NCBI RefSeq assembly: GCF_000421105.1
Contig: NZ_ATWF01000001.1
Location: 716,930 to 780,929, forward strand
Source: Limisalsivibrio acetivorans
GTDB lineage: Bacteria; Chrysiogenota; Deferribacteres; Deferribacterales; Geovibrionaceae
DNA: 64,000 nucleotides
Direction of reading: 5' to 3'
Shown here: positions 1-64,000 of the stretch, piece by piece
Position numbering within the stretch: position 1 is the stretch's first letter
Layout of the letters: each line of letters starts with the position of its first letter
Program-made: the position numbers and the translations under genes
The notes under the pieces: model-generated
What the model saw: the letters and a program-made list of their open reading frames with translations, nothing else
Database searches by the model: none
Told to the model about the DNA's origin: nothing

Positions 1-1
1 C

Positions 2-274
2 GACAGCGATTTCATCGAGAAGGCTTATCTCGCAGGGCTTCTTTCGATTCTGGATGTGGTATTCTCCGCTCCCTTCGAGGATTTCATCGATCAATTCAAC
101 ATATCAGAGGAGATAAAAGCCGCAGTTACCGATGGTGAAGGCAGACTGGGAAAGCTTCTGGATCTTATGCAAAAGGTTGAGGAATATGATATAGCAGGGT
201 TCAATGAGATTCTGGATGAGTTCGGATTCTCCATGGAACAGCTTTCCGAGGCAAGGCTTGAGGGGCTCACATAG
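2..274 (+). CDS. C-terminal end of an EAL/HDOD (YuxH-type) signalling protein, 5' truncated
   Basis: An open frame enters from the left edge and stops at 274, giving 90 residues. The text runs DSDFIEKAYLAGLLSILDVVF, then a PFEDFIDQFNISEEIKAAV segment and a GRLGKLLDLM segment. This pattern (a [F/Y]LAGLLSxLD helix, then LSEEIKAAL, then GxLGxLL) is what I recognise from the end of the HDOD domain in YuxH-family proteins, which carry an N-terminal EAL-like c-di-GMP domain and a C-terminal HDOD domain. The EAL part lies outside the window, so catalytic status cannot be judged. The gene faces the receiver-kinase gene that ends at 348, and I see no clear hairpin terminator between them. Confidence 0.75.
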   Translation, partial: DSDFIEKAYLAGLLSILDVVFSAPFEDFIDQFNISEEIKAAVTDGEGRLGKLLDLMQKVEEYDIAGFNEILDEFGFSMEQLSEARLEGLT

Positions 275-347
275 CAAAGGGTTGCAGCAGGGTGTAATCG
301 ATACTTAAATCACGGACGGGTAATACATAATCCTCCAGCGAGAAGTG

Positions 348-1457
348 TTACGATTGCGGAAAGTCCACCCATACCTTGGTAGTACCGTCAACAGATTCGA
401 AGCCCATATTGGCACCAACGGTTTTCGCTGTGAGCCATGCGGAATATGTACCCAGACCGGTACCATGCTCCTTTCCACAGGTTGAGTATTTATCAAAGAA
501 ACAATCCCTTAAGTTCTCCGGAACCAATCCGCTGTTCTCTATCTCCAGTCGCTTAACATCGTCAACCTCATTCAGGCGTATATGCACCCGCCCACCTTTC
601 GGAGAAGCCTCGACAGCGTTCTTAAGCAGGTTTCCCACCATTGTGTAGCACAGGAGTCTCTCTCCGGGCACAAAGAAGCCTGCATCGAAGTAGCATGAGC
701 ACCCGTTCACTGTAAGCATCACCTCCACACCGATACGTGTGGCATAGGACATAAGATCCTCGATGGACTTATCGCATATCTCGATGAGATCCACCGATAC
801 CTTCTTAAGATTATAGGTTCCAAGCTCCATACGCAGAAGATCGTGGGAGCGGTTTATCATATGTAGCATTGTATTGGCGGATTCTCTGATCTTCTCAAGG
901 AGCATCTTCTCCTCCTCGCTGAAGGAGGATGACATGAGCAGAAGATCGGGCACATTCATGATACCCACCAGTGGCTGTTTCAGATCATGCTTTGTGATCC
1001 GCTCAACATCCTCACGAAGCCTTGCCGCCTCGAGAAGCTGATTGTTTTTTTCCTCAATACTCTGGCGCATACGAATTGATTCCACATGATTACGCACACG
1101 CATGCGCACCTTGGACGTGTTGACAGGCTTTGTAAGATAATCGATAGCACCCAGTTCAAGACCCTTCTCTTCGTCCACAGGGTCGCCCATAGCGGTAATG
1201 AAGATTACAGGGATATCGGCAGAACGGCTGTCCTCCTTGATCCTTCTGCATACTTCAAAGCCGTCCATTCCGGGCATCATGATATCCAAAAGGACAAGTG
1301 CCGGGGGATTCCCGCTAAAAATCTTATCAAGAGCCTCTCTGCCGCTTCGGGCTGACTCAACTTCATAATCCCTCTTAAGGCACTCCGTAAGCAGGCTGAT
1401 ATTAACAGGTTCATCATCCACAACAAGAATAATCTCCCGCTCATCATCGAGGGGCAT
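348..1457 (-). CDS. Receiver domain fused to histidine kinase-like ATPase
   Basis: This 369-residue protein has an N-terminal CheY-like receiver (residues about 8-125: acidic VVDDE, phosphoacceptor D58 in LLDIMMPGMDG, conserved lysine in LTKPVN). A coiled stretch follows, then an H-box-like KHDLKQPLVGIMN segment and a C-terminal HATPase domain (N-box NLLKNAVEASPKGG, G-box GTGLGTYSAW). Receiver-first hybrids often act as phosphorelay or output kinases that take phosphate or a state change from a partner. There are no membrane segments, so it is cytosolic. The start at 1457 has GGAGG six bases upstream; an in-frame ATG 21 bases further upstream lacks such a site. The next gene upstream on the same strand begins about 110 bases away and encodes a c-di-GMP enzyme. 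Confidence 0.85.
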   Translation of the reverse strand: MPLDDEREIILVVDDEPVNISLLTECLKRDYEVESARSGREALDKIFSGNPPALVLLDIMMPGMDGFEVCRRIKEDSRSADIPVIFITAMGDPVDEEKGLELGAIDYLTKPVNTSKVRMRVRNHVESIRMRQSIEEKNNQLLEAARLREDVERITKHDLKQPLVGIMNVPDLLLMSSSFSEEEKMLLEKIRESANTMLHMINRSHDLLRMELGTYNLKKVSVDLIEICDKSIEDLMSYATRIGVEVMLTVNGCSCYFDAGFFVPGERLLCYTMVGNLLKNAVEASPKGGRVHIRLNEVDDVKRLEIENSGLVPENLRDCFFDKYSTCGKEHGTGLGTYSAWLTAKTVGANMGFESVDGTTKVWVDFPQS

Positions 1458-1567
1458 AATCAACCTCCATCTTAACAAAACGTATATGATACTTGATAAA
1501 AAATATCATATTGAAGGGCTGATAACAAGTTTACTTGGATTAAAATGAAAATATCGAAATGAACAGC

Positions 1568-4327
1568 TTAAGAGTTCATAATAAACTCTATAAACTGCTC
1601 AGCAGGCATAGGCTTTCCGTAAAAATACCCCTGGATCTCGTAACAGCCAAGCTCCTTGAGAATGCTGGCCTGTGTCTCGTTTTCAACACCTTCGGCAACA
1701 ACACGCAACCTAAAGCCATCGGCGAGCCTTATCATCGTGGAAACAATGGCGGCGTCGTTCTGGTCGCTGTCGATCTCGTTTATGAAAGAACGGTCTATCT
1801 TAAGCCCCTGAATTGGAAGATGTTTCAGATAATACATCGATGAATATCCAGTTCCGAAATCATCGATAAAAACGGAGATTCCTGCCCCTGTGATCCTGTC
1901 CAGAACATCCTTCGTTCTATCAACATCCTTCATTATGTCGCTTTCTGTGAGCTCTACCTCAACCATATCCAGCCCTATACCTATACGTTTAACGGAGCTG
2001 AGCATCTGGGGAACCAGCTCTTGACGCTCAAGCTGTTTCGGCGAAAGGTTTACGGAAACCTTAAGACGCTTGCCGGTCTCCTCCTCCACCCTTTTCACAA
2101 ATTCACAACTCTGCTCAAACATCTGCCGGCCGAGATCCACTATCAGCCCGGTTTCCTCCATTACAGGGATAAACTCTGCAGGGCTAACCATCTTCCCCTC
2201 CTCGGGGAACCATCTGGCAAGAGCCTCCATACCATTAACTCTGCCGCTGGCAGTATCCACTCTGGGCTGATAGAAGGGAACAAACTCGCCGTTTTCAAGG
2301 CCTTTGCGAACCATGGTCTCCAGCTCGTGCCTGCGCTTCATCTCCTCGTTCATGGTTCCTGTAAAGAAGCGGAAGTTGTTCTTACCCCTCTCTTTGGCAC
2401 TGTACATGGCAATATCAGCATTCATGATAAGCTCTTCGGAGTTCTTGCCGTCGTCAGGGAAATAGGTTATCCCTATGGATGTGGAGATATAAAGCTCATG
2501 TCCGTCAAGAACCACAGGTTCCGCAAAGCTGTCCAGAATCCTCTGACAGACAGATGTTAGGTATGCAGGCTCCTCTATCTCTTCGATTATAATAACGAAT
2601 TCGTCACCGCCCAGCCTTCCAACGGTGTCCTCGTCACGCATGAGTGACTTGAGATGATCCGCAACATGCTGAAGGAGCTTGTCACCCATGGGATGACCCA
2701 GGGTGTCGTTTATACGCTTAAAATTGTCCAGATCCATAAAGATAACCGCTATCTGTTTCTGAACCCTCTGGGCGTGGGATATCGCATGCTCCAGTCTGTC
2801 GTTTATGAGGAAACGGTTCGGCAGGCCGGTCAGGGCATCGTGGTGCGCCTGGTACTTGATCTTGGCCTCTTTGTCCTTGTATTCAGAGATATCGTGGAAG
2901 GCGGAAACGTAGTTTACAATCTCCCCTTCCTGATTATAGATACAGAAGATATTCAACCACTCCGGGTATGCCTCACCAGTTTTTCGCCTGTTCCATATTT
3001 CGCCGGACCAGCGCCCTTCCCTATTTATTGCGTTCCACATCCTTTCATAGAATTCATCGCTGTGTCTGTCCGATTTAAGGATGCGGGGGTTTTTACCCAA
3101 AACCTCTTCTTCTGTATAGCCCGTTACCTCTGTGAATGAATTGTTTATCTGTATTATGTTTGCATCTTTATCTGTTATGCTTATCGCCTCAATGGAGTTC
3201 TCAAATATCTCATGGAAAAGCTCCATCTTGGCAACAGCTTCCTTCCTCTCGGCTATCTCTTTTGTCAGCTCCTCTGTTCTTTGCTCAACGGATTTCTTCA
3301 GCCTCCAGTTGAACATAAACAGCATTATTGCCGCACCAGCCAATGCGGTTAAAATTACAGCCATTACTGCCAGTGTATTTCTTAGGTAAACATGGGAGTG
3401 ATCGCTATAAGTCTCAGGCAGGAAGTAGGTTAGATTATATCCATCCTCAGCCAGACCGAGCTTGATATATGTATTAGCCATATGCTGCCAACGGCCTCTG
3501 TTCATATGGCCTATCTCCACCAGCTTGGGGAGCATAAGGGACTTCATGGTCTCGGCTTCATATATAAGGTGTTCCCTTGTTTTGGATGTCTCGTAGTTTC
3601 TCAGGATATGGTCAACGGTTTCTTCAACATTATCAAGAGCGTATTCCCAACCTTTGAGTGTGGCGTTCTTAAAGGCCATAACCTTTTCGTAGTTGTCTTC
3701 AGCCATCTCTCTGGATGTGAAGATAGTGTCGCCGTAAAAATCGATGCCGTAGGTTATCGGATTGATATAAACAACAGGAATCCCCTCCTTTATAAGATAA
3801 TAAGGAGTATTAGTCAGGTATGCCTCCGTGGCGTCTATCTCATCATTGACTAGCTCATTAATATCCCATGTTGTTTCAACAAGATCGAGAGAGCTGATGT
3901 GCAGGCCTTCATTGATAAGCATGGCGTTTATTATGGGGTTCTCCCCAAGCATAACCTTTTTTCCCACAAGGTCATGTGGTGAGCGGATATTTGATGACTT
4001 CTTGGCCATGATAACCGTAGGGGAGTGCTGAATAATGGTGGCCACGGAAACAACGGGCTCACCTTTCAGATAATTAAGTACAAGCTCGGGGCCTGCTATG
4101 CCGAAATCCGTTTCACCGGAGACGATGTCATTTATATTGTCGAGGTCAGAGGTGTATTCTTTAACCTGTACGTCAAGACCCGCCGCATCATAGTACCCTT
4201 GTTCAATAGCCATATATATGCCAGCAAACTGGAACTGATGGTGCCACTTCAGGCGCACCGAAACTTCATCGGCTGCATGGGCGGTAAAGATGGAGAACAA
4301 AAAGATCAGGACAAGGAATAAACGCAT
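1568..4327 (-). CDS. NMT1-like periplasmic sensor, PAS, GGDEF and EAL c-di-GMP enzyme
   Basis: This is a 919-residue multidomain protein. A signal peptide (RLFLVLIFLFSIFTAHA) leads an NMT1/THI5-type substrate-binding domain to about residue 250 (motifs LKWHHQFQFAGIYMA and EQGYYDAAGLDV). A membrane helix lies near residues 320-345, followed by a short coiled coil, a PAS domain (ITDKDANIIQINNSF), GGDEF (intact GGDEF in VGRLGGDEFVIII) and EAL (MEALARWF, IDDFGTGYSS, LKIDRSFI). Both catalytic signatures look intact, so it could both make and hydrolyse c-di-GMP. The binding domain is related to pyrimidine and sulfonate binding proteins; the ligand cannot be read from sequence. Two in-frame starts just upstream (4333 ATG, 4339 TTG) are possible; 4327 places the signal peptide best. 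Confidence 0.9.
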   Translation of the reverse strand: MRLFLVLIFLFSIFTAHAADEVSVRLKWHHQFQFAGIYMAIEQGYYDAAGLDVQVKEYTSDLDNINDIVSGETDFGIAGPELVLNYLKGEPVVSVATIIQHSPTVIMAKKSSNIRSPHDLVGKKVMLGENPIINAMLINEGLHISSLDLVETTWDINELVNDEIDATEAYLTNTPYYLIKEGIPVVYINPITYGIDFYGDTIFTSREMAEDNYEKVMAFKNATLKGWEYALDNVEETVDHILRNYETSKTREHLIYEAETMKSLMLPKLVEIGHMNRGRWQHMANTYIKLGLAEDGYNLTYFLPETYSDHSHVYLRNTLAVMAVILTALAGAAIMLFMFNWRLKKSVEQRTEELTKEIAERKEAVAKMELFHEIFENSIEAISITDKDANIIQINNSFTEVTGYTEEEVLGKNPRILKSDRHSDEFYERMWNAINREGRWSGEIWNRRKTGEAYPEWLNIFCIYNQEGEIVNYVSAFHDISEYKDKEAKIKYQAHHDALTGLPNRFLINDRLEHAISHAQRVQKQIAVIFMDLDNFKRINDTLGHPMGDKLLQHVADHLKSLMRDEDTVGRLGGDEFVIIIEEIEEPAYLTSVCQRILDSFAEPVVLDGHELYISTSIGITYFPDDGKNSEELIMNADIAMYSAKERGKNNFRFFTGTMNEEMKRRHELETMVRKGLENGEFVPFYQPRVDTASGRVNGMEALARWFPEEGKMVSPAEFIPVMEETGLIVDLGRQMFEQSCEFVKRVEEETGKRLKVSVNLSPKQLERQELVPQMLSSVKRIGIGLDMVEVELTESDIMKDVDRTKDVLDRITGAGISVFIDDFGTGYSSMYYLKHLPIQGLKIDRSFINEIDSDQNDAAIVSTMIRLADGFRLRVVAEGVENETQASILKELGCYEIQGYFYGKPMPAEQFIEFIMNS

Positions 4328-4407
4328 TATCATATCCAATTGTTTCTTATATTAATAAAGCATACTTATTAATAGTAACAAAAAGAAATTACTTTACCAA
4401 ATATAAA

Positions 4408-4734
4408 CTATCCCTCTCCCCTTTTTTTCATGTACATCTTAATGAGTTTCACGATGGGGAGGAACACTGCAAAATGGTACATAATGAAGCCAAGACCTGC
4501 TGTCATGGCATATTCGCTAAGGTTCTGCATGAAATCCCCCGTGTCAGGAAACTCCGCCAAACCGGGAAGAAGGGCATTGATTGTAGCTATATAGGCAAGA
4601 ACGGAAGCGAGAAGGGTAAGACCGTTTATGATAGAGGGCGGAAGACTGCTTCCGGGGAGATCCTTGCCGCAGTCGGGACACTCTGCACCCATATATGTTT
4701 TTCCGCACTTCGGGCATTTATCCAGATTGCTCAT
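4408..4734 (-). CDS. Small zinc-ribbon membrane protein, hypothetical
   Basis: This 108-residue protein starts MSNLDKCPKCGKTY and has two CxxC pairs (CPKC, CPDC) forming a probable zinc ribbon within the first 25 residues. Two or three hydrophobic helices follow (INGLTLLASVLAYIATINALL; AMTAGLGFIMYHFAVFLPIV) and a basic tail. I do not recognise a specific family; zinc ribbon plus transmembrane helices is common among small bacterial proteins without assigned roles. No strong ribosome binding site is visible, and an in-frame ATG 18 bases upstream is an alternative start. The coding region itself looks genuine: balanced composition, no rare-codon runs, and a gene-sized gap from its neighbours. 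Confidence 0.65.
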   Translation of the reverse strand: MSNLDKCPKCGKTYMGAECPDCGKDLPGSSLPPSIINGLTLLASVLAYIATINALLPGLAEFPDTGDFMQNLSEYAMTAGLGFIMYHFAVFLPIVKLIKMYMKKRGEG

Positions 4735-4838
4735 AAATAATGAATAGCACAAAACAGATGAATTCTTAATATCTTTCTTTCATCAGTCGGGGTGGAAATC
4801 TCAGATATCTCTATTATCCTTTGAGTATGGGGGTAGAT

Positions 4839-5927
4839 ATGAGAGTTTTACTTACAATTTTGAGTTTATTAATCAGCATAACAGCTTACGCCGAAAAGCC
4901 CGATTTCGCAGTCGACATGCCCGATGGATTCAGTATAGAGATATTCGCCGATGATCTCCCCGGTGCGAGAAGTATGGTTATGGGTGATGAGGGAACCCTT
5001 TTTGTCGGCTCTAGAGGAGCCGGGAACGTTTATGCGGTTCGTGACACGGATGGAGACGGCACGGCGGATAAGAAATGGGTCATCGCTGAGGGGCTGAACT
5101 CCCCCAACGGCACTGCTTTCCGCAACGGGAGCCTGTATATAGGCGAGATCCACCGCATTATCCGTTTCGACAACATCGAGGATAGGCTCGATAACCCGCC
5201 TGAGCCAGTTGTTGTATATGATGAGCTCCCAAATGATGACTGGCACGGCTGGAAATACATTTCCTTCGGCCCGGACGGCAGGCTCTACATACCTGTCGGC
5301 GCACCTTGCAACGTATGCGATGAGGGGCACCCCTTCGCCGCACTGCATAGTATAAAGCCGGACGGAACAGACTTCCGCACCGAGGCCACAGGTATACGAA
5401 ACACCGTAGGCTTCGACTGGAATCCGAAGACGGGAACGTTGTGGTTCACCGACAACGGGAGAGACTGGCTCGGCGACACCCTCCCCCCCGATGAACTGAA
5501 CAGGATCAAGGGTGAAAACACCGATTTCGGCTATCCATACTGCTACGGCGACGGGGTTAAGGATCCCGCTTTTAGTACGGATAAAGACTGCACAAAGACG
5601 GTCTATCCGCAGGTTAACCTCACAGCCCATGTTGCGGCACTCGGCATGAAATTTTACGACGGCGATATGTTCCCCGAGGAATACAGAGGCGGAATATTCT
5701 TTGCCATGCACGGCTCATGGAACCGTAGCACGAAGGTGGGCTATAAGGTTTATTTCGTAAAGGTGGAGAACGATAAGGCAGTCAGCCATAAAGACTTCGC
5801 CACGGGGTGGCTCGATGACGGCTATGTTAACGGACGGCCAGTGGACATCTTCATAATGCCCGACGGCTCCATGCTAGTCTCAGACGACAAGGCGGGGCAG
5901 ATATACCGGATAGAATACGGGGGTTGA
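4839..5927 (+). CDS. PQQ-dependent sugar (glucose/sorbosone) dehydrogenase-like periplasmic protein
   Basis: This 362-residue protein has a signal peptide (MRVLLTILSLLISITAYA) and a six-bladed beta-propeller of the soluble PQQ sugar dehydrogenase superfamily. Visible family signatures include GSRGAGNVYAVRDTDGDG, EGLNSPNGTAF, DDWHGWKYISFGPDGRLYIPVG, RNTVGFDWNP, LWFTDNGRDWLGD and FAMHGSWNRS. The family oxidises aldoses or related sugars using PQQ and calcium, but many members have no proven substrate. There are no PQQ biosynthesis genes in the window, so cofactor supply is unknown. The ATG at 4839 is preceded by GGGGGT at a suitable distance. It stands alone, divergent from the zinc-ribbon gene. 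Confidence 0.85.
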   Translation: MRVLLTILSLLISITAYAEKPDFAVDMPDGFSIEIFADDLPGARSMVMGDEGTLFVGSRGAGNVYAVRDTDGDGTADKKWVIAEGLNSPNGTAFRNGSLYIGEIHRIIRFDNIEDRLDNPPEPVVVYDELPNDDWHGWKYISFGPDGRLYIPVGAPCNVCDEGHPFAALHSIKPDGTDFRTEATGIRNTVGFDWNPKTGTLWFTDNGRDWLGDTLPPDELNRIKGENTDFGYPYCYGDGVKDPAFSTDKDCTKTVYPQVNLTAHVAALGMKFYDGDMFPEEYRGGIFFAMHGSWNRSTKVGYKVYFVKVENDKAVSHKDFATGWLDDGYVNGRPVDIFIMPDGSMLVSDDKAGQIYRIEYGG

Positions 5928-6098
5928 TGGGATGCACTCTCTAAGCAATCTCACATAAAAGCTTTTAAAAACCTGATTAAATAAACTCTGTCTTACATAT
6001 CCAGAGTTATACTTTCTAAGAGCTATTTAGAAGTTTCTTTTGGGCACCAAAGCATCTTCAATCCTTGGCATTTATGTATAAGTTAGCAAATGTCGACT

Positions 6099-6398
6099 CT
6101 AAACCGCCGCTGGCTTTATATGACTTACATCAACAGATTGCCTAGCTTTTTGAAGGTCGTATGACATCTGAAGGTTAAGCCAGAGCTCTGGAGTTGTACT
6201 GAAGAACTTTCCCAGTCTTACAGCAACCTCAGGGGTTACTCCTCTGCGCTTGTTGCATATCTGGTTGACAGTGCGGAAAGAAACACCGATAGACTCGGCA
6301 AGTTTTTTCTGCGTAAGCCCTTCAGTTTCATCAATATACAGCTCTTTTAGGATCTCGCCGGGGTGGCTTTTGCTTCTATTCACATTTATACGCTCCAT
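6099..6398 (-). CDS. higA: HigA-type antitoxin, XRE-family HTH
   Basis: This 99-residue protein matches the HigA/VapI antitoxin pattern: SHPGEILKELYI at the start, a helix-turn-helix in LTQKKLAESIGVSFRTVNQICNKRRGVTPEVAVRLGKFF, then TTPELWLNLQMSYDLQKA. It should bind and neutralise the toxin encoded upstream and, with it, repress the operon. The gene follows the toxin by 9 bases; its GGAGG ribosome site overlaps the toxin stop region, which indicates translational coupling. The toxin-before-antitoxin order is typical of higBA. No decay is visible. Confidence 0.9.
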   Translation of the reverse strand: MERINVNRSKSHPGEILKELYIDETEGLTQKKLAESIGVSFRTVNQICNKRRGVTPEVAVRLGKFFSTTPELWLNLQMSYDLQKARQSVDVSHIKPAAV

Positions 6399-6407
6399 AT
6401 CAGCCTC

Positions 6408-6689
6408 CTAATGATAGTCGATTATCTTTACATCAAAGGCGTTTTCATCCTCAAAACGGAAAATGATTCGCCATTGCTTATTTATACTTATGCTCCAAAA
6501 GTCCTTAAGATCCCCTGACAGCTTATGAAGCCTCCGTCCTCCCAGGGCACCAAGGTCTTCCACCACAGAAGTCTCATCTAAAAGGTCGAGCATAAGCACT
6601 GCCTTTTGCATAATCTCCTGAGGAAACTTTTTGCTGTAACCATCAACATAAAGCCTCCTTGTTTCTTTATCAGCAAAATTGACTATCAT
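6408..6689 (-). CDS. higB: HigB-type toxin (RelE superfamily mRNA interferase)
   Basis: This 93-residue protein begins MIVNFADKETRRLY and contains the HigB hallmarks GGRRLHKLSGDLKDFWSIS and NKQWRIIFRFEDENAFDVKIIDYH. The family cleaves ribosome-bound mRNA; the conserved basic and aromatic residues near the C-terminus (R and W of QWRIIFRF, terminal DYH) are present, so it is probably active. An upstream in-frame ATG at 6707 would add six residues, but HigB relatives start at the MI(V/K)xF position. Neither start has a good Shine-Dalgarno, which could keep toxin expression low. A palindrome lies 9-29 bases upstream of the chosen start. Confidence 0.88.
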   Translation of the reverse strand: MIVNFADKETRRLYVDGYSKKFPQEIMQKAVLMLDLLDETSVVEDLGALGGRRLHKLSGDLKDFWSISINKQWRIIFRFEDENAFDVKIIDYH

Positions 6690-6697
6690 AATTGAAA

Positions 6698-6718
6698 ATA
6701 TAACCATACTGGTTATAT
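6698..6718. promoter_or_regulatory. Palindromic operator upstream of higBA
   Basis: A perfect inverted repeat ATATAACC-N5-GGTTATAT sits immediately upstream of the higB start and overlaps the alternative ATG at 6707. Its position fits a HigA or HigBA binding site for autorepression, as is usual for type II modules. The function is inferred. Confidence 0.6.
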
Positions 6719-6784
6719 GTCAACAGGTATACGGGAACTAAAAAAGCATTTAAATGCTTGTAAACTATAACTGGAGGATTACAA

Positions 6785-7072
6785 ATGGACGCTGACAGCA
6801 TCAATACAATAGTGCGAATATTCAATGAGAATAACACCACAAGCAAGGAGAATATCATAATCAATATCTATGCTAACACATCAATATGTAGTAAGGCACA
6901 ACGCCTTATAGATGATATTAGGGTACATCTGGACAGGATCTCCCGCTCTGAGCTGTGGCTCAGAGAATCATGGCAACGAGAATCAGGCGAGCTCTACCCA
7001 ACGCTTGATGCATGCTCATACGACGAGTTTTGCATCCTCTACTCGTTCGCGACATCATTTCAGCAGGGCTGA
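6785..7072 (+). CDS. Hypothetical protein, 95 aa
   Basis: This reading frame is preceded by a good GGAGG ribosome site eight bases from the ATG. The product (starting MDADSINTIVRIFNENN) has an N/I-rich first half and a polar alpha-helical second half with three cysteines; there is no signal peptide or membrane helix. I do not recognise a family. It is divergent from higBA and may share its intergenic promoter region. It may be an accessory gene carried with the toxin-antitoxin pair, but nothing in the sequence proves this. Confidence 0.5.
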   Translation: MDADSINTIVRIFNENNTTSKENIIINIYANTSICSKAQRLIDDIRVHLDRISRSELWLRESWQRESGELYPTLDACSYDEFCILYSFATSFQQG

Positions 7073-7212
7073 ATGCAATGTTAAATTGAATATATGATTT
7101 TATCACTTTGTTATCAGCCATATATAAAGATTGGCAACAATTGTTTATAACATCTAATAACAATATGAAGTGTAAAAAATTCCATGACATGCAAGGTGGG
7201 TAATAGGTGGGT

Positions 7213-7258
7213 AAAAATAAAGAAGCGGGTTCCGGCATATGAACCGAAACCCGCTTCT
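7213..7258 (-). terminator. Rho-independent terminator of the tRNA-Arg transcript
   Basis: Read on the minus strand, a long stem (AGAAGCGGGTT paired with AACCCGCTTCT, loop about 15 bases) is followed by TTATTTTTA. It lies just 3' of the tRNA. Confidence 0.8.
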
Positions 7259-7265
7259 GTCTAAG

Positions 7266-7339
7266 CGCGCCTGGGAGGAGTCGAACCCCCAACCTTTTGA
7301 TCCGTAGTCAAACGCTCTATCCAATTGAGCTACAGGCGC
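7266..7339 (-). tRNA. tRNA-Arg (anticodon ACG)
   Basis: The 74-base cloverleaf reads on the minus strand with acceptor stem GCGCCTG/CAGGCGC, discriminator G, D-arm TAGCTCAATTGGATAGAGC, anticodon stem TTTGA/TCAAA around loop CTACGGA (anticodon ACG) and T-arm GGGGGTTCGACTCCTCC. A34 would be deaminated to inosine by TadA to read CGN codons. The 3' CCA is not encoded; the following genomic bases on that strand are CTT. Confidence 0.96.
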
Positions 7340-7434
7340 ATCAGGGAAAGTATAATTATAGAAGTTTTGCCTATTTTGCAAGGACTTTTTTAAGAAAATT
7401 TCCCATAGCCAAAACATCTTTGCCGTTATAACAC

Positions 7435-8364
7435 TCAGCCGTCTTTGTTGATCTCCTCTATGAGTTCCTTGAGAATCTCCTCTGCCCTGTCGTTTGAGAC
7501 CTGACAGGTTCCGGCATTCTCGTGCCCTCCCCCGCCATAGCGGAGCATAAGGTCGCCGATATTCGTATTCGATGAACGGTTTACGATGGATTTACCCACT
7601 GCAAAAACCGTATTCTGCTTCTTGAGCCCCCAAAGAACATGGATAGATATGTTCTGCTCGGGGAAAAGTGCATATATCATGAAGCGGTTACCCGCATAGA
7701 TCGTTTCTTCCTCACGCAGGTCCAGCACAACAAGATTGCCGTGTACCGTACTGCATCTCTTTATCTGCTCACGGAAAAGCTTCTCATGCTCGAAGTAAAG
7801 CTCCACTCGCTCCTTAACGTCCGGATGGCTCATGATCTCCTCGATGGTCATATCCTTACAGTGATCTATGAGGTCCATCATAAGATTGTAGTTCGATATC
7901 CTGAACTCACGGAAGCGCCCAAGCCCCGTTCTCGCATCCATAAGGAAGTTCAGCAGGACCCATCCCTTCGGCTCGAGGATCTCCTCCATGGTAAACTGTG
8001 CGGAGTCACCCTTGTCCACAGCCTCCATCATATCATCGCTGATACCGGGAAACTTATCCTTACCGCCGTAATAGTTGTATACAACCCTTGCCGCAGAGGG
8101 CGCATCCGGATCTATTATATGATTATCCTTCTCCTCTCCAACACGCACTGTCTCGCTGGAATGGTGGTCAAAGGCCATATAAACACCTTCGACATAAGGA
8201 AGGTTTGTGGTTATATCTTTGCTTGTAACCTCAACCTTGCCATCCTGCATATCCTTCGGGTGAACAAACTTGATATCATCAATAATATCGAGGTCTTTCA
8301 GCAATACTCCGCAAACTAGACCGTCAAAATCGCTCCTCGTAATAAGCCTGTACTTTTCTGCCAT
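7435..8364 (-). CDS. DHH-family phosphoesterase (exopolyphosphatase/oligonucleotide phosphatase-like)
   Basis: This 309-residue cytosolic protein has the DHH core (TRSDFDGLVCG near the start, FDHHSSE near residue 66, and a further aspartate in DKGDSAQF) and a C-terminal DHHA1 domain with the GGGGHENAGTC nucleic-acid/phosphate loop. The family uses two Mn ions to hydrolyse short RNAs, pAp, c-di-nucleotides or polyphosphate; the substrate cannot be fixed from sequence. A GAGGTG site precedes the ATG. It lies upstream of the tRNA gene on the same strand and next to mobA, with no evidence of a shared function. Confidence 0.85.
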   Translation of the reverse strand: MAEKYRLITRSDFDGLVCGVLLKDLDIIDDIKFVHPKDMQDGKVEVTSKDITTNLPYVEGVYMAFDHHSSETVRVGEEKDNHIIDPDAPSAARVVYNYYGGKDKFPGISDDMMEAVDKGDSAQFTMEEILEPKGWVLLNFLMDARTGLGRFREFRISNYNLMMDLIDHCKDMTIEEIMSHPDVKERVELYFEHEKLFREQIKRCSTVHGNLVVLDLREEETIYAGNRFMIYALFPEQNISIHVLWGLKKQNTVFAVGKSIVNRSSNTNIGDLMLRYGGGGHENAGTCQVSNDRAEEILKELIEEINKDG

Positions 8365-8411
8365 TTAATCACCTCATGTGTTTGCATCTTATAAATAATA
8401 CCACAAAGGAA

Positions 8412-8990
8412 TCAGTTTCCGAGAAGTTTCCCCATATCCTCTTCGGTATTTATATTCCCAAGAACCCTTGTGCCACCTTCGAAGCGGGCGAAATAGTCAT
8501 CCCCAAGCCAGCAGACGTTCATATCCTTTAGTGCCTGAAACATGCGGAAGTTCCCATCATTAAAAAAACGTCTAAGTACACCGAGTGCCGAAGGGGCATA
8601 AACACCGTGGAGAGGATGCACCTTCCCCTCAACATCGGGGATAACCGCATCGTACCCTTCGATATACTCAAACATCCCTTCGGCGGTGAAGCCGTTTACC
8701 ATAGGGGAGTCCGCAGAAACTATGAAAACAGGCTCCGAAACGTTCTCAAGGGCTGTTATAACCCCCGTCATGGGGCACTGCTGGGCATTGCCGTCCAGTA
8801 TGCGCCCCTCCACAGGGATACCGCTGTATTTCTCGATATCCTTGGCGACTATATAGGTTCTGAAACCTGATTGAACCAGATTATCCGCCGTTGTTCCTAT
8901 TACTGTGGAACCTCTGAACGGTGCCAGTGTTTTATCCGAACCAAAGCGCCGGCTCATGCCGCCGGCAAGTATCATCGCTTTATGTCTCAT
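8412..8990 (-). CDS. mobA: Molybdenum cofactor guanylyltransferase MobA
   Basis: This 192-residue protein carries the nucleotidyltransferase signature LAGGMSRRFGSDK at the N-terminus, SADSP metal/nucleotide site, HPLHGVY and the terminal NINTEED motif of MobA. It attaches GMP to molybdopterin to form the bis-MGD cofactor of DMSO-reductase-family enzymes. The psrA product about 8 kb downstream belongs to that family, so this is a plausible supplier. I chose the ATG at 8990 because the residues before it in the frame are not conserved. No strong Shine-Dalgarno is visible. It is divergent from the sensor kinase gene. Confidence 0.88.
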   Translation of the reverse strand: MRHKAMILAGGMSRRFGSDKTLAPFRGSTVIGTTADNLVQSGFRTYIVAKDIEKYSGIPVEGRILDGNAQQCPMTGVITALENVSEPVFIVSADSPMVNGFTAEGMFEYIEGYDAVIPDVEGKVHPLHGVYAPSALGVLRRFFNDGNFRMFQALKDMNVCWLGDDYFARFEGGTRVLGNINTEEDMGKLLGN

Positions 8991-9000
8991 ACATAAAGAG

Positions 9001-9035
9001 ATAACACCGCACACGCTCAACCGCAACGGTGTTAT
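9001..9035. promoter_or_regulatory. Inverted repeat in the mobA/sensor-kinase divergent region
   Basis: The perfect 9-bp arms ATAACACCG and CGGTGTTAT are separated by 17 bases between divergently transcribed genes. The position rules out a terminator for either gene and suggests a regulator site. No known consensus was recognised. Confidence 0.35.
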
Positions 9036-9081
9036 TGCAATTTGCTGTGAAAAGACTAAAATTCATTACAGCGGAGGCGCA

Positions 9082-10344
9082 ATGAACGATAAAGGAATAA
9101 ACTATGCGGGCAGGCTGAGGATTATACTCATCGCTGTTATTCTCCTGAACCTCGTCCATGCTGTTATACATATAGGCTCATACAGAAAAAGCATAACCTA
9201 CCACGAGCGAACCCTCGTGACCATAGGCGTAAATACACTCCGCTCCTTTGAGGGGGGTCGAAGGGCATTTATGGGAAACCGGTTCGCCGGAACAGAGAGG
9301 CTCACACGCTTCGCCCAGACCATTGCGGCAAACGGAGCCATCCTGAACATGGTGCTCTATACGCCCGACGGAGAGGTTCTGATAAACCCCTACCCTGAGA
9401 GAACACCAGAACTCCGCACAGACATCAAGGATATAAACAGCTTCAATACGGATCAGGGTATGGTCATGTATTCCAACTTCAACATAATGCACCCCCGCAG
9501 GGGCATGATGCACGGCAGACCCTCCCAGGAGAACATGAAGGAGGTTATCGCCGCCCTCGTAATCGATGACACGCCCCTTAGGGATGCTAAGAAGCAGATG
9601 TATACAGGATTAGTGCAGATACTCCTGATCATGGCCCTGCTCGTAGCGGCATACCTCTTCGCCATACGTTTCATCAAGCTCAATACAAAACAGACCGAAA
9701 GGCTCAAAAGCGCCGAGCAGGAGGCGGAGATGGGCCGAATGTCCCAGGTGCTTGCCCATGAGATAAAGAACCCTCTCAGCACTATCTCAGGCCTTGTGGA
9801 CTATGCAAAGGGGAAGGTTGGGGATGAATCCATCTCAGATGTGCTCAGCAGAAGCTCATCTGAGATAAAGCGGCTGAACACCATCGTAAACGACTTCCTC
9901 ACCTACGGGCGTGAGCTATATATAAACAAGAAAGAAACGGATATGCTGAGCCTTGCGGAGAAATCCGCCGTACTCCTCGAGATGGACGCCTCAAACAGGG
10001 ATGTATTCATCGATGTTAAAGGTGTTAACACGAAGATAAACGCCGACCCGGACCGTATGCTCCAGGTGCTGTTCAACCTCCTGCATAATGCAGTGCACGC
10101 AAGCCCCGAGGGTAGCGTTGTAAACCTTGAGATATACGAACAGAAGCTCTGCATAACAAACGAAACGGACGGAAGCGAGATTGACAAAAACAAGCTTTTC
10201 GAGCCCTTCTATACAACCAAAACAAGGGGTAGCGGGCTTGGACTTGCAGTGGTAAAACGTATATGCTCCCTTCACGGTTTCGGCGTAAAAGTTACACATA
10301 TATCACCCTTCAGGGTGGAAATAGATTTTGGTGAAGGATCATGA
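9082..10344 (+). CDS. Membrane sensor histidine kinase, NtrB/ZraS-like
   Basis: This 420-residue protein has an N-terminal membrane helix (LRIILIAVILLNLVHAVIH), a periplasmic sensor of about 150 residues, a second helix (GLVQILLIMALLVAAYLFA), a HisKA domain with LAHEIKNPLSTISGLVDYA (phosphoacceptor His) and a HATPase with NLLHNAVHAS and GSGLGLAVVKRI. It should phosphorylate the sigma-54 activator encoded by the overlapping next gene. The Met/His/Arg-rich periplasmic piece (IMHPRRGMMHGRPSQENM) could bind metal or a ligand, but this is a guess. The ATG at 9082 follows GGAGG by four bases. The stop overlaps the next start (ATGA). Confidence 0.9.
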   Translation: MNDKGINYAGRLRIILIAVILLNLVHAVIHIGSYRKSITYHERTLVTIGVNTLRSFEGGRRAFMGNRFAGTERLTRFAQTIAANGAILNMVLYTPDGEVLINPYPERTPELRTDIKDINSFNTDQGMVMYSNFNIMHPRRGMMHGRPSQENMKEVIAALVIDDTPLRDAKKQMYTGLVQILLIMALLVAAYLFAIRFIKLNTKQTERLKSAEQEAEMGRMSQVLAHEIKNPLSTISGLVDYAKGKVGDESISDVLSRSSSEIKRLNTIVNDFLTYGRELYINKKETDMLSLAEKSAVLLEMDASNRDVFIDVKGVNTKINADPDRMLQVLFNLLHNAVHASPEGSVVNLEIYEQKLCITNETDGSEIDKNKLFEPFYTTKTRGSGLGLAVVKRICSLHGFGVKVTHISPFRVEIDFGEGS

Positions 10345-11648
10345 TCAACAGAATACTCATTGTGGATGACGAAGAGAACCACAGGCTGATGCTTAAGCTC
10401 CATCTAAAGGACAGGGGCTATGAAATCGAAGAGGCGGTTAACGGCGCCGATGCGCTCACCAAACTGGGGGATACACTCCCCGATCTTATCTTGCTGGACA
10501 TGAAGATGGACATCATGGACGGGCTAACCTTCCTGAACCATCTGAGCCGCAAAGGGATACGTATCCCCGTTATTATGATAACAGCCTTCTCCAGCGTTAA
10601 AACAGCTGTGGAAGCGATGAAGCTGGGCGCTGAGGACTACATGACCAAACCGGTGGATATCGACTCACTACTTGAGAATATCGAGCGGATCTCCGGTTCT
10701 GTACAGGCGGAGGGGATCCCCTATACCGAGGATTACGAGTTCGGTGGTGTTTATTCAGCAGACGGTCTTGGGAGCATCATAGAACAGCTAAAGATGGTGG
10801 CACCGCTGGATGCAACAGTTCTAATATTAGGCGAATCGGGAACGGGTAAAGAGCTGATAGCACGCTCTATACATGATAACTCACCCAGAAAGGACGGCAA
10901 CTTCGTTGCTGTAAACTGTGCGGCATTATCGGAAAACCTCATAGAGAGCGAGCTCTTCGGTCACATGAAGGGTTCGTTCACAGGAGCCTCTGCGAATAAG
11001 GAGGGGCGGTTTGAGACTGCGGATAACGGAACCATATTTCTGGATGAAATAGGCGAACTCCCCCAACAGGTTCAGGCGAAGCTTCTACGTGTTCTGCAGG
11101 AGCGGACCTTCGAGCGTGTGGGTGGAACAAAAACTCTGAAAACCAATGCAAGGATAATCGCGGCGACCAATAAGGATCTTAAAACCATCTCACAGAAAGG
11201 TGAATTCAGGGAGGATCTTTATTTCAGACTCTCCGTCTTCCCCGTGGAGCTTCCTCCGCTCAGGGAGAGGACGCAGGAGATCGAGCCCTTAGTCAAGTTC
11301 TTCATCGAGAAATACTCAGAACGTTTCGGCAAGCTAATCAAAGGTGCGGATAAAAGCTATATAGACAAACTTAAAGGCTACAGCTTTCCGGGGAATATCA
11401 GGGAGTTGGAAAATATTGTAGAGCGGAGCATCATCCTTTCCAAATCTGAGAAACTGGGAACCGAGACGCTACCAGACTTCAAGGGATCCCACAAGGGTGT
11501 AAGCTCCAGTTTGGATATGAAATCAAACGAGCGTGAGCTTATCGTAAAGGCCCTTGAGAAAACAGAAGGGAACAAGACAAGGGCCGCAGAGATCCTTGGA
11601 ATATCACGCAGAACACTCCACTCCAAACTTAAGGAGTACGATATCTAA
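10341..11648 (+). CDS. NtrC-family sigma-54-dependent response regulator
   Basis: This 435-residue protein consists of a receiver (VDDEENH; phosphoacceptor in LLDMKMDIMDG; MTKPVD), a central AAA+ domain (Walker A GESGTGKE, GSFTGA sigma-54 loop, Walker B TIFLDEIGEL, GNIREL) and a C-terminal Fis-type helix-turn-helix (NKTRAAEILGISRRTLHSKLKEY). The sigma-54 contact loop reads GSFTGA instead of the common GAFTGA. It is coupled to the kinase by a 4-base overlap. I found no convincing -24/-12 promoter (TGGCAC-N5-TTGC) in the window, so its targets are unknown. Confidence 0.93.
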   Translation: MINRILIVDDEENHRLMLKLHLKDRGYEIEEAVNGADALTKLGDTLPDLILLDMKMDIMDGLTFLNHLSRKGIRIPVIMITAFSSVKTAVEAMKLGAEDYMTKPVDIDSLLENIERISGSVQAEGIPYTEDYEFGGVYSADGLGSIIEQLKMVAPLDATVLILGESGTGKELIARSIHDNSPRKDGNFVAVNCAALSENLIESELFGHMKGSFTGASANKEGRFETADNGTIFLDEIGELPQQVQAKLLRVLQERTFERVGGTKTLKTNARIIAATNKDLKTISQKGEFREDLYFRLSVFPVELPPLRERTQEIEPLVKFFIEKYSERFGKLIKGADKSYIDKLKGYSFPGNIRELENIVERSIILSKSEKLGTETLPDFKGSHKGVSSSLDMKSNERELIVKALEKTEGNKTRAAEILGISRRTLHSKLKEYDI

Positions 11649-11691
11649 CCACCTCTGTTATACCTCTACCAGACTATTATAATATAACAGC

Positions 11692-11808
11692 CTAAAAGAG
11701 TGAAACAACGGAGGCAGCGGCGAAAAGACCGAGCAAAGCTGCGCTAACGGCAAAAATGCCTATCCTGACTTCGAGTATCTCGTTTCTATATGCCTTTTTT
11801 CCAGTCAT
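11692..11808 (-). CDS. Small single-span membrane peptide, 38 aa
   Basis: A short frame on the minus strand starts MTGKKAYRNEILEVRIGIFA and continues with an Ala/Leu/Val-rich helix, ending VVSLF. It has an ideal AAGGAGG ribosome site six bases before the ATG and a basic N-terminus followed by one predicted transmembrane helix. It lies between the NtrC-type gene and the MocR-type gene. No family is recognised. The strong ribosome site and classic small-membrane-protein layout make it likely that it is expressed. Confidence 0.6.
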   Translation of the reverse strand: MTGKKAYRNEILEVRIGIFAVSAALLGLFAAASVVSLF

Positions 11809-11877
11809 GACAGCCTCCTTTTCCATACAATCGTCCGTCCTTGGTTTATGTTTACAATATACATCTTCTGGACTAGA

Positions 11878-11915
11878 ATAACAGACACAGATAACAGATA
11901 TTTTGGTATAACAGA
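11878..11915 (+). promoter_or_regulatory. Three direct ATAACAGA repeats before the MocR gene
   Basis: ATAACAGA occurs at 11878, 11891 and 11908, within the 50 bases before the regulator start codon. MocR/PdxR-type regulators are known to bind direct repeats near their own promoters, so this is a plausible operator. Confidence 0.5.
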
Positions 11916-11927
11916 TGTGGAGAAACT

Positions 11928-13361
11928 ATGGACAGAAAGGAAGGGAAATACCTCTACGAAGAGATACAGGATATAATTCTGGAGCTTGTCAAGAAGGGTG
12001 AGCTCAAGGCGGGTGAGAAGGTGCCCTCTCTAAGGAGTATGTCTAAAAAGCTTAATACAAGCGTTACGACTGTAATGAAGGCATATATGGAGCTTGAGCG
12101 TAAAGGGTTTCTGGAATCACGCCCGAAGTCGGGCTACTTCCTTAAGGATGCAGAGGTTAAGACACTTCCACTCCCCGATGCCACAACACCAATCCCCGAG
12201 CCGAACCCTGTGAGCAAGTTTGACCTCGTTCTACAGCTGTACTACTCCATGGGGAGCCGTGACAGCGTATGCCTGAATGTGGCGGAGCCCCATTTCGAGC
12301 TTGTCCCCTCCGACGAGCTTGCAAGGATCATGAAAAAAGCCATATCATCAACACCTAACCACAATGCATACGAATTCATGGGAGGCCAGCCGGAGCTGAA
12401 AAGACAGATCGCCTACCATATGCTCAGCTATAACACACGGGTACAGCCGGACAGGATGATGATAACAAACGGCTCCTCCGAGGCTCTATTCATAGCACTC
12501 ACTATCCTCGCTCGCCCCGGCGATTCTGTTATAGTCGAATCCCCCTGCTTCTTCGGCTACCTCAATACACTCCACGCCCTCGGCATATACGCCCTTGAGA
12601 TACCCACACACCCCGACAAGGGGATGGATCTTGATGCGCTGGAGCAGTCACTGAACAGATACGATGTGAAGGCCTGCATAACCCAGACAAACTTCAACAA
12701 TCCACTTGGATACAGCATCCCGCCGGAGAACCGTGACCGAATAGTCGAGATGTGCAGCAAAAGCGGTGTGCCCATAATAGAAGAGGACATATACGGCGAC
12801 CTCCCCCACGATGGTAAACGCCCTGACACCCTCCTCTCAAGGGACTACGACAACGTTATTTACATATCATCGTTTTCAAAAACCCTAGCACCTGGCTACA
12901 GGGTGGGATGGCTGTATTCCGAACGGTACTACACACCTATATTCCGCTACAAGACATCCACAACAGTGGATACCGTCCGCCCTACCCAGCTTGCCATTGC
13001 GGAGTTTATGGCCTCCGGCAAGTACGCAAGACACCTTGAGAAGTTCAGAAACGTATGCGCATCAAACGTTTCTCTTTTCAGCATGGCTATCTCAAAATAC
13101 TTCCCCGAAGGAACAAGAATAACACGCCCCAAGGGTGGATTCATACTCTGGGTGGAGCTCCCGAAAGGGGTAGACACCCTTAATATCTACCGCAGAGCCG
13201 CCCACGAACGCATACATATTGCTCCTGGTACGATATTCTCATCACAGGACAGGTACTCAAACTGTATGCGGCTGAATTGTGCAGTTCCGTGGAATGAGAG
13301 GACGGAGAGCGCCCTCAAAAGGCTAGGCGAACTTGGAAAGGCTGAAATAGCTGGAAAGTAG
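11928..13361 (+). CDS. MocR-family transcriptional regulator (GntR HTH plus PLP aminotransferase fold)
   Basis: This 477-residue protein has an N-terminal winged helix (residues about 8-75: YEEIQDIILELVKKGELKAG, PSLRSMSKKLNTSVTTVMKAY) and a class I aminotransferase-like domain (TNGSSEALFIA, TNFNNPLGYSIP, EEDIYGDL, PLP-lysine in SSFSKTLAPGYRVGW, and a conserved C-terminal arginine region at NCMRLNCAVP). Members sense PLP or amino-acid adducts, or regulate vitamin B6, amino-acid transport and similar genes. The target is not obvious: no pdx or transporter gene is adjacent. A GGAG site precedes the ATG. A strong bidirectional terminator follows. Confidence 0.92.
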   Translation: MDRKEGKYLYEEIQDIILELVKKGELKAGEKVPSLRSMSKKLNTSVTTVMKAYMELERKGFLESRPKSGYFLKDAEVKTLPLPDATTPIPEPNPVSKFDLVLQLYYSMGSRDSVCLNVAEPHFELVPSDELARIMKKAISSTPNHNAYEFMGGQPELKRQIAYHMLSYNTRVQPDRMMITNGSSEALFIALTILARPGDSVIVESPCFFGYLNTLHALGIYALEIPTHPDKGMDLDALEQSLNRYDVKACITQTNFNNPLGYSIPPENRDRIVEMCSKSGVPIIEEDIYGDLPHDGKRPDTLLSRDYDNVIYISSFSKTLAPGYRVGWLYSERYYTPIFRYKTSTTVDTVRPTQLAIAEFMASGKYARHLEKFRNVCASNVSLFSMAISKYFPEGTRITRPKGGFILWVELPKGVDTLNIYRRAAHERIHIAPGTIFSSQDRYSNCMRLNCAVPWNERTESALKRLGELGKAEIAGK

Positions 13362-13485
13362 CTGATCAATAGCACACAAGAGCATTTTCTTTTAAGGATT
13401 ATCACCAAAGTTCCACAAACAGCTTGGAACACCCTAAAGATGAAGTAACCTGAAATTGCACTAATTACTCTCTGAGTGTATACAT

Positions 13486-13518
13486 AAAAAAAGGCTCCCT
13501 TACGGGAGCCTTTTTTAT
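13486..13518. terminator. Bidirectional terminator between MocR and rhodanese genes
   Basis: A-tract, GGCTCCC, loop TTAC, GGGAGCC, then T-tract. It works on either strand and separates two convergent genes. Confidence 0.9.
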
Positions 13519-13538
13519 ATCCAACTTAAGTAGATAGC

Positions 13539-14729
13539 TTACTGAACGGTGCACTGACCGGAGTCGAAGCTGATCTGAGCGTCAAGGAAGTATACTCTTT
13601 CCATGGGAATGCCGCAGTCTTCAACGAGGCCGTAGTACATCTCACCAGCTCTACCGCCGGATGCGCAGTGAAGAACAAGGATTCCGCTATCGGGAAGCTG
13701 GCTCTTAACCTTCTCACAGCCGTTATCTTCGTAGATCTGGTTTACGTGAACGTTCTTAGAACCTTCAAGGTGACCTGACTGGTATTCCTGAGCGGAACGT
13801 ACATCGATGATATGGATGTTGTCGGGTCTGCTTGCGGGGTCGATAAGAGTTCTGAAGTAGTCCTTAGTGATAACACCCTGCTCGCCAGTTGTGGGAACAG
13901 CAGCATCGCCGGAACCGCCTGCAGCCTTCTTAACAGCAGCCTTGTCCATGGGTCCGCCCATCTTCTTCCACTCGGGAAGTCCGCCTGCGTATACAACAAC
14001 CTTCTTGTATCCGAGCTTGAGGAGGTCCTTAGCTACATTGTGGGACTTAACACAGTGGTATCCGCCGCAGAAGGGTACAAGAAGCTTGTTCTTGTCAGCG
14101 GGGAGCTGGTCCTTCATCTTGTCGAAATGAGTGTCGGGGATATTGATGGAACCGGGGATAGTGCTCTGCTTGAACTTTCTGGAAGGTCTTGCATCTATGA
14201 AGATAGCCTCGTCCTTTGTCATAAGCTTCTTAGCATATTCAAAGGAGATCTCATCATAGGAACCGGACTTCTTCCATACGGGCATACCGTCAAGGTAGAT
14301 CTTGATGTTGGTGTAGCCCTTGTCACGAAGCATATTAGCATCATGAAGTGACTTGATGCAGTTAACGCCGCCGCAGTAGGTAACTATGTAGTCATCTTTT
14401 GCAACTTTGTGGTCTGCAAGTGTTCCATAGTACTTCTCAAACTGAGTGTCGGGGATGAGAAGAGCTGTGGGGATGTGTGACTGGTTGTACTTTCTCTCGG
14501 GTCTAGCATCGATGAGAGTACCCCTTGATTTGTTGTAAACACCGTTGCCGACGATCTTCTTAACCTCATCGGTATCAACCAGCTCAAATCCGGCCTCTTC
14601 GATCTGCTCTGCAACGCTCTTGCCTTTAGCTCCCTCTTCGGGGCCAGCTGCAGGCTTCTGACCGCAGCCGATAACTGCCATAGAAGCCACAAGAACAAGT
14701 ACTACCATAAGTCTGCTAATTACACGCAT
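13539..14729 (-). CDS. Triple-rhodanese lipoprotein, probable sulfane-sulfur carrier
   Basis: This 396-residue protein has a signal peptide ending in a lipobox (AVIGCGQ), so it is a lipoprotein, probably facing the periplasm. Three rhodanese domains follow. The first two have active-site loops YCGGVNCIKS and FCGGYHCVKS, each with a second Cys five residues after the first; the third has the canonical CX4R form HCASGGRA. Rhodaneses bind persulfide on Cys. Wolinella Sud, a periplasmic rhodanese, delivers polysulfide sulfur to PsrABC, so the location just downstream of psrABC suggests the same job. Start chosen at 14729 because GGAGGT precedes it. It is flanked by terminators, so it is probably its own transcript. 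Confidence 0.88.
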   Translation of the reverse strand: MRVISRLMVVLVLVASMAVIGCGQKPAAGPEEGAKGKSVAEQIEEAGFELVDTDEVKKIVGNGVYNKSRGTLIDARPERKYNQSHIPTALLIPDTQFEKYYGTLADHKVAKDDYIVTYCGGVNCIKSLHDANMLRDKGYTNIKIYLDGMPVWKKSGSYDEISFEYAKKLMTKDEAIFIDARPSRKFKQSTIPGSINIPDTHFDKMKDQLPADKNKLLVPFCGGYHCVKSHNVAKDLLKLGYKKVVVYAGGLPEWKKMGGPMDKAAVKKAAGGSGDAAVPTTGEQGVITKDYFRTLIDPASRPDNIHIIDVRSAQEYQSGHLEGSKNVHVNQIYEDNGCEKVKSQLPDSGILVLHCASGGRAGEMYYGLVEDCGIPMERVYFLDAQISFDSGQCTVQ

Positions 14730-14741
14730 ACATACCTCCAT

Positions 14742-15147
14742 TTTTGTTTCGGGCTGACATGCCCGATACTTTTATAACAATATTTTATTCAAATAACCTG
14801 AATTTTTAAAATGGTCCTTGAATAAATCTTTATATCTCCCATACATATACATATAGGTATATTTGTATTTTCTAATATACCATATTTCTTATATATGTTT
14901 CTGCGCAATATCTTTATACCATGGTTATATTATCTTATTTTATACTTTTTTACAATTTTAAATTTGAATAACAAAGCATTTTTTTATAACTTTTTTAATC
15001 TCCATAAAGAAACAAATCTGTATATATATAAATGACTAATGGACTATATTTATTCTATTCTTCATTCCTATAAGTTGTGTAGTGTTACTATTTTTTCACC
15101 TATCATAAGATCGTTTCTGTAAGTTTTGTAAAGACACGTTGATCAAA
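14742..15147. other. Gene-free, very A/T-rich intergenic region
   Basis: About 400 bases with no plausible gene on either strand. It contains many TATA/ATAT runs and an inverted repeat GGTATAT-N12-ATATACC at 14856-14881. It is the only place for the promoter of the rhodanese lipoprotein gene, which is transcribed leftwards after the psrC terminator. Confidence 0.6.
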
Positions 15148-15178
15148 TGAAAAAAGGCCTCCCGAAGGAGGCCTTTTG
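15148..15178 (-). terminator. Terminator of the psrABC operon
   Basis: AAAAGGCCTCC, loop TTCG, GGAGGCC, then TTTTTTTCA on the minus strand, just after psrC. Confidence 0.92.
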
Positions 15179-15200
15179 ATTACTCATAATTAATTTCCGT

Positions 15201-16412
15201 TTAGTGGTGGTCCTTAGTCTCAAGGTCAAGAAACTTCTCAGCAGCGAAGTAAAGCAGGAAGAACACTCCAAAACCGAGGGCAAAGATGAGCCACTCAGAA
15301 ACGGAGGGGCTGTATGCAAGAAGCCCCATGGCATTAGTCTCCACACCGGAACCGGGAAGCCCTTCCCTCATGGGGGGAAGCTGACCGGCTACTACATAAT
15401 TGTAGCGGGTGAAGAAAAGGCCAATAAGGAAAACAAAACCTGCCAAAGCAAGGGTTTTGGGGTTTCCTTTAGCAAACACGATAAGGACAAGGGGTATGAT
15501 GATTGCAAGCCCCATCTCGCCTATCCAGAAACCTGCAGCAAGCTGACCCTTGATAAGGGAGAGTGCTGAAAGGTAAGCGTCGCCGGGCATGTTGAATATG
15601 GATGTAATCATCTTCCAGAGGTAGAGGAATATCATAACACCGATACCGCCGCCCATAAGCTTGCCGAGGGAAGCCATGGAGGGCTGGAGACGCGAGGGTA
15701 CATTGAACTTATATACAATGTTGTGGATAAGTATAAGCAGTGCCGCACCGCCTGTTATACCGGAAACCACGAGGAAGGTGGAGAAGTGGATTCCATGGAA
15801 CCAGGGGCGTGCGTTGAGTGAACCGAAAACAAATCCGAGGTTGCTTGTGGCAAGCACACCTACGAGGAGTGCAAGGAAGCCGGCAACAGCGGCGAGTTTG
15901 TGGTCCGCCTTGGTCTGGTTGGGCTTGAAGATAAGGAAAAGCTCAACGGCGAGGATAACAAGCTCAACACCGTAGAACATACCCATCCAGAAGATAGGAG
16001 CTTTGAAGTTGGGAGTGATCATCATGTAGATCATCTTCAACGGGTTTCCGAGCTCCATAAGGATCTGTGTGAATCCTGCAAGAAGTACAATCGTAGCGAG
16101 AACCACGATCCTTCTGCTTATCATCGCGTATTTTTCAAAACCGAAGGCATGTCCGAGTCCGCCGATGAAAGCGATTCCAGTGGAGGTAATCACGAAATAG
16201 GCGTATGTGGAGATAAGCAGCCCCCAGGAGACCTGCCTTGTTACGTTGTACATTTCCGCATGGCCATTTACGAAAACCATGATTGCTGTTATTCCGCCCA
16301 CTGCACAAAGTGCAAGCCCCAAGAGTATAAAGGGGATGGCGGGTATGTCCTTGTTATAGGTAATCAAGGACTTGAGATATGACTCTTTATGAGTATCTGC
16401 TGCGTGTGCCAT
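15201..16412 (-). CDS. psrC: PsrC/NrfD-type membrane quinol-oxidising subunit
   Basis: This 403-residue integral membrane protein has about nine or ten hydrophobic helices, and its NrfD/PsrC (HybB-like) family features are visible in SWGLLISTYAYFVITSTGIAF and FGSLNARPWFHGIHFSTF. Such subunits sit in the inner membrane, exchange electrons with menaquinol and pass them to the iron-sulfur subunit. The third gene of an operon with the molybdoenzyme and ferredoxin subunits (spacing 11 bases) supports this role. The GGAGG site ten bases upstream fixes the start. The direction of electron flow (sulfur reduction versus oxidation) cannot be decided from sequence. Confidence 0.9.
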   Translation of the reverse strand: MAHAADTHKESYLKSLITYNKDIPAIPFILLGLALCAVGGITAIMVFVNGHAEMYNVTRQVSWGLLISTYAYFVITSTGIAFIGGLGHAFGFEKYAMISRRIVVLATIVLLAGFTQILMELGNPLKMIYMMITPNFKAPIFWMGMFYGVELVILAVELFLIFKPNQTKADHKLAAVAGFLALLVGVLATSNLGFVFGSLNARPWFHGIHFSTFLVVSGITGGAALLILIHNIVYKFNVPSRLQPSMASLGKLMGGGIGVMIFLYLWKMITSIFNMPGDAYLSALSLIKGQLAAGFWIGEMGLAIIIPLVLIVFAKGNPKTLALAGFVFLIGLFFTRYNYVVAGQLPPMREGLPGSGVETNAMGLLAYSPSVSEWLIFALGFGVFFLLYFAAEKFLDLETKDHH

Positions 16413-16423
16413 TAGATTACCTC

Positions 16424-16978
16424 CTATTTAATGTAGAACAGCCGGGGGTTAGTATTCTTTTCCGGCTTGAGCTGATAGGTGTAGTTGTCGCCAAGGAGCT
16501 TGCTTGCGTCACTTTCGGGATCATTGAGGTCGCCGAATACCCTTACCTTTGTGGGGCAGGTTTCAACACATGCGGGTTCTCTTCCTTCGGGGAGCCTGTG
16601 GTAGCAGAACGTACACTTATCGATGGCATGATGTGATTCGTTTTCGTATCTCGCATCATAGGGGCACGCAGTGATACAGGCCTTGCAGAGGATACATTTG
16701 TCGTAGTCCACAAGGACAACGCCCTCTTCCGTCTTGTAGGTAGCCTTGGTGGGGCAGACACTCTGACAGGGTGTATTCTCGCAGTGCTGACACTGTGAGG
16801 GCTGAAACTCAAGGCTGAGGTTGGGGTAAGCACCCTGAACCTCAAGCTGGGTAACCCATATCCTGTAATCGTCATCACCGGGGTGAATAACGTTCTCGAA
16901 TTTGCAGGCCACGGTACAGGCCTTGCAGTTTATGCATTTCCCGGTATCCAGGACAATGCCGTATTTTTTAGTACTCAT
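16424..16978 (-). CDS. psrB: PsrB-type four-cluster ferredoxin subunit
   Basis: This 184-residue protein contains four [4Fe-4S] cysteine groups: CINCKACTVAC, CQHCENTPCQSVCP, CILCKACITACP and CTFCYHRLP with CVETCP. This is the DmsB/PsrB/NrfC pattern: it wires electrons between the membrane quinol subunit and the molybdenum subunit. No signal peptide is present, as expected for a subunit co-exported with its Tat partner. It is 18 bases downstream of psrA and 11 before psrC, and GGGAGG precedes the ATG. Confidence 0.94.
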   Translation of the reverse strand: MSTKKYGIVLDTGKCINCKACTVACKFENVIHPGDDDYRIWVTQLEVQGAYPNLSLEFQPSQCQHCENTPCQSVCPTKATYKTEEGVVLVDYDKCILCKACITACPYDARYENESHHAIDKCTFCYHRLPEGREPACVETCPTKVRVFGDLNDPESDASKLLGDNYTYQLKPEKNTNPRLFYIK

Positions 16979-16996
16979 CTCTATCCTGCCTCCCTA

Positions 16997-19315
16997 TTAT
17001 GCCTTTGTGATGGTTACGAAGGTTTCGTGCATAGCAGAGTTACCGGAGATCGGCTCTATGTAGTCCTCAAGGATAGCCGCCTGTGAAGCGCCCACGTTGT
17101 AAACGAGGCTGAGGCCCTTGGAGATACGGCCGAAACCGTGCACATAGTATACGCAGTCAGGCCTGATCTTTTCTGTAACTTCGGCCTTAACCTTCTGCTC
17201 GCCCACGCTGCTCTTAACGATGACATAGTCGCCGTCGGTAATATTGAGCTTGCGTGCTTCCTGGCTGTTTATCCAGAGTGTGTTCTCCTTCTGGATCTCC
17301 CAGAGGAACTCGTTGTTCTGTGTTCCTGTGTGGGTGTTCCAGCCGTGACGTCCGAGAACGAATCTGAACTGACCTTCCTTAGGCTGTCTGGGTCTTCTGT
17401 ATACGGGAAGGGGATCAAGACCTTCCTTCTCATACTTAACGTTGTACAGCTCGATCTTGCCTGTTCTGGTCTTGTATCTGGCGCCGGGCTTTCTCATCTT
17501 GCCGTATTTCGCCTTGTCAGTAAGGTAGAAGACGCCTTCTTTCATCATCTGCTCGTAGGCACCGGAGTGCTCGCTAAGCTGATATTTGATGTATTCTGTC
17601 ATGGGCTTGCGAAGTATTCCGTTCACAACTCCGTCCATGAAGTATTCCATATCCTCTTCGTAGGTGTCGTCCCAGAGGGAGTCTATCTTAAGCATCTCCT
17701 CAACGATTCCACCTGTTATCTCGAACATGGACTTGGTCTTGAATACGGGCTCAACACATGGCTGGCGGAAAGTGGCTATGGGCCATATGCCGCTGAGGCT
17801 GTGTACAGGGTCCCATCTCTCAAGGTAAGTGGACTCAGGAATAACGAGGTCTGCGTAGTAGGCAGTGTCAGACATCTGTATATCCACCATAGCTATGAAG
17901 TCCATCTTATCAAGCATCTCAAGGGTCTTGGCTCTGTTGGGAACAGCCTCAATAAGGTTCTGCTTGTATACAATGAGAGCGGTTACGGGATAGGGCTCCC
18001 CCTTAAGAACTGCCTCTCTGAAGCGGAGCCAGCTGCCGTCCTTCTCGCTGAGGTATGTACAGGAATCCATGGGAAGACCGGATGCTGTCCTCTCATCTTC
18101 GGGCATCTTGTTGTCGAAGTTGCCGTAGGATTCTATATCAAGCCTGCTCTGTACAAGGTCGTAGAAGGGGAACATGATGTCGTGCTTCTCGAGGGGTACA
18201 GAGGATTTGGGAACGATACCGCCGGGGGTGTCCCAGCAGCCGCATATAGCCGTTGCAATGGCACAGGCTCTGCGGAAGTATACGTCGTTTACATACCAGG
18301 AGGTTCTTCTGCCGGGGTAAACAACGGAACGGGGAGCGTACTTTGCAAACTCTCTCGCAGTCCAGCGGATCTCCTCGGCGGAAATCTCACATTCCTTCTC
18401 CGCCCACTCGGGAGTGTACTGTTTGACATGCTCCACAAGCTCTGCAAATCCATGGGTGTATTCATCAACGAAGGCTTTGTCGTAAAGCTCTTCTTCAATG
18501 ATTACATTTATCATACCAAGAACAAACGCAAGATCCGTTCCAGGTTTTACAGGATACCACTTGTCCGCCTTTGCGGCTGTGGCTGTAAAACGGGGATCGA
18601 GGACAACAAGCTGCTGACCCTTGGGCTTGTTCTTCTGGAAATCGATGGTGTCGGGTGTTACAAAGGCCTCCGCCCTGTTTGCACCGGGCATTACAACGAA
18701 CATAGCGTTGAGCAGGTCTGCATCGGGGTAAACACCGTAAACAGACGACCATCCCTGAATGGTGGACGAGAGACAGAGGGTGGGGTGCCTTACTGTATTA
18801 AGGGAACCGTAGGACTGAACAAGGAAGTGGAACATCCCTTCCTGAAAACCTTCTGATGAAGCAAAGGCAACGCTTGAGCGGTTCTCATACTTCTTCTTGT
18901 TCTCTGCAAATTTCTCGGCAATTATTTTGAAGGCTTCCTCGTAGGAAATCTTCTTCCACTTGCCCTCCCCTCTCTTGCCGACGCGAAGAAGGGGTTCCTT
19001 AAGTCTTTCGGGGTTGTAGGGCTCTTCCGCACCCGCATTTCCTCTCGCACAAAGCATTGCGCGGCTCTTGAAGAACTTGGGGTTGGGGTTGAGCTTCTTG
19101 ATACGACCGTTTACAACGTGTGCGTAAAACCCGCACTTGTTTACACACATCTCGCAGGAAGAGGCAACGTGCTTCTCACCCACTTCGCCGGTGGGAGCGG
19201 CTTCCTGATGTCCACCGCTGGCGACGGCTTTAAAGGTAGACAGATTACTGGCAACCATGGTTGCTGCAAGTGCGCTACCGGATGCCGCCAGAAATTTCCT
19301 ACGGCTGAGCTTCAT
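16997..19315 (-). CDS. psrA: PsrA-like molybdopterin oxidoreductase (polysulfide/thiosulfate reductase family)
   Basis: This 772-residue catalytic subunit has a Tat signal (SRRKFLAASGSALAA), an N-terminal [4Fe-4S] motif (CEMCVNKCGFYAHV ... LCARGN), bis-MGD binding regions and a C-terminal domain (LGRHGWNTHTGTQNN). The likely Mo ligand is the Cys in HPTLCLSST. The closest types I recognise are PsrA, PhsA and related sulfur-compound reductases; arsenate or tetrathionate reductases are less likely but not excluded. Expected location is periplasmic, anchored by PsrC. GGAGG precedes the ATG. A TorD-like chaperone gene lies 3 kb upstream. Two copies of a 15-bp motif lie 44-80 bases upstream of the start codon. 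Confidence 0.88.
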   Translation of the reverse strand: MKLSRRKFLAASGSALAATMVASNLSTFKAVASGGHQEAAPTGEVGEKHVASSCEMCVNKCGFYAHVVNGRIKKLNPNPKFFKSRAMLCARGNAGAEEPYNPERLKEPLLRVGKRGEGKWKKISYEEAFKIIAEKFAENKKKYENRSSVAFASSEGFQEGMFHFLVQSYGSLNTVRHPTLCLSSTIQGWSSVYGVYPDADLLNAMFVVMPGANRAEAFVTPDTIDFQKNKPKGQQLVVLDPRFTATAAKADKWYPVKPGTDLAFVLGMINVIIEEELYDKAFVDEYTHGFAELVEHVKQYTPEWAEKECEISAEEIRWTAREFAKYAPRSVVYPGRRTSWYVNDVYFRRACAIATAICGCWDTPGGIVPKSSVPLEKHDIMFPFYDLVQSRLDIESYGNFDNKMPEDERTASGLPMDSCTYLSEKDGSWLRFREAVLKGEPYPVTALIVYKQNLIEAVPNRAKTLEMLDKMDFIAMVDIQMSDTAYYADLVIPESTYLERWDPVHSLSGIWPIATFRQPCVEPVFKTKSMFEITGGIVEEMLKIDSLWDDTYEEDMEYFMDGVVNGILRKPMTEYIKYQLSEHSGAYEQMMKEGVFYLTDKAKYGKMRKPGARYKTRTGKIELYNVKYEKEGLDPLPVYRRPRQPKEGQFRFVLGRHGWNTHTGTQNNEFLWEIQKENTLWINSQEARKLNITDGDYVIVKSSVGEQKVKAEVTEKIRPDCVYYVHGFGRISKGLSLVYNVGASQAAILEDYIEPISGNSAMHETFVTITKA

Positions 19316-19358
19316 AAAATAGACCTCCTACTTTATCAATACTACCATTAGTTTACAC

Positions 19359-19395
19359 TGTAGACACAATACACCTGTAATGTATACAGAATACA
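19359..19395 (-). promoter_or_regulatory. Two 15-bp direct repeats upstream of psrA
   Basis: TGTAGACACAATACA (19359-19373) and TGTATACAGAATACA (19381-19395), 22 bases apart (about two helical turns), lie 44-80 bases before psrA. A third copy lies upstream of torD. This is a probable activator or repressor site; the regulator is unknown. Confidence 0.5.
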
Positions 19396-19565
19396 ATATA
19401 CATTTTTTACTTCTTTAGCAAGAAAAATTACAAATATTTAAAACATAGTATTATAGTAGACATTAATGATTTTACATATGATTCTTTCTATATTGGCTGT
19501 ATCTATCTTTACAAGAGGGCTGGACGCTTTCAAACAACAGTTTACTTTAGCATAGCTGGATACAT

Positions 19566-19601
19566 AAAAAGCCGGGGCTTTTCAACCCCGGCTCATATTT
19601 T
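19566..19601 (-). terminator. Terminator after the porin gene
   Basis: GCCGGGG, seven-base loop, CCCCGGC, then TTTTTATG on the minus strand; A/T tracts on both sides. It insulates the psrA promoter from the porin transcript. Confidence 0.88.
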
Positions 19602-19608
19602 TTAGTTA

Positions 19609-21645
19609 TTAGAATGAGTAAGTGAAGGAGCCGTAGAACTTCTCCACCTTATCAACAACGGGCATCATCGCATGAAGTCCGTTCACATCGTTGATATCTG
19701 TGGGTGAACCCATGGGGTTACCGCTGCCGGTGTAGTCGTAGTCGAACCTCTGATAGCCAATGGTGGCGAAAAGACGGCTGCCTACAACGGGACGGTGGTA
19801 GTATACCTCGTACACACTACCGCGTGTGGCGAGCTTACTTGCTACTACGTCATCCTCTGCGCCGGTGAAGTTGATCCAGTTTTTGCTACCCTTGTTGTAT
19901 TCGAAGCCGAGGCGTCCGCCAACAACGGGGATATCAGGAGTCATAACACCAACCCAGATCATGTGTCCGGATTCGCTGTCGTCAGAACCGAGAAGCTGAT
20001 CCTGCTCCATAAACTGGAACATGGGGTTCTGAGACCTTCCGTCCGGATGGGTCTTACTCATGTTGTATGAAAGGAACCAGTCGAAGCCGAAGTTCTCACC
20101 CTGTGCGAGGAGTGCATGCATCTCGATGTCACCAATCTCGGAGGTGGGCTCGAACCTGGAAGCGTATCCGCCCCAGTTCGGGTTGAACTCGTACTCGTCG
20201 TAAGCACCGTCCATGTTATAATCTGTACCGGAAATGTAGTAGGGCATTGCTACAAGGCCTGTGAAACCATCGGTTACGCCGAAGCCTCTCGCATAATTGT
20301 ACCAGAACTTGTACTTCTCGTCGTCATAGAACTTAACGATGAGTCCGCCGAACTCAACATCATCTACGTTGGAGTAGGATGTGAGACCGTTGTTTGCGGA
20401 AAGTGCGTTTCCGGTTCCCCACTGACCTTCGAAGCCTTTACCGTAGCAGAACTTGATGAATGAACCGGGCACCCAGTAATCGAAATCGATACCGAGTGAG
20501 CCGCCATCGAAGTTCCACTGGATAATGGAAGCGAGTGGTGAACCGCCGAGTGTGGAGAACTCGTGGTTCTCATATCCGGGGCCGTAGGTTGAGGGTCTTC
20601 TACCGAGGGAGAAGTGCCAGCCTACGTTTCCGATGTGATTTTTGTAGACGAAGTATGCTCTTTCAACGTGGAGACTGTCGTCTGAGGGAACAGAGCCGGA
20701 GTTGCCATCGAGGTACATACTTTTGAATGTGCCGTCGAAGAACTTAACCTGGCTTGTGTCACCCCACGCCTTGTACATAACAAGACGGCCGGTGAAAGAA
20801 AGATTGCTGTTTACCTTGCTGTTCAGACGGAGCCTGAACTTGTTTGTGAACATGGAGCTGTTCTCTGTGTCGTATGATCTGGGCTCTACGCCTTTGAACA
20901 TAGACTTCATAACCTGAGCCTCACCGGCAGTAAGAGTTCTGTCGCTGAAGAGGTAAGAGAAGGCCATCATGTTCGCCATCTGCTGGGCCTGAGCAGCCTG
21001 CTCGGGATTGGACATATCAAGGCCGTTCATGGTGCCGACAGTTACAACGAAGTCCTGATAGTCGCTGTAGCCGTTCATGTTGGCATCCATCATCGCACCG
21101 GTCATGCCGGCGAAATCGACCATGTCATCCACCCAGTCGGACTCAACAAAGTCTGAAGGGTCTGTACCGGGGCCAACCTGTCCTACGAGAGCGCCGAAGT
21201 TCTGCTGGAACTCCTGAGCTTCGGGAGAGGTTCCCATAAGGTTGCTGTAGAGCATGCCGAAATCCTGACCATATTCGGCCATGAAAGCATCGTTCCACAT
21301 GTCGGGCTGACCGGTCATACCTGTTTGATCCCAGGGAGCATCTGCGCCGCCGCCTGCAACGAGAACATCTCTGAGCCAGAGGCCCATCATGTCGTTAGCG
21401 TATGCGGGAAGAGCCTGAACATCCTTGTAGCTTACTGAATCAAGCCTTGTTCTGAGCTCTGCCTTGATGTTAACCCTGTCCACAGCCGTGTGTCTTTCGT
21501 TTTTGGATACACGCCTGCTGATGCTGTCGATATCTTCCTGAAGCTCCGCGATCTCTTTCTTCAGCTCTTCGAGTGAAGGCTCGGCCGCAAATGCCGCAGT
21601 CGATGCAACAAGCACCGCCAGAATAGCAATTAGAAACTTTTTCAT
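19609..21645 (-). CDS. DUF3373-type outer-membrane porin
   Basis: This 678-residue protein has a signal peptide (MKKFLIAILAVLVASTAAFA) and a short coiled coil (EELKKEIAELQEDIDSIS), then a long beta-rich region with alternating patterns (FRLRLNSKVNSNLSFTGRLVMYKAW; NHIGNVGWHFSLGRRPSTYG) ending YGSFTYSF, a typical outer-membrane barrel C-terminus with terminal Phe. I recognise it as the DUF3373 porin-like family found in Deferribacteres and related anaerobes. A central insert is rich in Met/Ala/Gln (NPEQAAQAQQMANMMA). Its location between torD/cytochrome and psrABC suggests a pore for sulfur species, which is inference. ATG 21645 follows GGGGG. Confidence 0.82.
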   Translation of the reverse strand: MKKFLIAILAVLVASTAAFAAEPSLEELKKEIAELQEDIDSISRRVSKNERHTAVDRVNIKAELRTRLDSVSYKDVQALPAYANDMMGLWLRDVLVAGGGADAPWDQTGMTGQPDMWNDAFMAEYGQDFGMLYSNLMGTSPEAQEFQQNFGALVGQVGPGTDPSDFVESDWVDDMVDFAGMTGAMMDANMNGYSDYQDFVVTVGTMNGLDMSNPEQAAQAQQMANMMAFSYLFSDRTLTAGEAQVMKSMFKGVEPRSYDTENSSMFTNKFRLRLNSKVNSNLSFTGRLVMYKAWGDTSQVKFFDGTFKSMYLDGNSGSVPSDDSLHVERAYFVYKNHIGNVGWHFSLGRRPSTYGPGYENHEFSTLGGSPLASIIQWNFDGGSLGIDFDYWVPGSFIKFCYGKGFEGQWGTGNALSANNGLTSYSNVDDVEFGGLIVKFYDDEKYKFWYNYARGFGVTDGFTGLVAMPYYISGTDYNMDGAYDEYEFNPNWGGYASRFEPTSEIGDIEMHALLAQGENFGFDWFLSYNMSKTHPDGRSQNPMFQFMEQDQLLGSDDSESGHMIWVGVMTPDIPVVGGRLGFEYNKGSKNWINFTGAEDDVVASKLATRGSVYEVYYHRPVVGSRLFATIGYQRFDYDYTGSGNPMGSPTDINDVNGLHAMMPVVDKVEKFYGSFTYSF

Positions 21646-21673
21646 TAACAACCCCCGTTAATTAAATGAAAAT

Positions 21674-21703
21674 CAGGATGCCCCCTTTTGCGGGAGCATC
21701 CTG
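21674..21703. terminator. Hairpin between the CX3CH protein gene and the porin gene
   Basis: CAGGATGCCCCC, loop, GGGAGCATCCTG. On the minus strand the run after the stem is only ATTTTCATTT, so termination may be partial; it could instead act as an attenuator or stabiliser that sets different porin and chaperone levels. Confidence 0.6.
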
Positions 21704-21726
21704 TTAAGTGCAATTTTTTTTAAATT

Positions 21727-22059
21727 TTAGCCGCAAGTTTCGGGCTGGTCGCTGTCAAGGGCGTGGCCGTGAAGATACTCGAACATATCTGCCCAGTCGC
21801 TGTCTTTAAGCGCATCAACCTCAACGCCAGCGTGAGCTTCGTCGATCTCTGCATGAGCGTTATCGAAGAATCTCTTCCACTGAGCCTGAGTCTTGGAAAC
21901 GGGTGAAAGCTCAACTGCTTTACTACCGTCATGACAGGTAGTCCTGCAACTCTTTTTCCATGTTCTCTTACCCTTTCTTGCGTTTGCTGCGAAAGCAGTG
22001 GAAACTGCCATTGCAAGAAGCACTGCCACTACTACAGCTGTAAATGCCTTTCTTTTCAT
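21727..22059 (-). CDS. Small periplasmic protein with a CX3CH motif, putative cytochrome c
   Basis: This 110-residue protein has a signal peptide (RKAFTAVVVAVLLAMAVSTAFAA) and then KGKRTWKKSCRTTCHDG. The motif has three residues, not two, between the cysteines, confirmed codon by codon (TGC AGG ACT ACC TGT CAT). The overall layout (GKxxWKKxC..CHDG, WKRFFDN, LHGHALDS) is that of a short class I cytochrome c. If haem is attached, the CX3CH site is non-standard; if not, the protein may bind metal or form a disulfide. Terminal Cys in PETCG. The GGAGGTG site is strong. It follows the TorD gene by about 45 bases and probably shares its transcript. Confidence 0.75.
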   Translation of the reverse strand: MKRKAFTAVVVAVLLAMAVSTAFAANARKGKRTWKKSCRTTCHDGSKAVELSPVSKTQAQWKRFFDNAHAEIDEAHAGVEVDALKDSDWADMFEYLHGHALDSDQPETCG

Positions 22060-22105
22060 TAGAACACCTCCAATATTCCGGACTTTACGTCCGCTTTACC
22101 TATTT

Positions 22106-22792
22106 TTAATTAAATATAAGTTCTTCCAAAATGTTCTCTGTATCGTTCAGAAAACCTTTCAGAAGCATTGATGCCGTTTTATAGAATTCCGTCTCTGTTT
22201 CCGCGATAACCTTATCGGCAAAAGGGCCTGCGAAAACGGGGAAAAAATCCCTCGATACGCTCAGAAGTGTACTTAACGATCCAAGGCGGCAATCGCTGTT
22301 CTCTTCATCCGCAACCTTCTCGAGCACGAGGCCGAAAAACTCAAGCACAAGATAGACATGGTCCTCAAGCTCCTTAACGCTCTCATCACGCATGAAGCCT
22401 TCGGCCGCCATGATGTTCTTAAGACGAACCATATCATCACCCCAGAGAAGCTGTTCATCACCCATATACACAGAGGCATAGGGGGTGGCTTTAACGCCGC
22501 CGTAATCGTTGATGAAGAGCTTCACATACTCCGTCTCCATATCGATCTGCTTCCCGGGAACCAGCGCCCTGTCAGTGTATTCAGAAATGAACTCCTGGAA
22601 CTCGGGGGAGTATTTATCTATGGTTTCATAAACGGTATCCTCAGGATACCTGAATATAACCGAAAGGAACATGAACACGGATGAGAGGCTTTTAAGGCCT
22701 TCCTTATCGGGCTCCGCCTTAGAGAGAATCTCTCCGGCCTTAACCGCATCCTCTTCATTGAGAGCTGACTTGAACTCTGCCATGCTGCTCAT
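22106..22792 (-). CDS. TorD/DmsD-family molybdoenzyme chaperone
   Basis: This 228-residue, all-helical cytosolic protein has the TorD-family marks EYVKLFINDYGGVKATPYASVYMG and a C-terminal LEFFGLVLEKV helix. These chaperones bind the Tat signal of molybdoenzymes and hold them until cofactor is inserted. PsrA, the only Tat-dependent molybdoenzyme in the window, is the probable client. The gene starts a short operon with the CX3CH protein and porin. Two nearby ATGs are possible; I used the first. Confidence 0.88.
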   Translation of the reverse strand: MSSMAEFKSALNEEDAVKAGEILSKAEPDKEGLKSLSSVFMFLSVIFRYPEDTVYETIDKYSPEFQEFISEYTDRALVPGKQIDMETEYVKLFINDYGGVKATPYASVYMGDEQLLWGDDMVRLKNIMAAEGFMRDESVKELEDHVYLVLEFFGLVLEKVADEENSDCRLGSLSTLLSVSRDFFPVFAGPFADKVIAETETEFYKTASMLLKGFLNDTENILEELIFN

Positions 22793-22887
22793 AATTAAAC
22801 ATTCTCCGACATTACTGCCGCATTAAAAGAAATAAACTGGGTTCTTGACATATAAACATTACCTTCTGTCTGAACTGATTTCTAATC

Positions 22888-22938
22888 ACTATATCAACCT
22901 GCAACAAAATCGCAAGTATTTTTTGTATACAATATACA
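22888..22938 (-). promoter_or_regulatory. Promoter with upstream 15-bp motif for the torD operon
   Basis: On the minus strand, the 15-mer TGTATATTGTATACA (reverse complement of TGTATACAATATACA, 22924-22938) lies 8 bases before a candidate -35 TTGCGA (22910-22915), which is 16 bases from -10 TATAGT (22888-22893). The spacing fits an activator site just upstream of the -35. Confidence 0.5.
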
Positions 22939-23035
22939 GATTTTCATATTAAGTTGAATACCAATGAAATAGTGGATTAATAACAGTATTTTATTTTGAT
23001 TTTGACATATTATCTCGTTTGGACTTGAACAAAAG

Positions 23036-23062
23036 ATTAAAAAAGCCGGGCGAACCCGGCTC
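23036..23062 (-). terminator. Terminator after fccB
   Basis: AGCCGGG, loop TTCG, CCCGGCT, then TTTTTAATC on the minus strand, immediately after fccB. Confidence 0.92.
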
Positions 23063-23067
23063 TAAAT

Positions 23068-24369
23068 CTATGTCAGCATATCGGACCATATACTTAACGT
23101 CCAGTCCCTGGCGTGCTTGCCGAAGATCTCTCTGCGATCTGGTGAGAGACCTCCACCTGTTTTCATGATACGTTTTACTGAGGGGTCATAATCGTAAACT
23201 GCTGATACAAATATCGCTTCCTCTTCGTTTATGAGGCTGTAACACGTATTTGCAAGGCTCGGAGGTAGCTGTTCCTGCCCGTTAAGGGCATAAACAACTG
23301 CCAGTGCGCATGCTTTGCCCATGCTGTTTGCAACGAAGCCCGACTTCGGAACAGGGCCCACGGATCCCGCATGGGTAGAGTCGCCGATTACATGGACATC
23401 CTTATAAACCTCCGATTCGAAGTTATATGCATTCACCTTTGCCCAACGCTCCCCTTCGGGCACAAGCCCAGCCTTATATGCGAAATCTCCTGCCTTCATA
23501 GCGGGAATGATGTTGGCTACTCCCGCCTTAAACTCACCCTTCTCGGTTTGGAGAACCTTGTTCTTCCTGTCGATACCTTTGAGGGGCGCAAGGGTTATAT
23601 ATTCGATAACATCGCTGTAATAAGCATTCCAGCCGTCCATAAAGAGCTTACCCTTGGAAACTATCCCGTCATTGGGATCAAGAACGATGATCTTCGAGCC
23701 CGTTTTATGGTTCTTAAGATAGTTTGCTATGAGTGATATGCGCTCATAGGGTCCGGGGGGGCATCTGTAAGGCTTAGGCGGTACGGTGAGCACAACATTC
23801 TCGCCGTTCTTCATAGCCACCAGCTTATCCCGGAGGAGTTGTGTCTGGGGTCCGGCCTTATATGCATGGGGGAAATCGTCCATGGCAGAATCCTTCCACC
23901 CCTCTATCTGGTCATACATAAAGCTGACGCCGGGGGATACGATAAGCTTGTCGTACTCCACTTTTCCTGCATCCGTAACGATGATCTTATTGGCAGGCTC
24001 AAGCCCGAGAGCCTCTGTTTTAAGGAGCTTTATGCCGTTATTTGAAGCAAGGTCGTTGTAGCTGAATGTTATATCTGAGAGTGCCTTAAACCCGCCTATA
24101 ACCCAGTTGCTTGCGGGACATGAGACAAACTTGTCCAGTTTCTCTATCAATATAACCTCGATGGAAGGATCGGTGAGCTTACAGTACTTCGCAGCTGTTG
24201 TACCCCCCCAACCGGCTCCTAGTACAACAACACGCTTGCCCCCTTTGGGCATTATTATCTCTTTTTTCTTGGAGACGTTTACATCGACATTAACACATCC
24301 CGCCAGACCAACCGCACCAACGGCCGCAGCGGTTCCCTTCAGAAAAGTTCTTCTGCTTAATCTGCTCAT
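23068..24369 (-). CDS. fccB: Flavocytochrome c sulfide dehydrogenase, flavoprotein subunit
   Basis: This 433-residue protein has a Tat-type signal (SRRTFLKGTAAAVGAVGLAGC, which may also be a lipobox), an FAD-binding Rossmann motif (VVVLGAGWGGTTAAKY) and the FccB cysteine positions (VSCPASNWV, YRCPPGPYER, NTCYSLI), plus VIGDSTHAGSVGPVPKSGFVAN. It oxidises sulfide to sulfane sulfur or polysulfide in the periplasm and passes electrons to its cytochrome partner. The start overlaps the fccA stop (ATGA), indicating coupled translation. Some FccB relatives work in other redox couples, but the paired dihaem cytochrome supports the sulfide role. Confidence 0.9.
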   Translation of the reverse strand: MSRLSRRTFLKGTAAAVGAVGLAGCVNVDVNVSKKKEIIMPKGGKRVVVLGAGWGGTTAAKYCKLTDPSIEVILIEKLDKFVSCPASNWVIGGFKALSDITFSYNDLASNNGIKLLKTEALGLEPANKIIVTDAGKVEYDKLIVSPGVSFMYDQIEGWKDSAMDDFPHAYKAGPQTQLLRDKLVAMKNGENVVLTVPPKPYRCPPGPYERISLIANYLKNHKTGSKIIVLDPNDGIVSKGKLFMDGWNAYYSDVIEYITLAPLKGIDRKNKVLQTEKGEFKAGVANIIPAMKAGDFAYKAGLVPEGERWAKVNAYNFESEVYKDVHVIGDSTHAGSVGPVPKSGFVANSMGKACALAVVYALNGQEQLPPSLANTCYSLINEEEAIFVSAVYDYDPSVKRIMKTGGGLSPDRREIFGKHARDWTLSIWSDMLT

Positions 24370-24941
24370 TTGTTCCTCCCAAGTGCTGAATAATAGGCGG
24401 CAAGAGCCCTTATCTCGATCTCACTTACTTCTTGCATAACGCTCATCTCTTCGGATTTGATCTCGCCGTTCTTATAACGCTTAAGCACCTCACGGAGGTA
24501 ACCCGGATTCTGGCCTGCAATCCTCGGTATCTCATCAACACCCGTGCCGTCACTCATGTGACAGTCTGCACACCCGGTATCCTCTATCAGCTCAACGGAA
24601 GCATCAACATTGAATTCCTCAAGCTTACTGTCGGAGCTGACCCACTCTTTCCCGGCGTACCATGCGCTTATGGAATCGAGCTGTTCATCGGTGTAGCCGG
24701 AGGCCATAAGGTTCATCTCAACGCTTTCGGGTCTGGCTCCCTGCTTGTAGCCAGCCATGGTTTCCTCAAGATAAACCTCGTTCTGTCCACCGATGGTGGG
24801 TATATAGTCACCGGGTGAAGCTCCGTTTGTTCCGTGGCATCCTGCACAGGTCTTCGCCATCCTCTCCCCTGTCTCATCCGCAAAGGCGGGCAGAGCGAAT
24901 GCGGCAGCAAGGGCCAGCACAGCAATAATGATCTTTTTCAT
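24366..24941 (-). CDS. fccA: Dihaem cytochrome c4-like subunit of flavocytochrome c
   Basis: This 191-residue protein has a signal peptide (KKIIIAVLALAAAFALPAFA) and two haem sites: CAGCHGTNGASPGDYIPTIGGQ near residue 32 and CADCHMSDGTGVDEIPRIAGQ near residue 120. This internal duplication is typical of FccA/cytochrome c4 proteins. Methionines downstream of each site can serve as axial ligands. It should accept electrons from FccB. GGAGG precedes the ATG. It is the second gene of the SH3-lipoprotein, fccA, fccB transcript. Confidence 0.92.
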   Translation of the reverse strand: MKKIIIAVLALAAAFALPAFADETGERMAKTCAGCHGTNGASPGDYIPTIGGQNEVYLEETMAGYKQGARPESVEMNLMASGYTDEQLDSISAWYAGKEWVSSDSKLEEFNVDASVELIEDTGCADCHMSDGTGVDEIPRIAGQNPGYLREVLKRYKNGEIKSEEMSVMQEVSEIEIRALAAYYSALGRNK

Positions 24942-24974
24942 CCAAGCCTCCTGAAATAATAATGTTTAATAACT

Positions 24975-25493
24975 CTATTTCCCCAAGGGGAGAACCACAC
25001 GGCCGTCCATATAGCCCTCAAGCTCCCCTGTTATAACCTTAATCCACATCTCAGCGCCGGGTATCCCCTCAATAACACTAACCGTCTCACCCCGCTCTAG
25101 CTCCAGCTTCCGTTCGGAGGAAGCATCGGGAGAGGAGTATAGATAGGCCTTCTCTGCTGCAACATAGGAATCAACCCCTTCAGCCATTGCCTTCAGCCTG
25201 TTGCGCACATTGGACAACGCCTTCTGGTACTCGCCGAGAAGGGCAAGTATCCCTTTATAGTTCTCTTTGATCTCCTTATTATCGTTCCTCAGAACTGAGA
25301 TCTCCTTCTCAAGCTCCTCCACCTTGGAGGCCAGATCCTTAATCCTGTCTGAATTCTCCGCAGTGGAAGCACCATAGGGAGTTCCGCCGAAACTGCTGAG
25401 GATCTTCTCCCCCTTCTCCGGCTCCGGTTCCTTTCCTGCACATGCACTCAGAATCATCATGATTGACATTAAAATAAACGCTTTTTTCACCAT
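24975..25493 (-). CDS. Coiled-coil SH3-like lipoprotein
   Basis: This 172-residue protein has a lipoprotein signal (MMILSACAG), a long coiled coil at residues about 50-105 (RIKDLASKVEELEKEISVLR) and a C-terminal bacterial SH3-like fold (AEKAYLYSSPDASSERKLELERGETVSV ... WIKVITGELEGYMDGRVV). Such proteins are attached to the envelope and bind peptidoglycan or partner proteins. It is the first gene of the fcc transcript, 34 bases from fccA. Its role in sulfide oxidation is unknown. Confidence 0.8.
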   Translation of the reverse strand: MVKKAFILMSIMMILSACAGKEPEPEKGEKILSSFGGTPYGASTAENSDRIKDLASKVEELEKEISVLRNDNKEIKENYKGILALLGEYQKALSNVRNRLKAMAEGVDSYVAAEKAYLYSSPDASSERKLELERGETVSVIEGIPGAEMWIKVITGELEGYMDGRVVLPLGK

Positions 25494-25518
25494 TAACTTA
25501 CCTCACACGTAGTATCAC

Positions 25519-25547
25519 ATTTTAGAGTTCCCTGGTCTTATAATCAA
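25519..25547 (-). promoter_or_regulatory. Sigma-70-type promoter of the fcc operon
   Basis: -35 TTGATT (25542-25547), 17-base spacer, -10 TAAAAT (25519-25524) on the minus strand; the start codon is about 26 bases downstream of the -10. Confidence 0.6.
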
Positions 25548-25574
25548 GAAAACTTTATTAATGATTTAAAATGC

Positions 25575-25603
25575 TTGACTACAGCGGGTCTATTTGGTAT
25601 AAG
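25575..25603 (+). promoter_or_regulatory. Sigma-70 promoter of rpsT
   Basis: -35 TTGACT (25575-25580), 17-base spacer, -10 TATAAG (25598-25603). A textbook arrangement 33 bases before the rpsT start. Confidence 0.8.
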
Positions 25604-25635
25604 ATGCGTTCTTGAAAAAAATACAGAGGTGAACA

Positions 25636-25899
25636 GTGGCACATACACTTTCTGCTAAGAAGCGTATCAGGCAGAACGAAAAAAGAAATCTGGCCAACAG
25701 GGCTTACAAGTCCAGAATGAAGACAACCATAAAAAAATTCCTCAGCGCCGTTGAATCAGGCGACAAGGAAACTGCGGCCAAGGCTTATCTTGACGCCGAG
25801 AGAACTATCAGAAAGATAGCTTCCAAGGGTGTCATCCACAAAAACCAGGCGTCCAGAAGGGTTTCAAGACTCGCAACACGCCTCAGCTCCATGGCCTAA
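25636..25899 (+). CDS. rpsT: 30S ribosomal protein S20
   Basis: This 87-residue basic protein begins AHTLSAKKRIRQNEKRNLAN and contains the S20 core SRMKTTIKKFLSAVESGDK and GVIHKNQASRRVSRLATRL. It binds 16S rRNA in the body of the small subunit. The start codon is GTG, preceded by GAGGTG five bases upstream; no ATG fits. It is monocistronic. A CCCCGG/CCGGGG hairpin lies 15-30 bases after the stop but lacks a T-run, so the terminator is weak or Rho-dependent. Confidence 0.97.
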   Translation: MAHTLSAKKRIRQNEKRNLANRAYKSRMKTTIKKFLSAVESGDKETAAKAYLDAERTIRKIASKGVIHKNQASRRVSRLATRLSSMA

Positions 25900-26069
25900 C
25901 TTGAGATTATAACCACCCCGGTCTTCAAGGCCGGGGCTATGTCTTCCCCCTTCTATTCAGTCCAAGCCAATATCTTACATCAAACAATGAGATTCTATCC
26001 TTACTTCGATGCTTAGTACACTCAATGAAGCACTATTGATAGGATTAAACTCCCGCAAATCCGGCTCCC

Positions 26070-26552
26070 CTATTCCGCAGTGGCTTCAACCTTCTCCGGC
26101 TTTAATACCCGCTCAAGCTCCGAAGGCTTCATGGAGACAAGAAATCCCCTCTTGCCGCCGTTGATAAAAATAACAGGGCGATCGAAGATCGTCTTCTCTG
26201 CATAAACCCTCATCTTCTTCTTTGTACCGAAGGGTGATGTACCGCCGACAATATAGCCAGTGTGCTTATTGGCAATATCCGGCTGGCAGGGCTGCATCTT
26301 CTTTACGCCGATATGCCTTGCAAGGTTCTTTGCCGAGATCTCTTTATCGCCATGCATAAGAACGATTGCAGGATTCCCGCCCTCATCCTCCATAATAATC
26401 GTCTTGATAACGTTATGCTCATCTACCCCGAGAACCTCCGCACTCTGGGCTGTGCCCCCCTTTTCCTCATAGTCGTACATGAAGGGTTCATAATCCACTT
26501 TTTCCTTACGAAACACTCTTACTGCCTGGGTTACAGGGAATTTATCCGCCAT
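26070..26552 (-). CDS. ybaK: YbaK/EbsC-type Cys-tRNA(Pro) deacylase
   Basis: This 160-residue protein shows the family pattern: TAQSAEVLGVDEHNVIKTIIM, VLMHGDKEISAKNLARHIG and TGYIVGGTSPFGTKKKMRVYAE. It edits mischarged Cys-tRNA(Pro) in trans with prolyl-tRNA synthetase. The catalytic-pocket lysine (VIKTI) and GxxSPFG loop are both present. GAGGTG precedes the ATG. It stands alone on the minus strand. Confidence 0.93.
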   Translation of the reverse strand: MADKFPVTQAVRVFRKEKVDYEPFMYDYEEKGGTAQSAEVLGVDEHNVIKTIIMEDEGGNPAIVLMHGDKEISAKNLARHIGVKKMQPCQPDIANKHTGYIVGGTSPFGTKKKMRVYAEKTIFDRPVIFINGGKRGFLVSMKPSELERVLKPEKVEATAE

Positions 26553-26651
26553 AGCTCACCTCATAGTCAAGTAGTCATTATCCGAAACCTTCCAGGGGCT
26601 GTCAAGGGTCTTGGGGGTTCAAAAAGGGGGCACTTTGTGCTAATATCTGGC

Positions 26652-26882
26652 ATGGCTGTGAAATACTGCCGCGACTGCGGCGAGAATGTGGATGCTGAAA
26701 AGGTTTCATACTACCCGGGGGTTGCACTGGCCGTGGCGGCGGTGTTCTTTGTACTCGTACCCTTCTTCGGTACGGTGATAGGCATACCCGCCCTATTCCT
26801 GTCGTTTATATGGTTTCTGCGTACTAAGTCGGTATGTGCAAGATGCAAGAGCGATAAGATCGAGAAACGACGGGACCTATAG
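26652..26882 (+). CDS. Small double-zinc-ribbon membrane protein
   Basis: This 76-residue product has an N-terminal CRDCGEN pair, two adjacent hydrophobic stretches (GVALAVAAVFFVLVPFFGTV; IPALFLSFIWFL), then CARCKSDKIEKR. The two CxxC pairs flank the membrane part, so both ribbons would face the cytosol if it forms a hairpin. No good ribosome site is visible; the frame extends far upstream but overlaps ybaK antisense, so I start at the MAVKYC ATG. The family is unknown. Confidence 0.55.
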   Translation: MAVKYCRDCGENVDAEKVSYYPGVALAVAAVFFVLVPFFGTVIGIPALFLSFIWFLRTKSVCARCKSDKIEKRRDL

Positions 26883-26885
26883 TTC

Positions 26886-27860
26886 TTACCACCCCTTACG
26901 GAAGGCATCCAGAAGCCTTTTAGATGCCGCACCGGGCGTTGTTATCCCTTTGGCAACGGCCTCCTGAACCGATTCGAATATACCCTGAACGTTCTTGTTG
27001 GCCATGAACATCCCCTTAAGGTCGTCCATGAGGAGGCTCCACATCCAGTCCACCGCCTGGGACTTTCGCTTCTCATCGAACTCCCCCGATTCCTCCATGA
27101 CACCTTTAAACTCTTGAAGCATTCCCCAGATATCCTCAATACCCCTGTTTTCGAGGGAGCTCACCGGATAGACGGGCACGGTCCAGTTGCGGCTTTTGGG
27201 GCGGAGTATATGAAGTGCATTAAGGTACTGCTGTTTCGAGAGTTCCGCTTTCTGCCAGTCGATATCCGCCTTATTTATCACAATGGCATCGGCAAGCTCC
27301 ATGACACCCTTCTTGATCCCCTGAAGCTCGTCCCCCGCTGTTGCGAGCTGAAGGAGCATGAAAAAATCCACCATGGAGGCGACCGCTATCTCCGATTGGC
27401 CTACCCCGACAGTTTCAACGATAATAACATCATAGCCGGCCGCCTCGCAGAGGAGCATAGTCTCCCTCGTTCTTCTGGCAACACCTCCGAGCGTGTCCCC
27501 TGCGGGGGATGGGCGGATGAATGCGTTTTCATCTCGGGAGAGCTCCTCCATACGGGTTTTATCCCCGAGGATGCTGCCCCCCGTTATCTGACTGGAGGGG
27601 TCAACGGCAAGCACAGCTACCCTGTGACCGATAGAAGTGAGGTATTTGCCGAAGGCTTCGATGAAGGTTGATTTGCCCACACCGGGGACCCCGGTGATGC
27701 CCACACGGATAGAGTTGCCCGTATGGGGTAAAAGAAGGTCGAGCAGAGCCGAAGCATCCTTGGAATGCTCCGGCTTTCTGCTCTCTATAAGTGTAATACC
27801 TTTGCCGAGGGAGCGTCTGCTCCCCTCGATTATCTTATCCGCTAAAACGCCGAGTTCCAT
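26886..27860 (-). CDS. meaB: MeaB/ArgK-type G3E GTPase, methylmalonyl-CoA mutase chaperone
   Basis: This 324-residue P-loop GTPase has Walker A GVPGVGKST, switch region ALAVDPSSQITGGSILGDKTRM, GVGQSE and the NKAD base-recognition motif. MeaB gates cobalamin loading and protects the mutase from inactivation. Its start overlaps the mutase stop by one base (TGATG), confirming coupling. No defects are visible. Confidence 0.93.
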   Translation of the reverse strand: MELGVLADKIIEGSRRSLGKGITLIESRKPEHSKDASALLDLLLPHTGNSIRVGITGVPGVGKSTFIEAFGKYLTSIGHRVAVLAVDPSSQITGGSILGDKTRMEELSRDENAFIRPSPAGDTLGGVARRTRETMLLCEAAGYDVIIVETVGVGQSEIAVASMVDFFMLLQLATAGDELQGIKKGVMELADAIVINKADIDWQKAELSKQQYLNALHILRPKSRNWTVPVYPVSSLENRGIEDIWGMLQEFKGVMEESGEFDEKRKSQAVDWMWSLLMDDLKGMFMANKNVQGIFESVQEAVAKGITTPGAASKRLLDAFRKGW

Positions 27861-30016
27861 CAGCCGGAGATACCCGCCTTCTTATTGCGTATGGCCTCGA
27901 GGGTCATCTTCGCCGATTTGGTTATGGGGGTTCCGGGACCAAAGATACAGGATGCGCCCGCCTTGTAGAGTGCGTCGTAGTCGTTTCTGGGGATAACTCC
28001 GCCTGTAACAACAACGATGTCCTCCGCATCGAGCTTCTTAAGCTCCTGCACAAGCTGGGGCACAAGGGTATTGTGGCCTGCGGCGAGGCTTGATACGCCG
28101 ATAGCATGAACATCGTTTTCAACCGCCATCTTAGCCGTCTCTTCGGGTGTCTGGAAAAGGGGACCGACATCCACATCAAAGCCCGCATCCGCATATGCCG
28201 TTGCAACAACCTTGGCTCCTCTGTCGTGGCCGTCCTGACCCATCTTCGCAACGAGGATACGGGGTCTTCTCCCCTCTTCCTCTACAAACTTTTCTATCTC
28301 TTTGCGTATCTCTGTAAAGTTTTCGTCCTCTTCAAACACTTTGCCGTACACTCCGCTTACAAGCTTTATCTCCGCCTTGTGTCTTCCAAAGACCTTCTCC
28401 ATCGCCTCGCTCATCTCGCCGAGGGATGCACGTTTTCTTGCTGCATCGACACACGCCTCAAGGAGGTTCCCTTCACCCGTTTCAGCAACCTTAGTGAGCG
28501 CATCAAGGGCGGCCTTGCAGTCCGCATCGTTCCGCTCTGCACGGAGCTTCTGGAGCCTCTTCACCTGAGAGTTGAGAACGGCTGTGTTGTCGATGTTGAG
28601 TACCTCGAGGGGCTCGTCCTCCTCTACACGGTACTTGTTGACACCAACGATAACATCCTCGCCGATATCGATCTTCGCCTGCTTTCTGGCGGCTGATTCC
28701 TCAATGAGCATCTTGGGCATTCCGCTTTCGATGGCCTTGGTCATCCCACCCATGCCTTCGATCTCTTTTATCAGCTTACGGGCTTCGGTAATAAGGGAGT
28801 TGGTGAGGCTTTCGACGTAGTAAGAGCCCGCAAGGGGATCCACAACGTTGGTTATGCCCGTCTCCTCCTGAATGATGAGCTGGGTATTTCTCGCAATCCT
28901 TGCCGAATGGTCGGTGGGAAGAGCGATCGCCTCATCGAGTGCGTTGGTATGCAGAGACTGGGTTCCGCCAAGAACTGCCGCCATAGCCTCCACAGCGGTT
29001 CTCACTACGTTGTTGTAGGGATCCGCCTCGGTGAGGGACCAGCCGGAGGTCTGGCAGTGGGTACGAAGGGCGAGGGATTTCTCGTTCTTAGGGTTAAACT
29101 GGGATATAAGCTCCGCCCAAAGGTATCTCGCCGCTCTAAGCTTTGCTACCTCCATGAAGAAGTTCATGCCGATGGCAAAGAAGAAGGAGAGACGGGGGGC
29201 GAACTTATCGATATCAAGACCTTTTTCAATAGCCGCCTTAACGTACTCCACGCCGTCTGCGAGGGTGAAGGCCAGCTCCTGAACGTTGTTTGCACCCGCC
29301 TCCTGAATATGGTATCCAGAGATGCTTATGGAGTTGAAACGGGGCATATATAGGCTTGTGTACTCAATAATATCCGAAACGATGCGCATGGAGGGCTCGG
29401 GGGGATAGATGTAGGTGTTGCGGACCATGAACTCCTTAAGGATATCGTTCTGGATAGTTCCCGCAAGCTTATCCTGTGTTACCCCCTGCTCCTCGGCGGC
29501 GACTATATACAGCGCCATAACGGGGAGTACCGCACCATTCATCGTCATGGAAACAGAGACCTCATCCAACGGAATATCGCTGAAAAGGATCTCCATATCA
29601 AGGATGGAATCGATGGCAACCCCTGCCTTGCCCACATCTCCCACAACCCTCGGATGATCGGAGTCGTATCCTCTATGGGTGGCAAGATCGAAGGCTACGG
29701 AGAGCCCCTGCTGCCCTGCGGCAAGGTTACGTTTATAGAATGCGTTGGATTCCTCCGCCGTGGAGAATCCTGCATACTGCCGAACCGTCCATGGACGTCC
29801 GGCGTACATGCTGGCTCTTGGTCCCCTGGTATAAGGGGGAAAGCCGGGCATAGTATCGAGTTGCTCAAGGTTCTCAAGGTCATCCGCCGTATAAAGGGGC
29901 TTAACCTTGATACCTTCGGGAGTGTTCCACTGCATTGAGGAGACATCGTCCTTCTTAATCTCCTTCGCCGCTTTGGACTCCCATTCACTAAAGGTCGGTT
30001 TCTTGAAGTCAGCCAT
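27860..30016 (-). CDS. Methylmalonyl-CoA mutase, single large chain
   Basis: This 718-residue enzyme has a substrate barrel ([51 protein letters not shown]) and a C-terminal B12 domain with the base-off signature [10 protein letters not shown]. The length fits the catalytic MutB/ScpA-type chain that can act as a homodimer. It converts (R)-methylmalonyl-CoA to succinyl-CoA using adenosylcobalamin. Start chosen at MADFKKP because GAGG precedes it. The carboxylase genes lie upstream, completing propionyl-CoA to succinyl-CoA except for the epimerase, which is not in the window. Confidence 0.95.
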
Positions 30017-30069
30017 AAAAAACCTCACACTCACAATGGGTTAAATTAGGTGTCACCGCAAAAGACACC

Positions 30070-30094
30070 GGGAGGGCGAAAGTCTCGCCCTCCC
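30070..30094 (-). terminator. Hairpin between the BCCP gene and the mutase gene
   Basis: GGGAGGGCGA, loop of five, TCGCCCTCCC. The run after it on the minus strand is GGTGTCTTTTGC, only a short T-tract, so read-through into the mutase is likely; it may lower downstream expression. Confidence 0.6.
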
Positions 30095-30135
30095 AAATGT
30101 ATACCCGTATTTAAGTTTTTACCAGAAAGAATATT

Positions 30136-30654
30136 CTACTCTACGATGGCAAGCTTATCGCCGGCACCGACAGTATCATCGGGCTTAACGAAAAGCTCCT
30201 GCACAACTCCGGCCTTGGGTGATTTGATCTCGTTCTCCATCTTCATGGCAACGAGGATCAGAAGGGGCTCCCCCTCTTCCACTTCCTGGCCTTCCTCAAC
30301 GAGAACCTTCCAGATCATTCCGGGCATCTGTGCTTCGATAACCTGACGACCTTCTAGACCCGCTTCGGCTCTGAGCTTCATGAGGCGCTTCATGTCGTTA
30401 AGCACCTCAACATCGTAGTGATCACCTTCGAGGAGAACGGAGAAGTTGTCTCCATGCTCGGTGATGTCGATATCGTAGGATCTTCCGTCAATAATAATCG
30501 AATAGAGGTTGTCGCCTGTCATGGCAAAATCCACAACATGCTCCTCACCGTCTATATCAACCTTGAAAAGATCCGTCTCGGACTGCTCTATATGGACGAG
30601 GTATTCCTGCTCGCCCCCGTCCACTGTGGCATAGTATTTTCTTTTCGTAATCAT
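30136..30654 (-). CDS. Biotin carboxyl carrier subunit with BT-like N-terminal domain
   Basis: This 172-residue protein ends in a biotinyl domain with the lysine signature VAMKMENEI (biotin on the Lys) and paired beta-hairpins. The preceding region (YYATVDGGEQEYLVHI ... HYDVEVLNDMKRL) resembles the BT/oligomerisation domain that joins biotin carboxylase and BCCP in propionyl-CoA carboxylase alpha chains. Here PccA is therefore split into two genes, this one and the biotin carboxylase 11 bases upstream. Confidence 0.85.
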   Translation of the reverse strand: MITKRKYYATVDGGEQEYLVHIEQSETDLFKVDIDGEEHVVDFAMTGDNLYSIIIDGRSYDIDITEHGDNFSVLLEGDHYDVEVLNDMKRLMKLRAEAGLEGRQVIEAQMPGMIWKVLVEEGQEVEEGEPLLILVAMKMENEIKSPKAGVVQELFVKPDDTVGAGDKLAIVE

Positions 30655-30665
30655 ATCATACCCCC

Positions 30666-32186
30666 TTACGCCAGCTTGTTTCCGAGGCTCGTAAGCCTTC
30701 CGAAACGCTTCCAGTTGCTCTCTCCCACATCCCTTCTGGTAACGGAACGCTGGGCGCTGAGCTTCTCGCTCTGAAGCTGCTTGATAGCCGCCGCAATGAG
30801 GGGAATGGTCACATCCGCTTCCTCTTTGCGCTTCAGATCCTCCATATCGAACTTGGTGTCGATAAAGCTGGTGTCGTAGTGCCCCGCAAGGAAGGTTTCA
30901 TTGTTGAGAACCCTCTGATGAAAGGGGATGGAGGTTTTGATACCGGATACCTTGTACTCCGTAAGGATACGCTTCATGCTGATGATGGAGCTCTCCCTTG
31001 TCTTGCCTATGGCGCAAACCTTTGCGATCATAGGGTCGTAGAAAAGTGGTACCTCGTATCCTGCGAAGGCTCCTGATTCCACACGAACGTTGGGACCTTC
31101 GGGAGTTTCGTATACGGTGATAAGCCCGGGTGAGGGAGCGAAGTTGTTGCTAGGATCCTCGGCATATATACGGCACTCGATGGCGTGTCCGTTTCTGTGA
31201 ACCTCATCCTGCTGATAGGAGAGCTCCTTACCTTCGGCAACCCTAATCATCTCCGCAACTATATCCACCCCTGTGATCATCTCTGTGATGGGGTGCTCAA
31301 CCTGGAGCCTTGTGTTCATCTCAAGGAAGTAGAAGTTCTGATCCGCACCAACGATGAACTCAAGGGTTCCTGCGCTTATGTAGCCGAGGGATTTAACAGC
31401 CTTAACGGCAACCTCATACATCTTCGCCCTTGTGTCGTCGTTAATGAAGGGTGAGGGAGCTTCCTCGATAACCTTCTGGTGACGTCTCTGGATAGAGCAC
31501 TCACGCTCGAAGAGGTGCAGAGCGTTTCCATGCTTGTCACCAAGGACCTGAATCTCAACGTGGTGGGGCTCAACGATGAACTTCTCTATATACATGTCTC
31601 CGTTTCCGAAGGCGTTTTCCGCCTCGGAGGAGGCCATGCGGTATGAGGATTCGAAATCCTCTTCCGTGTTTACAAGGCGCATACCCTTTCCGCCGCCGCC
31701 GTGTACGGCCTTAAGCATGATGGGGTACCCGACTTCTCTGGCTACCTTCTTAGCATCCTCTACATCACGGATGGCGTTCTTTGTACCGGGCACAACGGGA
31801 ACTCCCGCATCAACCATGGCGTTTCTGGCGCCGGTTTTGGAGCCCATAAGAACTATGTGCTCTGCGGAGGGCCCTATGAAGGTTATCCCCGCCTCTTCAA
31901 GTGCACGGACGAAATCAGCGTTCTCTGCATAGAAGCCGTAGCCGGGGTGAACCGCAGCGCCAGTCTTCTTTGCTATATCGATGATCTTATCCTGCTTGAG
32001 GTAACTGGTATCCGTCTCGCTGTCTGTGACACAGTAGGCCTCATCCGCATAGCGTACATGGGGAGCCTTCCGGTCTGCATGGGTGTATATGGCAACGGTG
32101 GAGATACCCATCTTCCGGCATGTTCTGAAAACCCGGATGGCTATCTCACCCCTGTTTGCAACTAAAACTTTTTTAATATCAGGCAT
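30666..32186 (-). CDS. Biotin carboxylase subunit (AccC-like, propionyl-CoA carboxylase)
   Basis: This 506-residue ATP-grasp enzyme has VLVANRGEIAIRVFRT, HPGYGFYAENADF, the glycine-rich loop GGGGKGMR, ERECSIQRRHQKVIEE and FLEMNTRLQVEHP. It carboxylates BCCP-biotin with ATP and bicarbonate. It is longer than typical AccC (about 450) by a C-terminal extension of about 50 residues (LKRKEEADVTIPLIAAAIKQ onward), as in propionyl-CoA or pyruvate carboxylase A-type subunits. GGAGG precedes the ATG; it follows pccB by 19 bases. Confidence 0.9.
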   Translation of the reverse strand: MPDIKKVLVANRGEIAIRVFRTCRKMGISTVAIYTHADRKAPHVRYADEAYCVTDSETDTSYLKQDKIIDIAKKTGAAVHPGYGFYAENADFVRALEEAGITFIGPSAEHIVLMGSKTGARNAMVDAGVPVVPGTKNAIRDVEDAKKVAREVGYPIMLKAVHGGGGKGMRLVNTEEDFESSYRMASSEAENAFGNGDMYIEKFIVEPHHVEIQVLGDKHGNALHLFERECSIQRRHQKVIEEAPSPFINDDTRAKMYEVAVKAVKSLGYISAGTLEFIVGADQNFYFLEMNTRLQVEHPITEMITGVDIVAEMIRVAEGKELSYQQDEVHRNGHAIECRIYAEDPSNNFAPSPGLITVYETPEGPNVRVESGAFAGYEVPLFYDPMIAKVCAIGKTRESSIISMKRILTEYKVSGIKTSIPFHQRVLNNETFLAGHYDTSFIDTKFDMEDLKRKEEADVTIPLIAAAIKQLQSEKLSAQRSVTRRDVGESNWKRFGRLTSLGNKLA

Positions 32187-32205
32187 TATATCTCCTCCTT
32201 ATCAA

Positions 32206-33750
32206 TTAAAGCGGAAGGTTATCGTGCTTCTTGGGCGGGTTGCTCTGTCTCTTGTTTGCCAGAAGCTCAAAAGCCTGAATCAGCTTCGGTCTTGTATCCT
32301 CGGGGAGGATAACCTCATCTATGAAACCGAGTTCGGAAGCCTTATAGGGATTGGCGAAGGTCTCTCTGTACTCGTCCACCTTCTCCTTAAGCATCTCTTC
32401 GGGCTTCTCCGCCTTCATGATCTCTTTTCTGTAGAGGATCTGGGAGGCTCCATCCGGTCCCATAACGGCGATCTCCGCTGTGGGATAAGCATAGTTGATA
32501 TCACCCCTTACATGCTTGGAGCTGAGAACGTCATAGGCTCCACCGTAGGCCTTTCTAGTGATAAGAGTAACCTTGGGCACTGTGGATTCGCAGTAAGCAT
32601 AAAGGAGCTTCGCACCGTGCTTGATGATACCGCCGTACTCCTGGGCAACGCCGGGCATGAAGCCGGGAACGTCAACAAGGGTGAGCAGGGGTATATTGAA
32701 GGCATCGCAGAAGCGAACGAACCTTGCCCCCTTAACGGAGGAATCTATATCAAGAGCTCCCGCCATAACGCTGGGCTGGTTTGCAACGATACCCACTGTT
32801 CTGCCGTTGAGCCTTGAGAAACCGATGAGCATGTTCTTTGCGTAGTGCTCCTGAACCTCAAAGAAGTTTCCATCATCCACAACCTTGGTGATAACATCCC
32901 TCATGTCGTAGGGCTTGTTTGCATCAACGGGAACAACCTGCTCAAGGCTGGAATCGGTCCTATTGGGGTCATCCTTGGTTGCGCCGATTGGGGGCTCCTC
33001 CATGTTGTTTGCGGGGAGGTATCCCATAAGCTCACGGATACGGAGGATACAGTCCTCATCGTTCTCCGCTGCGAAGTGAGCAACACCGCTCTTTGTGTTG
33101 TGGGTCATGGCTCCGCCGAGCTCTTCTTTGGTTACCGTTTCGCTGGTAACGGTTTTAACAACCTCGGGGCCTGTGATGAACATGTAGCTGGTGTCTTTGA
33201 CCATAAAGGTGAAGTCGGTGAGTGCGGGGGAGTAAACGGCTCCACCTGCGCAGGGTCCCATGATTGCGGAAATCTGGGGAACAACACCGGAGGAAAGGGT
33301 ATTGCGGAGGAATATGTCTGCGTATCCGGCGAGGGAGTGCACACCTTCCTGAATCCTCGCACCGCCGGAATCGTTAAGACCGATAACCGGACAGCCGAGC
33401 TCAATAGCCTTGTCCATAATCTTGCAGATCTTTTTAGCGAACATCTCGGAAAGAGAACCGCCGAAGACTGTGAAGTCCTGTGAGAAAACGAAGACTGTGC
33501 GACCGTTGATCTTACCGTATCCGGTTACAACGCCGTCACCGAGAATCTTGCTCTTGTCCATTCCGAAATTGGAACAGCGGTGAACTACGAACTTGTCGAG
33601 TTCTACAAAAGTACCTTTGTCGAGGAGCTTTTCGACTCGCTCCCTTGCAGTGAGCTTGCCTTGCTCATGCTGCTTTTTGATTCTGTCTAGCCCGCCTCCA
33701 AGTTCGGCCTGGCTGTTCAGTTCCTTCAGTTGTGCAATCTTTTCTTCCAT
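32206..33750 (-). CDS. pccB: Propionyl-CoA carboxylase beta (carboxyltransferase) subunit
   Basis: This 514-residue carboxyltransferase contains [65 protein letters not shown] and [28 protein letters not shown], which together typify PccB/MmdA. Membership in one operon with a biotin carboxylase and methylmalonyl-CoA mutase favours propionyl-CoA carboxylase; a decarboxylase role (MmdA) would need membrane subunits that are absent here. GGGGG precedes the ATG. It is the first gene of the operon, with an inverted repeat 80-120 bases upstream. Confidence 0.92.
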
Positions 33751-33830
33751 GGTTTGTCCCCCTCTGAAACTTTAGATGGCAAATTATAAAAACATAATTT
33801 ATTCTGCCTGTCAATAAGCAATATAAGTAT

Positions 33831-33868
33831 AGATTATCACGGGCATACCGTATTTTTCAAGATAATCT
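33831..33868. promoter_or_regulatory. Nested inverted repeat upstream of the pcc operon
   Basis: Arms AGATTATC (33831-33838) and GATAATCT (33861-33868) enclose a second, shorter inverted repeat ACGG-N5-CCGT (33839-33851). It lies 80-120 bases upstream of pccB. There is no T-tract after it, so regulator binding is more likely than termination. Confidence 0.4.
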
Positions 33869-33953
33869 ACAGTTATTTATAGCGATATTCATTTCATAAC
33901 GAGATTTTGTCAAAGCCATATTTAACACACAATAAAGGCAATTTAGAACAGGA

Positions 33954-33968
33954 GCGACAACTTGTCGC
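33954..33968. repeat. 15-bp palindrome in the mqnB-pccB gap
   Basis: GCGACAA, one base, TTGTCGC. It has too short a loop for a good hairpin and no T-tract; it may be a protein site. The rest of 33751-34038 holds no gene. Confidence 0.3.
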
Positions 33969-34038
33969 ACTCATATGGAGCGGTTTTCAGGATATTCAAG
34001 GATTTATATATAGTTTCTTATCAGGAGATTAGGTGATT

Positions 34039-34665
34039 TTATAAAGAACTTTGAAAAAATGAGGATAAAGCAGAGAAGGCTTTTTTGATATCCCACTGTT
34101 GAGATTCCCTCTCACCGCAGTAGTTTGAAACAGCTCTCACATGGAAACACTCTACACCGAAACGCTGTGCCGCAAGCCCGACAGATGCGCCTTCCATGCT
34201 CTCCACGGAGGCTCCGGTCTTCTTCCTGTAAGCCGAGGCGAGGTAGTCGAAGGATGAGAGGAAGGATACTGTATTCCCCTCTGTGCGGGGAAGTTTAGGC
34301 CATGGCCTGAACTCAGCGCAGTTCCCCTCCGTTACAGGGAACCCCTCTTCGCCGATGAGCCTTATACCGTCGGGGAGCATCATACCCTCGTCCACGAAGT
34401 AATCCCGCTCAAGACACAGGAGGTCCCCCGGTGAATAGCCACTCCCTTTGTATGACCCACAGATCCCCGCCAGCAACGCTTTCTGAGGCTTAAGCCTGTC
34501 AATGGCTATGGCTGAGGCGAAGGCGGCGTTCGTTTTGGAAACGCCTGTGACAATAACATCATACCCCCTATACTCACCTCTGAGGATGCCGAGCTCCCAT
34601 CCCTTGAGAGTGATATTCGGAATAGAGGCTTTCGCCTCTTTTTTTGTGGGGAAGATGATTAGCAT
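34039..34665 (-). CDS. mqnB: Futalosine hydrolase-like nucleosidase
   Basis: This 208-residue member of the purine nucleoside phosphorylase/MTAN fold has AGICGSY near residue 67, the catalytic region VESMEGASVGLAAQRFGV and the futalosine-hydrolase ending VRAVSNYCGERESQQWDI. It cleaves futalosine to dehypoxanthine futalosine and hypoxanthine in the alternative menaquinone pathway. Last gene of a metF, radical SAM, mqnB run; spacing of 2 bases to the previous stop suggests cotranscription. A general nucleosidase is the alternative. Confidence 0.8.
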   Translation of the reverse strand: MLIIFPTKKEAKASIPNITLKGWELGILRGEYRGYDVIVTGVSKTNAAFASAIAIDRLKPQKALLAGICGSYKGSGYSPGDLLCLERDYFVDEGMMLPDGIRLIGEEGFPVTEGNCAEFRPWPKLPRTEGNTVSFLSSFDYLASAYRKKTGASVESMEGASVGLAAQRFGVECFHVRAVSNYCGERESQQWDIKKAFSALSSFFQSSL

Positions 34666-34667
34666 AC

Positions 34668-35549
34668 TCAGAATTCCTCGTAGAAATCGGGGTAATCCTC
34701 ATAGACACCTCTCTTCTTTGCGTCCTCAATGGCGGAATCGATCTGCGCCAGAAGCCGCTCACGATCACGGTCGAGGATCCCCTTGAGCATGAGAAAATTG
34801 GATACATGGTTGGAACGGAAAACGATGTTCGTGCCTCTGACGCCGTCCACAAACATTCTCGCCTCCTCCAGAAAGTCGCCTATGCGGGGAGTTTCGAGTG
34901 AGTCGAAGTAGTCTTTTTTGCGTCTGAGGAAAAGGGTGAGCAGGCTCGCATATTTCGGGTTAACCTCGTTCAGCCAAGCCGTTGTATCCCGCATATGCTC
35001 GGCGGATAGCTTCCTTCCGCCGCCTCCGAGGATTACCATTATGGAGAAATCGATCCCCTGCTCCTGTATCTCTTTTATGCGGGGCAGGATCTTACCCGCT
35101 TTCATCCCCTTGTTCATTAGTGCTAGCACCTCATCGTTGCCGCTTTCCAGACCGAAATACAGCAGACGCAGACCCTTATCCCGCAGGGTCTTCCACTCCT
35201 CCGGCTTCTTCTTCAGAAGAGCCTGCGGCCCGGCATAGGCACTGATCCGGCGGAGGTTCGGAAAGGTCTCATTCAGCTTATCAAGGATACGCACAAGGCC
35301 GTCGAAGTTATAGACAGCGCCGTCTCCGTCCGCAAGGAATACCCTGTGGATCCGCCCTCTGGCCGTTTCTGGTATCCCCTCTATCTCGGCGAAGACCTCA
35401 TCCACGGGCTTTTCACGAAAAGGTTTGTTGATATACATACCGCAGAAGGCACAGCCGTTGTAACTGCACCCTTCGGTTATCTGGAATATGAGGCTGTCCG
35501 CCTCGCTGGGGGGTCTGTACAGGGGCTGGGTATAGCTGGGAAGCGGCAT
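34668..35549 (-). CDS. Radical SAM protein (CX4CX2C type), unknown substrate
   Basis: This 293-residue enzyme binds a [4Fe-4S] cluster through TEGCSYNGCAFCGMY (four residues between the first two cysteines rather than three). Downstream are SAM-contacting elements GDGDGAVYNFDG-like LADGDG, YFGLESGND and VILGGGG. The CX4CX2C spacing with an HNxCxFC-like signature is shared by a broad group of radical SAM proteins without known reactions. Cytosolic. It overlaps the metF stop by one base. The neighbours (MetF, MqnB) do not define its role. Confidence 0.85.
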   Translation of the reverse strand: MPLPSYTQPLYRPPSEADSLIFQITEGCSYNGCAFCGMYINKPFREKPVDEVFAEIEGIPETARGRIHRVFLADGDGAVYNFDGLVRILDKLNETFPNLRRISAYAGPQALLKKKPEEWKTLRDKGLRLLYFGLESGNDEVLALMNKGMKAGKILPRIKEIQEQGIDFSIMVILGGGGRKLSAEHMRDTTAWLNEVNPKYASLLTLFLRRKKDYFDSLETPRIGDFLEEARMFVDGVRGTNIVFRSNHVSNFLMLKGILDRDRERLLAQIDSAIEDAKKRGVYEDYPDFYEEF

Positions 35550-36397
35550 CAGAACACCCTCCCCAGAACCTCCTCTGTGGCTCCGGAACGGTTAAGGGTA
35601 TAGAAATGAAGCCCCTCAACACCCTGCTCCCAAAGGTCGCTGGACTGCTTTGCGGCATAGTCCACACCAATCTCGAACATATCCTTCTCCTCCGCATTCT
35701 CCATCCTTTCGATGATATGCTTCGGAACCTCCACGCCGCACATTTGGGTGAAGCGCATAACCTGCTTTATGTTCGTTATGGGCATTATGCCTGCGATTAC
35801 GGGCATCTTTATACCGGCAGCTCTAACCCTTTCCATAAATCTGTAGAAGTAGTCGTTGGTGAAGAACAGCTGGGTTATGGCAAAATCCGCACCGAGGGAT
35901 TCCTTAAGCTTGAGGTGCTCTATCTCTTTGTCGATATCCCTTGTTTCTAGATGCCCCTCGGGATAGCAGGCAACGCCTATACAGAGATCCGCCTGTTCCT
36001 TGAGATATGGGATCAGATCCGATGCGTTTCTGAATACCTTGCTGCAAAGCTCCGGCGGAACATCAAGGGGTATGTCCCCTCTGAGAGCGAGGACGTTCTC
36101 GATGTCTATCTCACGAATCTGGCGGACTATACCGGCGATGCTCTCCCTTGTGGCGGCTATACAGGTGAGGTGCATCATAGCCTCAAGGCCGTAGTCTATG
36201 TGGGTGCTTCTCGTCCATTCAATGGTTTTATCCCGGGTTCCGCCACCTGCTCCATAGGTTACAGAGACGAAATCGGGATCGTATCCTTTAAGCTTTTCAA
36301 TGGTTTCAAAAAGAACCGATTCCCCCTCCTCTTTTTTGGGGGGGAAGAACTCGAAGGATACAGTTCTCTTCTTTTTTAGTATGTCTATAATCTTCAT
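35549..36397 (-). CDS. metF: 5,10-methylenetetrahydrofolate reductase
   Basis: This 282-residue FAD enzyme shows SFEFFPPKKEEGE, VSVTYGAGGGTRDKT, LRGDIP, ITQLFFTNDYFYRFMERVRA and PVIAGIMPITN, the MetF set. It makes 5-methyl-THF for methionine synthesis or one-carbon flow. GGGAG precedes the ATG. First gene of a three-gene run with the radical SAM and mqnB genes. Confidence 0.95.
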   Translation of the reverse strand: MKIIDILKKKRTVSFEFFPPKKEEGESVLFETIEKLKGYDPDFVSVTYGAGGGTRDKTIEWTRSTHIDYGLEAMMHLTCIAATRESIAGIVRQIREIDIENVLALRGDIPLDVPPELCSKVFRNASDLIPYLKEQADLCIGVACYPEGHLETRDIDKEIEHLKLKESLGADFAITQLFFTNDYFYRFMERVRAAGIKMPVIAGIMPITNIKQVMRFTQMCGVEVPKHIIERMENAEEKDMFEIGVDYAAKQSSDLWEQGVEGLHFYTLNRSGATEEVLGRVF

Positions 36398-36476
36398 AGC
36401 TTCTCCCGAATCATGTGGTGGATTATTACCCTAATAGCGATTGACTGCAACAGATAATTGTGGGATATATCCTTTG

Positions 36477-37064
36477 ATGACAGCCGAAAAGATATATAAA
36501 AGAATACTTACCGCCTTCATAGCATACGTTCTTCTGCTGAACACCCTCACCTTTCTGACCACCTTTAACCCGAAACAGCTTCTGAACCCCTTCCATATAA
36601 GAAACAGGACCATCAGTGTATATCATCTCACACGCCACGTCATACTGGTTTCGGGGATAGCCTTCCGTCCCATACCAAGGGAGGTTGTGAATGAAAAGGC
36701 TGTGAGACTCTCCGAGGAGTTCGGCATAGACCCGGAGCTTGTTAAGATAGTCATCGATGTTGAATCGGAGTACAACAAGTTTGCCATATCCAGAACCGGC
36801 GCCATGGGGCTTATGCAGTTAATGCCAGCCACCTTCAACGATATGAGTGACGGAGACCCCTTCCTCATGGAGGACAACCTGCGGGCAGGCATCAAATATC
36901 TCACCCAGCAGCTTGCACGCTTCCGTAATACGGAGCTGGCACTATCGGCATACAACGCCGGCCCGACTACGGTCACCTCCTTCGGCAACCGCATACCGGA
37001 CTACGGCGAAACACAGCACTACGTCAAAAAGATAATGGGGCGCTACCGCCCCAAAGGGAACTAG
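36477..37064 (+). CDS. Membrane-anchored lytic transglycosylase (SLT family)
   Basis: This 195-residue protein has an N-terminal hydrophobic segment (ILTAFIAYVLLLNTLTFL) that could be a signal anchor, then an SLT/goose-lysozyme-like domain: catalytic Glu in VIDVESEYNKFAIS, GAMGLMQLMPATF, NLRAGIKYL and ALSAYNAGP. It cleaves peptidoglycan glycan strands in the periplasm. Its last codons contain a hairpin that terminates the convergent gene, and its TAG stop shares CTAG with that gene's stop. Confidence 0.88.
   Translation: MTAEKIYKRILTAFIAYVLLLNTLTFLTTFNPKQLLNPFHIRNRTISVYHLTRHVILVSGIAFRPIPREVVNEKAVRLSEEFGIDPELVKIVIDVESEYNKFAISRTGAMGLMQLMPATFNDMSDGDPFLMEDNLRAGIKYLTQQLARFRNTELALSAYNAGPTTVTSFGNRIPDYGETQHYVKKIMGRYRPKGN
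37036..37053 (-). terminator. Terminator for the alcohol dehydrogenase transcript, inside the transglycosylase gene
   Basis: On the minus strand TGGGGCG, loop GTAG, CGCCCCA, then TTATCTTTTTG. The hairpin lies in the last ten codons of the convergent plus-strand gene. Confidence 0.75.
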
Positions 37065-38149
37065 CCCAGCCTCTCCAGAACGAAATCCTCATCCGCAGTG
37101 AAGGGGGTGAGCTTTGTGTTCGGCTTTGCCAAAGCGTATTTAACCATCTCCAGCTTCTCATCATCGCTCAACGTATTATCAAGGCTTTCAGCACCCAGCC
37201 TGTCCAGCCACTTCTGCATATCAAAACCATGCTTACTGAAAACAGCGGGAACAACACCAAACTTCTGAACGGACTTATCCGAAAGCATCTGCATGTATCC
37301 CTCAAGTAGCATGGCATTTGCCGTTCCATGGTGGATACCTTTCCGGTTGGTAAGGTAGTAGCCGAGGGCATGCAGGAGGGTGGTTCCCGTATGCAGTATC
37401 ACAACACCGGCAAGGGAGGATGCGTACATGAAGTTCATGAGCGCGTCATCGGAGGTCAGGTCGTCTGTGGATGCAAGGGTGCTTGCTATAAGCTCCATGG
37501 ATGTCATCGCAGCCATATCGCTGAAGGGGTTCGCCTTCGTTGAGATAAAGCCCTCCATGGCGTGGGTAAAGGCATCGAAGACCGTTGCGAGGAGAGTTTT
37601 TTCATCCAGCGTGCGGAGAAGGCCGGGATCCAGCACCGCCCATTTCGGGAACATCCCCTCCTTGCTGAAGTTGATCTTATCGAGCTTCTCCGTATCGGTA
37701 ATGATGGAGTATGCGTTCATCTCGCTACCCGTTCCGCATGTGGTGGGCACTGCAAGTACAGGGAGCGGAGGCTTGGGGAGCTCCTTTTTATAGTGCAGAT
37801 CGTAGAATCCCTCATGGTTTGTGGCAAAGGCGGCTATGGACTTAGCCGCATCGAGGGGGCTTCCGCCGCCGAAGGCGAGGATAACATCGCACTTCGATTC
37901 ACGCATGAACTTCCCCCCACGGATAATCGTATTGATGGAGGGATTTTCCTCCACCTGTGAGTAAAAGCTCAGGTTCTTGCTTCCTGAGAAGGTTTCCTCC
38001 AGGAAGCTACGAAAGCCGGTCTTCTCGATGGCTGTTTTACCGGAGACAACGCCGACGCTCTTATAGGGCTCAAGGATCCCCTTGATCTCCTCCATGGCGC
38101 CGAAGCCGAAATGCGCCTTTACCGGACTGCGAAATACAAAGCCTTCCAT
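37061..38149 (-). CDS. Iron-containing alcohol dehydrogenase
   Basis: This 362-residue group III alcohol dehydrogenase has the NAD-binding FGGGSPLDAAK, TTCGTGSEMN, and metal-ligand histidines in DAFTHAMEGF, LLHALGYYL and GIHHGTANAML. It reduces or oxidises an alcohol/aldehyde pair with NAD(P)H; the substrate is not predictable. It follows the aminopeptidase gene by 2 bases and ends convergently with the transglycosylase gene. Confidence 0.92.
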   Translation of the reverse strand: MEGFVFRSPVKAHFGFGAMEEIKGILEPYKSVGVVSGKTAIEKTGFRSFLEETFSGSKNLSFYSQVEENPSINTIIRGGKFMRESKCDVILAFGGGSPLDAAKSIAAFATNHEGFYDLHYKKELPKPPLPVLAVPTTCGTGSEMNAYSIITDTEKLDKINFSKEGMFPKWAVLDPGLLRTLDEKTLLATVFDAFTHAMEGFISTKANPFSDMAAMTSMELIASTLASTDDLTSDDALMNFMYASSLAGVVILHTGTTLLHALGYYLTNRKGIHHGTANAMLLEGYMQMLSDKSVQKFGVVPAVFSKHGFDMQKWLDRLGAESLDNTLSDDEKLEMVKYALAKPNTKLTPFTADEDFVLERLG

Positions 38150-38151
38150 AC

Positions 38152-39249
38152 CTACACCCCTTTGAAATAACCGTTTTCGTACACAAGCTCACCGTCAACG
38201 TACGCCTTGCCGTTCTTCATATCCTTTATCATATCCCAGTGGATGCCCGACTTGTTCTTTCCGCCGGCTTCGGGATAGGATGCACCCACGGCCATGTGGA
38301 TACTGCGCCCTATCTTCTCATCGAAGAGTATATTCTTGGTTGCCTTTGTTATCGTCTCATTCAGGCCGAAGGCGACCTCGCCGATCAGTTTCGAGCCCTC
38401 ATCGGTTTCAAGTATCGATTTCAGGAATGCCTCACCCTTCTGCGCCGAGGCCTCAACAATCCTACCCTTTTCAATTTTGAGGCTGATTCCCCCAGCCTCC
38501 ACACCAAGATAGGATGTGGGCACATCGAAGAATATCTCGCCGTCAACTCCATCCTCTACGGGGCTGGTGAAGACCTCGCCGTCGGGCATGTTGTGGTGGC
38601 CGTTGCAGTTTATCCATTTACGCCCCTCCACGTTGAAGGTTATATCCGTCCTGTCCCCCACAATGCGGACCTCTTTGCTTCCGTCAAGGATGCCGATAAC
38701 CTTCTTCTGATACGCATCCACCTCCTGCCATGCGGCAACGGGGTCATCCATGTGGAGCTTGCAAGCCCTGAAAACGAATTCAGCGTATTCATCCAGAGAC
38801 ATCTCCGCATCCTGCGCCATTGCGGCTGTGGGATAGGGGCATAGCGACCAGCGGAATTCACCCTTCGATTCACGCTCCATCATGATATCACGAACCTTGC
38901 GCATCGATTTGCTGTAGGTTGTAACCTTCTGTTTATCCGCATTGGTGAGCTCTTTGGTGTTTGCTGTGGCATCAATGAATACGGATGCCGTTACATTCTC
39001 CGCATCCGCCATTACGCTGTGGGGGATGAATTCGAGCTGCTCCTTCTCGGCAAATTTGAAGAAGCTCGCCTGCTGACCCTTAAAGGCCATGCGCAGAACA
39101 GGCTTAACTCCGAGTTGCAAAGCCTTCTCGAATAACGCCTTAACAAGGGGCTCCGAGCAGGACTCAGCACGTATGAGGAGTATATCCCCCTTCGTAAGGT
39201 TAAGGCTGTATCCGCATATGAGTTCCGCCATCTTCTTTTCTAACTGCAT
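38152..39249 (-). CDS. M29-family metallo-aminopeptidase
   Basis: This 365-residue protein resembles AmpS/PepS-type (peptidase family M29) aminopeptidases: the N-terminal GYSLNLTKGDILLIRAE element, and metal-site regions in VFTSPVEDGVDGEIFFD, GEVAFGLNE, GRSIHMAVGASYP and KSGIHWDMIKDM. It removes N-terminal residues from peptides in the cytosol using two metal ions. GGAG precedes the ATG. Cotranscribed with the downstream alcohol dehydrogenase. Confidence 0.9.
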   Translation of the reverse strand: MQLEKKMAELICGYSLNLTKGDILLIRAESCSEPLVKALFEKALQLGVKPVLRMAFKGQQASFFKFAEKEQLEFIPHSVMADAENVTASVFIDATANTKELTNADKQKVTTYSKSMRKVRDIMMERESKGEFRWSLCPYPTAAMAQDAEMSLDEYAEFVFRACKLHMDDPVAAWQEVDAYQKKVIGILDGSKEVRIVGDRTDITFNVEGRKWINCNGHHNMPDGEVFTSPVEDGVDGEIFFDVPTSYLGVEAGGISLKIEKGRIVEASAQKGEAFLKSILETDEGSKLIGEVAFGLNETITKATKNILFDEKIGRSIHMAVGASYPEAGGKNKSGIHWDMIKDMKNGKAYVDGELVYENGYFKGV

Positions 39250-39274
39250 AAATCGATCTCCTTATAACGAACAA

Positions 39275-39296
39275 GGGGAAGCCCGAAGACTTCCCC
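39275..39296 (-). terminator. Probable enolase terminator
   Basis: GGGGAAG, loop of eight, CTTCCCC; on the minus strand it is followed by TTGTTCG, a weak T-run. It separates enolase from the aminopeptidase gene. Confidence 0.6.
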
Positions 39297-39325
39297 CATG
39301 ATAATATTTGTTAGTTTGTAATCAG

Positions 39326-40627
<1,302 letters not shown>

Positions 40628-40726
40628 TTATCTTGTTGTTTTTTGATCGCAAACACCCAAGTATATATTGAAAAATCTATAAAATACAATATCATTTGTT
40701 GACGCAAGAATTGACCAAGAGGTTAT

Positions 40727-42019
40727 ATGTACGAGATACCGAATCTCCTGTTTGCTGACAGACAGGGAAATATATACGATCACCCCACGCTTAAGATGAC
40801 CGTACGGAGTGAAAACTTCAACTTCGTACCCTATGAAACCGAACTTATAGAACTGCCGGAGCATTCGAAGCTGTTCTTTGTTCCCGAAACACACCCCATC
40901 GCATACAACGAAGAGACCTCCAATATGGAGACCTTCACAGGGGGGAGTGCGGTTAGCGCATTCCTTGCCCCGGGATATCTGAGGCTTTTCCTCCCGGCGA
41001 TGGAGAAGCAGAATGAAACCCTTCTCCCCCTCTTCGCCTATACAGCTGTGGGCTGGCTGAACGGCAAGTTTGTTGTACCCGCAATAAAGATCGACGATGA
41101 CAGCCGGTGGAACCCCGGGCTTTATGACTTCACGGATAATTTCGCACCAAAGGTGCACGCCGTCCTGGAGAAATACCCCAAGAACAGGCTGTATAAACAG
41201 CTCGCCAAATGTGCCCTTGAGTATCACTGCACGGCGGCAAAGAACGTTTTTGAGGGTAGATGGGAGTGCCCCCTCCCCGTGGCACCAAGCTGTAACAGCC
41301 GCTGTATAGGGTGTATATCCCAACAGCCCGCAGAATGCTGCCCCGCACCCCAGTCACGCCTCGATTTCGTACCTTCGGCAAGGGAGATAATCGAGATTGC
41401 GCTGAACCACCATGAAACAGCGGGGAATGCTGTGGTGAGCTTCGGTCAGGGGTGCGAAGGTGACCCCATTACGGAGGCGGAAACAGCGGCCAAGGCCATA
41501 CGTGTAATCAAAAAGAAGGCCCCCGGCCTTACCGTTAACTTCAACTCCAACTGTAGTAATCCGGAGAAGATGAAGATGATCCTGGATGCCGGAGCGGACA
41601 GCATTCGAGTAAGCATGAACTCCGCCGTCCACTCTACCTATGAGTCATACTACAACCCGGTGAACTACGAGTTTGATGATGTGCTTAAGAGTATCGAGCT
41701 GGCAAACAGGTACAACGCCTATGTATCACTGAACCTACTCACCATACCGGGGGTGAACGACCGTGAGGGGGAGATAAACACCCTTATGGATTTCCTCGAT
41801 GCGTACAGCATTGATCTTATCCAGATGCGCAACCTAAACATAGATCCGGACTTCCTTTTTTCTAAGCTAAAGTTTAAAACTGAGGAAATTCTCGGTTTAA
41901 AAAACATGCTCAAGCTGATAAAAAGAAAGTATAAGAATATAAAGTTCGGGTACTTCAACAGAACCAGAGAGGATTTCCACAAGGACTTCGGCTATCCCGA
42001 CCTTAAGAAAAGGGGATAA
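40727..42019 (+). CDS. Radical SAM protein (CX3CX2C), unknown function
   Basis: This 430-residue protein has a 175-residue N-terminal extension without recognised motifs, then the cluster site APSCNSRCIGCISQQP followed by VSFGQGCEGDP (the GGE-like element), NFNSNCSNPEKM, DSIRVSMNSA and LLTIPGVND. The AAC-like C-terminal pattern is that of SPASM-less radical SAM proteins. Extra cysteines (AECCPAP) lie just after the cluster motif. AGAGG precedes the ATG. Transcribed with the outer-membrane protein and nadB genes, with 40 bases between. Confidence 0.85.
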   Translation: MYEIPNLLFADRQGNIYDHPTLKMTVRSENFNFVPYETELIELPEHSKLFFVPETHPIAYNEETSNMETFTGGSAVSAFLAPGYLRLFLPAMEKQNETLLPLFAYTAVGWLNGKFVVPAIKIDDDSRWNPGLYDFTDNFAPKVHAVLEKYPKNRLYKQLAKCALEYHCTAAKNVFEGRWECPLPVAPSCNSRCIGCISQQPAECCPAPQSRLDFVPSAREIIEIALNHHETAGNAVVSFGQGCEGDPITEAETAAKAIRVIKKKAPGLTVNFNSNCSNPEKMKMILDAGADSIRVSMNSAVHSTYESYYNPVNYEFDDVLKSIELANRYNAYVSLNLLTIPGVNDREGEINTLMDFLDAYSIDLIQMRNLNIDPDFLFSKLKFKTEEILGLKNMLKLIKRKYKNIKFGYFNRTREDFHKDFGYPDLKKRG

Positions 42020-42058
42020 GAGCCCTTCGGCCATCCTTTCGCAAACAGGAGAAAGACA

Positions 42059-42781
42059 ATGAAGAAGCTTCTCGTTCTGCTATTAACGTTCGCATGTTTC
42101 ACGGCGGCTTCGGCCGAGGATATTGAGCTTCAGGCGGCCATGGATCAGGAGGACTTCGAAAACCTCACCAGACACATCGGCTCCATGATAACCTTCGACC
42201 CCAACGCTCCGGCGGATCCCCTCGGTACTATCGGCTTCGACGTTAACGTCGAAACCACGCTGAACATCGTCGATGATGACGCCGATCATTGGGTGAACGC
42301 AACCGACGGCGGCGATGCCTCCCAGAGCATCCTCACCTACAGGCTCCATGTACGCAAGGGTCTGCCCGGCAAGTTTGACATAGGTGCAATGTACTCCAAG
42401 GCAGTCAACTCCAACTTCCAGACCATCGGCGTATCACTTCAGTATGCTATCCTAGAGGGAACCGTTGCAACACCCGCCCTTTCCGTTCGCGGTACATACT
42501 CCCAGCTCATGGGTAACGACGACCTCAGCGCATACAACGGCTCTGTGGGAGCATTCATAAGCAAAGGATTCCTCATGCTTAAGCCTTACGGCGGTGTGAG
42601 CGCAGGTCTTACACACATGAGCGAGGATTCGGACAAAGTGGACCTCGATTCTGCAAGCGAGGTTACATATAAGGGAATCGTCGGTCTTCAGGTCGTGCCC
42701 TTCCCCTTCCTCCGCATCAACGCAGAGGCTGGTTTCAGCGACATAACACAGTTCAGCTTAAAGGCAGGTTTCCGTTTCTGA
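42059..42781 (+). CDS. Outer-membrane beta-barrel protein, hypothetical
   Basis: This 240-residue protein has a signal peptide (KKLLVLLLTFACFTAASA), an acidic N-terminal region, then alternating beta strands (YRLHVRKGLPGKFDIGAMYSK; SVGAFISKGFLMLKPYGGVS) and a C-terminal strand ending FSLKAGFRF, the terminal Phe signature for BAM insertion. Length suggests a small eight-to-ten-strand barrel. No specific family is recognised. GGAG precedes the ATG. The TGATG overlap with nadB shows operon structure without an obvious functional link. Confidence 0.8.
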   Translation: MKKLLVLLLTFACFTAASAEDIELQAAMDQEDFENLTRHIGSMITFDPNAPADPLGTIGFDVNVETTLNIVDDDADHWVNATDGGDASQSILTYRLHVRKGLPGKFDIGAMYSKAVNSNFQTIGVSLQYAILEGTVATPALSVRGTYSQLMGNDDLSAYNGSVGAFISKGFLMLKPYGGVSAGLTHMSEDSDKVDLDSASEVTYKGIVGLQVVPFPFLRINAEAGFSDITQFSLKAGFRF

Positions 42782-44340
42782 TGCAGCATAAAAAATTCGA
42801 TTATATAGTTCTCGGCAGCGGCGTTGCCGGTCTGAGGGCGGCTATTGAACTGGCCGCCCACGGCGACGTCGCAGTCATAACAAAGTGCTTTCTCGGTGAA
42901 AGCAGTTCGGAGTACGCCCAAGGGGGCGTTGCCGTTGTTCTCAACGATGATGACGACATCTTCCTTCACATAGACGACACACTCAAGGCGGGTGACGGCC
43001 TGTGCGATCGTGATGCCGTTCTTACCCTCGTGGAAGAGGGTCCCAGATATATCAGGGAACTCATCGCATGGGGCGCCCAGTTCGATATGCATGGCGGTAA
43101 TCTCTCCTTCACCAGAGAAGCGGCCCACTCCGTTAACCGGATCATACATGCCCAAGGGGATGCAACGGGGCATGAGATAGTCCGCTCGCTCAAGGAGCAT
43201 GCTGGCAAGTTCCTCAACATCTACCGTGTGGAGTACATGTACGCCATTGACTTCCTCGTTGAGGACGGAAGGGTTACGGGTGTTCTCACCGTGGATGAGA
43301 AGACGGGTGAGCAGTTCGCTTACTACTCCAAGGCCGTCGTGGTCGCCACTGGAGGAGCTGGCAGACTGTTCAACAGAACCACCAACCCCGAGGTTGCCAC
43401 AGGGGACGGTGCGGCTATGGCCTTCAGGGCCTACGCAGAACTCGAGGATATGGAGTTCTACCAGTTTCATCCCACAGCCCTGCACTTCCCCGGCGCTCCC
43501 GCATTCCTCCTTAGCGAAAGCATGCGTGGAGAGGGGGCATACCTCAAGAACCAGAATAATGAACGATTCTGCACCAAATACCATGAAGACGGCGAGCTTG
43601 CACCCCGAGATGTGGTGAGCCGTTCCATATTCTTTGAGATGCAGGAGCTTAATACCGATCACATGTACCTGGATCTAACCCATCTCGACAAGGACTTTGT
43701 CAAGAACCGCTTCCCGAAGATACACTCCACCTGCCTTGAATACGGCATAGACATAACGCTCGACCTTATCCCAGTTAGTCCGGCCGCACACTACTACATG
43801 GGTGGAATCAAGACCGATACCGAAGGCAGAACAGCTCTCAAAGGGCTCTACGCCTGCGGCGAAGCGGCCTGCACCGGTGTTCACGGTGCAAACAGGCTCG
43901 CTAGCAACTCGCTCCTCGAAGGTGTCGTATACGGCGGAAGAAGTGCCAAGGCAGCTGTGCGTGAATGCAACGGTTTTGACATACTAGAGACAGAGCCGGA
44001 GGATAGACCCCTCATTAAAGAGGAGGACTACACAAAGGCACTCAGGGATATACAGAACACCATGTGGCTCTATGTAAGTGTCTCACGCAACGAAGAGGGG
44101 CTGAAAAAGGCGATAGACTTCCTTGAAAACTACCTTGTCCACTTCGAAGGGAAACGTCCTGCGGACAGAAAGACAGCGGAGTTGCGCAACCTCGCCGAAG
44201 TGGGGCTTATGATGGCAAAGGCCGCACTCGCAAGACCCGGAAGCAGAGGCGGACACTACAGGGATGACCTCCCCGAACGGATGAGTGAGAATACACACAT
44301 ATACTTCAGCGATGCCGAATATAATCCCCGTATCCGATAA
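42781..44340 (+). CDS. nadB: L-aspartate oxidase
   Basis: This 519-residue flavoprotein has FAD motif VLGSGVAGLRAAIELA, SSEYAQGGVAVVL, GGAGRLFNRTTNPEVATGDG, EFYQFHPTALHFP, YYMGGIKTDTEGRT and GVHGANRLASNSLLEG. It oxidises aspartate to iminoaspartate for NAD synthesis, passing electrons to fumarate or oxygen. NadA and NadC are not in the window. Its last 29 bases overlap the next gene. Confidence 0.96.
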   Translation: MQHKKFDYIVLGSGVAGLRAAIELAAHGDVAVITKCFLGESSSEYAQGGVAVVLNDDDDIFLHIDDTLKAGDGLCDRDAVLTLVEEGPRYIRELIAWGAQFDMHGGNLSFTREAAHSVNRIIHAQGDATGHEIVRSLKEHAGKFLNIYRVEYMYAIDFLVEDGRVTGVLTVDEKTGEQFAYYSKAVVVATGGAGRLFNRTTNPEVATGDGAAMAFRAYAELEDMEFYQFHPTALHFPGAPAFLLSESMRGEGAYLKNQNNERFCTKYHEDGELAPRDVVSRSIFFEMQELNTDHMYLDLTHLDKDFVKNRFPKIHSTCLEYGIDITLDLIPVSPAAHYYMGGIKTDTEGRTALKGLYACGEAACTGVHGANRLASNSLLEGVVYGGRSAKAAVRECNGFDILETEPEDRPLIKEEDYTKALRDIQNTMWLYVSVSRNEEGLKKAIDFLENYLVHFEGKRPADRKTAELRNLAEVGLMMAKAALARPGSRGGHYRDDLPERMSENTHIYFSDAEYNPRIR

Positions 44341-44998
44341 CAGGGTCGAGGTGCTTACGGGGGATGGCTCCCTCTCGTACTACAGCAAAGAGTACAAACA
44401 GTCCTACCACGCCCGCAGTATCGGTGCATACACCGAGAGCCTTCATAAATACGTTGTCACAACGGATATAGTCAGCAGGTTGAAGACCGGAAATGTGCGT
44501 CTGCTCGATATATGCCTCGGTCTGGGTGCTAATCTGGCGGTAACCTTAGAAGAGTGCGAAAAGGCTGGCGCTAAAGGCTCCCTTGAGATAACAAGCGTGG
44601 AGAAGGACCCTTCGCTGGTTCAACTGATCCTCGATAATAAAGGTTTCTGGCCGCTCAGGGGGTATTCCCTGCTCCGTGAGCTTCTCATGGAAGGAAGGGT
44701 GCGCAACTACGGTCTTGATGTGGCTGTGGGTGATGCGGTGAACACCTTTAAGAGGCTAAAACCGCCATTTGATATCGTATACTTCGATCCGTTCAGCAAA
44801 AGGATGAACCCCGAGATGTGGACGCCGGAGGTGTTCGGCGATATGTACAGACTGCTTGGGGATAAGGGTATGCTTGTAACCTATTCCAGCGGAAAAGGTG
44901 TAAGAAGAGACCTTCAGGAGGCGGGGTTTGCCGTCTCAGACATACCCCGCCTGCCTAACGGTTTTCAGTCAGGAACTGTGGCTATAAAACCTGATTGA
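44312..44998 (+). CDS. MnmD/MnmC1-like tRNA methyltransferase (DUF752)
   Basis: This 228-residue Rossmann methyltransferase has the SAM motif DICLGLGANLAVTLEE, an acidic strand-2 region and the DUF752 block YFDPFSKRMNPEMWTPEVF plus LVTYSSGKGVRRDLQEAGF. In MnmC the corresponding domain methylates nm5(s2)U34 of tRNA wobble bases; stand-alone MnmD performs the same step. The start is uncertain: ATG 44312 or GTG 44285; both overlap nadB. Confidence 0.8.
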   Translation: MPNIIPVSDNRVEVLTGDGSLSYYSKEYKQSYHARSIGAYTESLHKYVVTTDIVSRLKTGNVRLLDICLGLGANLAVTLEECEKAGAKGSLEITSVEKDPSLVQLILDNKGFWPLRGYSLLRELLMEGRVRNYGLDVAVGDAVNTFKRLKPPFDIVYFDPFSKRMNPEMWTPEVFGDMYRLLGDKGMLVTYSSGKGVRRDLQEAGFAVSDIPRLPNGFQSGTVAIKPD

Positions 44999-45009
44999 CT
45001 TAATGGGTT

Positions 45010-45090
45010 CTATTTATTGCCTTTTACGTAAACTAGTGTCCAGTATCCGGCAAAAACACTTAAACATATTATTCCGAGTGCAGTGTGCAT
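45010..45090 (-). CDS. Small membrane peptide, 26 aa
   Basis: MHTALGIICLSVFAGYWTLV followed by YVKGNK, with GGGAGG seven bases before the ATG. It has one hydrophobic helix and a basic C-terminus. It lies antisense-oriented in the gap after the MnmD gene. No family is recognised; the ribosome site is as good as those of the annotated genes nearby. A short hairpin (CGGC-CCCGA-GCCG) lies upstream in the leader. Confidence 0.5.
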   Translation of the reverse strand: MHTALGIICLSVFAGYWTLVYVKGNK

Positions 45091-45460
45091 AATAAACCTC
45101 CCTTTTTCGGGCATTTTACGGCTCGGGGCCGAAGTACCTATCAACACTCGCTATATCAGCAAATGTATCTATCTATAATCAGAAGATAACATCAACAAAA
45201 TATAAAACAACAAGAAGTTTTTGTTCGTATTTTACGCATTCACAGCAAAACATGTTTTATTGTCATACTTAATTGATGGTAAAAGAATAATCACAGGATT
45301 AACAGGATTGGCCAGTAAAAAGAAATAACTCTTTTATAAACCACTTAATGGATACTATGGTAATCGGCACTTAAAAAGAGGAAGTTCTTAATGATATTAG
45401 ATCTACATAGGCAGAGCCGTAACACGGGTTGCGGCTTTGCAAAGTAAACAATTTAATCCC
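45091..45460. other. Gene-free A/T-rich intergenic region
   Basis: About 370 bases without a credible gene. It holds a 12-bp palindrome AAAACATGTTTT (45247-45258) and an imperfect stem GCAGAGCCG/CGGCTTTGC (45411-45440). It should contain the promoter of the 26-residue peptide gene, which is transcribed leftwards. Confidence 0.5.
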
Positions 45461-45493
45461 TGCAAAACCCCCGGAGTTCCCGCTTCGGGGGCC
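45461..45493 (-). terminator. Terminator of the CheY-like gene
   Basis: CCCCCG, loop of twelve, CGGGGG, followed by TTTTGC on the minus strand. Confidence 0.7.
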
Positions 45494-45856
45494 TTATTTC
45501 TTAGCACATTCCCCGAGGGCTGCCACCACCTTCTTAATAAGAAGCGGTTTAGCCAGAACAACATCCGCATCCTTTGCAAGCTCAGCCTGATCCTCAAAGG
45601 CTGTGAGCACGATAATTGGAACATCGCCATAGTATTCCCGCAGACGTTTCATAAACTCAACACCGTTAAGCACCGGCATCTCAAGGTCCGTAATCACAGC
45701 ATCATGGCGGCACTTTTCAAAGAGCTCAAGCCCCTGCAGACCGTTCTCCGCCACCGTTATCTCCTTCACATGCTTGCCGAGAACCCTTGGAAGGGAGAAG
45801 CGCATGAGGTCATCATCATCCACGTAGAGAATACTAAGCTGTGAAAGCTCTTTCAT
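45494..45856 (-). CDS. Single-domain response regulator (CheY-like)
   Basis: This 120-residue receiver has LYVDDDDLM, phosphoacceptor Asp in VITDLEMPVLNG, TAFEDQAELAKDAD and LAKPLL. It has no output domain, so it should act by protein contact or in a phosphorelay. It is clearly paralogous to the receiver gene at 53196: both share TDLEMPV(L/M)NG and TAF(E/R)DQA(E/D)xA. GGAG precedes the ATG. Confidence 0.92.
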   Translation of the reverse strand: MKELSQLSILYVDDDDLMRFSLPRVLGKHVKEITVAENGLQGLELFEKCRHDAVITDLEMPVLNGVEFMKRLREYYGDVPIIVLTAFEDQAELAKDADVVLAKPLLIKKVVAALGECAKK

Positions 45857-46059
45857 ATCTAAACTCCGTATCGATCTTTATTCTGTTTATAGAATATAGC
45901 ATACCGGCTCTATTTCAAACTGAAATACATATTTACAATGAGAACTAGCCGAAACGATACACCCGGTGATCCCGGCTTCACCAACCAGAACCACGTCCAT
46001 ACCCTTGTACATAGGATTCAGAAAGGATATAATGGTCAATATTTGAACAAAGGTATCTT

Positions 46060-46545
46060 ATGAAACTCCTCGTCCCTGCCATACTGCTGCTTATGCTCAT
46101 CTCCGTCCAGGTCTATTCGGAATCGGCAGATCTTATTCTCATAGAAAAAAGTAAACGCAGACTGACGTTGTACAGCGGTGAAAAGGCCATCGGAAGCTAT
46201 CCTATATCCCTCGGTTTTGAGCCGGAGGGTGCCAAGCTTTGCGAAGGTGACGGTAAGACGCCAGAGGGGCTGTACAGAATAAGCGTCAAGAACCCCATGA
46301 GCAGCTATCACCTGTCCCTCGGGATCTCATACCCCAACAAAGATGACAGAAGAGCCTCCATGGCGGCGGGATGCCCGCCGGGGGGTGATATCATGATCCA
46401 CGGCTTGCCTCCTAAATACAGCTGGGCGAGGAGGCTGCACTTGCTAATTGACTGGACAGCTGGATGTATTGCCGTTACAAACAGAGATATAGAAGAGATT
46501 TGGGAGCTTACCCCGGTCAATACAAAGGTGAGGATAGAACCATAG
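46060..46545 (+). CDS. L,D-transpeptidase (YkuD domain)
   Basis: This 161-residue protein has a signal peptide (KLLVPAILLLMLISVQVYS) and a YkuD domain with IEKSKRRLTLYSGEKAIGSYPISLG, IMIHGLPPK and the catalytic motif DWTAGCIAVTN. It forms or exchanges 3-3 crosslinks or attaches lipoproteins to peptidoglycan. A run of DGKTPEGLYRI is typical. The next gene overlaps its 3' end. Confidence 0.9.
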   Translation: MKLLVPAILLLMLISVQVYSESADLILIEKSKRRLTLYSGEKAIGSYPISLGFEPEGAKLCEGDGKTPEGLYRISVKNPMSSYHLSLGISYPNKDDRRASMAAGCPPGGDIMIHGLPPKYSWARRLHLLIDWTAGCIAVTNRDIEEIWELTPVNTKVRIEP

Positions 46546-47234
46546 ACTCTGAAACCGCAGGCATATGGGGGGTAGTACTCCTTACGGCCGCCTTCTGGGT
46601 AATACTTCTCAGAAGATACGACAAAGTGCACCCGGAACCGATGCTTGCCGTTGTCAGCATGGTCATAATCGGCGGTGTGGGGAGCTACTACACAGCGGGG
46701 TACACCAACGCTGTCCTTGAAGAGCTCACAGGCTTTCGCTTTGCCGATCCTATGCTGAGCACCGCTTCGGCCGTTAAGATAACCTTCCTTATGGGGCTTA
46801 ATGAGGAGTTCTTCAAAGCGCTTTTCACCCTGCTTATCATAAAGGATGCGAAGGTGTTCGACGAGCCTGTGGACGCCGCTGTATATGCCGTTTCCACAGC
46901 CATAGGCTTCGCCGCATTTGAGAATGCGGACTACGCCGTACGCTACGGCTCAGCCGTTCTCTTCGAACGCTCCCTTGCATCGATGCCTCTGCATATCTCC
47001 CTCGCCTCCATCTGGGCACTGGGGATAGCCAAGGGTAAGTTCGCCTACGGGGGCTACATCAGAAACGCTACCCCCTATATCCTCCTCGCTGGAATACTCC
47101 ATGCATTCTACAATTACGCAGTAATCTTTGCACCCGATCCACTCTACTCGTACGTATTCGCAGGTGTCATAATACTAATGACAGTGAGTTTTATGTTTTT
47201 TATTCTGAAAAGACTCGAGGCTCTAAGTACATAG
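46464..47234 (+). CDS. PrsW-family membrane protease-like protein
   Basis: This protein of up to 256 residues has seven or eight membrane helices with the PrsW signatures NEEFFKALF (EExxK), FENADY and HISL/ILHAFYNY (His ligands). PrsW in Bacillus cleaves the anti-sigma factor RsiW; relatives have other targets. The start is unsettled: ATG 46464 gives an 82-base overlap with the transpeptidase gene and a hydrophilic tail unusual for the family; a TTG at 46500 is possible. No anti-sigma gene is adjacent. Confidence 0.8.
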   Translation: MYCRYKQRYRRDLGAYPGQYKGEDRTIDSETAGIWGVVLLTAAFWVILLRRYDKVHPEPMLAVVSMVIIGGVGSYYTAGYTNAVLEELTGFRFADPMLSTASAVKITFLMGLNEEFFKALFTLLIIKDAKVFDEPVDAAVYAVSTAIGFAAFENADYAVRYGSAVLFERSLASMPLHISLASIWALGIAKGKFAYGGYIRNATPYILLAGILHAFYNYAVIFAPDPLYSYVFAGVIILMTVSFMFFILKRLEALST

Positions 47235-47344
47235 CAGTGTAGTGATAATCTTTATCACATCCAAACTATATAAAATCGTTCTAAATATTCCCATTTACAA
47301 TCAGTTAAAATGAGATATTTTTTGTATTAATTCGGAGGGAGACT

Positions 47345-49138
47345 ATGATACCCGGCAAAGATACAAGCAAAGCGAGGGAAGAGGAATACTACCACAGGCG
47401 GTTTGATATGCTCTTCAACCTGCCGCTGGCGGGCTTTGCCATCGCTGATGCCCAAAACAACTGGATGGAGTACAACAGGAAATTCACAAGCATACTCGGC
47501 TACAGCGAAGATGAGCTTCAGTCTGTCAACTTCCAGAGCCTTACCCACCCCGATGACCTCTCCATGAGTACCGAACAGCTCCAACGGATCTATGATGGGG
47601 ATATTGATGAATTTACTGTTGAGAAAAGGTATATCCGCAAAGACAAAGCCGTTGTCCACTGCGAAACATCCGTTAAGGCGTACAGAAAGGATGACGGGGA
47701 GATCGACTACTTCGTAATCATGCTCAACGATATTACAGAGAAAAAGCTTGCTGAGGGGTTACTGGGGGAATCGAATAAAAAACTTGAGCAAAAGGTTAAT
47801 CAACGTACAGCGGAGCTTCACCAGACGAATAAGGCCCTCATGAGTGAGATAGATAAGAGGAAGCGTACTGAAAGAAACCTCCACGAAGCCACAGAAACCT
47901 TCATGGCGATGTATCAGCTTGCCCCCGACGCTGTATTCATAGAGAGCATCACAGGAGAGATTATCGACTGCAACCGCTCCGCAGAAAGAATTTCGGGATA
48001 TTCAAGGGAGGAGCTCATAGGGATGAACGCATCCGAACTCGTACCCGAGGATTTCAGGCCGCAGCTAAGGGAAAACCTTAACAGGATACTCATGGACGGC
48101 AGTATGGACATCGGCGCAAGGAATCTTCGTAAGAGCGGAGAAAGTTATCCAGCGGATATTAAGGCGAGGCTGATCACTCTGCAGGGGGTTAAGGTTATCC
48201 TCGTGTCCGTCCGGGATATGAGCGAGTACGTAAAAACAATAGAGGATCTAAGGGACAGAGACCTTATATTCAACCAGCTTATGGAAAACATATCGAGCGT
48301 CTTCTGGCTCAGATGCCTTAAAACAGGAAGACACCTATACGTCAGCCCTGCCTACGAAGAGATATGGGGCAGACCGGCTGCGGAGCTGTACAAGGATCCG
48401 AACTCTTTCATAAAGAGCATCCATCCTGATGATCTAAAGGCTGTTGAAGAGGCCATAGAAAGGCAGAAATTGGGAGGTATTTTCGACGAAGAGTTCAGGA
48501 TAATACGACCAGATGGTGATATACGATGGATTTGGGCAAAAACCTTCACGATCCCCAACAGCGAAGGGAAAAGCTACCGCTTAGCCGGCACAGCCGAAGA
48601 TATTACCGAGTTGAAAATACAGCAGGAAGAGATAAGGCGCCTGGCAATGCATGATCCCATGACAGGGCTTCCCAACAGAGCGCTCTTAATGGACAGACTG
48701 GAACAGTCCATAGAAAGAAGCAAGCGCAATGGAACGAAAACCGCTGTTCTTTTCATCGATCTGGATAACTTCAAACCCGTAAACGACCAGTTCGGACATA
48801 GAATTGGGGATAAAACACTCATTCAGGCGGCAGACCGGATAAAGAATGAAATGCGGAGTGTTGATACAGCTGCCCGTGTGGGTGGAGATGAGTTCGTTGC
48901 GGTTATCCACGATATTGGGGATAACAGCCCTTTATTAAATATTGCCTCCAGGATACAAAACTCTCTTCTTGCCCCTTTCGTCATTGATAACAAGAAGATA
49001 ACCCTCGGAGCCAGTATAGGCATAAGCATCTGGCCCGACGATTCAAACTCGTTGGACGAGCTCCTAGTGCTGGCAGACAAGGCTATGTATACCATAAAAA
49101 AGAGCACAAAGAACGGAATAGCCTACGCAAAGAATTAG
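47345..49138 (+). CDS. Multi-PAS diguanylate cyclase
   Basis: This 597-residue cytosolic protein has three PAS domains: about 15-125 (GFAIADAQNNWMEYNRKFTSILGY), about 185-300 (DAVFIESITGEIIDCNRSAERISGY) and about 310-420 (HLYVSPAYEEIWGR, IHPDDL), with a coiled coil after the first. The GGDEF domain (AARVGGDEFVAVI) is intact and lacks a visible RxxD inhibitory site immediately before it. No EAL is present, so it should only synthesise c-di-GMP. GGAGG precedes the ATG. Confidence 0.92.
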   Translation: MIPGKDTSKAREEEYYHRRFDMLFNLPLAGFAIADAQNNWMEYNRKFTSILGYSEDELQSVNFQSLTHPDDLSMSTEQLQRIYDGDIDEFTVEKRYIRKDKAVVHCETSVKAYRKDDGEIDYFVIMLNDITEKKLAEGLLGESNKKLEQKVNQRTAELHQTNKALMSEIDKRKRTERNLHEATETFMAMYQLAPDAVFIESITGEIIDCNRSAERISGYSREELIGMNASELVPEDFRPQLRENLNRILMDGSMDIGARNLRKSGESYPADIKARLITLQGVKVILVSVRDMSEYVKTIEDLRDRDLIFNQLMENISSVFWLRCLKTGRHLYVSPAYEEIWGRPAAELYKDPNSFIKSIHPDDLKAVEEAIERQKLGGIFDEEFRIIRPDGDIRWIWAKTFTIPNSEGKSYRLAGTAEDITELKIQQEEIRRLAMHDPMTGLPNRALLMDRLEQSIERSKRNGTKTAVLFIDLDNFKPVNDQFGHRIGDKTLIQAADRIKNEMRSVDTAARVGGDEFVAVIHDIGDNSPLLNIASRIQNSLLAPFVIDNKKITLGASIGISIWPDDSNSLDELLVLADKAMYTIKKSTKNGIAYAKN

Positions 49139-49214
49139 CTATTTATAACCAGATTTAATATCTATTTAATCTCCTCATAACAATTACTGCACCCACAAAG
49201 GTATTATATGTCCT

Positions 49215-50714
49215 ATGAAGGAGATGTTAGAGACGATTCCGTCAAAAAAAATCAAGAGATACCTCTTCAGGGTTTCAATCACCGGAATTCTTTACTTTGC
49301 ATCCGTATTCATGAGTTTACGTCTCTCCTCATTCTCCGACGAGATCGCCTCGGTATGGATACCCGCCGGAATCTCTGTGGGCTACCTTTTCATATGGGGT
49401 CTTAAAATGTTCCCCGGCATATGGATAGGGGATTTTGCAGCAAGCCTTATCAACATGGACTTCTCCACCGCCACGATTGTAATATCCACAGGAAACACCG
49501 CCGCATACATGACTGGCGTTTATGTAATGAAGAAGATTCTCAGAAAAATTAAAATCTTCGAAAGCCCGCCGGGGGCATCTGTTTTCATTGGAACGGGGTG
49601 TATACTCCCCTCGCTCATCTCATCAGTTATCGGTGTCACTTCAATGCTGGCCGCCGGAATAATTTTAAAGACTATGTATTCAGGCGTATGGTGGTCATGG
49701 TTTCTCAGCAATGTAACAGGAACAATGGTTATCGCACCCTTGATTATTGTTTTTTCCAGAAACTTCCGCAGAAAGGGAAACGACCTTATGAACAAGGAGA
49801 CCTACTTCATTCTGGGGTGTATAGTCTTCTTCGGCTGGGCTGTTTTCTGGAGAGACTACAGCAACCTTATCATACTCCATGCCCTCCCCTTCGTGTATAC
49901 CCCGTTCATGGTATGGGCTTCCTTCCGACTCCAGACACACGGTTTTGTTCTGGTTATATTCCTGTCCTCAGCTATCTCCATACTGGGTACTGTGAACGGA
50001 CACGGCCCATTCTCCGTATACCCTGCGGGCACCTCCATAGTTCTCCTGCAGCTTTTTCTCGCCGTCATAATATCCACCTTTCTGTTCCTTAAAGCCGCCA
50101 CAAGGGGCATGAACAACAGGGAGGAGGAAACCCTTGGTATTATTGGCAAGGCAGCGGAATATAACGACTCAGAAACAGGGAGACACATCACCAGGGTTGC
50201 ACGGTACTCTAAACTGATTGCCCAGGCACTCGGAACCTCTGGAAAGTTTCAGGAGCTTATATATAATTCAGCGCCTTTACACGATGTCGGCAAAATCGGT
50301 ATAAGCGAAAGCCTTATACTTAAACCTGCAAAGTTGACTCCGGAGGAGTTTGAAGAGGTGAAGAAACACTGCGGGATCGGACACCAGCTCCTAAAAAGCT
50401 CAGACAGCAAATACCTGCAGGCAGGGGCAGAGATTGCATACACCCACCATGAAAAATACGACGGAACAGGTTATCCCAGAGGGCTCCATGGGGAGCATAT
50501 ACCACTAGCCGGAAGAATTGTTGCCATTGCAGATGTCTTCGATGCGCTTACAAGCAAAAGACCCTACAAAGAACCATGGAGCATCGATAATGCGCTCGAA
50601 TTTATCCATTCCCAAAGAGGAAGACACTTCGACCCTGTCCTTGTGGAACTTTTTCTTAATAACAGGGAAGAGGTTCGCAGCATATGTGAAAAATACAGAG
50701 ACATTAGTGATTAA
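49215..50714 (+). CDS. MASE1-like membrane sensor fused to HD-GYP phosphodiesterase
   Basis: This 499-residue protein has about eight N-terminal membrane helices with the MASE1 motif SVWIPAGISVGYLFIWG and a C-terminal HD-GYP domain: HDVGKIGISESLILKP, HHEKYDGTGYPRGL and PLAGRIVAIADVFDALTSKRPYK. HD-GYP enzymes hydrolyse c-di-GMP to GMP. All expected metal ligands are visible. The start at 49215 lacks a clean ribosome site; a second ATG at 49224 is possible. It follows the GGDEF gene by 76 bases, pairing a synthase with a hydrolase. Confidence 0.9.
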   Translation: MKEMLETIPSKKIKRYLFRVSITGILYFASVFMSLRLSSFSDEIASVWIPAGISVGYLFIWGLKMFPGIWIGDFAASLINMDFSTATIVISTGNTAAYMTGVYVMKKILRKIKIFESPPGASVFIGTGCILPSLISSVIGVTSMLAAGIILKTMYSGVWWSWFLSNVTGTMVIAPLIIVFSRNFRRKGNDLMNKETYFILGCIVFFGWAVFWRDYSNLIILHALPFVYTPFMVWASFRLQTHGFVLVIFLSSAISILGTVNGHGPFSVYPAGTSIVLLQLFLAVIISTFLFLKAATRGMNNREEETLGIIGKAAEYNDSETGRHITRVARYSKLIAQALGTSGKFQELIYNSAPLHDVGKIGISESLILKPAKLTPEEFEEVKKHCGIGHQLLKSSDSKYLQAGAEIAYTHHEKYDGTGYPRGLHGEHIPLAGRIVAIADVFDALTSKRPYKEPWSIDNALEFIHSQRGRHFDPVLVELFLNNREEVRSICEKYRDISD

Positions 50715-50780
50715 TCTTTAACAACACACCTGAGCCAATCATCCAACGTTCATAAGCACAGATACACCCTAACTCTTGAT

Positions 50781-50810
50781 TTGCATAATAATTACATTTA
50801 TGGATATAAT
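50781..50810 (+). promoter_or_regulatory. Sigma-70-like promoter of the PAS histidine kinase gene
   Basis: -35 TTGCAT (50781-50786), 18-base spacer, -10 TATAAT (50805-50810), with the start codon 21 bases downstream. Confidence 0.55.
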
Positions 50811-50830
50811 TGCTGAATACGAGGTGGGTA

Positions 50831-53209
50831 ATGCAGAGGAATCCGGATAATTCCGGCAAAAACAGCAATTATTGCGAAGAGCAGAAGATACTGACAAATC
50901 TACACAATATCTTTGAGTTCTCCCCTGCCCCCCAGCTCACCTTCGACAACAGCAAAACAGTAATTGATATCAATATAAAAGCACAGGAAATACTTGGCTG
51001 CTTCGCAGCACCCGGATTGAGCATCAACCTTTGCTCACTGTTAACTACAGAATCATGCGAAAGGCTGGAAATCCACATAGAAAACTGTCGGGATAAAGGT
51101 TCGGCAGAGACCATATTGGAAACAAATACGGGTGTTTTCTCCTTTAAAACAATCCTCTTCACAAATTCGCCCGAAACCTTTCTTTCAGTAGCAGAAAGAA
51201 TCGATGGCAAGGATAAAATTGAGGAGCATGAATCTTTTACAAAAGCTGTATTCGAGCAGAGCGCAAACGGAATAATCGTAACGGATCTTAATGACAGGAT
51301 AGTACAGGTTAACCGTGCTTTTCTCGATCTCTGCGAAATGGATAACGATGAAGTTGAGGGCAAAAAACCGGGTGATATTCTCCATAATACCTCGGGTTCA
51401 CGTGAAGATTTTATCACGAGGCTCCTCAATGGCGAGATCAGTTACTTCACAAGCGAATCGGTTCTGGCCGGGAATACAGACTACCCCGTTTGGCTGCTAT
51501 GCTCAACATCGCTAATTCGGGATAACGACGGCATCCCCCTGTACACACTGATCTTCATAGAGAACATAACCAGCCAGAAGGTGCTTGAAAACCAGCTCGC
51601 CGAAAGCGGAAGGCACCTTCAAAACCTCCTCGACTTCCAGAAGAATATCATCATAGTTTCCGACGGCAAAACTATGATAAACGCAAACCTCTTCATGCTC
51701 GATTTCTTCGGGTTCAACTCACTGGAGGAGTTTAAACAGAAGCATGAATGCGTATGCGAGTTCTTTGAGGAGCTCGAAGGATACTTCTGCGAGAAACGCA
51801 GAGGGGTCTGGCTCAAAAAAGCCCTCGATAATGAAAGGCTCAACATAGATACAAAGGTCATTCTATACGACAGGAAAATCAATGAAAACCGGGTTTTCCT
51901 CCTTGATGCCCACGAACTCCCCGGCGAAGAAAAACGGTATATTATATCTTTCACAGATGTAACAGAGATGGAGATCCAGAAGAAACTTCTTGAGGATACA
52001 AACATTTTTCTTGAGGAAAAGGTAGATAAGAAGAGCAGGGAACTGCTGGAGAGCTACAAGAAACTCGCTTCCAGCGAGATGATTCTGTCTGCAATCTTCA
52101 ATACAGCTGATATTGGCATCGCTCTTATCGACTCCAACGGTGTACTCATAAAGATGAACAGGCACTTCTGCCAAATGTACGAAATTGATATGCACACCCT
52201 CACAGGGCGTCATTTCACAGAAGTATACCACCCCGAAATATCCGATGATCTCACCAGGATCTTTATGGAATACAGAGACGGCACATTGGATAGCCTTCGC
52301 CCCGAATGGACATTGACCCGGCATGACGGCTTAATGATGGAGCTTTTTATAACCTCAGACTGGGTGAACATAAAAGGGGGCGGGCGCTTTCTTGTTGTTA
52401 CCCATACGGATATTTCAGAGAAAAACTCCCTCATATCAAAACAGAAAGAACAGGAAAGGATGCTGGTACAGCAGTCGAAGATGGCCGCCATGGGGGAGAT
52501 GATAGGAGCCATCGCACACCAATGGAAACAGCCTCTGAACTCCATAGCCCTCATAGCTCAATGCATTGCCGATGATTACGAATTCGATGAACTCAGCGAA
52601 GAGCTGGTCGAGGAGCATGTCACAGGGATAATGAAACAGGTGGACTTCATGGCGGATACCATCGATGATTTCAGGGGATTCTTCAAGCCCTCCAGAGAGA
52701 GCCGGGAATTTAATCTGCTTGATGCTGTAAAAGATGTCTCACTTTTGCTTGAACCTCAGTTCAAATCAAACTACATTAATATAGAACTTGATGAGTCTTG
52801 GGATAAGCACAGTGATCTCCTTGCCGAAGGGTATCCCAATGAGTTTAAACAGGTTATTCTTAACCTCATGGCAAATTCGAAGGATGCGATCCTGGAACGT
52901 AGAGAGCGGGGGGATATGCCCCGGGACATACCCGGTGTTATACGCTCATCCGTTGAGGAGCTTGATTCATCATACGAAATAGGTATTACAGACAACGGCG
53001 GAGGTATACCCCCTGCCGTTCTTCAAAGGCTTTTTGAGCCCTACTTCACCACAAAAGGGGAAGGAACGGGAATCGGCCTTTATATGTCCAAAACAATAGT
53101 TGTGGATAAGATGGGAGGAAGCCTCAGCGCAGTTAATGTTGAGGATGGTGCGAAATTCATAATAGAAATCAATAAACACATAAGAGGATCTGACAATGGC
53201 GGAACTTAA
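50831..53209 (+). CDS. Cytosolic multi-PAS histidine kinase
   Basis: This 792-residue kinase has no membrane helices. PAS-like segments occur at about 20-130, 140-260, 260-390 and 430-550, with a coiled coil before the last (FLEEKVDKKSRELLESYKKL). The HisKA domain has MAAMGEMIGAIAHQWKQPLNSIA, and the HATPase NLMANSKDAILERRERG, DNGGGIPP and GEGTGIGLYMSKTIV. GAGGTGGG precedes the ATG. Its stop lies 14 bases inside the next gene, a CheY-like receiver, so the two form a two-component pair. Confidence 0.93.
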   Translation: MQRNPDNSGKNSNYCEEQKILTNLHNIFEFSPAPQLTFDNSKTVIDINIKAQEILGCFAAPGLSINLCSLLTTESCERLEIHIENCRDKGSAETILETNTGVFSFKTILFTNSPETFLSVAERIDGKDKIEEHESFTKAVFEQSANGIIVTDLNDRIVQVNRAFLDLCEMDNDEVEGKKPGDILHNTSGSREDFITRLLNGEISYFTSESVLAGNTDYPVWLLCSTSLIRDNDGIPLYTLIFIENITSQKVLENQLAESGRHLQNLLDFQKNIIIVSDGKTMINANLFMLDFFGFNSLEEFKQKHECVCEFFEELEGYFCEKRRGVWLKKALDNERLNIDTKVILYDRKINENRVFLLDAHELPGEEKRYIISFTDVTEMEIQKKLLEDTNIFLEEKVDKKSRELLESYKKLASSEMILSAIFNTADIGIALIDSNGVLIKMNRHFCQMYEIDMHTLTGRHFTEVYHPEISDDLTRIFMEYRDGTLDSLRPEWTLTRHDGLMMELFITSDWVNIKGGGRFLVVTHTDISEKNSLISKQKEQERMLVQQSKMAAMGEMIGAIAHQWKQPLNSIALIAQCIADDYEFDELSEELVEEHVTGIMKQVDFMADTIDDFRGFFKPSRESREFNLLDAVKDVSLLLEPQFKSNYINIELDESWDKHSDLLAEGYPNEFKQVILNLMANSKDAILERRERGDMPRDIPGVIRSSVEELDSSYEIGITDNGGGIPPAVLQRLFEPYFTTKGEGTGIGLYMSKTIVVDKMGGSLSAVNVEDGAKFIIEINKHIRGSDNGGT

Positions 53210-53561
53210 GGATTTAAACCTGCTTTATGTAGAAGACGAAGAGTTTATGCAGAAGGCTATCACAAAGATAACCTCAAAAAGTATCGGGAGCCTTACCATC
53301 GCAGATAATGGAATGGACGGACTTGATAAATACAATGAATCAAAACCCGATATAATACTCACAGACCTTGAAATGCCTGTGATGAACGGCCTTGAGCTCA
53401 TTAAAGAGATCCGGAAAAATGACAAGGACACACCTATCATAATAATCACTGCTTTCAGGGATCAGGCAGACTTCGCAGAGGGGGCAGACTTTGTTCTTAT
53501 AAAACCTGTTTTGAAGGAGAACCTCATAGAGCTTCTTAATAAATCAGCGGCCAAGGTCTGA
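53196..53561 (+). CDS. Single-domain response regulator, partner of the multi-PAS kinase
   Basis: This 121-residue receiver has LYVEDEEFM, Asp in ILTDLEMPVMNG, TAFRDQADFAEGAD and LIKPVL. The 14-base overlap with the kinase gene indicates cotranscription. It is paralogous to the receiver at 45494. No output domain: it probably acts on a separate effector. Confidence 0.92.
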   Translation: MAELKDLNLLYVEDEEFMQKAITKITSKSIGSLTIADNGMDGLDKYNESKPDIILTDLEMPVMNGLELIKEIRKNDKDTPIIIITAFRDQADFAEGADFVLIKPVLKENLIELLNKSAAKV

Positions 53562-53826
53562 AACAAACCTTAATAAATGCATTCTTAATCAAGCTGCAGG
53601 TGGGCTGAAAGCTGAAACAAGAGGGGCTCTATAATGTAGCAGGTGCGGCAGTAGCCGGCACCACAGCTCATCGGTCCTTTTGGGGGCATTTTAACAACGG
53701 AGCTAGCCAAGTCGACAGCACTAAAACCGCTCAACAGTCAGCTTAATAACGAAGCTATACCAAGCAGTTGGCATTAAAACCGCTTAGCAATCAACTTAAC
53801 AACTGAGCTATACCAAGGCACAACAG
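53562..53826. other. Gene-free intergenic patch with repeats and hairpin
   Basis: About 265 bases between convergent genes. It contains a strong hairpin at 53642-53662 (GGTGC GGC AGTA GCC G GCACC) without a T-run, a degenerate 53-bp tandem repeat and a 10-bp flanking inverted repeat (53619-53628 and 53829-53838). No gene is seen. Confidence 0.6.
53690..53817 (-). repeat. Degenerate 53-bp tandem repeat, two full units and a partial third
   Basis: Read on the minus strand, unit 1 (53817-53765) and unit 2 (53764-53712) are both exactly 53 bases and begin CTTGGTATAGCT; both have GCGGTTTTA at the same position (unit 1 A, unit 2 G afterwards). A partial unit 3 (from 53711) begins CTTGGCTAGCTCCGTTGTTAA. 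The bases before unit 1 (CTGACTGTTG) match positions 23-32 of unit 2, so a further fragment is present. Confidence 0.8.
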
Positions 53827-54060
53827 TCAGCCCCTCTTATCCTCATCATGCTCATTGTATTTCTCATCGATGTACTCCTCCGCACAGCATCCACCTGTTT
53901 TATCAGGGTCGCAGGCGCAGGAGCCTTCATCGTCATGGCTCCCTTCGGAGCAGGAGGTGCCCCCGCATCCGCAGGAGCCTGTCTTACCCTTCTTCAGGGT
54001 CATAAAAAAGAATCCAAAGGCCGCAAGGGCCACAATAACGCCGACTATAAATAACTGCAT
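53827..54060 (-). CDS. Cys-rich single-span membrane protein, NqrM-like position
   Basis: This 77-residue protein has one membrane helix (QLFIVGVIVALAAFGFFFM), then a Cys-rich cytosolic tail (GSCGCGGTSCSE, GSCACDPDKTGGCC) and a charged end. NqrM, a small single-helix protein with conserved Cys needed to assemble the NQR iron centre, is normally encoded right after nqrF; this gene sits one base after the nqrF stop. The Cys pattern differs from NqrM as I know it and also resembles FeoB-associated Cys-rich proteins, so the assignment is by location and layout only. Confidence 0.65.
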   Translation of the reverse strand: MQLFIVGVIVALAAFGFFFMTLKKGKTGSCGCGGTSCSEGSHDDEGSCACDPDKTGGCCAEEYIDEKYNEHDEDKRG

Positions 54061-54061
54061 A

Positions 54062-55288
54062 TCAGCTCCCGAAATCGTCAAAGAAAATATTCTCAGGCTC
54101 AACTCCCAGCTGGTCAAGCATATCCATGGTAGAAGCCAGCATAGGGGGTGGACCGCAGAGGTAGTATTGGCAGTCCTCCGGTGCAGGATGCTCTGCCAGG
54201 TATTTATCTCTGGCTATGGTGTGTATGTAGCCTTTGTATGAATCCCAGTTATCCTCAGGCTTCGGGTCACTCATGGAAACAAACCATTTAAAGTTCTCAT
54301 GCTCCTCTTCGAGCTTGTCAAAATCCTCTTTATAGAAAAGTTCTTTAAGGTTTCTTGCCCCGTACCAGAATGATATCTTTCTGTCGGTATTAACCCTTTT
54401 AAGCTGATCGAAGATTATCGAACGCAGAGGCGCCATACCGGCACCGCCGCCGATGAAAACCATCTCCGAATCCCCCTCCCTTGCGTAGAAGTCGCCGAAG
54501 GGTCCTGTTATGGTGATCTTATCACCCGGCTTACGGCTGTGCACATATGCAGAGCCCTTTCCTGGTGGTGCATCAGGCTTATCTCTGGGGGGCATTGCTA
54601 TACGCACGTTAAGCTTAAGAACACCCTTCTCAAGTGGGTAGTTCGCCATTGAATATGCTCTTGATACCTTCGCTTCGGTCTTAACCTTAAGATCGAAGAA
54701 GCCCGCATCCCTAAGTTCGTCTCTGTATTCCTCTGTTACATGCACATCCTTAAAATCCGCCTCATAGGAGGGTGCCTGAACCTGGATATATCCACCCGCC
54801 TTGAAATCGAAATCAGCACCTTCGGGGAGTTTCAGTACGGGCTGTTTTATGAAGGTGGCCACATTCTCGTTTGATTCAACGGTGAGCTCGTATTTTTTGG
54901 CGCTGAAGACCTCTTCGGGGACCTCTATCTTGAGATCCTCCTTCACTGTGAGCTGGCATGAAAGCCTGTATCCTTCCCTCTCCATTTTCTTGTTGATGTG
55001 AGTCTTTTCAGTGGGCAGGAGGCTGCCGCCCCCTTCATGCACCTTAACCTTACACTCGCCGCAGGAACCGCCGCCACCGCAGGCGGAGGATATGAATATG
55101 CCATTATTTGCCAGTACACCGAGGAGTTTCCCACCCACAGGGGTCTCTATGGCACCCTCGTTGTCACCGTTGATAACAATATCTGCACTCCCCGAGGGCA
55201 TAAGCTTCGATTTGGCAAAAAGGATAACAATTACAAGAAGTATGATAACCAGCGTAAATACAGCTGAACCTAACAGTATCTCTATCAA
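54062..55288 (-). CDS. nqrF: Na+-NQR subunit F
   Basis: This 408-residue subunit has an N-terminal helix (LLGSAVFTLVIILLVIVILFA), a [2Fe-2S] domain (ACGGGGSCGECKV ... LSCQ) and a ferredoxin-NADP reductase-type FAD/NADH domain (RAYSMANYP, GPFGDF, GGGAGMAPLRSI, YLCGPPPM). It takes electrons from NADH into the complex. It follows nqrE by 12 bases. Confidence 0.96.
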   Translation of the reverse strand: MIEILLGSAVFTLVIILLVIVILFAKSKLMPSGSADIVINGDNEGAIETPVGGKLLGVLANNGIFISSACGGGGSCGECKVKVHEGGGSLLPTEKTHINKKMEREGYRLSCQLTVKEDLKIEVPEEVFSAKKYELTVESNENVATFIKQPVLKLPEGADFDFKAGGYIQVQAPSYEADFKDVHVTEEYRDELRDAGFFDLKVKTEAKVSRAYSMANYPLEKGVLKLNVRIAMPPRDKPDAPPGKGSAYVHSRKPGDKITITGPFGDFYAREGDSEMVFIGGGAGMAPLRSIIFDQLKRVNTDRKISFWYGARNLKELFYKEDFDKLEEEHENFKWFVSMSDPKPEDNWDSYKGYIHTIARDKYLAEHPAPEDCQYYLCGPPPMLASTMDMLDQLGVEPENIFFDDFGS

Positions 55289-55300
55289 TGCAAACCCCGC

Positions 55301-55909
55301 TTAAAGCTGAATTCCTGAAAACAGCATGAAGCCGATGGCCATCAGCCCCGCTGTTATAAAAACGATGCCGAGGTTATCCAGATCCTTTGGAACATCGGCA
55401 TACTTCATTTTTTCCCTGATCCCCGCAAGGGCGATAATAGCCAGAGCCCACCCCGTACCGGAGCCAAAGCCGTAAAAAACGCTCTCGGTAAAGGTATAAT
55501 CCCTCTGAACCATAAACAGCGTTCCGCCGAGTATTGCGCAGTTCACCGTTATAAGCGGCAGGAAGATACCAAGAGCGTTGTATAGTGCAGGAACGTATTT
55601 ATCCAGAGCCATCTCCATAATCTGAACAATGGCTGCAATAACCACGATATAGGTAACAAGGCCTATGAATGTGAGATCAATATTTGGAAAACCTGCCCAT
55701 TCAAGGGCGCCGTCACGCAGTACGTAGCGGTAAATGATGTTGTTCACCGGAACAGTGATGGTCTGCACAACAACAACGGCGATGCCAAGTCCCGTGGCGG
55801 TCTCTACCTGCTTGGATACGGCGAGGAATGTACACATCCCCAAAAAGAACGCCAGAGCGATGTTTTCAACGAATATCGATTTAACAAGGAGACCGAGATA
55901 AGCTTCCAT
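55301..55909 (-). CDS. nqrE: Na+-NQR subunit E
   Basis: This 202-residue protein has six membrane helices. Conserved cysteines FLGMCTFLA and [11 protein letters not shown] are those that, with NqrD, hold the intramembrane iron centre. Ends one base from nqrD; related to RnfA, but the whole operon is Nqr type. Confidence 0.95.
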
Positions 55910-56524
55910 CTACCTCTCCTCCTTTTTAACAAGGGCGTGCATGCCCCAAATGATAACTCCGATCAGAAAGAACGCACTCGGAGCCAGCAGAAACAGGCCG
56001 TTAGGCGTATACCAGCCCCCTTCGGTGGCGATGGGAAGAACCTGATATCCGAAAAGCTGTCCTGAACCGACCAGCTCCCTGAAAAAGCCCACAACGATAA
56101 GGACAATACTGTATCCTGCTGCTGTGCCAACAGCATCGATGGTGCTTATAAGTGGCGGATTCTTCATTGCAAAGGCCTCTGCCCTTCCCATAATGATACA
56201 GTTTGTAATAATAAGCCCCACGAATACGGAGAGCTGTTTGCTTATCTCAAACATGAAAGCCTTGATTATCTGATCCGCTATGATAACGAGAGATGCGATA
56301 ATGGTCATCTCCACGATGATACGAATGCTCGATGGTATATAGCTTCGGATTAAGCTGACAAACATGCTCGAAAGACCGAGAACGAATATAACAGCCAGAC
56401 ACATTACCACCGTGGTTTCCATCTTGGAGGTAACGGCAAGAGCCGAGCATATCCCAAGCACCTGAATGGCGATGGGATTGTTTTCGAAGATCGGCTCCGA
56501 AAAAGTCTTCCAGTAATTAGCCAT
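55910..56524 (-). CDS. nqrD: Na+-NQR subunit D
   Basis: This 204-residue protein has six membrane helices with the matching cysteines [10 protein letters not shown] and [16 protein letters not shown]. Its start overlaps the nqrC end by 8 bases. It pairs with NqrE around the shared iron site. Confidence 0.95.
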
Positions 56525-57299
56525 CTATGCCCTCCTCCTTAAGCCTGTCCAGGAAGGTTCCGAACCCTTTATCACTCAGCCAGAATTTGACGAGGTTCTC
56601 AACGCCTCTACTTGTAAGCGAGGCTCCGGAAAGTGCGTCTATCTTATGCTCCGAGCCGGGCTTAGAGGGGTCCACACCCCCTTTTACCAGCTGTATGGCG
56701 ACTTCATCCTTTTCGTTATATATCTTTTTGCCTTCCCATTGGTCCTGCCATCTGGGATTGCTAACTTCACCGCCAAGTCCGGGGGTTTCCTGCTGGTCGT
56801 AGAATGTAAGTCCGCTGATGGTTTCAAGATCACCCTCCACAGCCATAAAGCCGAACATGGTGGACCAGAGACCTGAGCCGTATACTGGGAGAATAACCTG
56901 CTCGAGCTCTCCGTCATTGAACACCAGATAGACGGGGATCTCCTTTGCGATACGCCCTATTCCGGCTATATCCTCTTTCTTGGTAAGGTTTATGCTGGTT
57001 TCCGGCTCGGTGGTGATGGAGTTGAAATCACGGAAATACTTAGCATCATCACCCCCCTTCTCAAACTCGCCGGTTTCTATATCCACGAAATAGACGGTGA
57101 CCTTCTCGAAGGCATCGTCCACCGACTCCCCCTCACTACGCAGCTCGGCAGCAGCAAGAACGTTCTTCTTCCTCTCAAGGCTTCGGTTTTTATCCTGCAT
57201 AGGCTTTAGCAGAACTGCCGTGGCGGAAACGAGTACGGAGCAGACCACCGAAAGCACCAGCGCAACAATTATGGTATTCTTTCTGCTGTCAGTCTGCAT
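56517..57299 (-). CDS. nqrC: Na+-NQR subunit C
   Basis: This 260-residue subunit has one N-terminal helix and a periplasmic FMN domain. The FMN is bound covalently to a Thr in the motif here read as [10 protein letters not shown] (the attachment threonine being the one in SLTS; the usual form is SGATLTS). The flavin transferase ApbE is not encoded in the window. Overlaps nqrB by 11 bases. Confidence 0.94.
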
Positions 57300-58488
57300 A
57301 TCTGCGCTCTCTCCTTTTCATATTCGCCTTGATAACGTACTGGTCAATAACCGGTGCGAATACGTTGCCGAACAGAACGGCCAGCATCGCACCCTCGGCA
57401 AAGGCGGGGTTCACCACCCTTACCATGGCGGTAAGAGCACCCACCATGAAGCCGTATATATACATCCCCGGGCGCGTTATCGCCGCAGAGACGGGGTCTG
57501 TCACCATGAATACTGTGGCAAAGGCATATCCGCCTAGAACCATGTGCCAGGCGGGACTGAGGTTCATCATCGGGTTGGTTTCACTCCCGATGGCGTTGAA
57601 CATCAATACTGTTAGCACGAGACCCACAACACTGCTCAGCATAACCCGCCATGACCCGATACCACTTATTATAAGGAATGCCGCACCGATGAGACACGCC
57701 AGTGCGGAGGTTTCACCCATGGAGCCGGGTATAAACCCCAGGAAGGCATCCATGAAGCTTACGTTTATCGAGCCACCCTCAAGGGCGTTTGCCCCTAGAG
57801 GCGTTGCATAGGTGTACGAATCCGCAGCCACCCAGATAGTATCCCCCGTGGCGGTTGCGGGGTATGAGAAGAATAATACAGCCCTTGATATGAGAGCCGG
57901 GTTAACGAAGTTCCGTCCTGTTCCTCCAAACACCTCCTTGCCCATAACAAGACCAATGGATATGGCAACGCCTGCTTGCCACAGGGGTGTTGTGGGGGGG
58001 AGTATAAGGGGGAACAGGAGGGATGTTACAAGGAATGCCTCTCCGATCTCATGTCTGCGAACAACGCTGAATAATAGTTCCCAGAAGCCCCCAACCGCAA
58101 GGGTTACAATATACAGAGGCAGGAAATACATCGCCCCGTGTACAGCGTTGGAGATAAGACTGTCGGGATTAAAACCGCTGCCAAGGAAGTTTATTACAGC
58201 TGTGCGCCACCCGTCGGGTATTTCACCGCTGCCGGCTATGGCCAGGTTTGCCTGTAATCCGGTGTTGTAGAAAGCCATCAGAACGCATGGGATCAGCGCA
58301 TAAACAACAAAGGTCATTATCCTTTTAAGGTCTATGCCGTCACGTATATGAGTATGCCCCTCAGTAACCGTTCTGGGGGTAAACATGAAGGTATCCGCCA
58401 TTTCAAAGACAGGATAAAGCCTTTCGTATTTCCCACCCTTCGTAAAGAGATGTTCTTTACTCTCAAAAAAGTCCTTTAGAAAGCTCAT
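57289..58488 (-). CDS. nqrB: Na+-NQR subunit B
   Basis: This 399-residue membrane subunit has about ten helices and carries FMN at the Thr in YTYATPLGANALEGG. Family blocks GGTGRNFVNPALISRAVLFFSYP, DPVSAAITRPGMYIYG and RVVNPAFAEGAMLAVLFGNVFAP are visible. It is the Na+-translocating, quinone-linked core of the complex. Confidence 0.96.
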   Translation of the reverse strand: MSFLKDFFESKEHLFTKGGKYERLYPVFEMADTFMFTPRTVTEGHTHIRDGIDLKRIMTFVVYALIPCVLMAFYNTGLQANLAIAGSGEIPDGWRTAVINFLGSGFNPDSLISNAVHGAMYFLPLYIVTLAVGGFWELLFSVVRRHEIGEAFLVTSLLFPLILPPTTPLWQAGVAISIGLVMGKEVFGGTGRNFVNPALISRAVLFFSYPATATGDTIWVAADSYTYATPLGANALEGGSINVSFMDAFLGFIPGSMGETSALACLIGAAFLIISGIGSWRVMLSSVVGLVLTVLMFNAIGSETNPMMNLSPAWHMVLGGYAFATVFMVTDPVSAAITRPGMYIYGFMVGALTAMVRVVNPAFAEGAMLAVLFGNVFAPVIDQYVIKANMKRRERRYAD

Positions 58489-59831
58489 CAGCTCTCCTTC
58501 TCTATGGTTTCAAGAACCTGCTCCAGCATAGGAGCGTAATCGTTCTTTCCTGCACAAACGTAGGTACAAAGGGATAGATCCTCTCCGTCCAGCTCAAGAC
58601 ACCCGAGCTTCTGGGCTGTTTCCGCATCCTGCACGGAGATGGCCCTAAGAAGATAGGTCGCAATTATATCCAGGGGCATAACGCTTTCATAGTTGCCCAC
58701 GGGGATGATCGGTCTGTGGCTGCCGTTAAGGGATGTATCAAAATCGGGTTTCCCGAGCCCGAAGGCCGTTGCAAAGATCCTTTTCTGGGAATGCATATCA
58801 AAACCGGGTCCCGCCCAGCCGAGGAGTTTTCTCTCCCGCCCTTCGGGAATAACGGTTATCTGAGGTATGTATCTATGGATGTAGTCTACGGGTGCTTCCG
58901 CCTTCCTGCCGTATAGAACGGAACCGGCGATAACCCTCTGCTCACCCTCTTCCAGACGGTTTTTAAGGATGTCCGTTGTACTTGCGCCTATGTAGGTTCG
59001 CATGTAGCACGGCTCCTTAACACCCTTGCCGCCAACGGCAATTATCCGCTTATCTGGCATCCTGCCGCTAAGCATCGTATAGCCTATATCAGCAGTGTCC
59101 TGCCAGTTTATGTGCCAAATTATCCTGTTTCTGTGAGCGGGTCGGAGGAAGTGCATATGGGTTCCGACGAGTCCTGCGGGGTGTTTCCCTGTGAAACAGA
59201 CGTACTCAACCCCGGGGATATCCTCAACGGGGACATCATTCTCATCGGAAACGCACACATAAACCCTCTGGGCAAGCTTTGACAGAGCCTTAACACCGAG
59301 GAGGAATTCATCCCCCCTCCCCTCAAGACCTAGCTTAGCGGACAACCCGAGGGGGCGTGATTCCGCAGCGGTTACAAAGATGCTGTCCGGCTTATGGGCG
59401 GGGTTTGCTGTTTTGTTGAACGGCCTCGCTCTGAGGGAAACCCAGTGGCCTGAGTCCATGAGATACTCGCGGAGGATCTCTTCATCAAGGGATTCCAGAC
59501 TTTTTGAGTTATAGGTACGAAACTCAGCACCGTCATAGCCGTCGGGCTCAATCTCAAGGGATAGAAACCTTCTCTTCTCCCCCCTGTTAAGGGCGATAAT
59601 CTTTCCAGAGGCTGGGGAGATATACCTGACACCATCCATCTTCTTGTCGGTAAAGAGGACATCCCCCTTTTTCACCGAATCACCATCCCTGAAATTGAAG
59701 GAGGGTTTCATGCGGATATAGTCATCACCAAGGACAGCTATACGGCTTGGCTCAGGAGCATCGATTATCTTTTTTGAAGGGGCACTCCCAATGGGAATAT
59801 CAAGACCCTTATTTATATGTATCTTTTTCAT
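58488..59831 (-). CDS. nqrA: Na+-NQR subunit A
   Basis: This 447-residue peripheral subunit begins MKKIHINKGLDIPIGS and contains FTDKKMDGVRYISPASGKI, KTANPAHKPDSIFVTA and GHRP-like SHRPIIPVGNYESVMP. It helps bind ubiquinone/menaquinone at the cytosolic face. First gene of the nqr operon. An upstream in-frame TTG (59837) is possible, but the ATG at 59831 gives the family N-terminus. Confidence 0.95.
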   Translation of the reverse strand: MKKIHINKGLDIPIGSAPSKKIIDAPEPSRIAVLGDDYIRMKPSFNFRDGDSVKKGDVLFTDKKMDGVRYISPASGKIIALNRGEKRRFLSLEIEPDGYDGAEFRTYNSKSLESLDEEILREYLMDSGHWVSLRARPFNKTANPAHKPDSIFVTAAESRPLGLSAKLGLEGRGDEFLLGVKALSKLAQRVYVCVSDENDVPVEDIPGVEYVCFTGKHPAGLVGTHMHFLRPAHRNRIIWHINWQDTADIGYTMLSGRMPDKRIIAVGGKGVKEPCYMRTYIGASTTDILKNRLEEGEQRVIAGSVLYGRKAEAPVDYIHRYIPQITVIPEGRERKLLGWAGPGFDMHSQKRIFATAFGLGKPDFDTSLNGSHRPIIPVGNYESVMPLDIIATYLLRAISVQDAETAQKLGCLELDGEDLSLCTYVCAGKNDYAPMLEQVLETIEKES

Positions 59832-59933
59832 AATCAAATAAAACTACCTTCCCAAACAGAATTAAATGCACTCACAATCAAAGGATAATCTATATAGATA
59901 GACTGTCAAGATAATGTGATTAAAAAGGTAGAA

Positions 59934-62141
59934 TTAAATCCCGGCGGTTTTCTCCGGTCTTCCGATAAAGTAGCCTTGGGAGTAGTCTATCCCAAGCTCC
60001 TCGGCAACTTTCTGGATATCCTCACTGCTGACAAACTCAGCAACGGTGGAGATCTCCATAGACTCTGCAAATCCTATAATACTCTTAACAAGCCTTTGGG
60101 CATGATCATCGTGGATCATGTTCTGTATAAGGCTTCCGTCTATCTTGATATAGTCGAAATCGAGATTCATAAGGTGTGTGAAATTTGAGTACCCCGTACC
60201 GAAATCATCGATGGCCACACGGCATCCAAGCCCCTTCACCTCTCTAATGAAGGAGCTGACATCCTCGTAGTTGCCTATATTCTCTGTTTCGAGGATCTCA
60301 AAGGTCATGTTTCCGCCGTAGCTAACAGATGTAAGGGTGTTCCGCACAAAGTTCACAATATCCTTGTTCAGGATATCTTCGGTGGAGATATTTATAGAGA
60401 ACTCATAGTCCGTTCCTTTAAAATAGCGCACAGACTTCCCTATCATAATCTTTGTAAGCTCAGGATAAAGCCTTGTCTTCTTTATAATGGGTAGAAACAG
60501 ACCCGGTGAAACCACATTGCCGTCCGGTTCAAGCATACGGAGGAGGCATTCGTATTTCTCTATCCTGCCCGTTTTGTTATCCATAATAGGCTGGTAGTAG
60601 GGGACTATCCTGTCCTCTTTCACGGATTGCTTAACCTTGTTAATCCAGAAAAAGTTGTTTGTCTGGTGCTGGCTGAACTCCATCGTTTCATCAAAGACAG
60701 CATAGCTTCTGTTTCTGTCTCTGGAGTATTTAAGGGCTGTATCAGCGCACTGCAGAAGCTTATCCCTCTGCTTTGCAACACCTATGCTTACGCTCAGTGA
60801 GATCTCTATACCCTGATACTCCACAGGCTCCGCATCTGTACGCATGGATATGTAGTCTGCTATGTTTTCTTCTATGCCGTCCAGCCTGTCCATGAATATA
60901 ACGAACTCATCCCTTCCGAGCCTGTAAAGAACTCCTGCCACGGGAACAGTCGGGTCCTTCTCGGCGAGTTCCTGCAGGTAATTCAGGATCCTTTCGGAAT
61001 AGACCTTGAGCACATGGTCCCCAGCCCCTATACCGAAAACTTCGTTGATATCCTTGAAACGATCAATATTTATGAGAATGAGAACAGGGTTAACAGAGCT
61101 GTCCAGATCCTTGATCAGTGCGTTACGGTTGGGGAGGGATGTTAGGGTATCGGTCCTCTGTTGCCTAGAAAGGGAGCGTTTCCCCTCCTCGATCGCCCTG
61201 AGCATCCCCTGAAAGCTGTAGTTCAGGATAACAGCCGCAGCAACCATAAAAGTGAAGACAACAAGAACAAGGTACATCTGAGCCCGCCGGAAGTCGAGCA
61301 TCTCACTGGTTACATCCTGTGCAACCACAAGCCAGGCAACGGCCTCACCTCTGTGGTTTTTGAGTGTAAGGCCAGTGTGAAGGCTGTAATAGCGGTCTGC
61401 ATGCTTCTCCATAATCGTTCCTGCGGCGGGTTTATAGGTTTTACCCAGGCTTTCGAATACAGGATCGTTATAGGTAACTAGGGTGTAATCCCCCATTTTT
61501 TGGTATTTGTGAGCGGTTCTGGTATTCTTCAGGGATTCACTTTTGATATATATAGCACTTTTAAAGCCCAGGTTTGTGCTTATTGTGTCGGTGAGCATCT
61601 CCGAGCTGATACCGAATTCTGTGATCGCGGCATATTTTCCCTTATAAAAGGAGGGGACATCGAGCCTGAAAAAAACGCCGTTTCTACCCACCTCAAACCC
61701 TGTTGCGAGCTCCCTCTTTTTATTGGCCTCGGCCATCAGTGGGCGGATCTCCGTAAGGTTGTCGCCAAACATATCCGGTTTATGCATCCGGAGCACGGTG
61801 GTATTGGATGGGTCTATAAAGTGCAGAACACGCATATGGGGGTTCTCGCTCCTCCATTTGCGGTAATACGGGAGAACCTCAAGGAGAAGGTCTTTCCTTT
61901 CAGAGCTATACAAAGCCTCCATGGCCGACTCGTCGTTAATAAGCTTCTCAGCGTAGCCGGAATACTTCCTGTAAATGTCCTTGAGCCCTTCCCTATAGGC
62001 ATGTTGCAGCTGAAGGTCAAACCTGCGAAAGGAGTAGTTCACATACTTCTTTTGAAACAACTGACCGGCAAAGAGAAAGACAGCCGAAAGCGACAACATC
62101 ACAATAAAGATTAAAAGCATCGCCCTCGTTTTTATGGTCAT
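59934..62141 (-). CDS. Double-Cache membrane protein with degenerate GGDEF and EAL domain
   Basis: This 735-residue protein has a helix (AMLLIFIVMLSLSAVFLFAG), a periplasmic dCache-type sensor (RVLHFIDPSNTTVLRMHKPDMFGDNL), a second helix near residue 300, a GGDEF domain whose signature is LGRDEF (first Gly replaced by Arg context: GRDEF) and an EAL domain with YECLLRM for EAL, ETEN and IDDFGTGYSNF. The cyclase is probably inactive or regulatory; the EAL glutamate and DDFGTG are kept, so hydrolysis is plausible. GGGAG precedes the ATG. Confidence 0.9.
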   Translation of the reverse strand: MTIKTRAMLLIFIVMLSLSAVFLFAGQLFQKKYVNYSFRRFDLQLQHAYREGLKDIYRKYSGYAEKLINDESAMEALYSSERKDLLLEVLPYYRKWRSENPHMRVLHFIDPSNTTVLRMHKPDMFGDNLTEIRPLMAEANKKRELATGFEVGRNGVFFRLDVPSFYKGKYAAITEFGISSEMLTDTISTNLGFKSAIYIKSESLKNTRTAHKYQKMGDYTLVTYNDPVFESLGKTYKPAAGTIMEKHADRYYSLHTGLTLKNHRGEAVAWLVVAQDVTSEMLDFRRAQMYLVLVVFTFMVAAAVILNYSFQGMLRAIEEGKRSLSRQQRTDTLTSLPNRNALIKDLDSSVNPVLILINIDRFKDINEVFGIGAGDHVLKVYSERILNYLQELAEKDPTVPVAGVLYRLGRDEFVIFMDRLDGIEENIADYISMRTDAEPVEYQGIEISLSVSIGVAKQRDKLLQCADTALKYSRDRNRSYAVFDETMEFSQHQTNNFFWINKVKQSVKEDRIVPYYQPIMDNKTGRIEKYECLLRMLEPDGNVVSPGLFLPIIKKTRLYPELTKIMIGKSVRYFKGTDYEFSINISTEDILNKDIVNFVRNTLTSVSYGGNMTFEILETENIGNYEDVSSFIREVKGLGCRVAIDDFGTGYSNFTHLMNLDFDYIKIDGSLIQNMIHDDHAQRLVKSIIGFAESMEISTVAEFVSSEDIQKVAEELGIDYSQGYFIGRPEKTAGI

Positions 62142-62250
62142 ATCTTCTCCCGAGCAGGTATTATCACTTTGATAAATATCTTTTATTATAACTTTTTTCT
62201 TAGATTATGGCAATAGACCAAAATGGTATTTTTCTGTGGTGACATACTGC

Positions 62251-62278
62251 TTGACTTTTCATTGCTGTGTCATATGAT
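62251..62278 (+). promoter_or_regulatory. Sigma-70-type promoter of the receiver/CheC operon
   Basis: -35 TTGACT (62251-62256), 16-base spacer, -10 TATGAT (62273-62278), about 43 bases before the first start codon. Confidence 0.6.
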
Positions 62279-62320
62279 CAAAGGGATACAATAAATATTA
62301 TCATGAAACCAGGACTGTAA

Positions 62321-62686
62321 ATGAAGATACTTATTATTGATGATTCCAAGTTTGCCAGGAGGGGTGTGCTTAAACACTTTACTTCCATATTTAACGGCGA
62401 ATTTACCCATTTCGAAGCTGATAACGGCGAAACCGCCTTAGAGATCCATAAAAGGGAGGAGCCAGAGCTCGTTTTCCTGGATCTTACCCTTCCTGGAATT
62501 CGGGGACAGGACGTTCTGGGGAATATCAAATCCAGTGGAATCAAGAGTATCGTCATAGTAATAACAGCGGATATACAGAAGAAAACAAAGGAGGAGGTTG
62601 TTCTCCTCGGTGCAGATGTTGTTATCAACAAGCCGATCACAGCGGAAAAGCTGAAAGAAGCCCTTAACTCCTTAAACACACAGTGA
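62321..62686 (+). CDS. Single-domain response regulator
   Basis: This 121-residue receiver begins MKILIIDDSKFARRGVLKHF, with phosphoacceptor Asp in VFLDLTLPGIRG, VITADIQKKT and INKPIT. The chemotaxis-like neighbours suggest it is the target of the CheC phosphatase encoded 6 bases downstream. No output domain. Confidence 0.94.
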   Translation: MKILIIDDSKFARRGVLKHFTSIFNGEFTHFEADNGETALEIHKREEPELVFLDLTLPGIRGQDVLGNIKSSGIKSIVIVITADIQKKTKEEVVLLGADVVINKPITAEKLKEALNSLNTQ

Positions 62687-62692
62687 GATCAG

Positions 62693-63316
62693 ATGAACCA
62701 AACCAACCTAAGCGAAGACCATATTGATGCCCTCGGTGAGATCATGAACATCTCCTATGGTCTTGCCACCTCAATCATTTCAGACAGCATCGAAACCCAG
62801 GCAACCCTCCATGTACCAAAGATCGAGGTACTTGACGTGGACGAACTCCCGGAGTTCATAAACAGCAAGACAGACCCCGGTTCCAGGTACTATGTATCCA
62901 TACAGGTTTTCCTGAACAGGATGGACGGCGAAAGCATTTTTATGATCGATGAAACCTCTTCTAAGAATGTAGCCTCCATATTCATGAACTTCGATGATAT
63001 TGAGATTGAAAATGAGGATGATGTAAGGAGCTGTATCCATGAGCTTTCGAATATCCTCACCTCAGCCTGCATAGGCAAGCTTGCTGAACTCCTTGAGCTT
63101 GATGTTTTCTTTCACCCCCCGAAAGTTGAGATAAAAAAGGGTGCAAAGGTTGCAGAATACAAGACAGACAAGTTTTCAAAGGTTATAGTTGTAGAAACGG
63201 TCATGGACTTTGAGGAGGAAAAGGTGAAAGGACTCCTCATTTTCCTCATGAAGGAGGGCTCATTCCAGTGCCTCACCGAGGCTCTGGATAACTTTATCGA
63301 GAATTATGAAGTTTAA
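62693..63316 (+). CDS. CheC-like response-regulator phosphatase
   Basis: This 207-residue protein has two ExxN phosphatase sites in matching helices: DALGEIMNISYGLATSI near residue 15 and CIHELSNILTSACIGKL near residue 115, as in CheC. It should dephosphorylate a CheY-like receiver, most simply the one encoded just upstream. It overlaps the following PAS gene by 11 bases, so receiver, phosphatase and sensor form one unit. It is not a full CheX or FliY: no switch-binding extension is seen. Confidence 0.85.
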   Translation: MNQTNLSEDHIDALGEIMNISYGLATSIISDSIETQATLHVPKIEVLDVDELPEFINSKTDPGSRYYVSIQVFLNRMDGESIFMIDETSSKNVASIFMNFDDIEIENEDDVRSCIHELSNILTSACIGKLAELLELDVFFHPPKVEIKKGAKVAEYKTDKFSKVIVVETVMDFEEEKVKGLLIFLMKEGSFQCLTEALDNFIENYEV

Positions 63317-64000
63317 AGCTGATCCCGAATACTTTCTGGACTCCATACACAACGGGGCGTTCATCCTTGATGATGAGCTTAAGGTGTGCTACTGGAACAA
63401 ATGGATGGAGGCGCACACCTCCATGGACAGAAGTGAAGTTACGGGCAAAGCACTTCAGGAGCTTTTTCCTGAGATTAATGTAAACCAGCTCAAACGTAAG
63501 ATCCGCTCCATGAGGGCTCTTAAGTCCCATACATACTACGATGCCGGCTCCCACGGATACCTTCTCAAGATCAAATCTGCAAAATACACCAACTCCGTCT
63601 ATGAGTACATGAAGCAGAATGTTGTAATCTCCCCTATAGATGAGGAAATGAAACACGCACTGATAATGATATATGACCAGACCCCCCTCTTCGAAACACA
63701 GAAGATGCTGGAGGAGAACGAATCATTCCTGCGTGCTGTCTTCGCCAGAAGCATAAGCGGTATCGTTGTTATGGATATGGACAAGAATATATTTATATCC
63801 AACAGAGCTTTCCAGGATATGCTCCAGCTCGGTGCAGACGAGGTGACAGGTACGAGGCTCGACAGCTTCCTTTCCGATGAAGATAAAAAGAAATGCCTTG
63901 AGCTCCACAAAGGCCTTCTTAGTGGGGAGATAGAAAACTTCACCGAAGAGCTTCTGTTTACTCCGCCCGAAGGCAAAAGCTTCTGGGGAACAATGCGGGC
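63306..64000 (+). CDS. PAS-domain signalling protein, 3' truncated by the window end
   Basis: The frame opens at ATG 63306 (MKFKADPEYFLDSIHNGAFI) inside the end of the CheC-like gene and stays open to the window edge, 231 residues. Two PAS domains are visible: residues about 5-110 (LDDELKVCYWNKWMEAHTS, GKALQELFPEI) and from about 135 (FARSISGIVVMDMDKNIFIS, GADEVTGTRLDSFL). The output domain is outside; a histidine kinase is most likely given the receiver and phosphatase genes upstream. Confidence 0.85.
   Translation, partial: MKFKADPEYFLDSIHNGAFILDDELKVCYWNKWMEAHTSMDRSEVTGKALQELFPEINVNQLKRKIRSMRALKSHTYYDAGSHGYLLKIKSAKYTNSVYEYMKQNVVISPIDEEMKHALIMIYDQTPLFETQKMLEENESFLRAVFARSISGIVVMDMDKNIFISNRAFQDMLQLGADEVTGTRLDSFLSDEDKKKCLELHKGLLSGEIENFTEELLFTPPEGKSFWGTMR

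Follow-up and report, generated by a model that had tools for sequence, protein, structure and literature searches.

Among the described systems closest to the locus analyzed here are the PsrABC complexes of Wolinella and Thermus (structure 2VPW) and PhsABC. In Wolinella, the periplasmic rhodanese Sud, a small single-domain protein, brings polysulfide sulfur to Psr. A further relative is srrEABCDF, the respiratory selenite reductase operon of Bacillus selenitireducens MLS10, for which rhodanese proteins of 38 and 45 kDa are described (Wells 2019, cited in PMC12481199). Within the Deferribacterota, a polysulfide porin and a rhodanese have been proposed to serve the sulfur respiration of Deferribacter and Deferrivibrio (PMC6896113, PMC11896075). 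It is a published puzzle that nearly all members of this phylum carry psrABC, while few are reported sulfur reducers (PMC6896113).

We analyzed a stretch of 64,000 nucleotides from Limisalsivibrio acetivorans (the window), in which ten genes form an island that shares features with each of these systems. With Psr and PhsABC it has in common the overall architecture, the Tat signal and the cysteine ligand, but its psrABC genes are tied to a triple rhodanese (RHO3) rather than to Sud. The porin and RHO3 correspond in proposed function and in phylum to the Deferribacter and Deferrivibrio proposal; in D. autotrophicus, however, the porin and rhodanese genes are found close to an operon annotated as Ttr and at a distance from psr, whereas here they are contiguous with psrABC. 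The island probably combines a chalcogen-reducing respiratory unit related to PsrA, PhsA and SrrA with an adjacent sulfide dehydrogenase, and its psrABC and torD transcripts are presumably co-regulated with the TCA cycle and respiration by a GntR-FCD pair. The enzymes of the island and the idea of a porin acting with a rhodanese were already known. New, as far as this analysis shows, are the family-wide island, the tight co-occurrence of RHO3 and PsrA, the link to SrrF, and an operator that assigns one of the psrABC copies to a regulon of TCA cycle and respiration genes.

Organization of the island

The island occupies the - strand from 25493 to 13539. All ten of its genes are present there as open reading frames where the original prediction had placed them, and Pfam and NCBIfam searches agree with the families it had named (three rhodanese domains, NrfD, 4Fe-4S, molybdopterin oxidoreductase, DUF3373, TorD-type, FCSD, diheme cytochrome c and SH3). 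The first transcript starts with a lipoprotein of 172 aa (24975..25493; lipobox LSAC), whose SH3_3 domain scores below threshold (23.6 bits vs. a cut-off of 27) and which has orthologues at the matching place in two of three g3 genomes. It is followed by the FccA-like diheme cytochrome c (24366..24941) and the flavoprotein FccB (23068..24369), after which a terminator-like hairpin of the intrinsic type is found (23042..23063). The second transcript encodes a TorD/NarJ-family chaperone (22106..22792; PF02613, 74.5 bits) and an exported cytochrome-c-like protein of 110 aa (21727..22059), and ends in a hairpin at 21674..21703. The CX3CH motif predicted for the latter protein is present as CRTTCH, although its cytochrome match is weak (21.8 bits vs. 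a 27-bit cut-off); its structure model was unreliable (pLDDT 71.5, pTM 0.46) and was left uninterpreted.

The DUF3373 outer-membrane porin (19609..21645; 455.7 bits) forms a transcript of its own, closed by a hairpin at 19569..19594, and judging from the ribosome-binding site it probably starts at 21645. A model of low confidence (pLDDT 64) resembles barrels of the OmpM1/OmpF type and is taken as no more than support for a beta-barrel fold. Next are the molybdopterin catalytic subunit PsrA (16997..19315), the 4Fe-4S subunit PsrB, identified by Pfam/NCBIfam and without signal peptide (16424..16978), and the NrfD-type membrane subunit PsrC (15201..16412; PF03916, 85.4 bits), followed by a hairpin at 15152..15177. 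The SrrF-like lipoprotein RHO3 (13539..14729) is last, with a probable start at 14729 after GGAGG. The four hairpins, all on the - strand and each with a T run, end four transcripts as anticipated, and their strength and positions suggest approximately five transcripts when RHO3 is included.

Identity of the reductase

In NCBIfam profile searches PsrA scored 512 bits against the PhsA model, short of the equivalog cut-off of 694, compared to 196 for ArrA and 92 for TtrA; its identity to a plasmid-borne PhsA is approximately 30%. The best solved relative is the Thermus enzyme 2vpw (E=1.8e-119), with Cys181 of PsrA aligned to Cys173, which we take to be the molybdenum ligand. All features of the clade are present: the Cys ligand, a Tat signal, an N-terminal 4Fe-4S motif and an NrfD-type anchor. 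In a tree of 33 rows, made by a quick method and with long branches that leave the deep order unsure, PsrA falls in a clade with enzymes from Deferribacterales, the outgroup f10, Desulfuromonadales, a deltaproteobacterial MAG and Arcobacter. The sister branch holds the Thermus Psr and a paralogue from the same genome as the window, and ArrA- and TtrA-like rows lie outside both. PsrA is thus, by profile scores and tree, an enzyme of the Psr/Phs/Srr clade, within which substrates are not separable by sequence, and neither an ArrA nor a TtrA; the phylogenetic check proposed with the original prediction of a Psr-type catalytic subunit came out in its favor.

Conservation and the triple rhodanese

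The genome containing the window (2.97 Mb, 99.99% complete) belongs to family f1, with 12 genomes, of which 11 have TorD, the porin, PsrABC and RHO3 contiguously. FccAB is part of the island in nine of the 12; in one of these an inversion is seen and psrABC is at another locus. In f2-f5 the RHO3, Psr and FccAB modules are at separate loci. The expected conservation of gene order was found within the family. In f10, probably Chrysiogenaceae by inference, TorD, PsrA, PsrB, RHO3 and a single-domain rhodanese are found together; a PsrC match was not found there.

Across 51 genomes, RHO3 is present in all 24 with PsrA, compared to three of the 27 without it. Of the genomes with FccB, 18 have RHO3 and 12 lack it; in 12 genomes of f6 and f7 FccB occurs while PsrA and RHO3 are both absent, and seven genomes (five f3/f5, two f10) have PsrA and RHO3 with FccB unmatched. 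This pattern of presence and absence identifies RHO3 as a partner of PsrA and not of FccB, in line with the earlier suggestion that the rhodanese works with the reductase.

As predicted, RHO3 has three rhodanese domains and a lipobox. The lipobox Cys26 and the loop cysteines C123/C128, C225/C230 and C359 are invariant in 20 orthologues, whose active loops read CGGxxC, CxGxxC and CxxGxR. Selenocysteine was considered for one RHO3 with an in-frame TGA (genome G027) and rejected; the codon stands where a conserved Trp is found, which points to a point change or a sequencing error.

Outside the phylum, where the loci retrieved are samples rather than frequencies and counts are minima, a contig scan found PsrA next to a triple-rhodanese gene in at least nine loci, and PsrABC-(TorD)-RHO3 arrangements occur in Campylobacterota, Desulfuromonadales, Clostridia and Bacillaceae. 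Among the matches listed, most other RHO3 loci contain two cytochromes, one octaheme and of the tetrathionate-reductase family, the other a cytochrome b561, together with a small cytochrome c and a transporter of the YeeE/TsuA type. RHO3 is also found beside SoxYZ in at least one locus and beside FccAB in at least three, from Zoogloea and a Rhodocyclaceae MAG (L252, L256, L258). These settings favor sulfur as the usual cargo, although transporters of the YedE type have links to selenium too. The association with several sulfur (or selenium) machineries across phyla makes the triple rhodanese a promising candidate for a sulfane sulfur carrier of general use in the periplasm.

The original prediction assigned RHO3 the part of Wolinella Sud. 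Sud consists of a single domain, whereas RHO3 combines three with a lipobox, and SrrF is nearer to it in size and operon position. In Tepidibacillus (L267) and Salipaludibacillus (L270) the gene order is double rhodanese-PsrA-PsrB-PsrC-TorD-triple rhodanese, which matches the published make-up of srrEABCDF (PMC12481199), with an RHO3-type protein at the SrrF position; on this basis SrrF is the closer comparison. A PsrA/PhsA-clade catalytic subunit, an Fe-S subunit, a membrane anchor, a TorD-type chaperone and a rhodanese of approximately 45 kDa are common to both systems, so that the A-B-C-D-F gene set is represented in the island, across separate transcripts. The island differs in that TorD is in another transcript, that the porin, the CX3CH protein and FccAB are added, and that PsrA belongs to another subclade; a gene for a first, double rhodanese of the 38-kDa SrrE type was not found in it.

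The resemblance to Srr raises the question whether the island is itself a respiratory selenite reductase, with SrrABC, the chaperone SrrD and the rhodanese SrrF reducing selenite to Se0 and the rhodanese binding selenium. We regard this as rather unlikely, although selenite is the main rival of polysulfide as substrate. Besides the composition of the Bacillaceae loci, it draws on the ability of Tepidibacillus to respire selenite (PMC12016495), on the presence of the island (L227) in Seleniivibrio (g4), which is reported to respire selenate (title of a reference in PMC11944866), and on the report that most psrABC-bearing Deferribacterota do not reduce S0 (PMC6896113), which suggests that the PsrABC substrate may differ. 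However, the window PsrA groups with the f10, Desulfuromonadales and Arcobacter enzymes, the sister branch holding Thermus Psr, and not with the SrrA-like proteins of Bacillota, which stand in for MLS10 SrrA in the tree. The sulfur-related neighbors of RHO3 elsewhere likewise speak against selenite, and its scarcity in most habitats would fit poorly with the co-regulation with the TCA cycle described below. Polysulfide is preferred over selenite as the putative substrate, with a fair degree of doubt.

A shared operator and its candidate regulator

The palindrome TGTATAYTGTATACA is found upstream of psrA (TGTATATTGTATTCTGTATACA, 19381..19402, - strand) and of torD (TGTATATTGTATACA, 22917..22938, - strand) in the window, and upstream of the same two genes in all three g3 genomes. 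The torD site is present at all seven loci of g1, g2 and g3, and not in g4. Sites and regulon were read from pattern matches in the genome: with at most one mismatch, and both strands counted, there are 22 in the genome of the window, vs. none for the reversed pattern. The genomes of f1-f5 have 10-22 sites each (13 in one that is 73% complete), whereas counts in f6-f9 are near the control level.

In the genome of the window, the sites precede sdhC, the monomeric idh, acnB, the citrate synthase gene gltA, nuoA, atpF, cydA, the small subunit of a NiFe hydrogenase and a GntR-FCD gene, all confirmed by Pfam, as well as a second atp operon. As psrABC and torD carry the operator of TCA cycle, ATP synthase and electron transport genes, the reductase may be a core respiratory enzyme. 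The site distinguishes two psrABC copies: in f1 and f3-f5 it lies upstream of 18 of 19 copy-1 psrA genes vs. none of 10 copy-2 genes, and this split between a copy in the TCA/respiratory regulon and a second copy outside it predicts which reductase matters in acetate respiration. The single psrA of f2, in the copy-2 branch of the tree, has an operator approximately 57 bp upstream. The pattern scan found no operator at the fccAB and RHO3 transcripts of the window's genome. In the sister genera g2 and g4, where fccA and the CX3CH-family gene are divergent, a site lies between the two, and most genomes have another upstream of RHO3. The regulon thus seems to include further island transcripts in these genera, unlike in the genome that contains the window.

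A tandem GntR-FCD pair is encoded in 23 of the 24 f1-f5 genomes, including that of the window, and is missing only in one that is 88% complete (G016). The pair is absent in f6, f7 and f9, and a single, more distant protein occurs in f8 and f10. An operator lies within approximately 170 bp upstream of the first GntR-FCD gene at all 23 loci. With a site before the regulator's own gene, coherent targets and co-occurrence all found, the pair is the likely reader of TGTATAYTGTATACA, judging solely from the autoregulatory position of the site and the co-occurrence. The operator also points to a single regulator as a testable target. In the literature searched, no published account of a TGTATAYTGTATACA/GntR-FCD regulon was found.

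A second regulator gene, of the MocR type (GntR plus aminotransferase; 11928..13361, + strand), is a direct neighbor of the island and could be its main regulator, with the palindrome as the MocR site. A one-mismatch match, TGTATATTGTAAAC(A), indeed lies upstream of this gene in g1 (11850..11863, - strand). However, it is not conserved in g3, MocR adjoins the island in g1 and g3 only, and the palindrome extends across f1-f5, always upstream of the GntR-FCD pair. We consider control by MocR highly improbable, and MocR was rejected as the reader of the palindrome for its limited adjacency.

Proposed role of the reductive genes

There is good support for the reductive half of the island being a single respiratory unit. 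In the model that we propose, TorD would mature PsrA, which would be Tat-exported together with PsrB and dock on the menaquinol-oxidizing NrfD subunit PsrC. The membrane-anchored RHO3 may hold sulfane sulfur as a persulfide on its loop cysteines and pass it on to PsrA, and the DUF3373 porin presumably lets substrate or product through the outer membrane. The autoregulated GntR-FCD pair would bind its sites and so bring psrABC and torD under common control with the genes of the TCA cycle, complex I and SDH, and with those for ATP synthase, hydrogenase and cytochrome bd; this binding, like direction, persulfide transfer and porin substrate, is inferred rather than observed. The co-regulation suggests that PsrABC acts as a central terminal reductase, taking up the electrons released when acetate or H2 is oxidized; most likely it is menaquinol-dependent, reduces sulfane sulfur and is fed by RHO3. 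In Deferrivibrio, nitrate represses the NrfD/psr operons (PMC11896075), which we count in favor of sulfur respiration.

The sulfide-oxidizing module

FccB, which has a Tat signal, matches the PDB entry 5n1t (E=3.2e-90); both FCSD domains (FCSD_central and FCSD-flav_bind) are present, and the redox cysteines in RCPPGPYER and TCYSL align with those of FCSD. FccA contains two CXXCH motifs (CAGCH and CADCH), and among the PDB entries that it matches are cytochrome c4 and two cytochrome subunits of FCSD, 1fcd_C and 3vrd_A. On these matches FccAB is, as predicted, a flavocytochrome c sulfide dehydrogenase of the ordinary type. It has the two domains, the two active-site cysteines and the diheme partner in common with the known enzymes (1fcd, 3vrd, 5n1t), from which it differs in gene neighborhood alone. 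FccAB probably oxidizes sulfide and delivers the electrons to c-type cytochromes. It is a separable module and an optional neighbor of PsrA/RHO3. It would form sulfane sulfur from sulfide, either in the presence of nitrate or another acceptor or to detoxify sulfide.

According to the original prediction, the whole island is one system in which FccAB and PsrABC share RHO3 as carrier, with a switch between nitrate-dependent oxidation of sulfide and reduction of sulfur. The contiguity in nine of the 12 family genomes, the operator between fccA and the CX3CH gene in g2 and g4, there mostly also at RHO3, the adjacency of RHO3 and FccAB in Zoogloea and the Rhodocyclaceae MAG, and a NapA-like gene in the genome are in agreement with this. 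FccAB nevertheless occurs without PsrA and RHO3 in f6 and f7, and PsrA/RHO3 without FccB in f3/f5 and f10; moreover, fccAB has its own terminator and, like RHO3, lacks the operator in the window's genome. What stands of the one-system idea is the linkage of several transcripts by the operator, the synteny within the family and the pairing of RHO3 with PsrA; the inclusion of FccAB appears doubtful. In a related reading, which we hold to be quite improbable, the two enzymes and RHO3, as common persulfide carrier, would form a periplasmic sulfide/sulfane shuttle within one cell. Equally improbably, sulfide from PsrABC would in this shuttle reduce an external oxidant such as Fe(III) or S0, FccAB would regain electrons from the returning sulfide, and GntR-FCD would time the process with the TCA cycle.

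Sulfur disproportionation had also been suggested, since both directions are encoded, and we now consider it extremely unlikely. Neither DsrA, the dissimilatory sulfite reductase, nor a YedE-type transporter (or YedE-containing cluster), the markers of disproportionators, was found in the nearly complete genome of the window, and the FCSD product is zero-valent sulfur alone, so that no route to sulfate is seen.

The exported cytochrome-like protein of the window (21727-22059, minus strand) belongs to a family of small cytochrome-like proteins with members at sampled loci L274 (1139-1471), L106, L107, L113, L116, L135, L136, L233, L235, L239 and L268. The heme motif is CX3CH in the window, genus g3, L114, L127 and L130 copies and CX2CH in the L274 copy; it is missing from the copies adjoining fccA in the related genera g2 and g4 and likewise from the Desulfobacterota copies adjoining RHO3, the triple-rhodanese lipoprotein. 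Because a C-terminal Cys is retained in all members while the heme motif varies or is missing, comparison of the sequences suggests that heme may be dispensable in this family.

Among the matches listed, a triple rhodanese recurs at L232-L273 (Rhodocyclales, Thiobacillus, Desulfobacterota and others), clustered with an octaheme tetrathionate-reductase-family cytochrome, b561, a YeeE/TsuA-type transporter and a small cytochrome c, possibly constituting an uncharacterized sulfur (or selenium) system. The RHO3 gene of another genome, G027 (L116:9429-10660), carries an in-frame TGA at the codon for a conserved Trp.

The window's genome encodes two MocR-type regulators (window 11928-13361; L200, C1:1835011). 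Three TAACAGA direct repeats, kept in g3, precede the start of the RHO3-adjoining gene and could represent a MocR autoregulatory site. A histidine kinase and an NtrC-type response regulator also adjoin the island (8905-11648), and g3 keeps this pair beside MocR and RHO3. The tandem, probably autoregulated GntR-FCD regulators (G000:C2:119457-120950; loci L306 and L220) are candidate global regulators of the TCA cycle and respiration in Deferribacterales.
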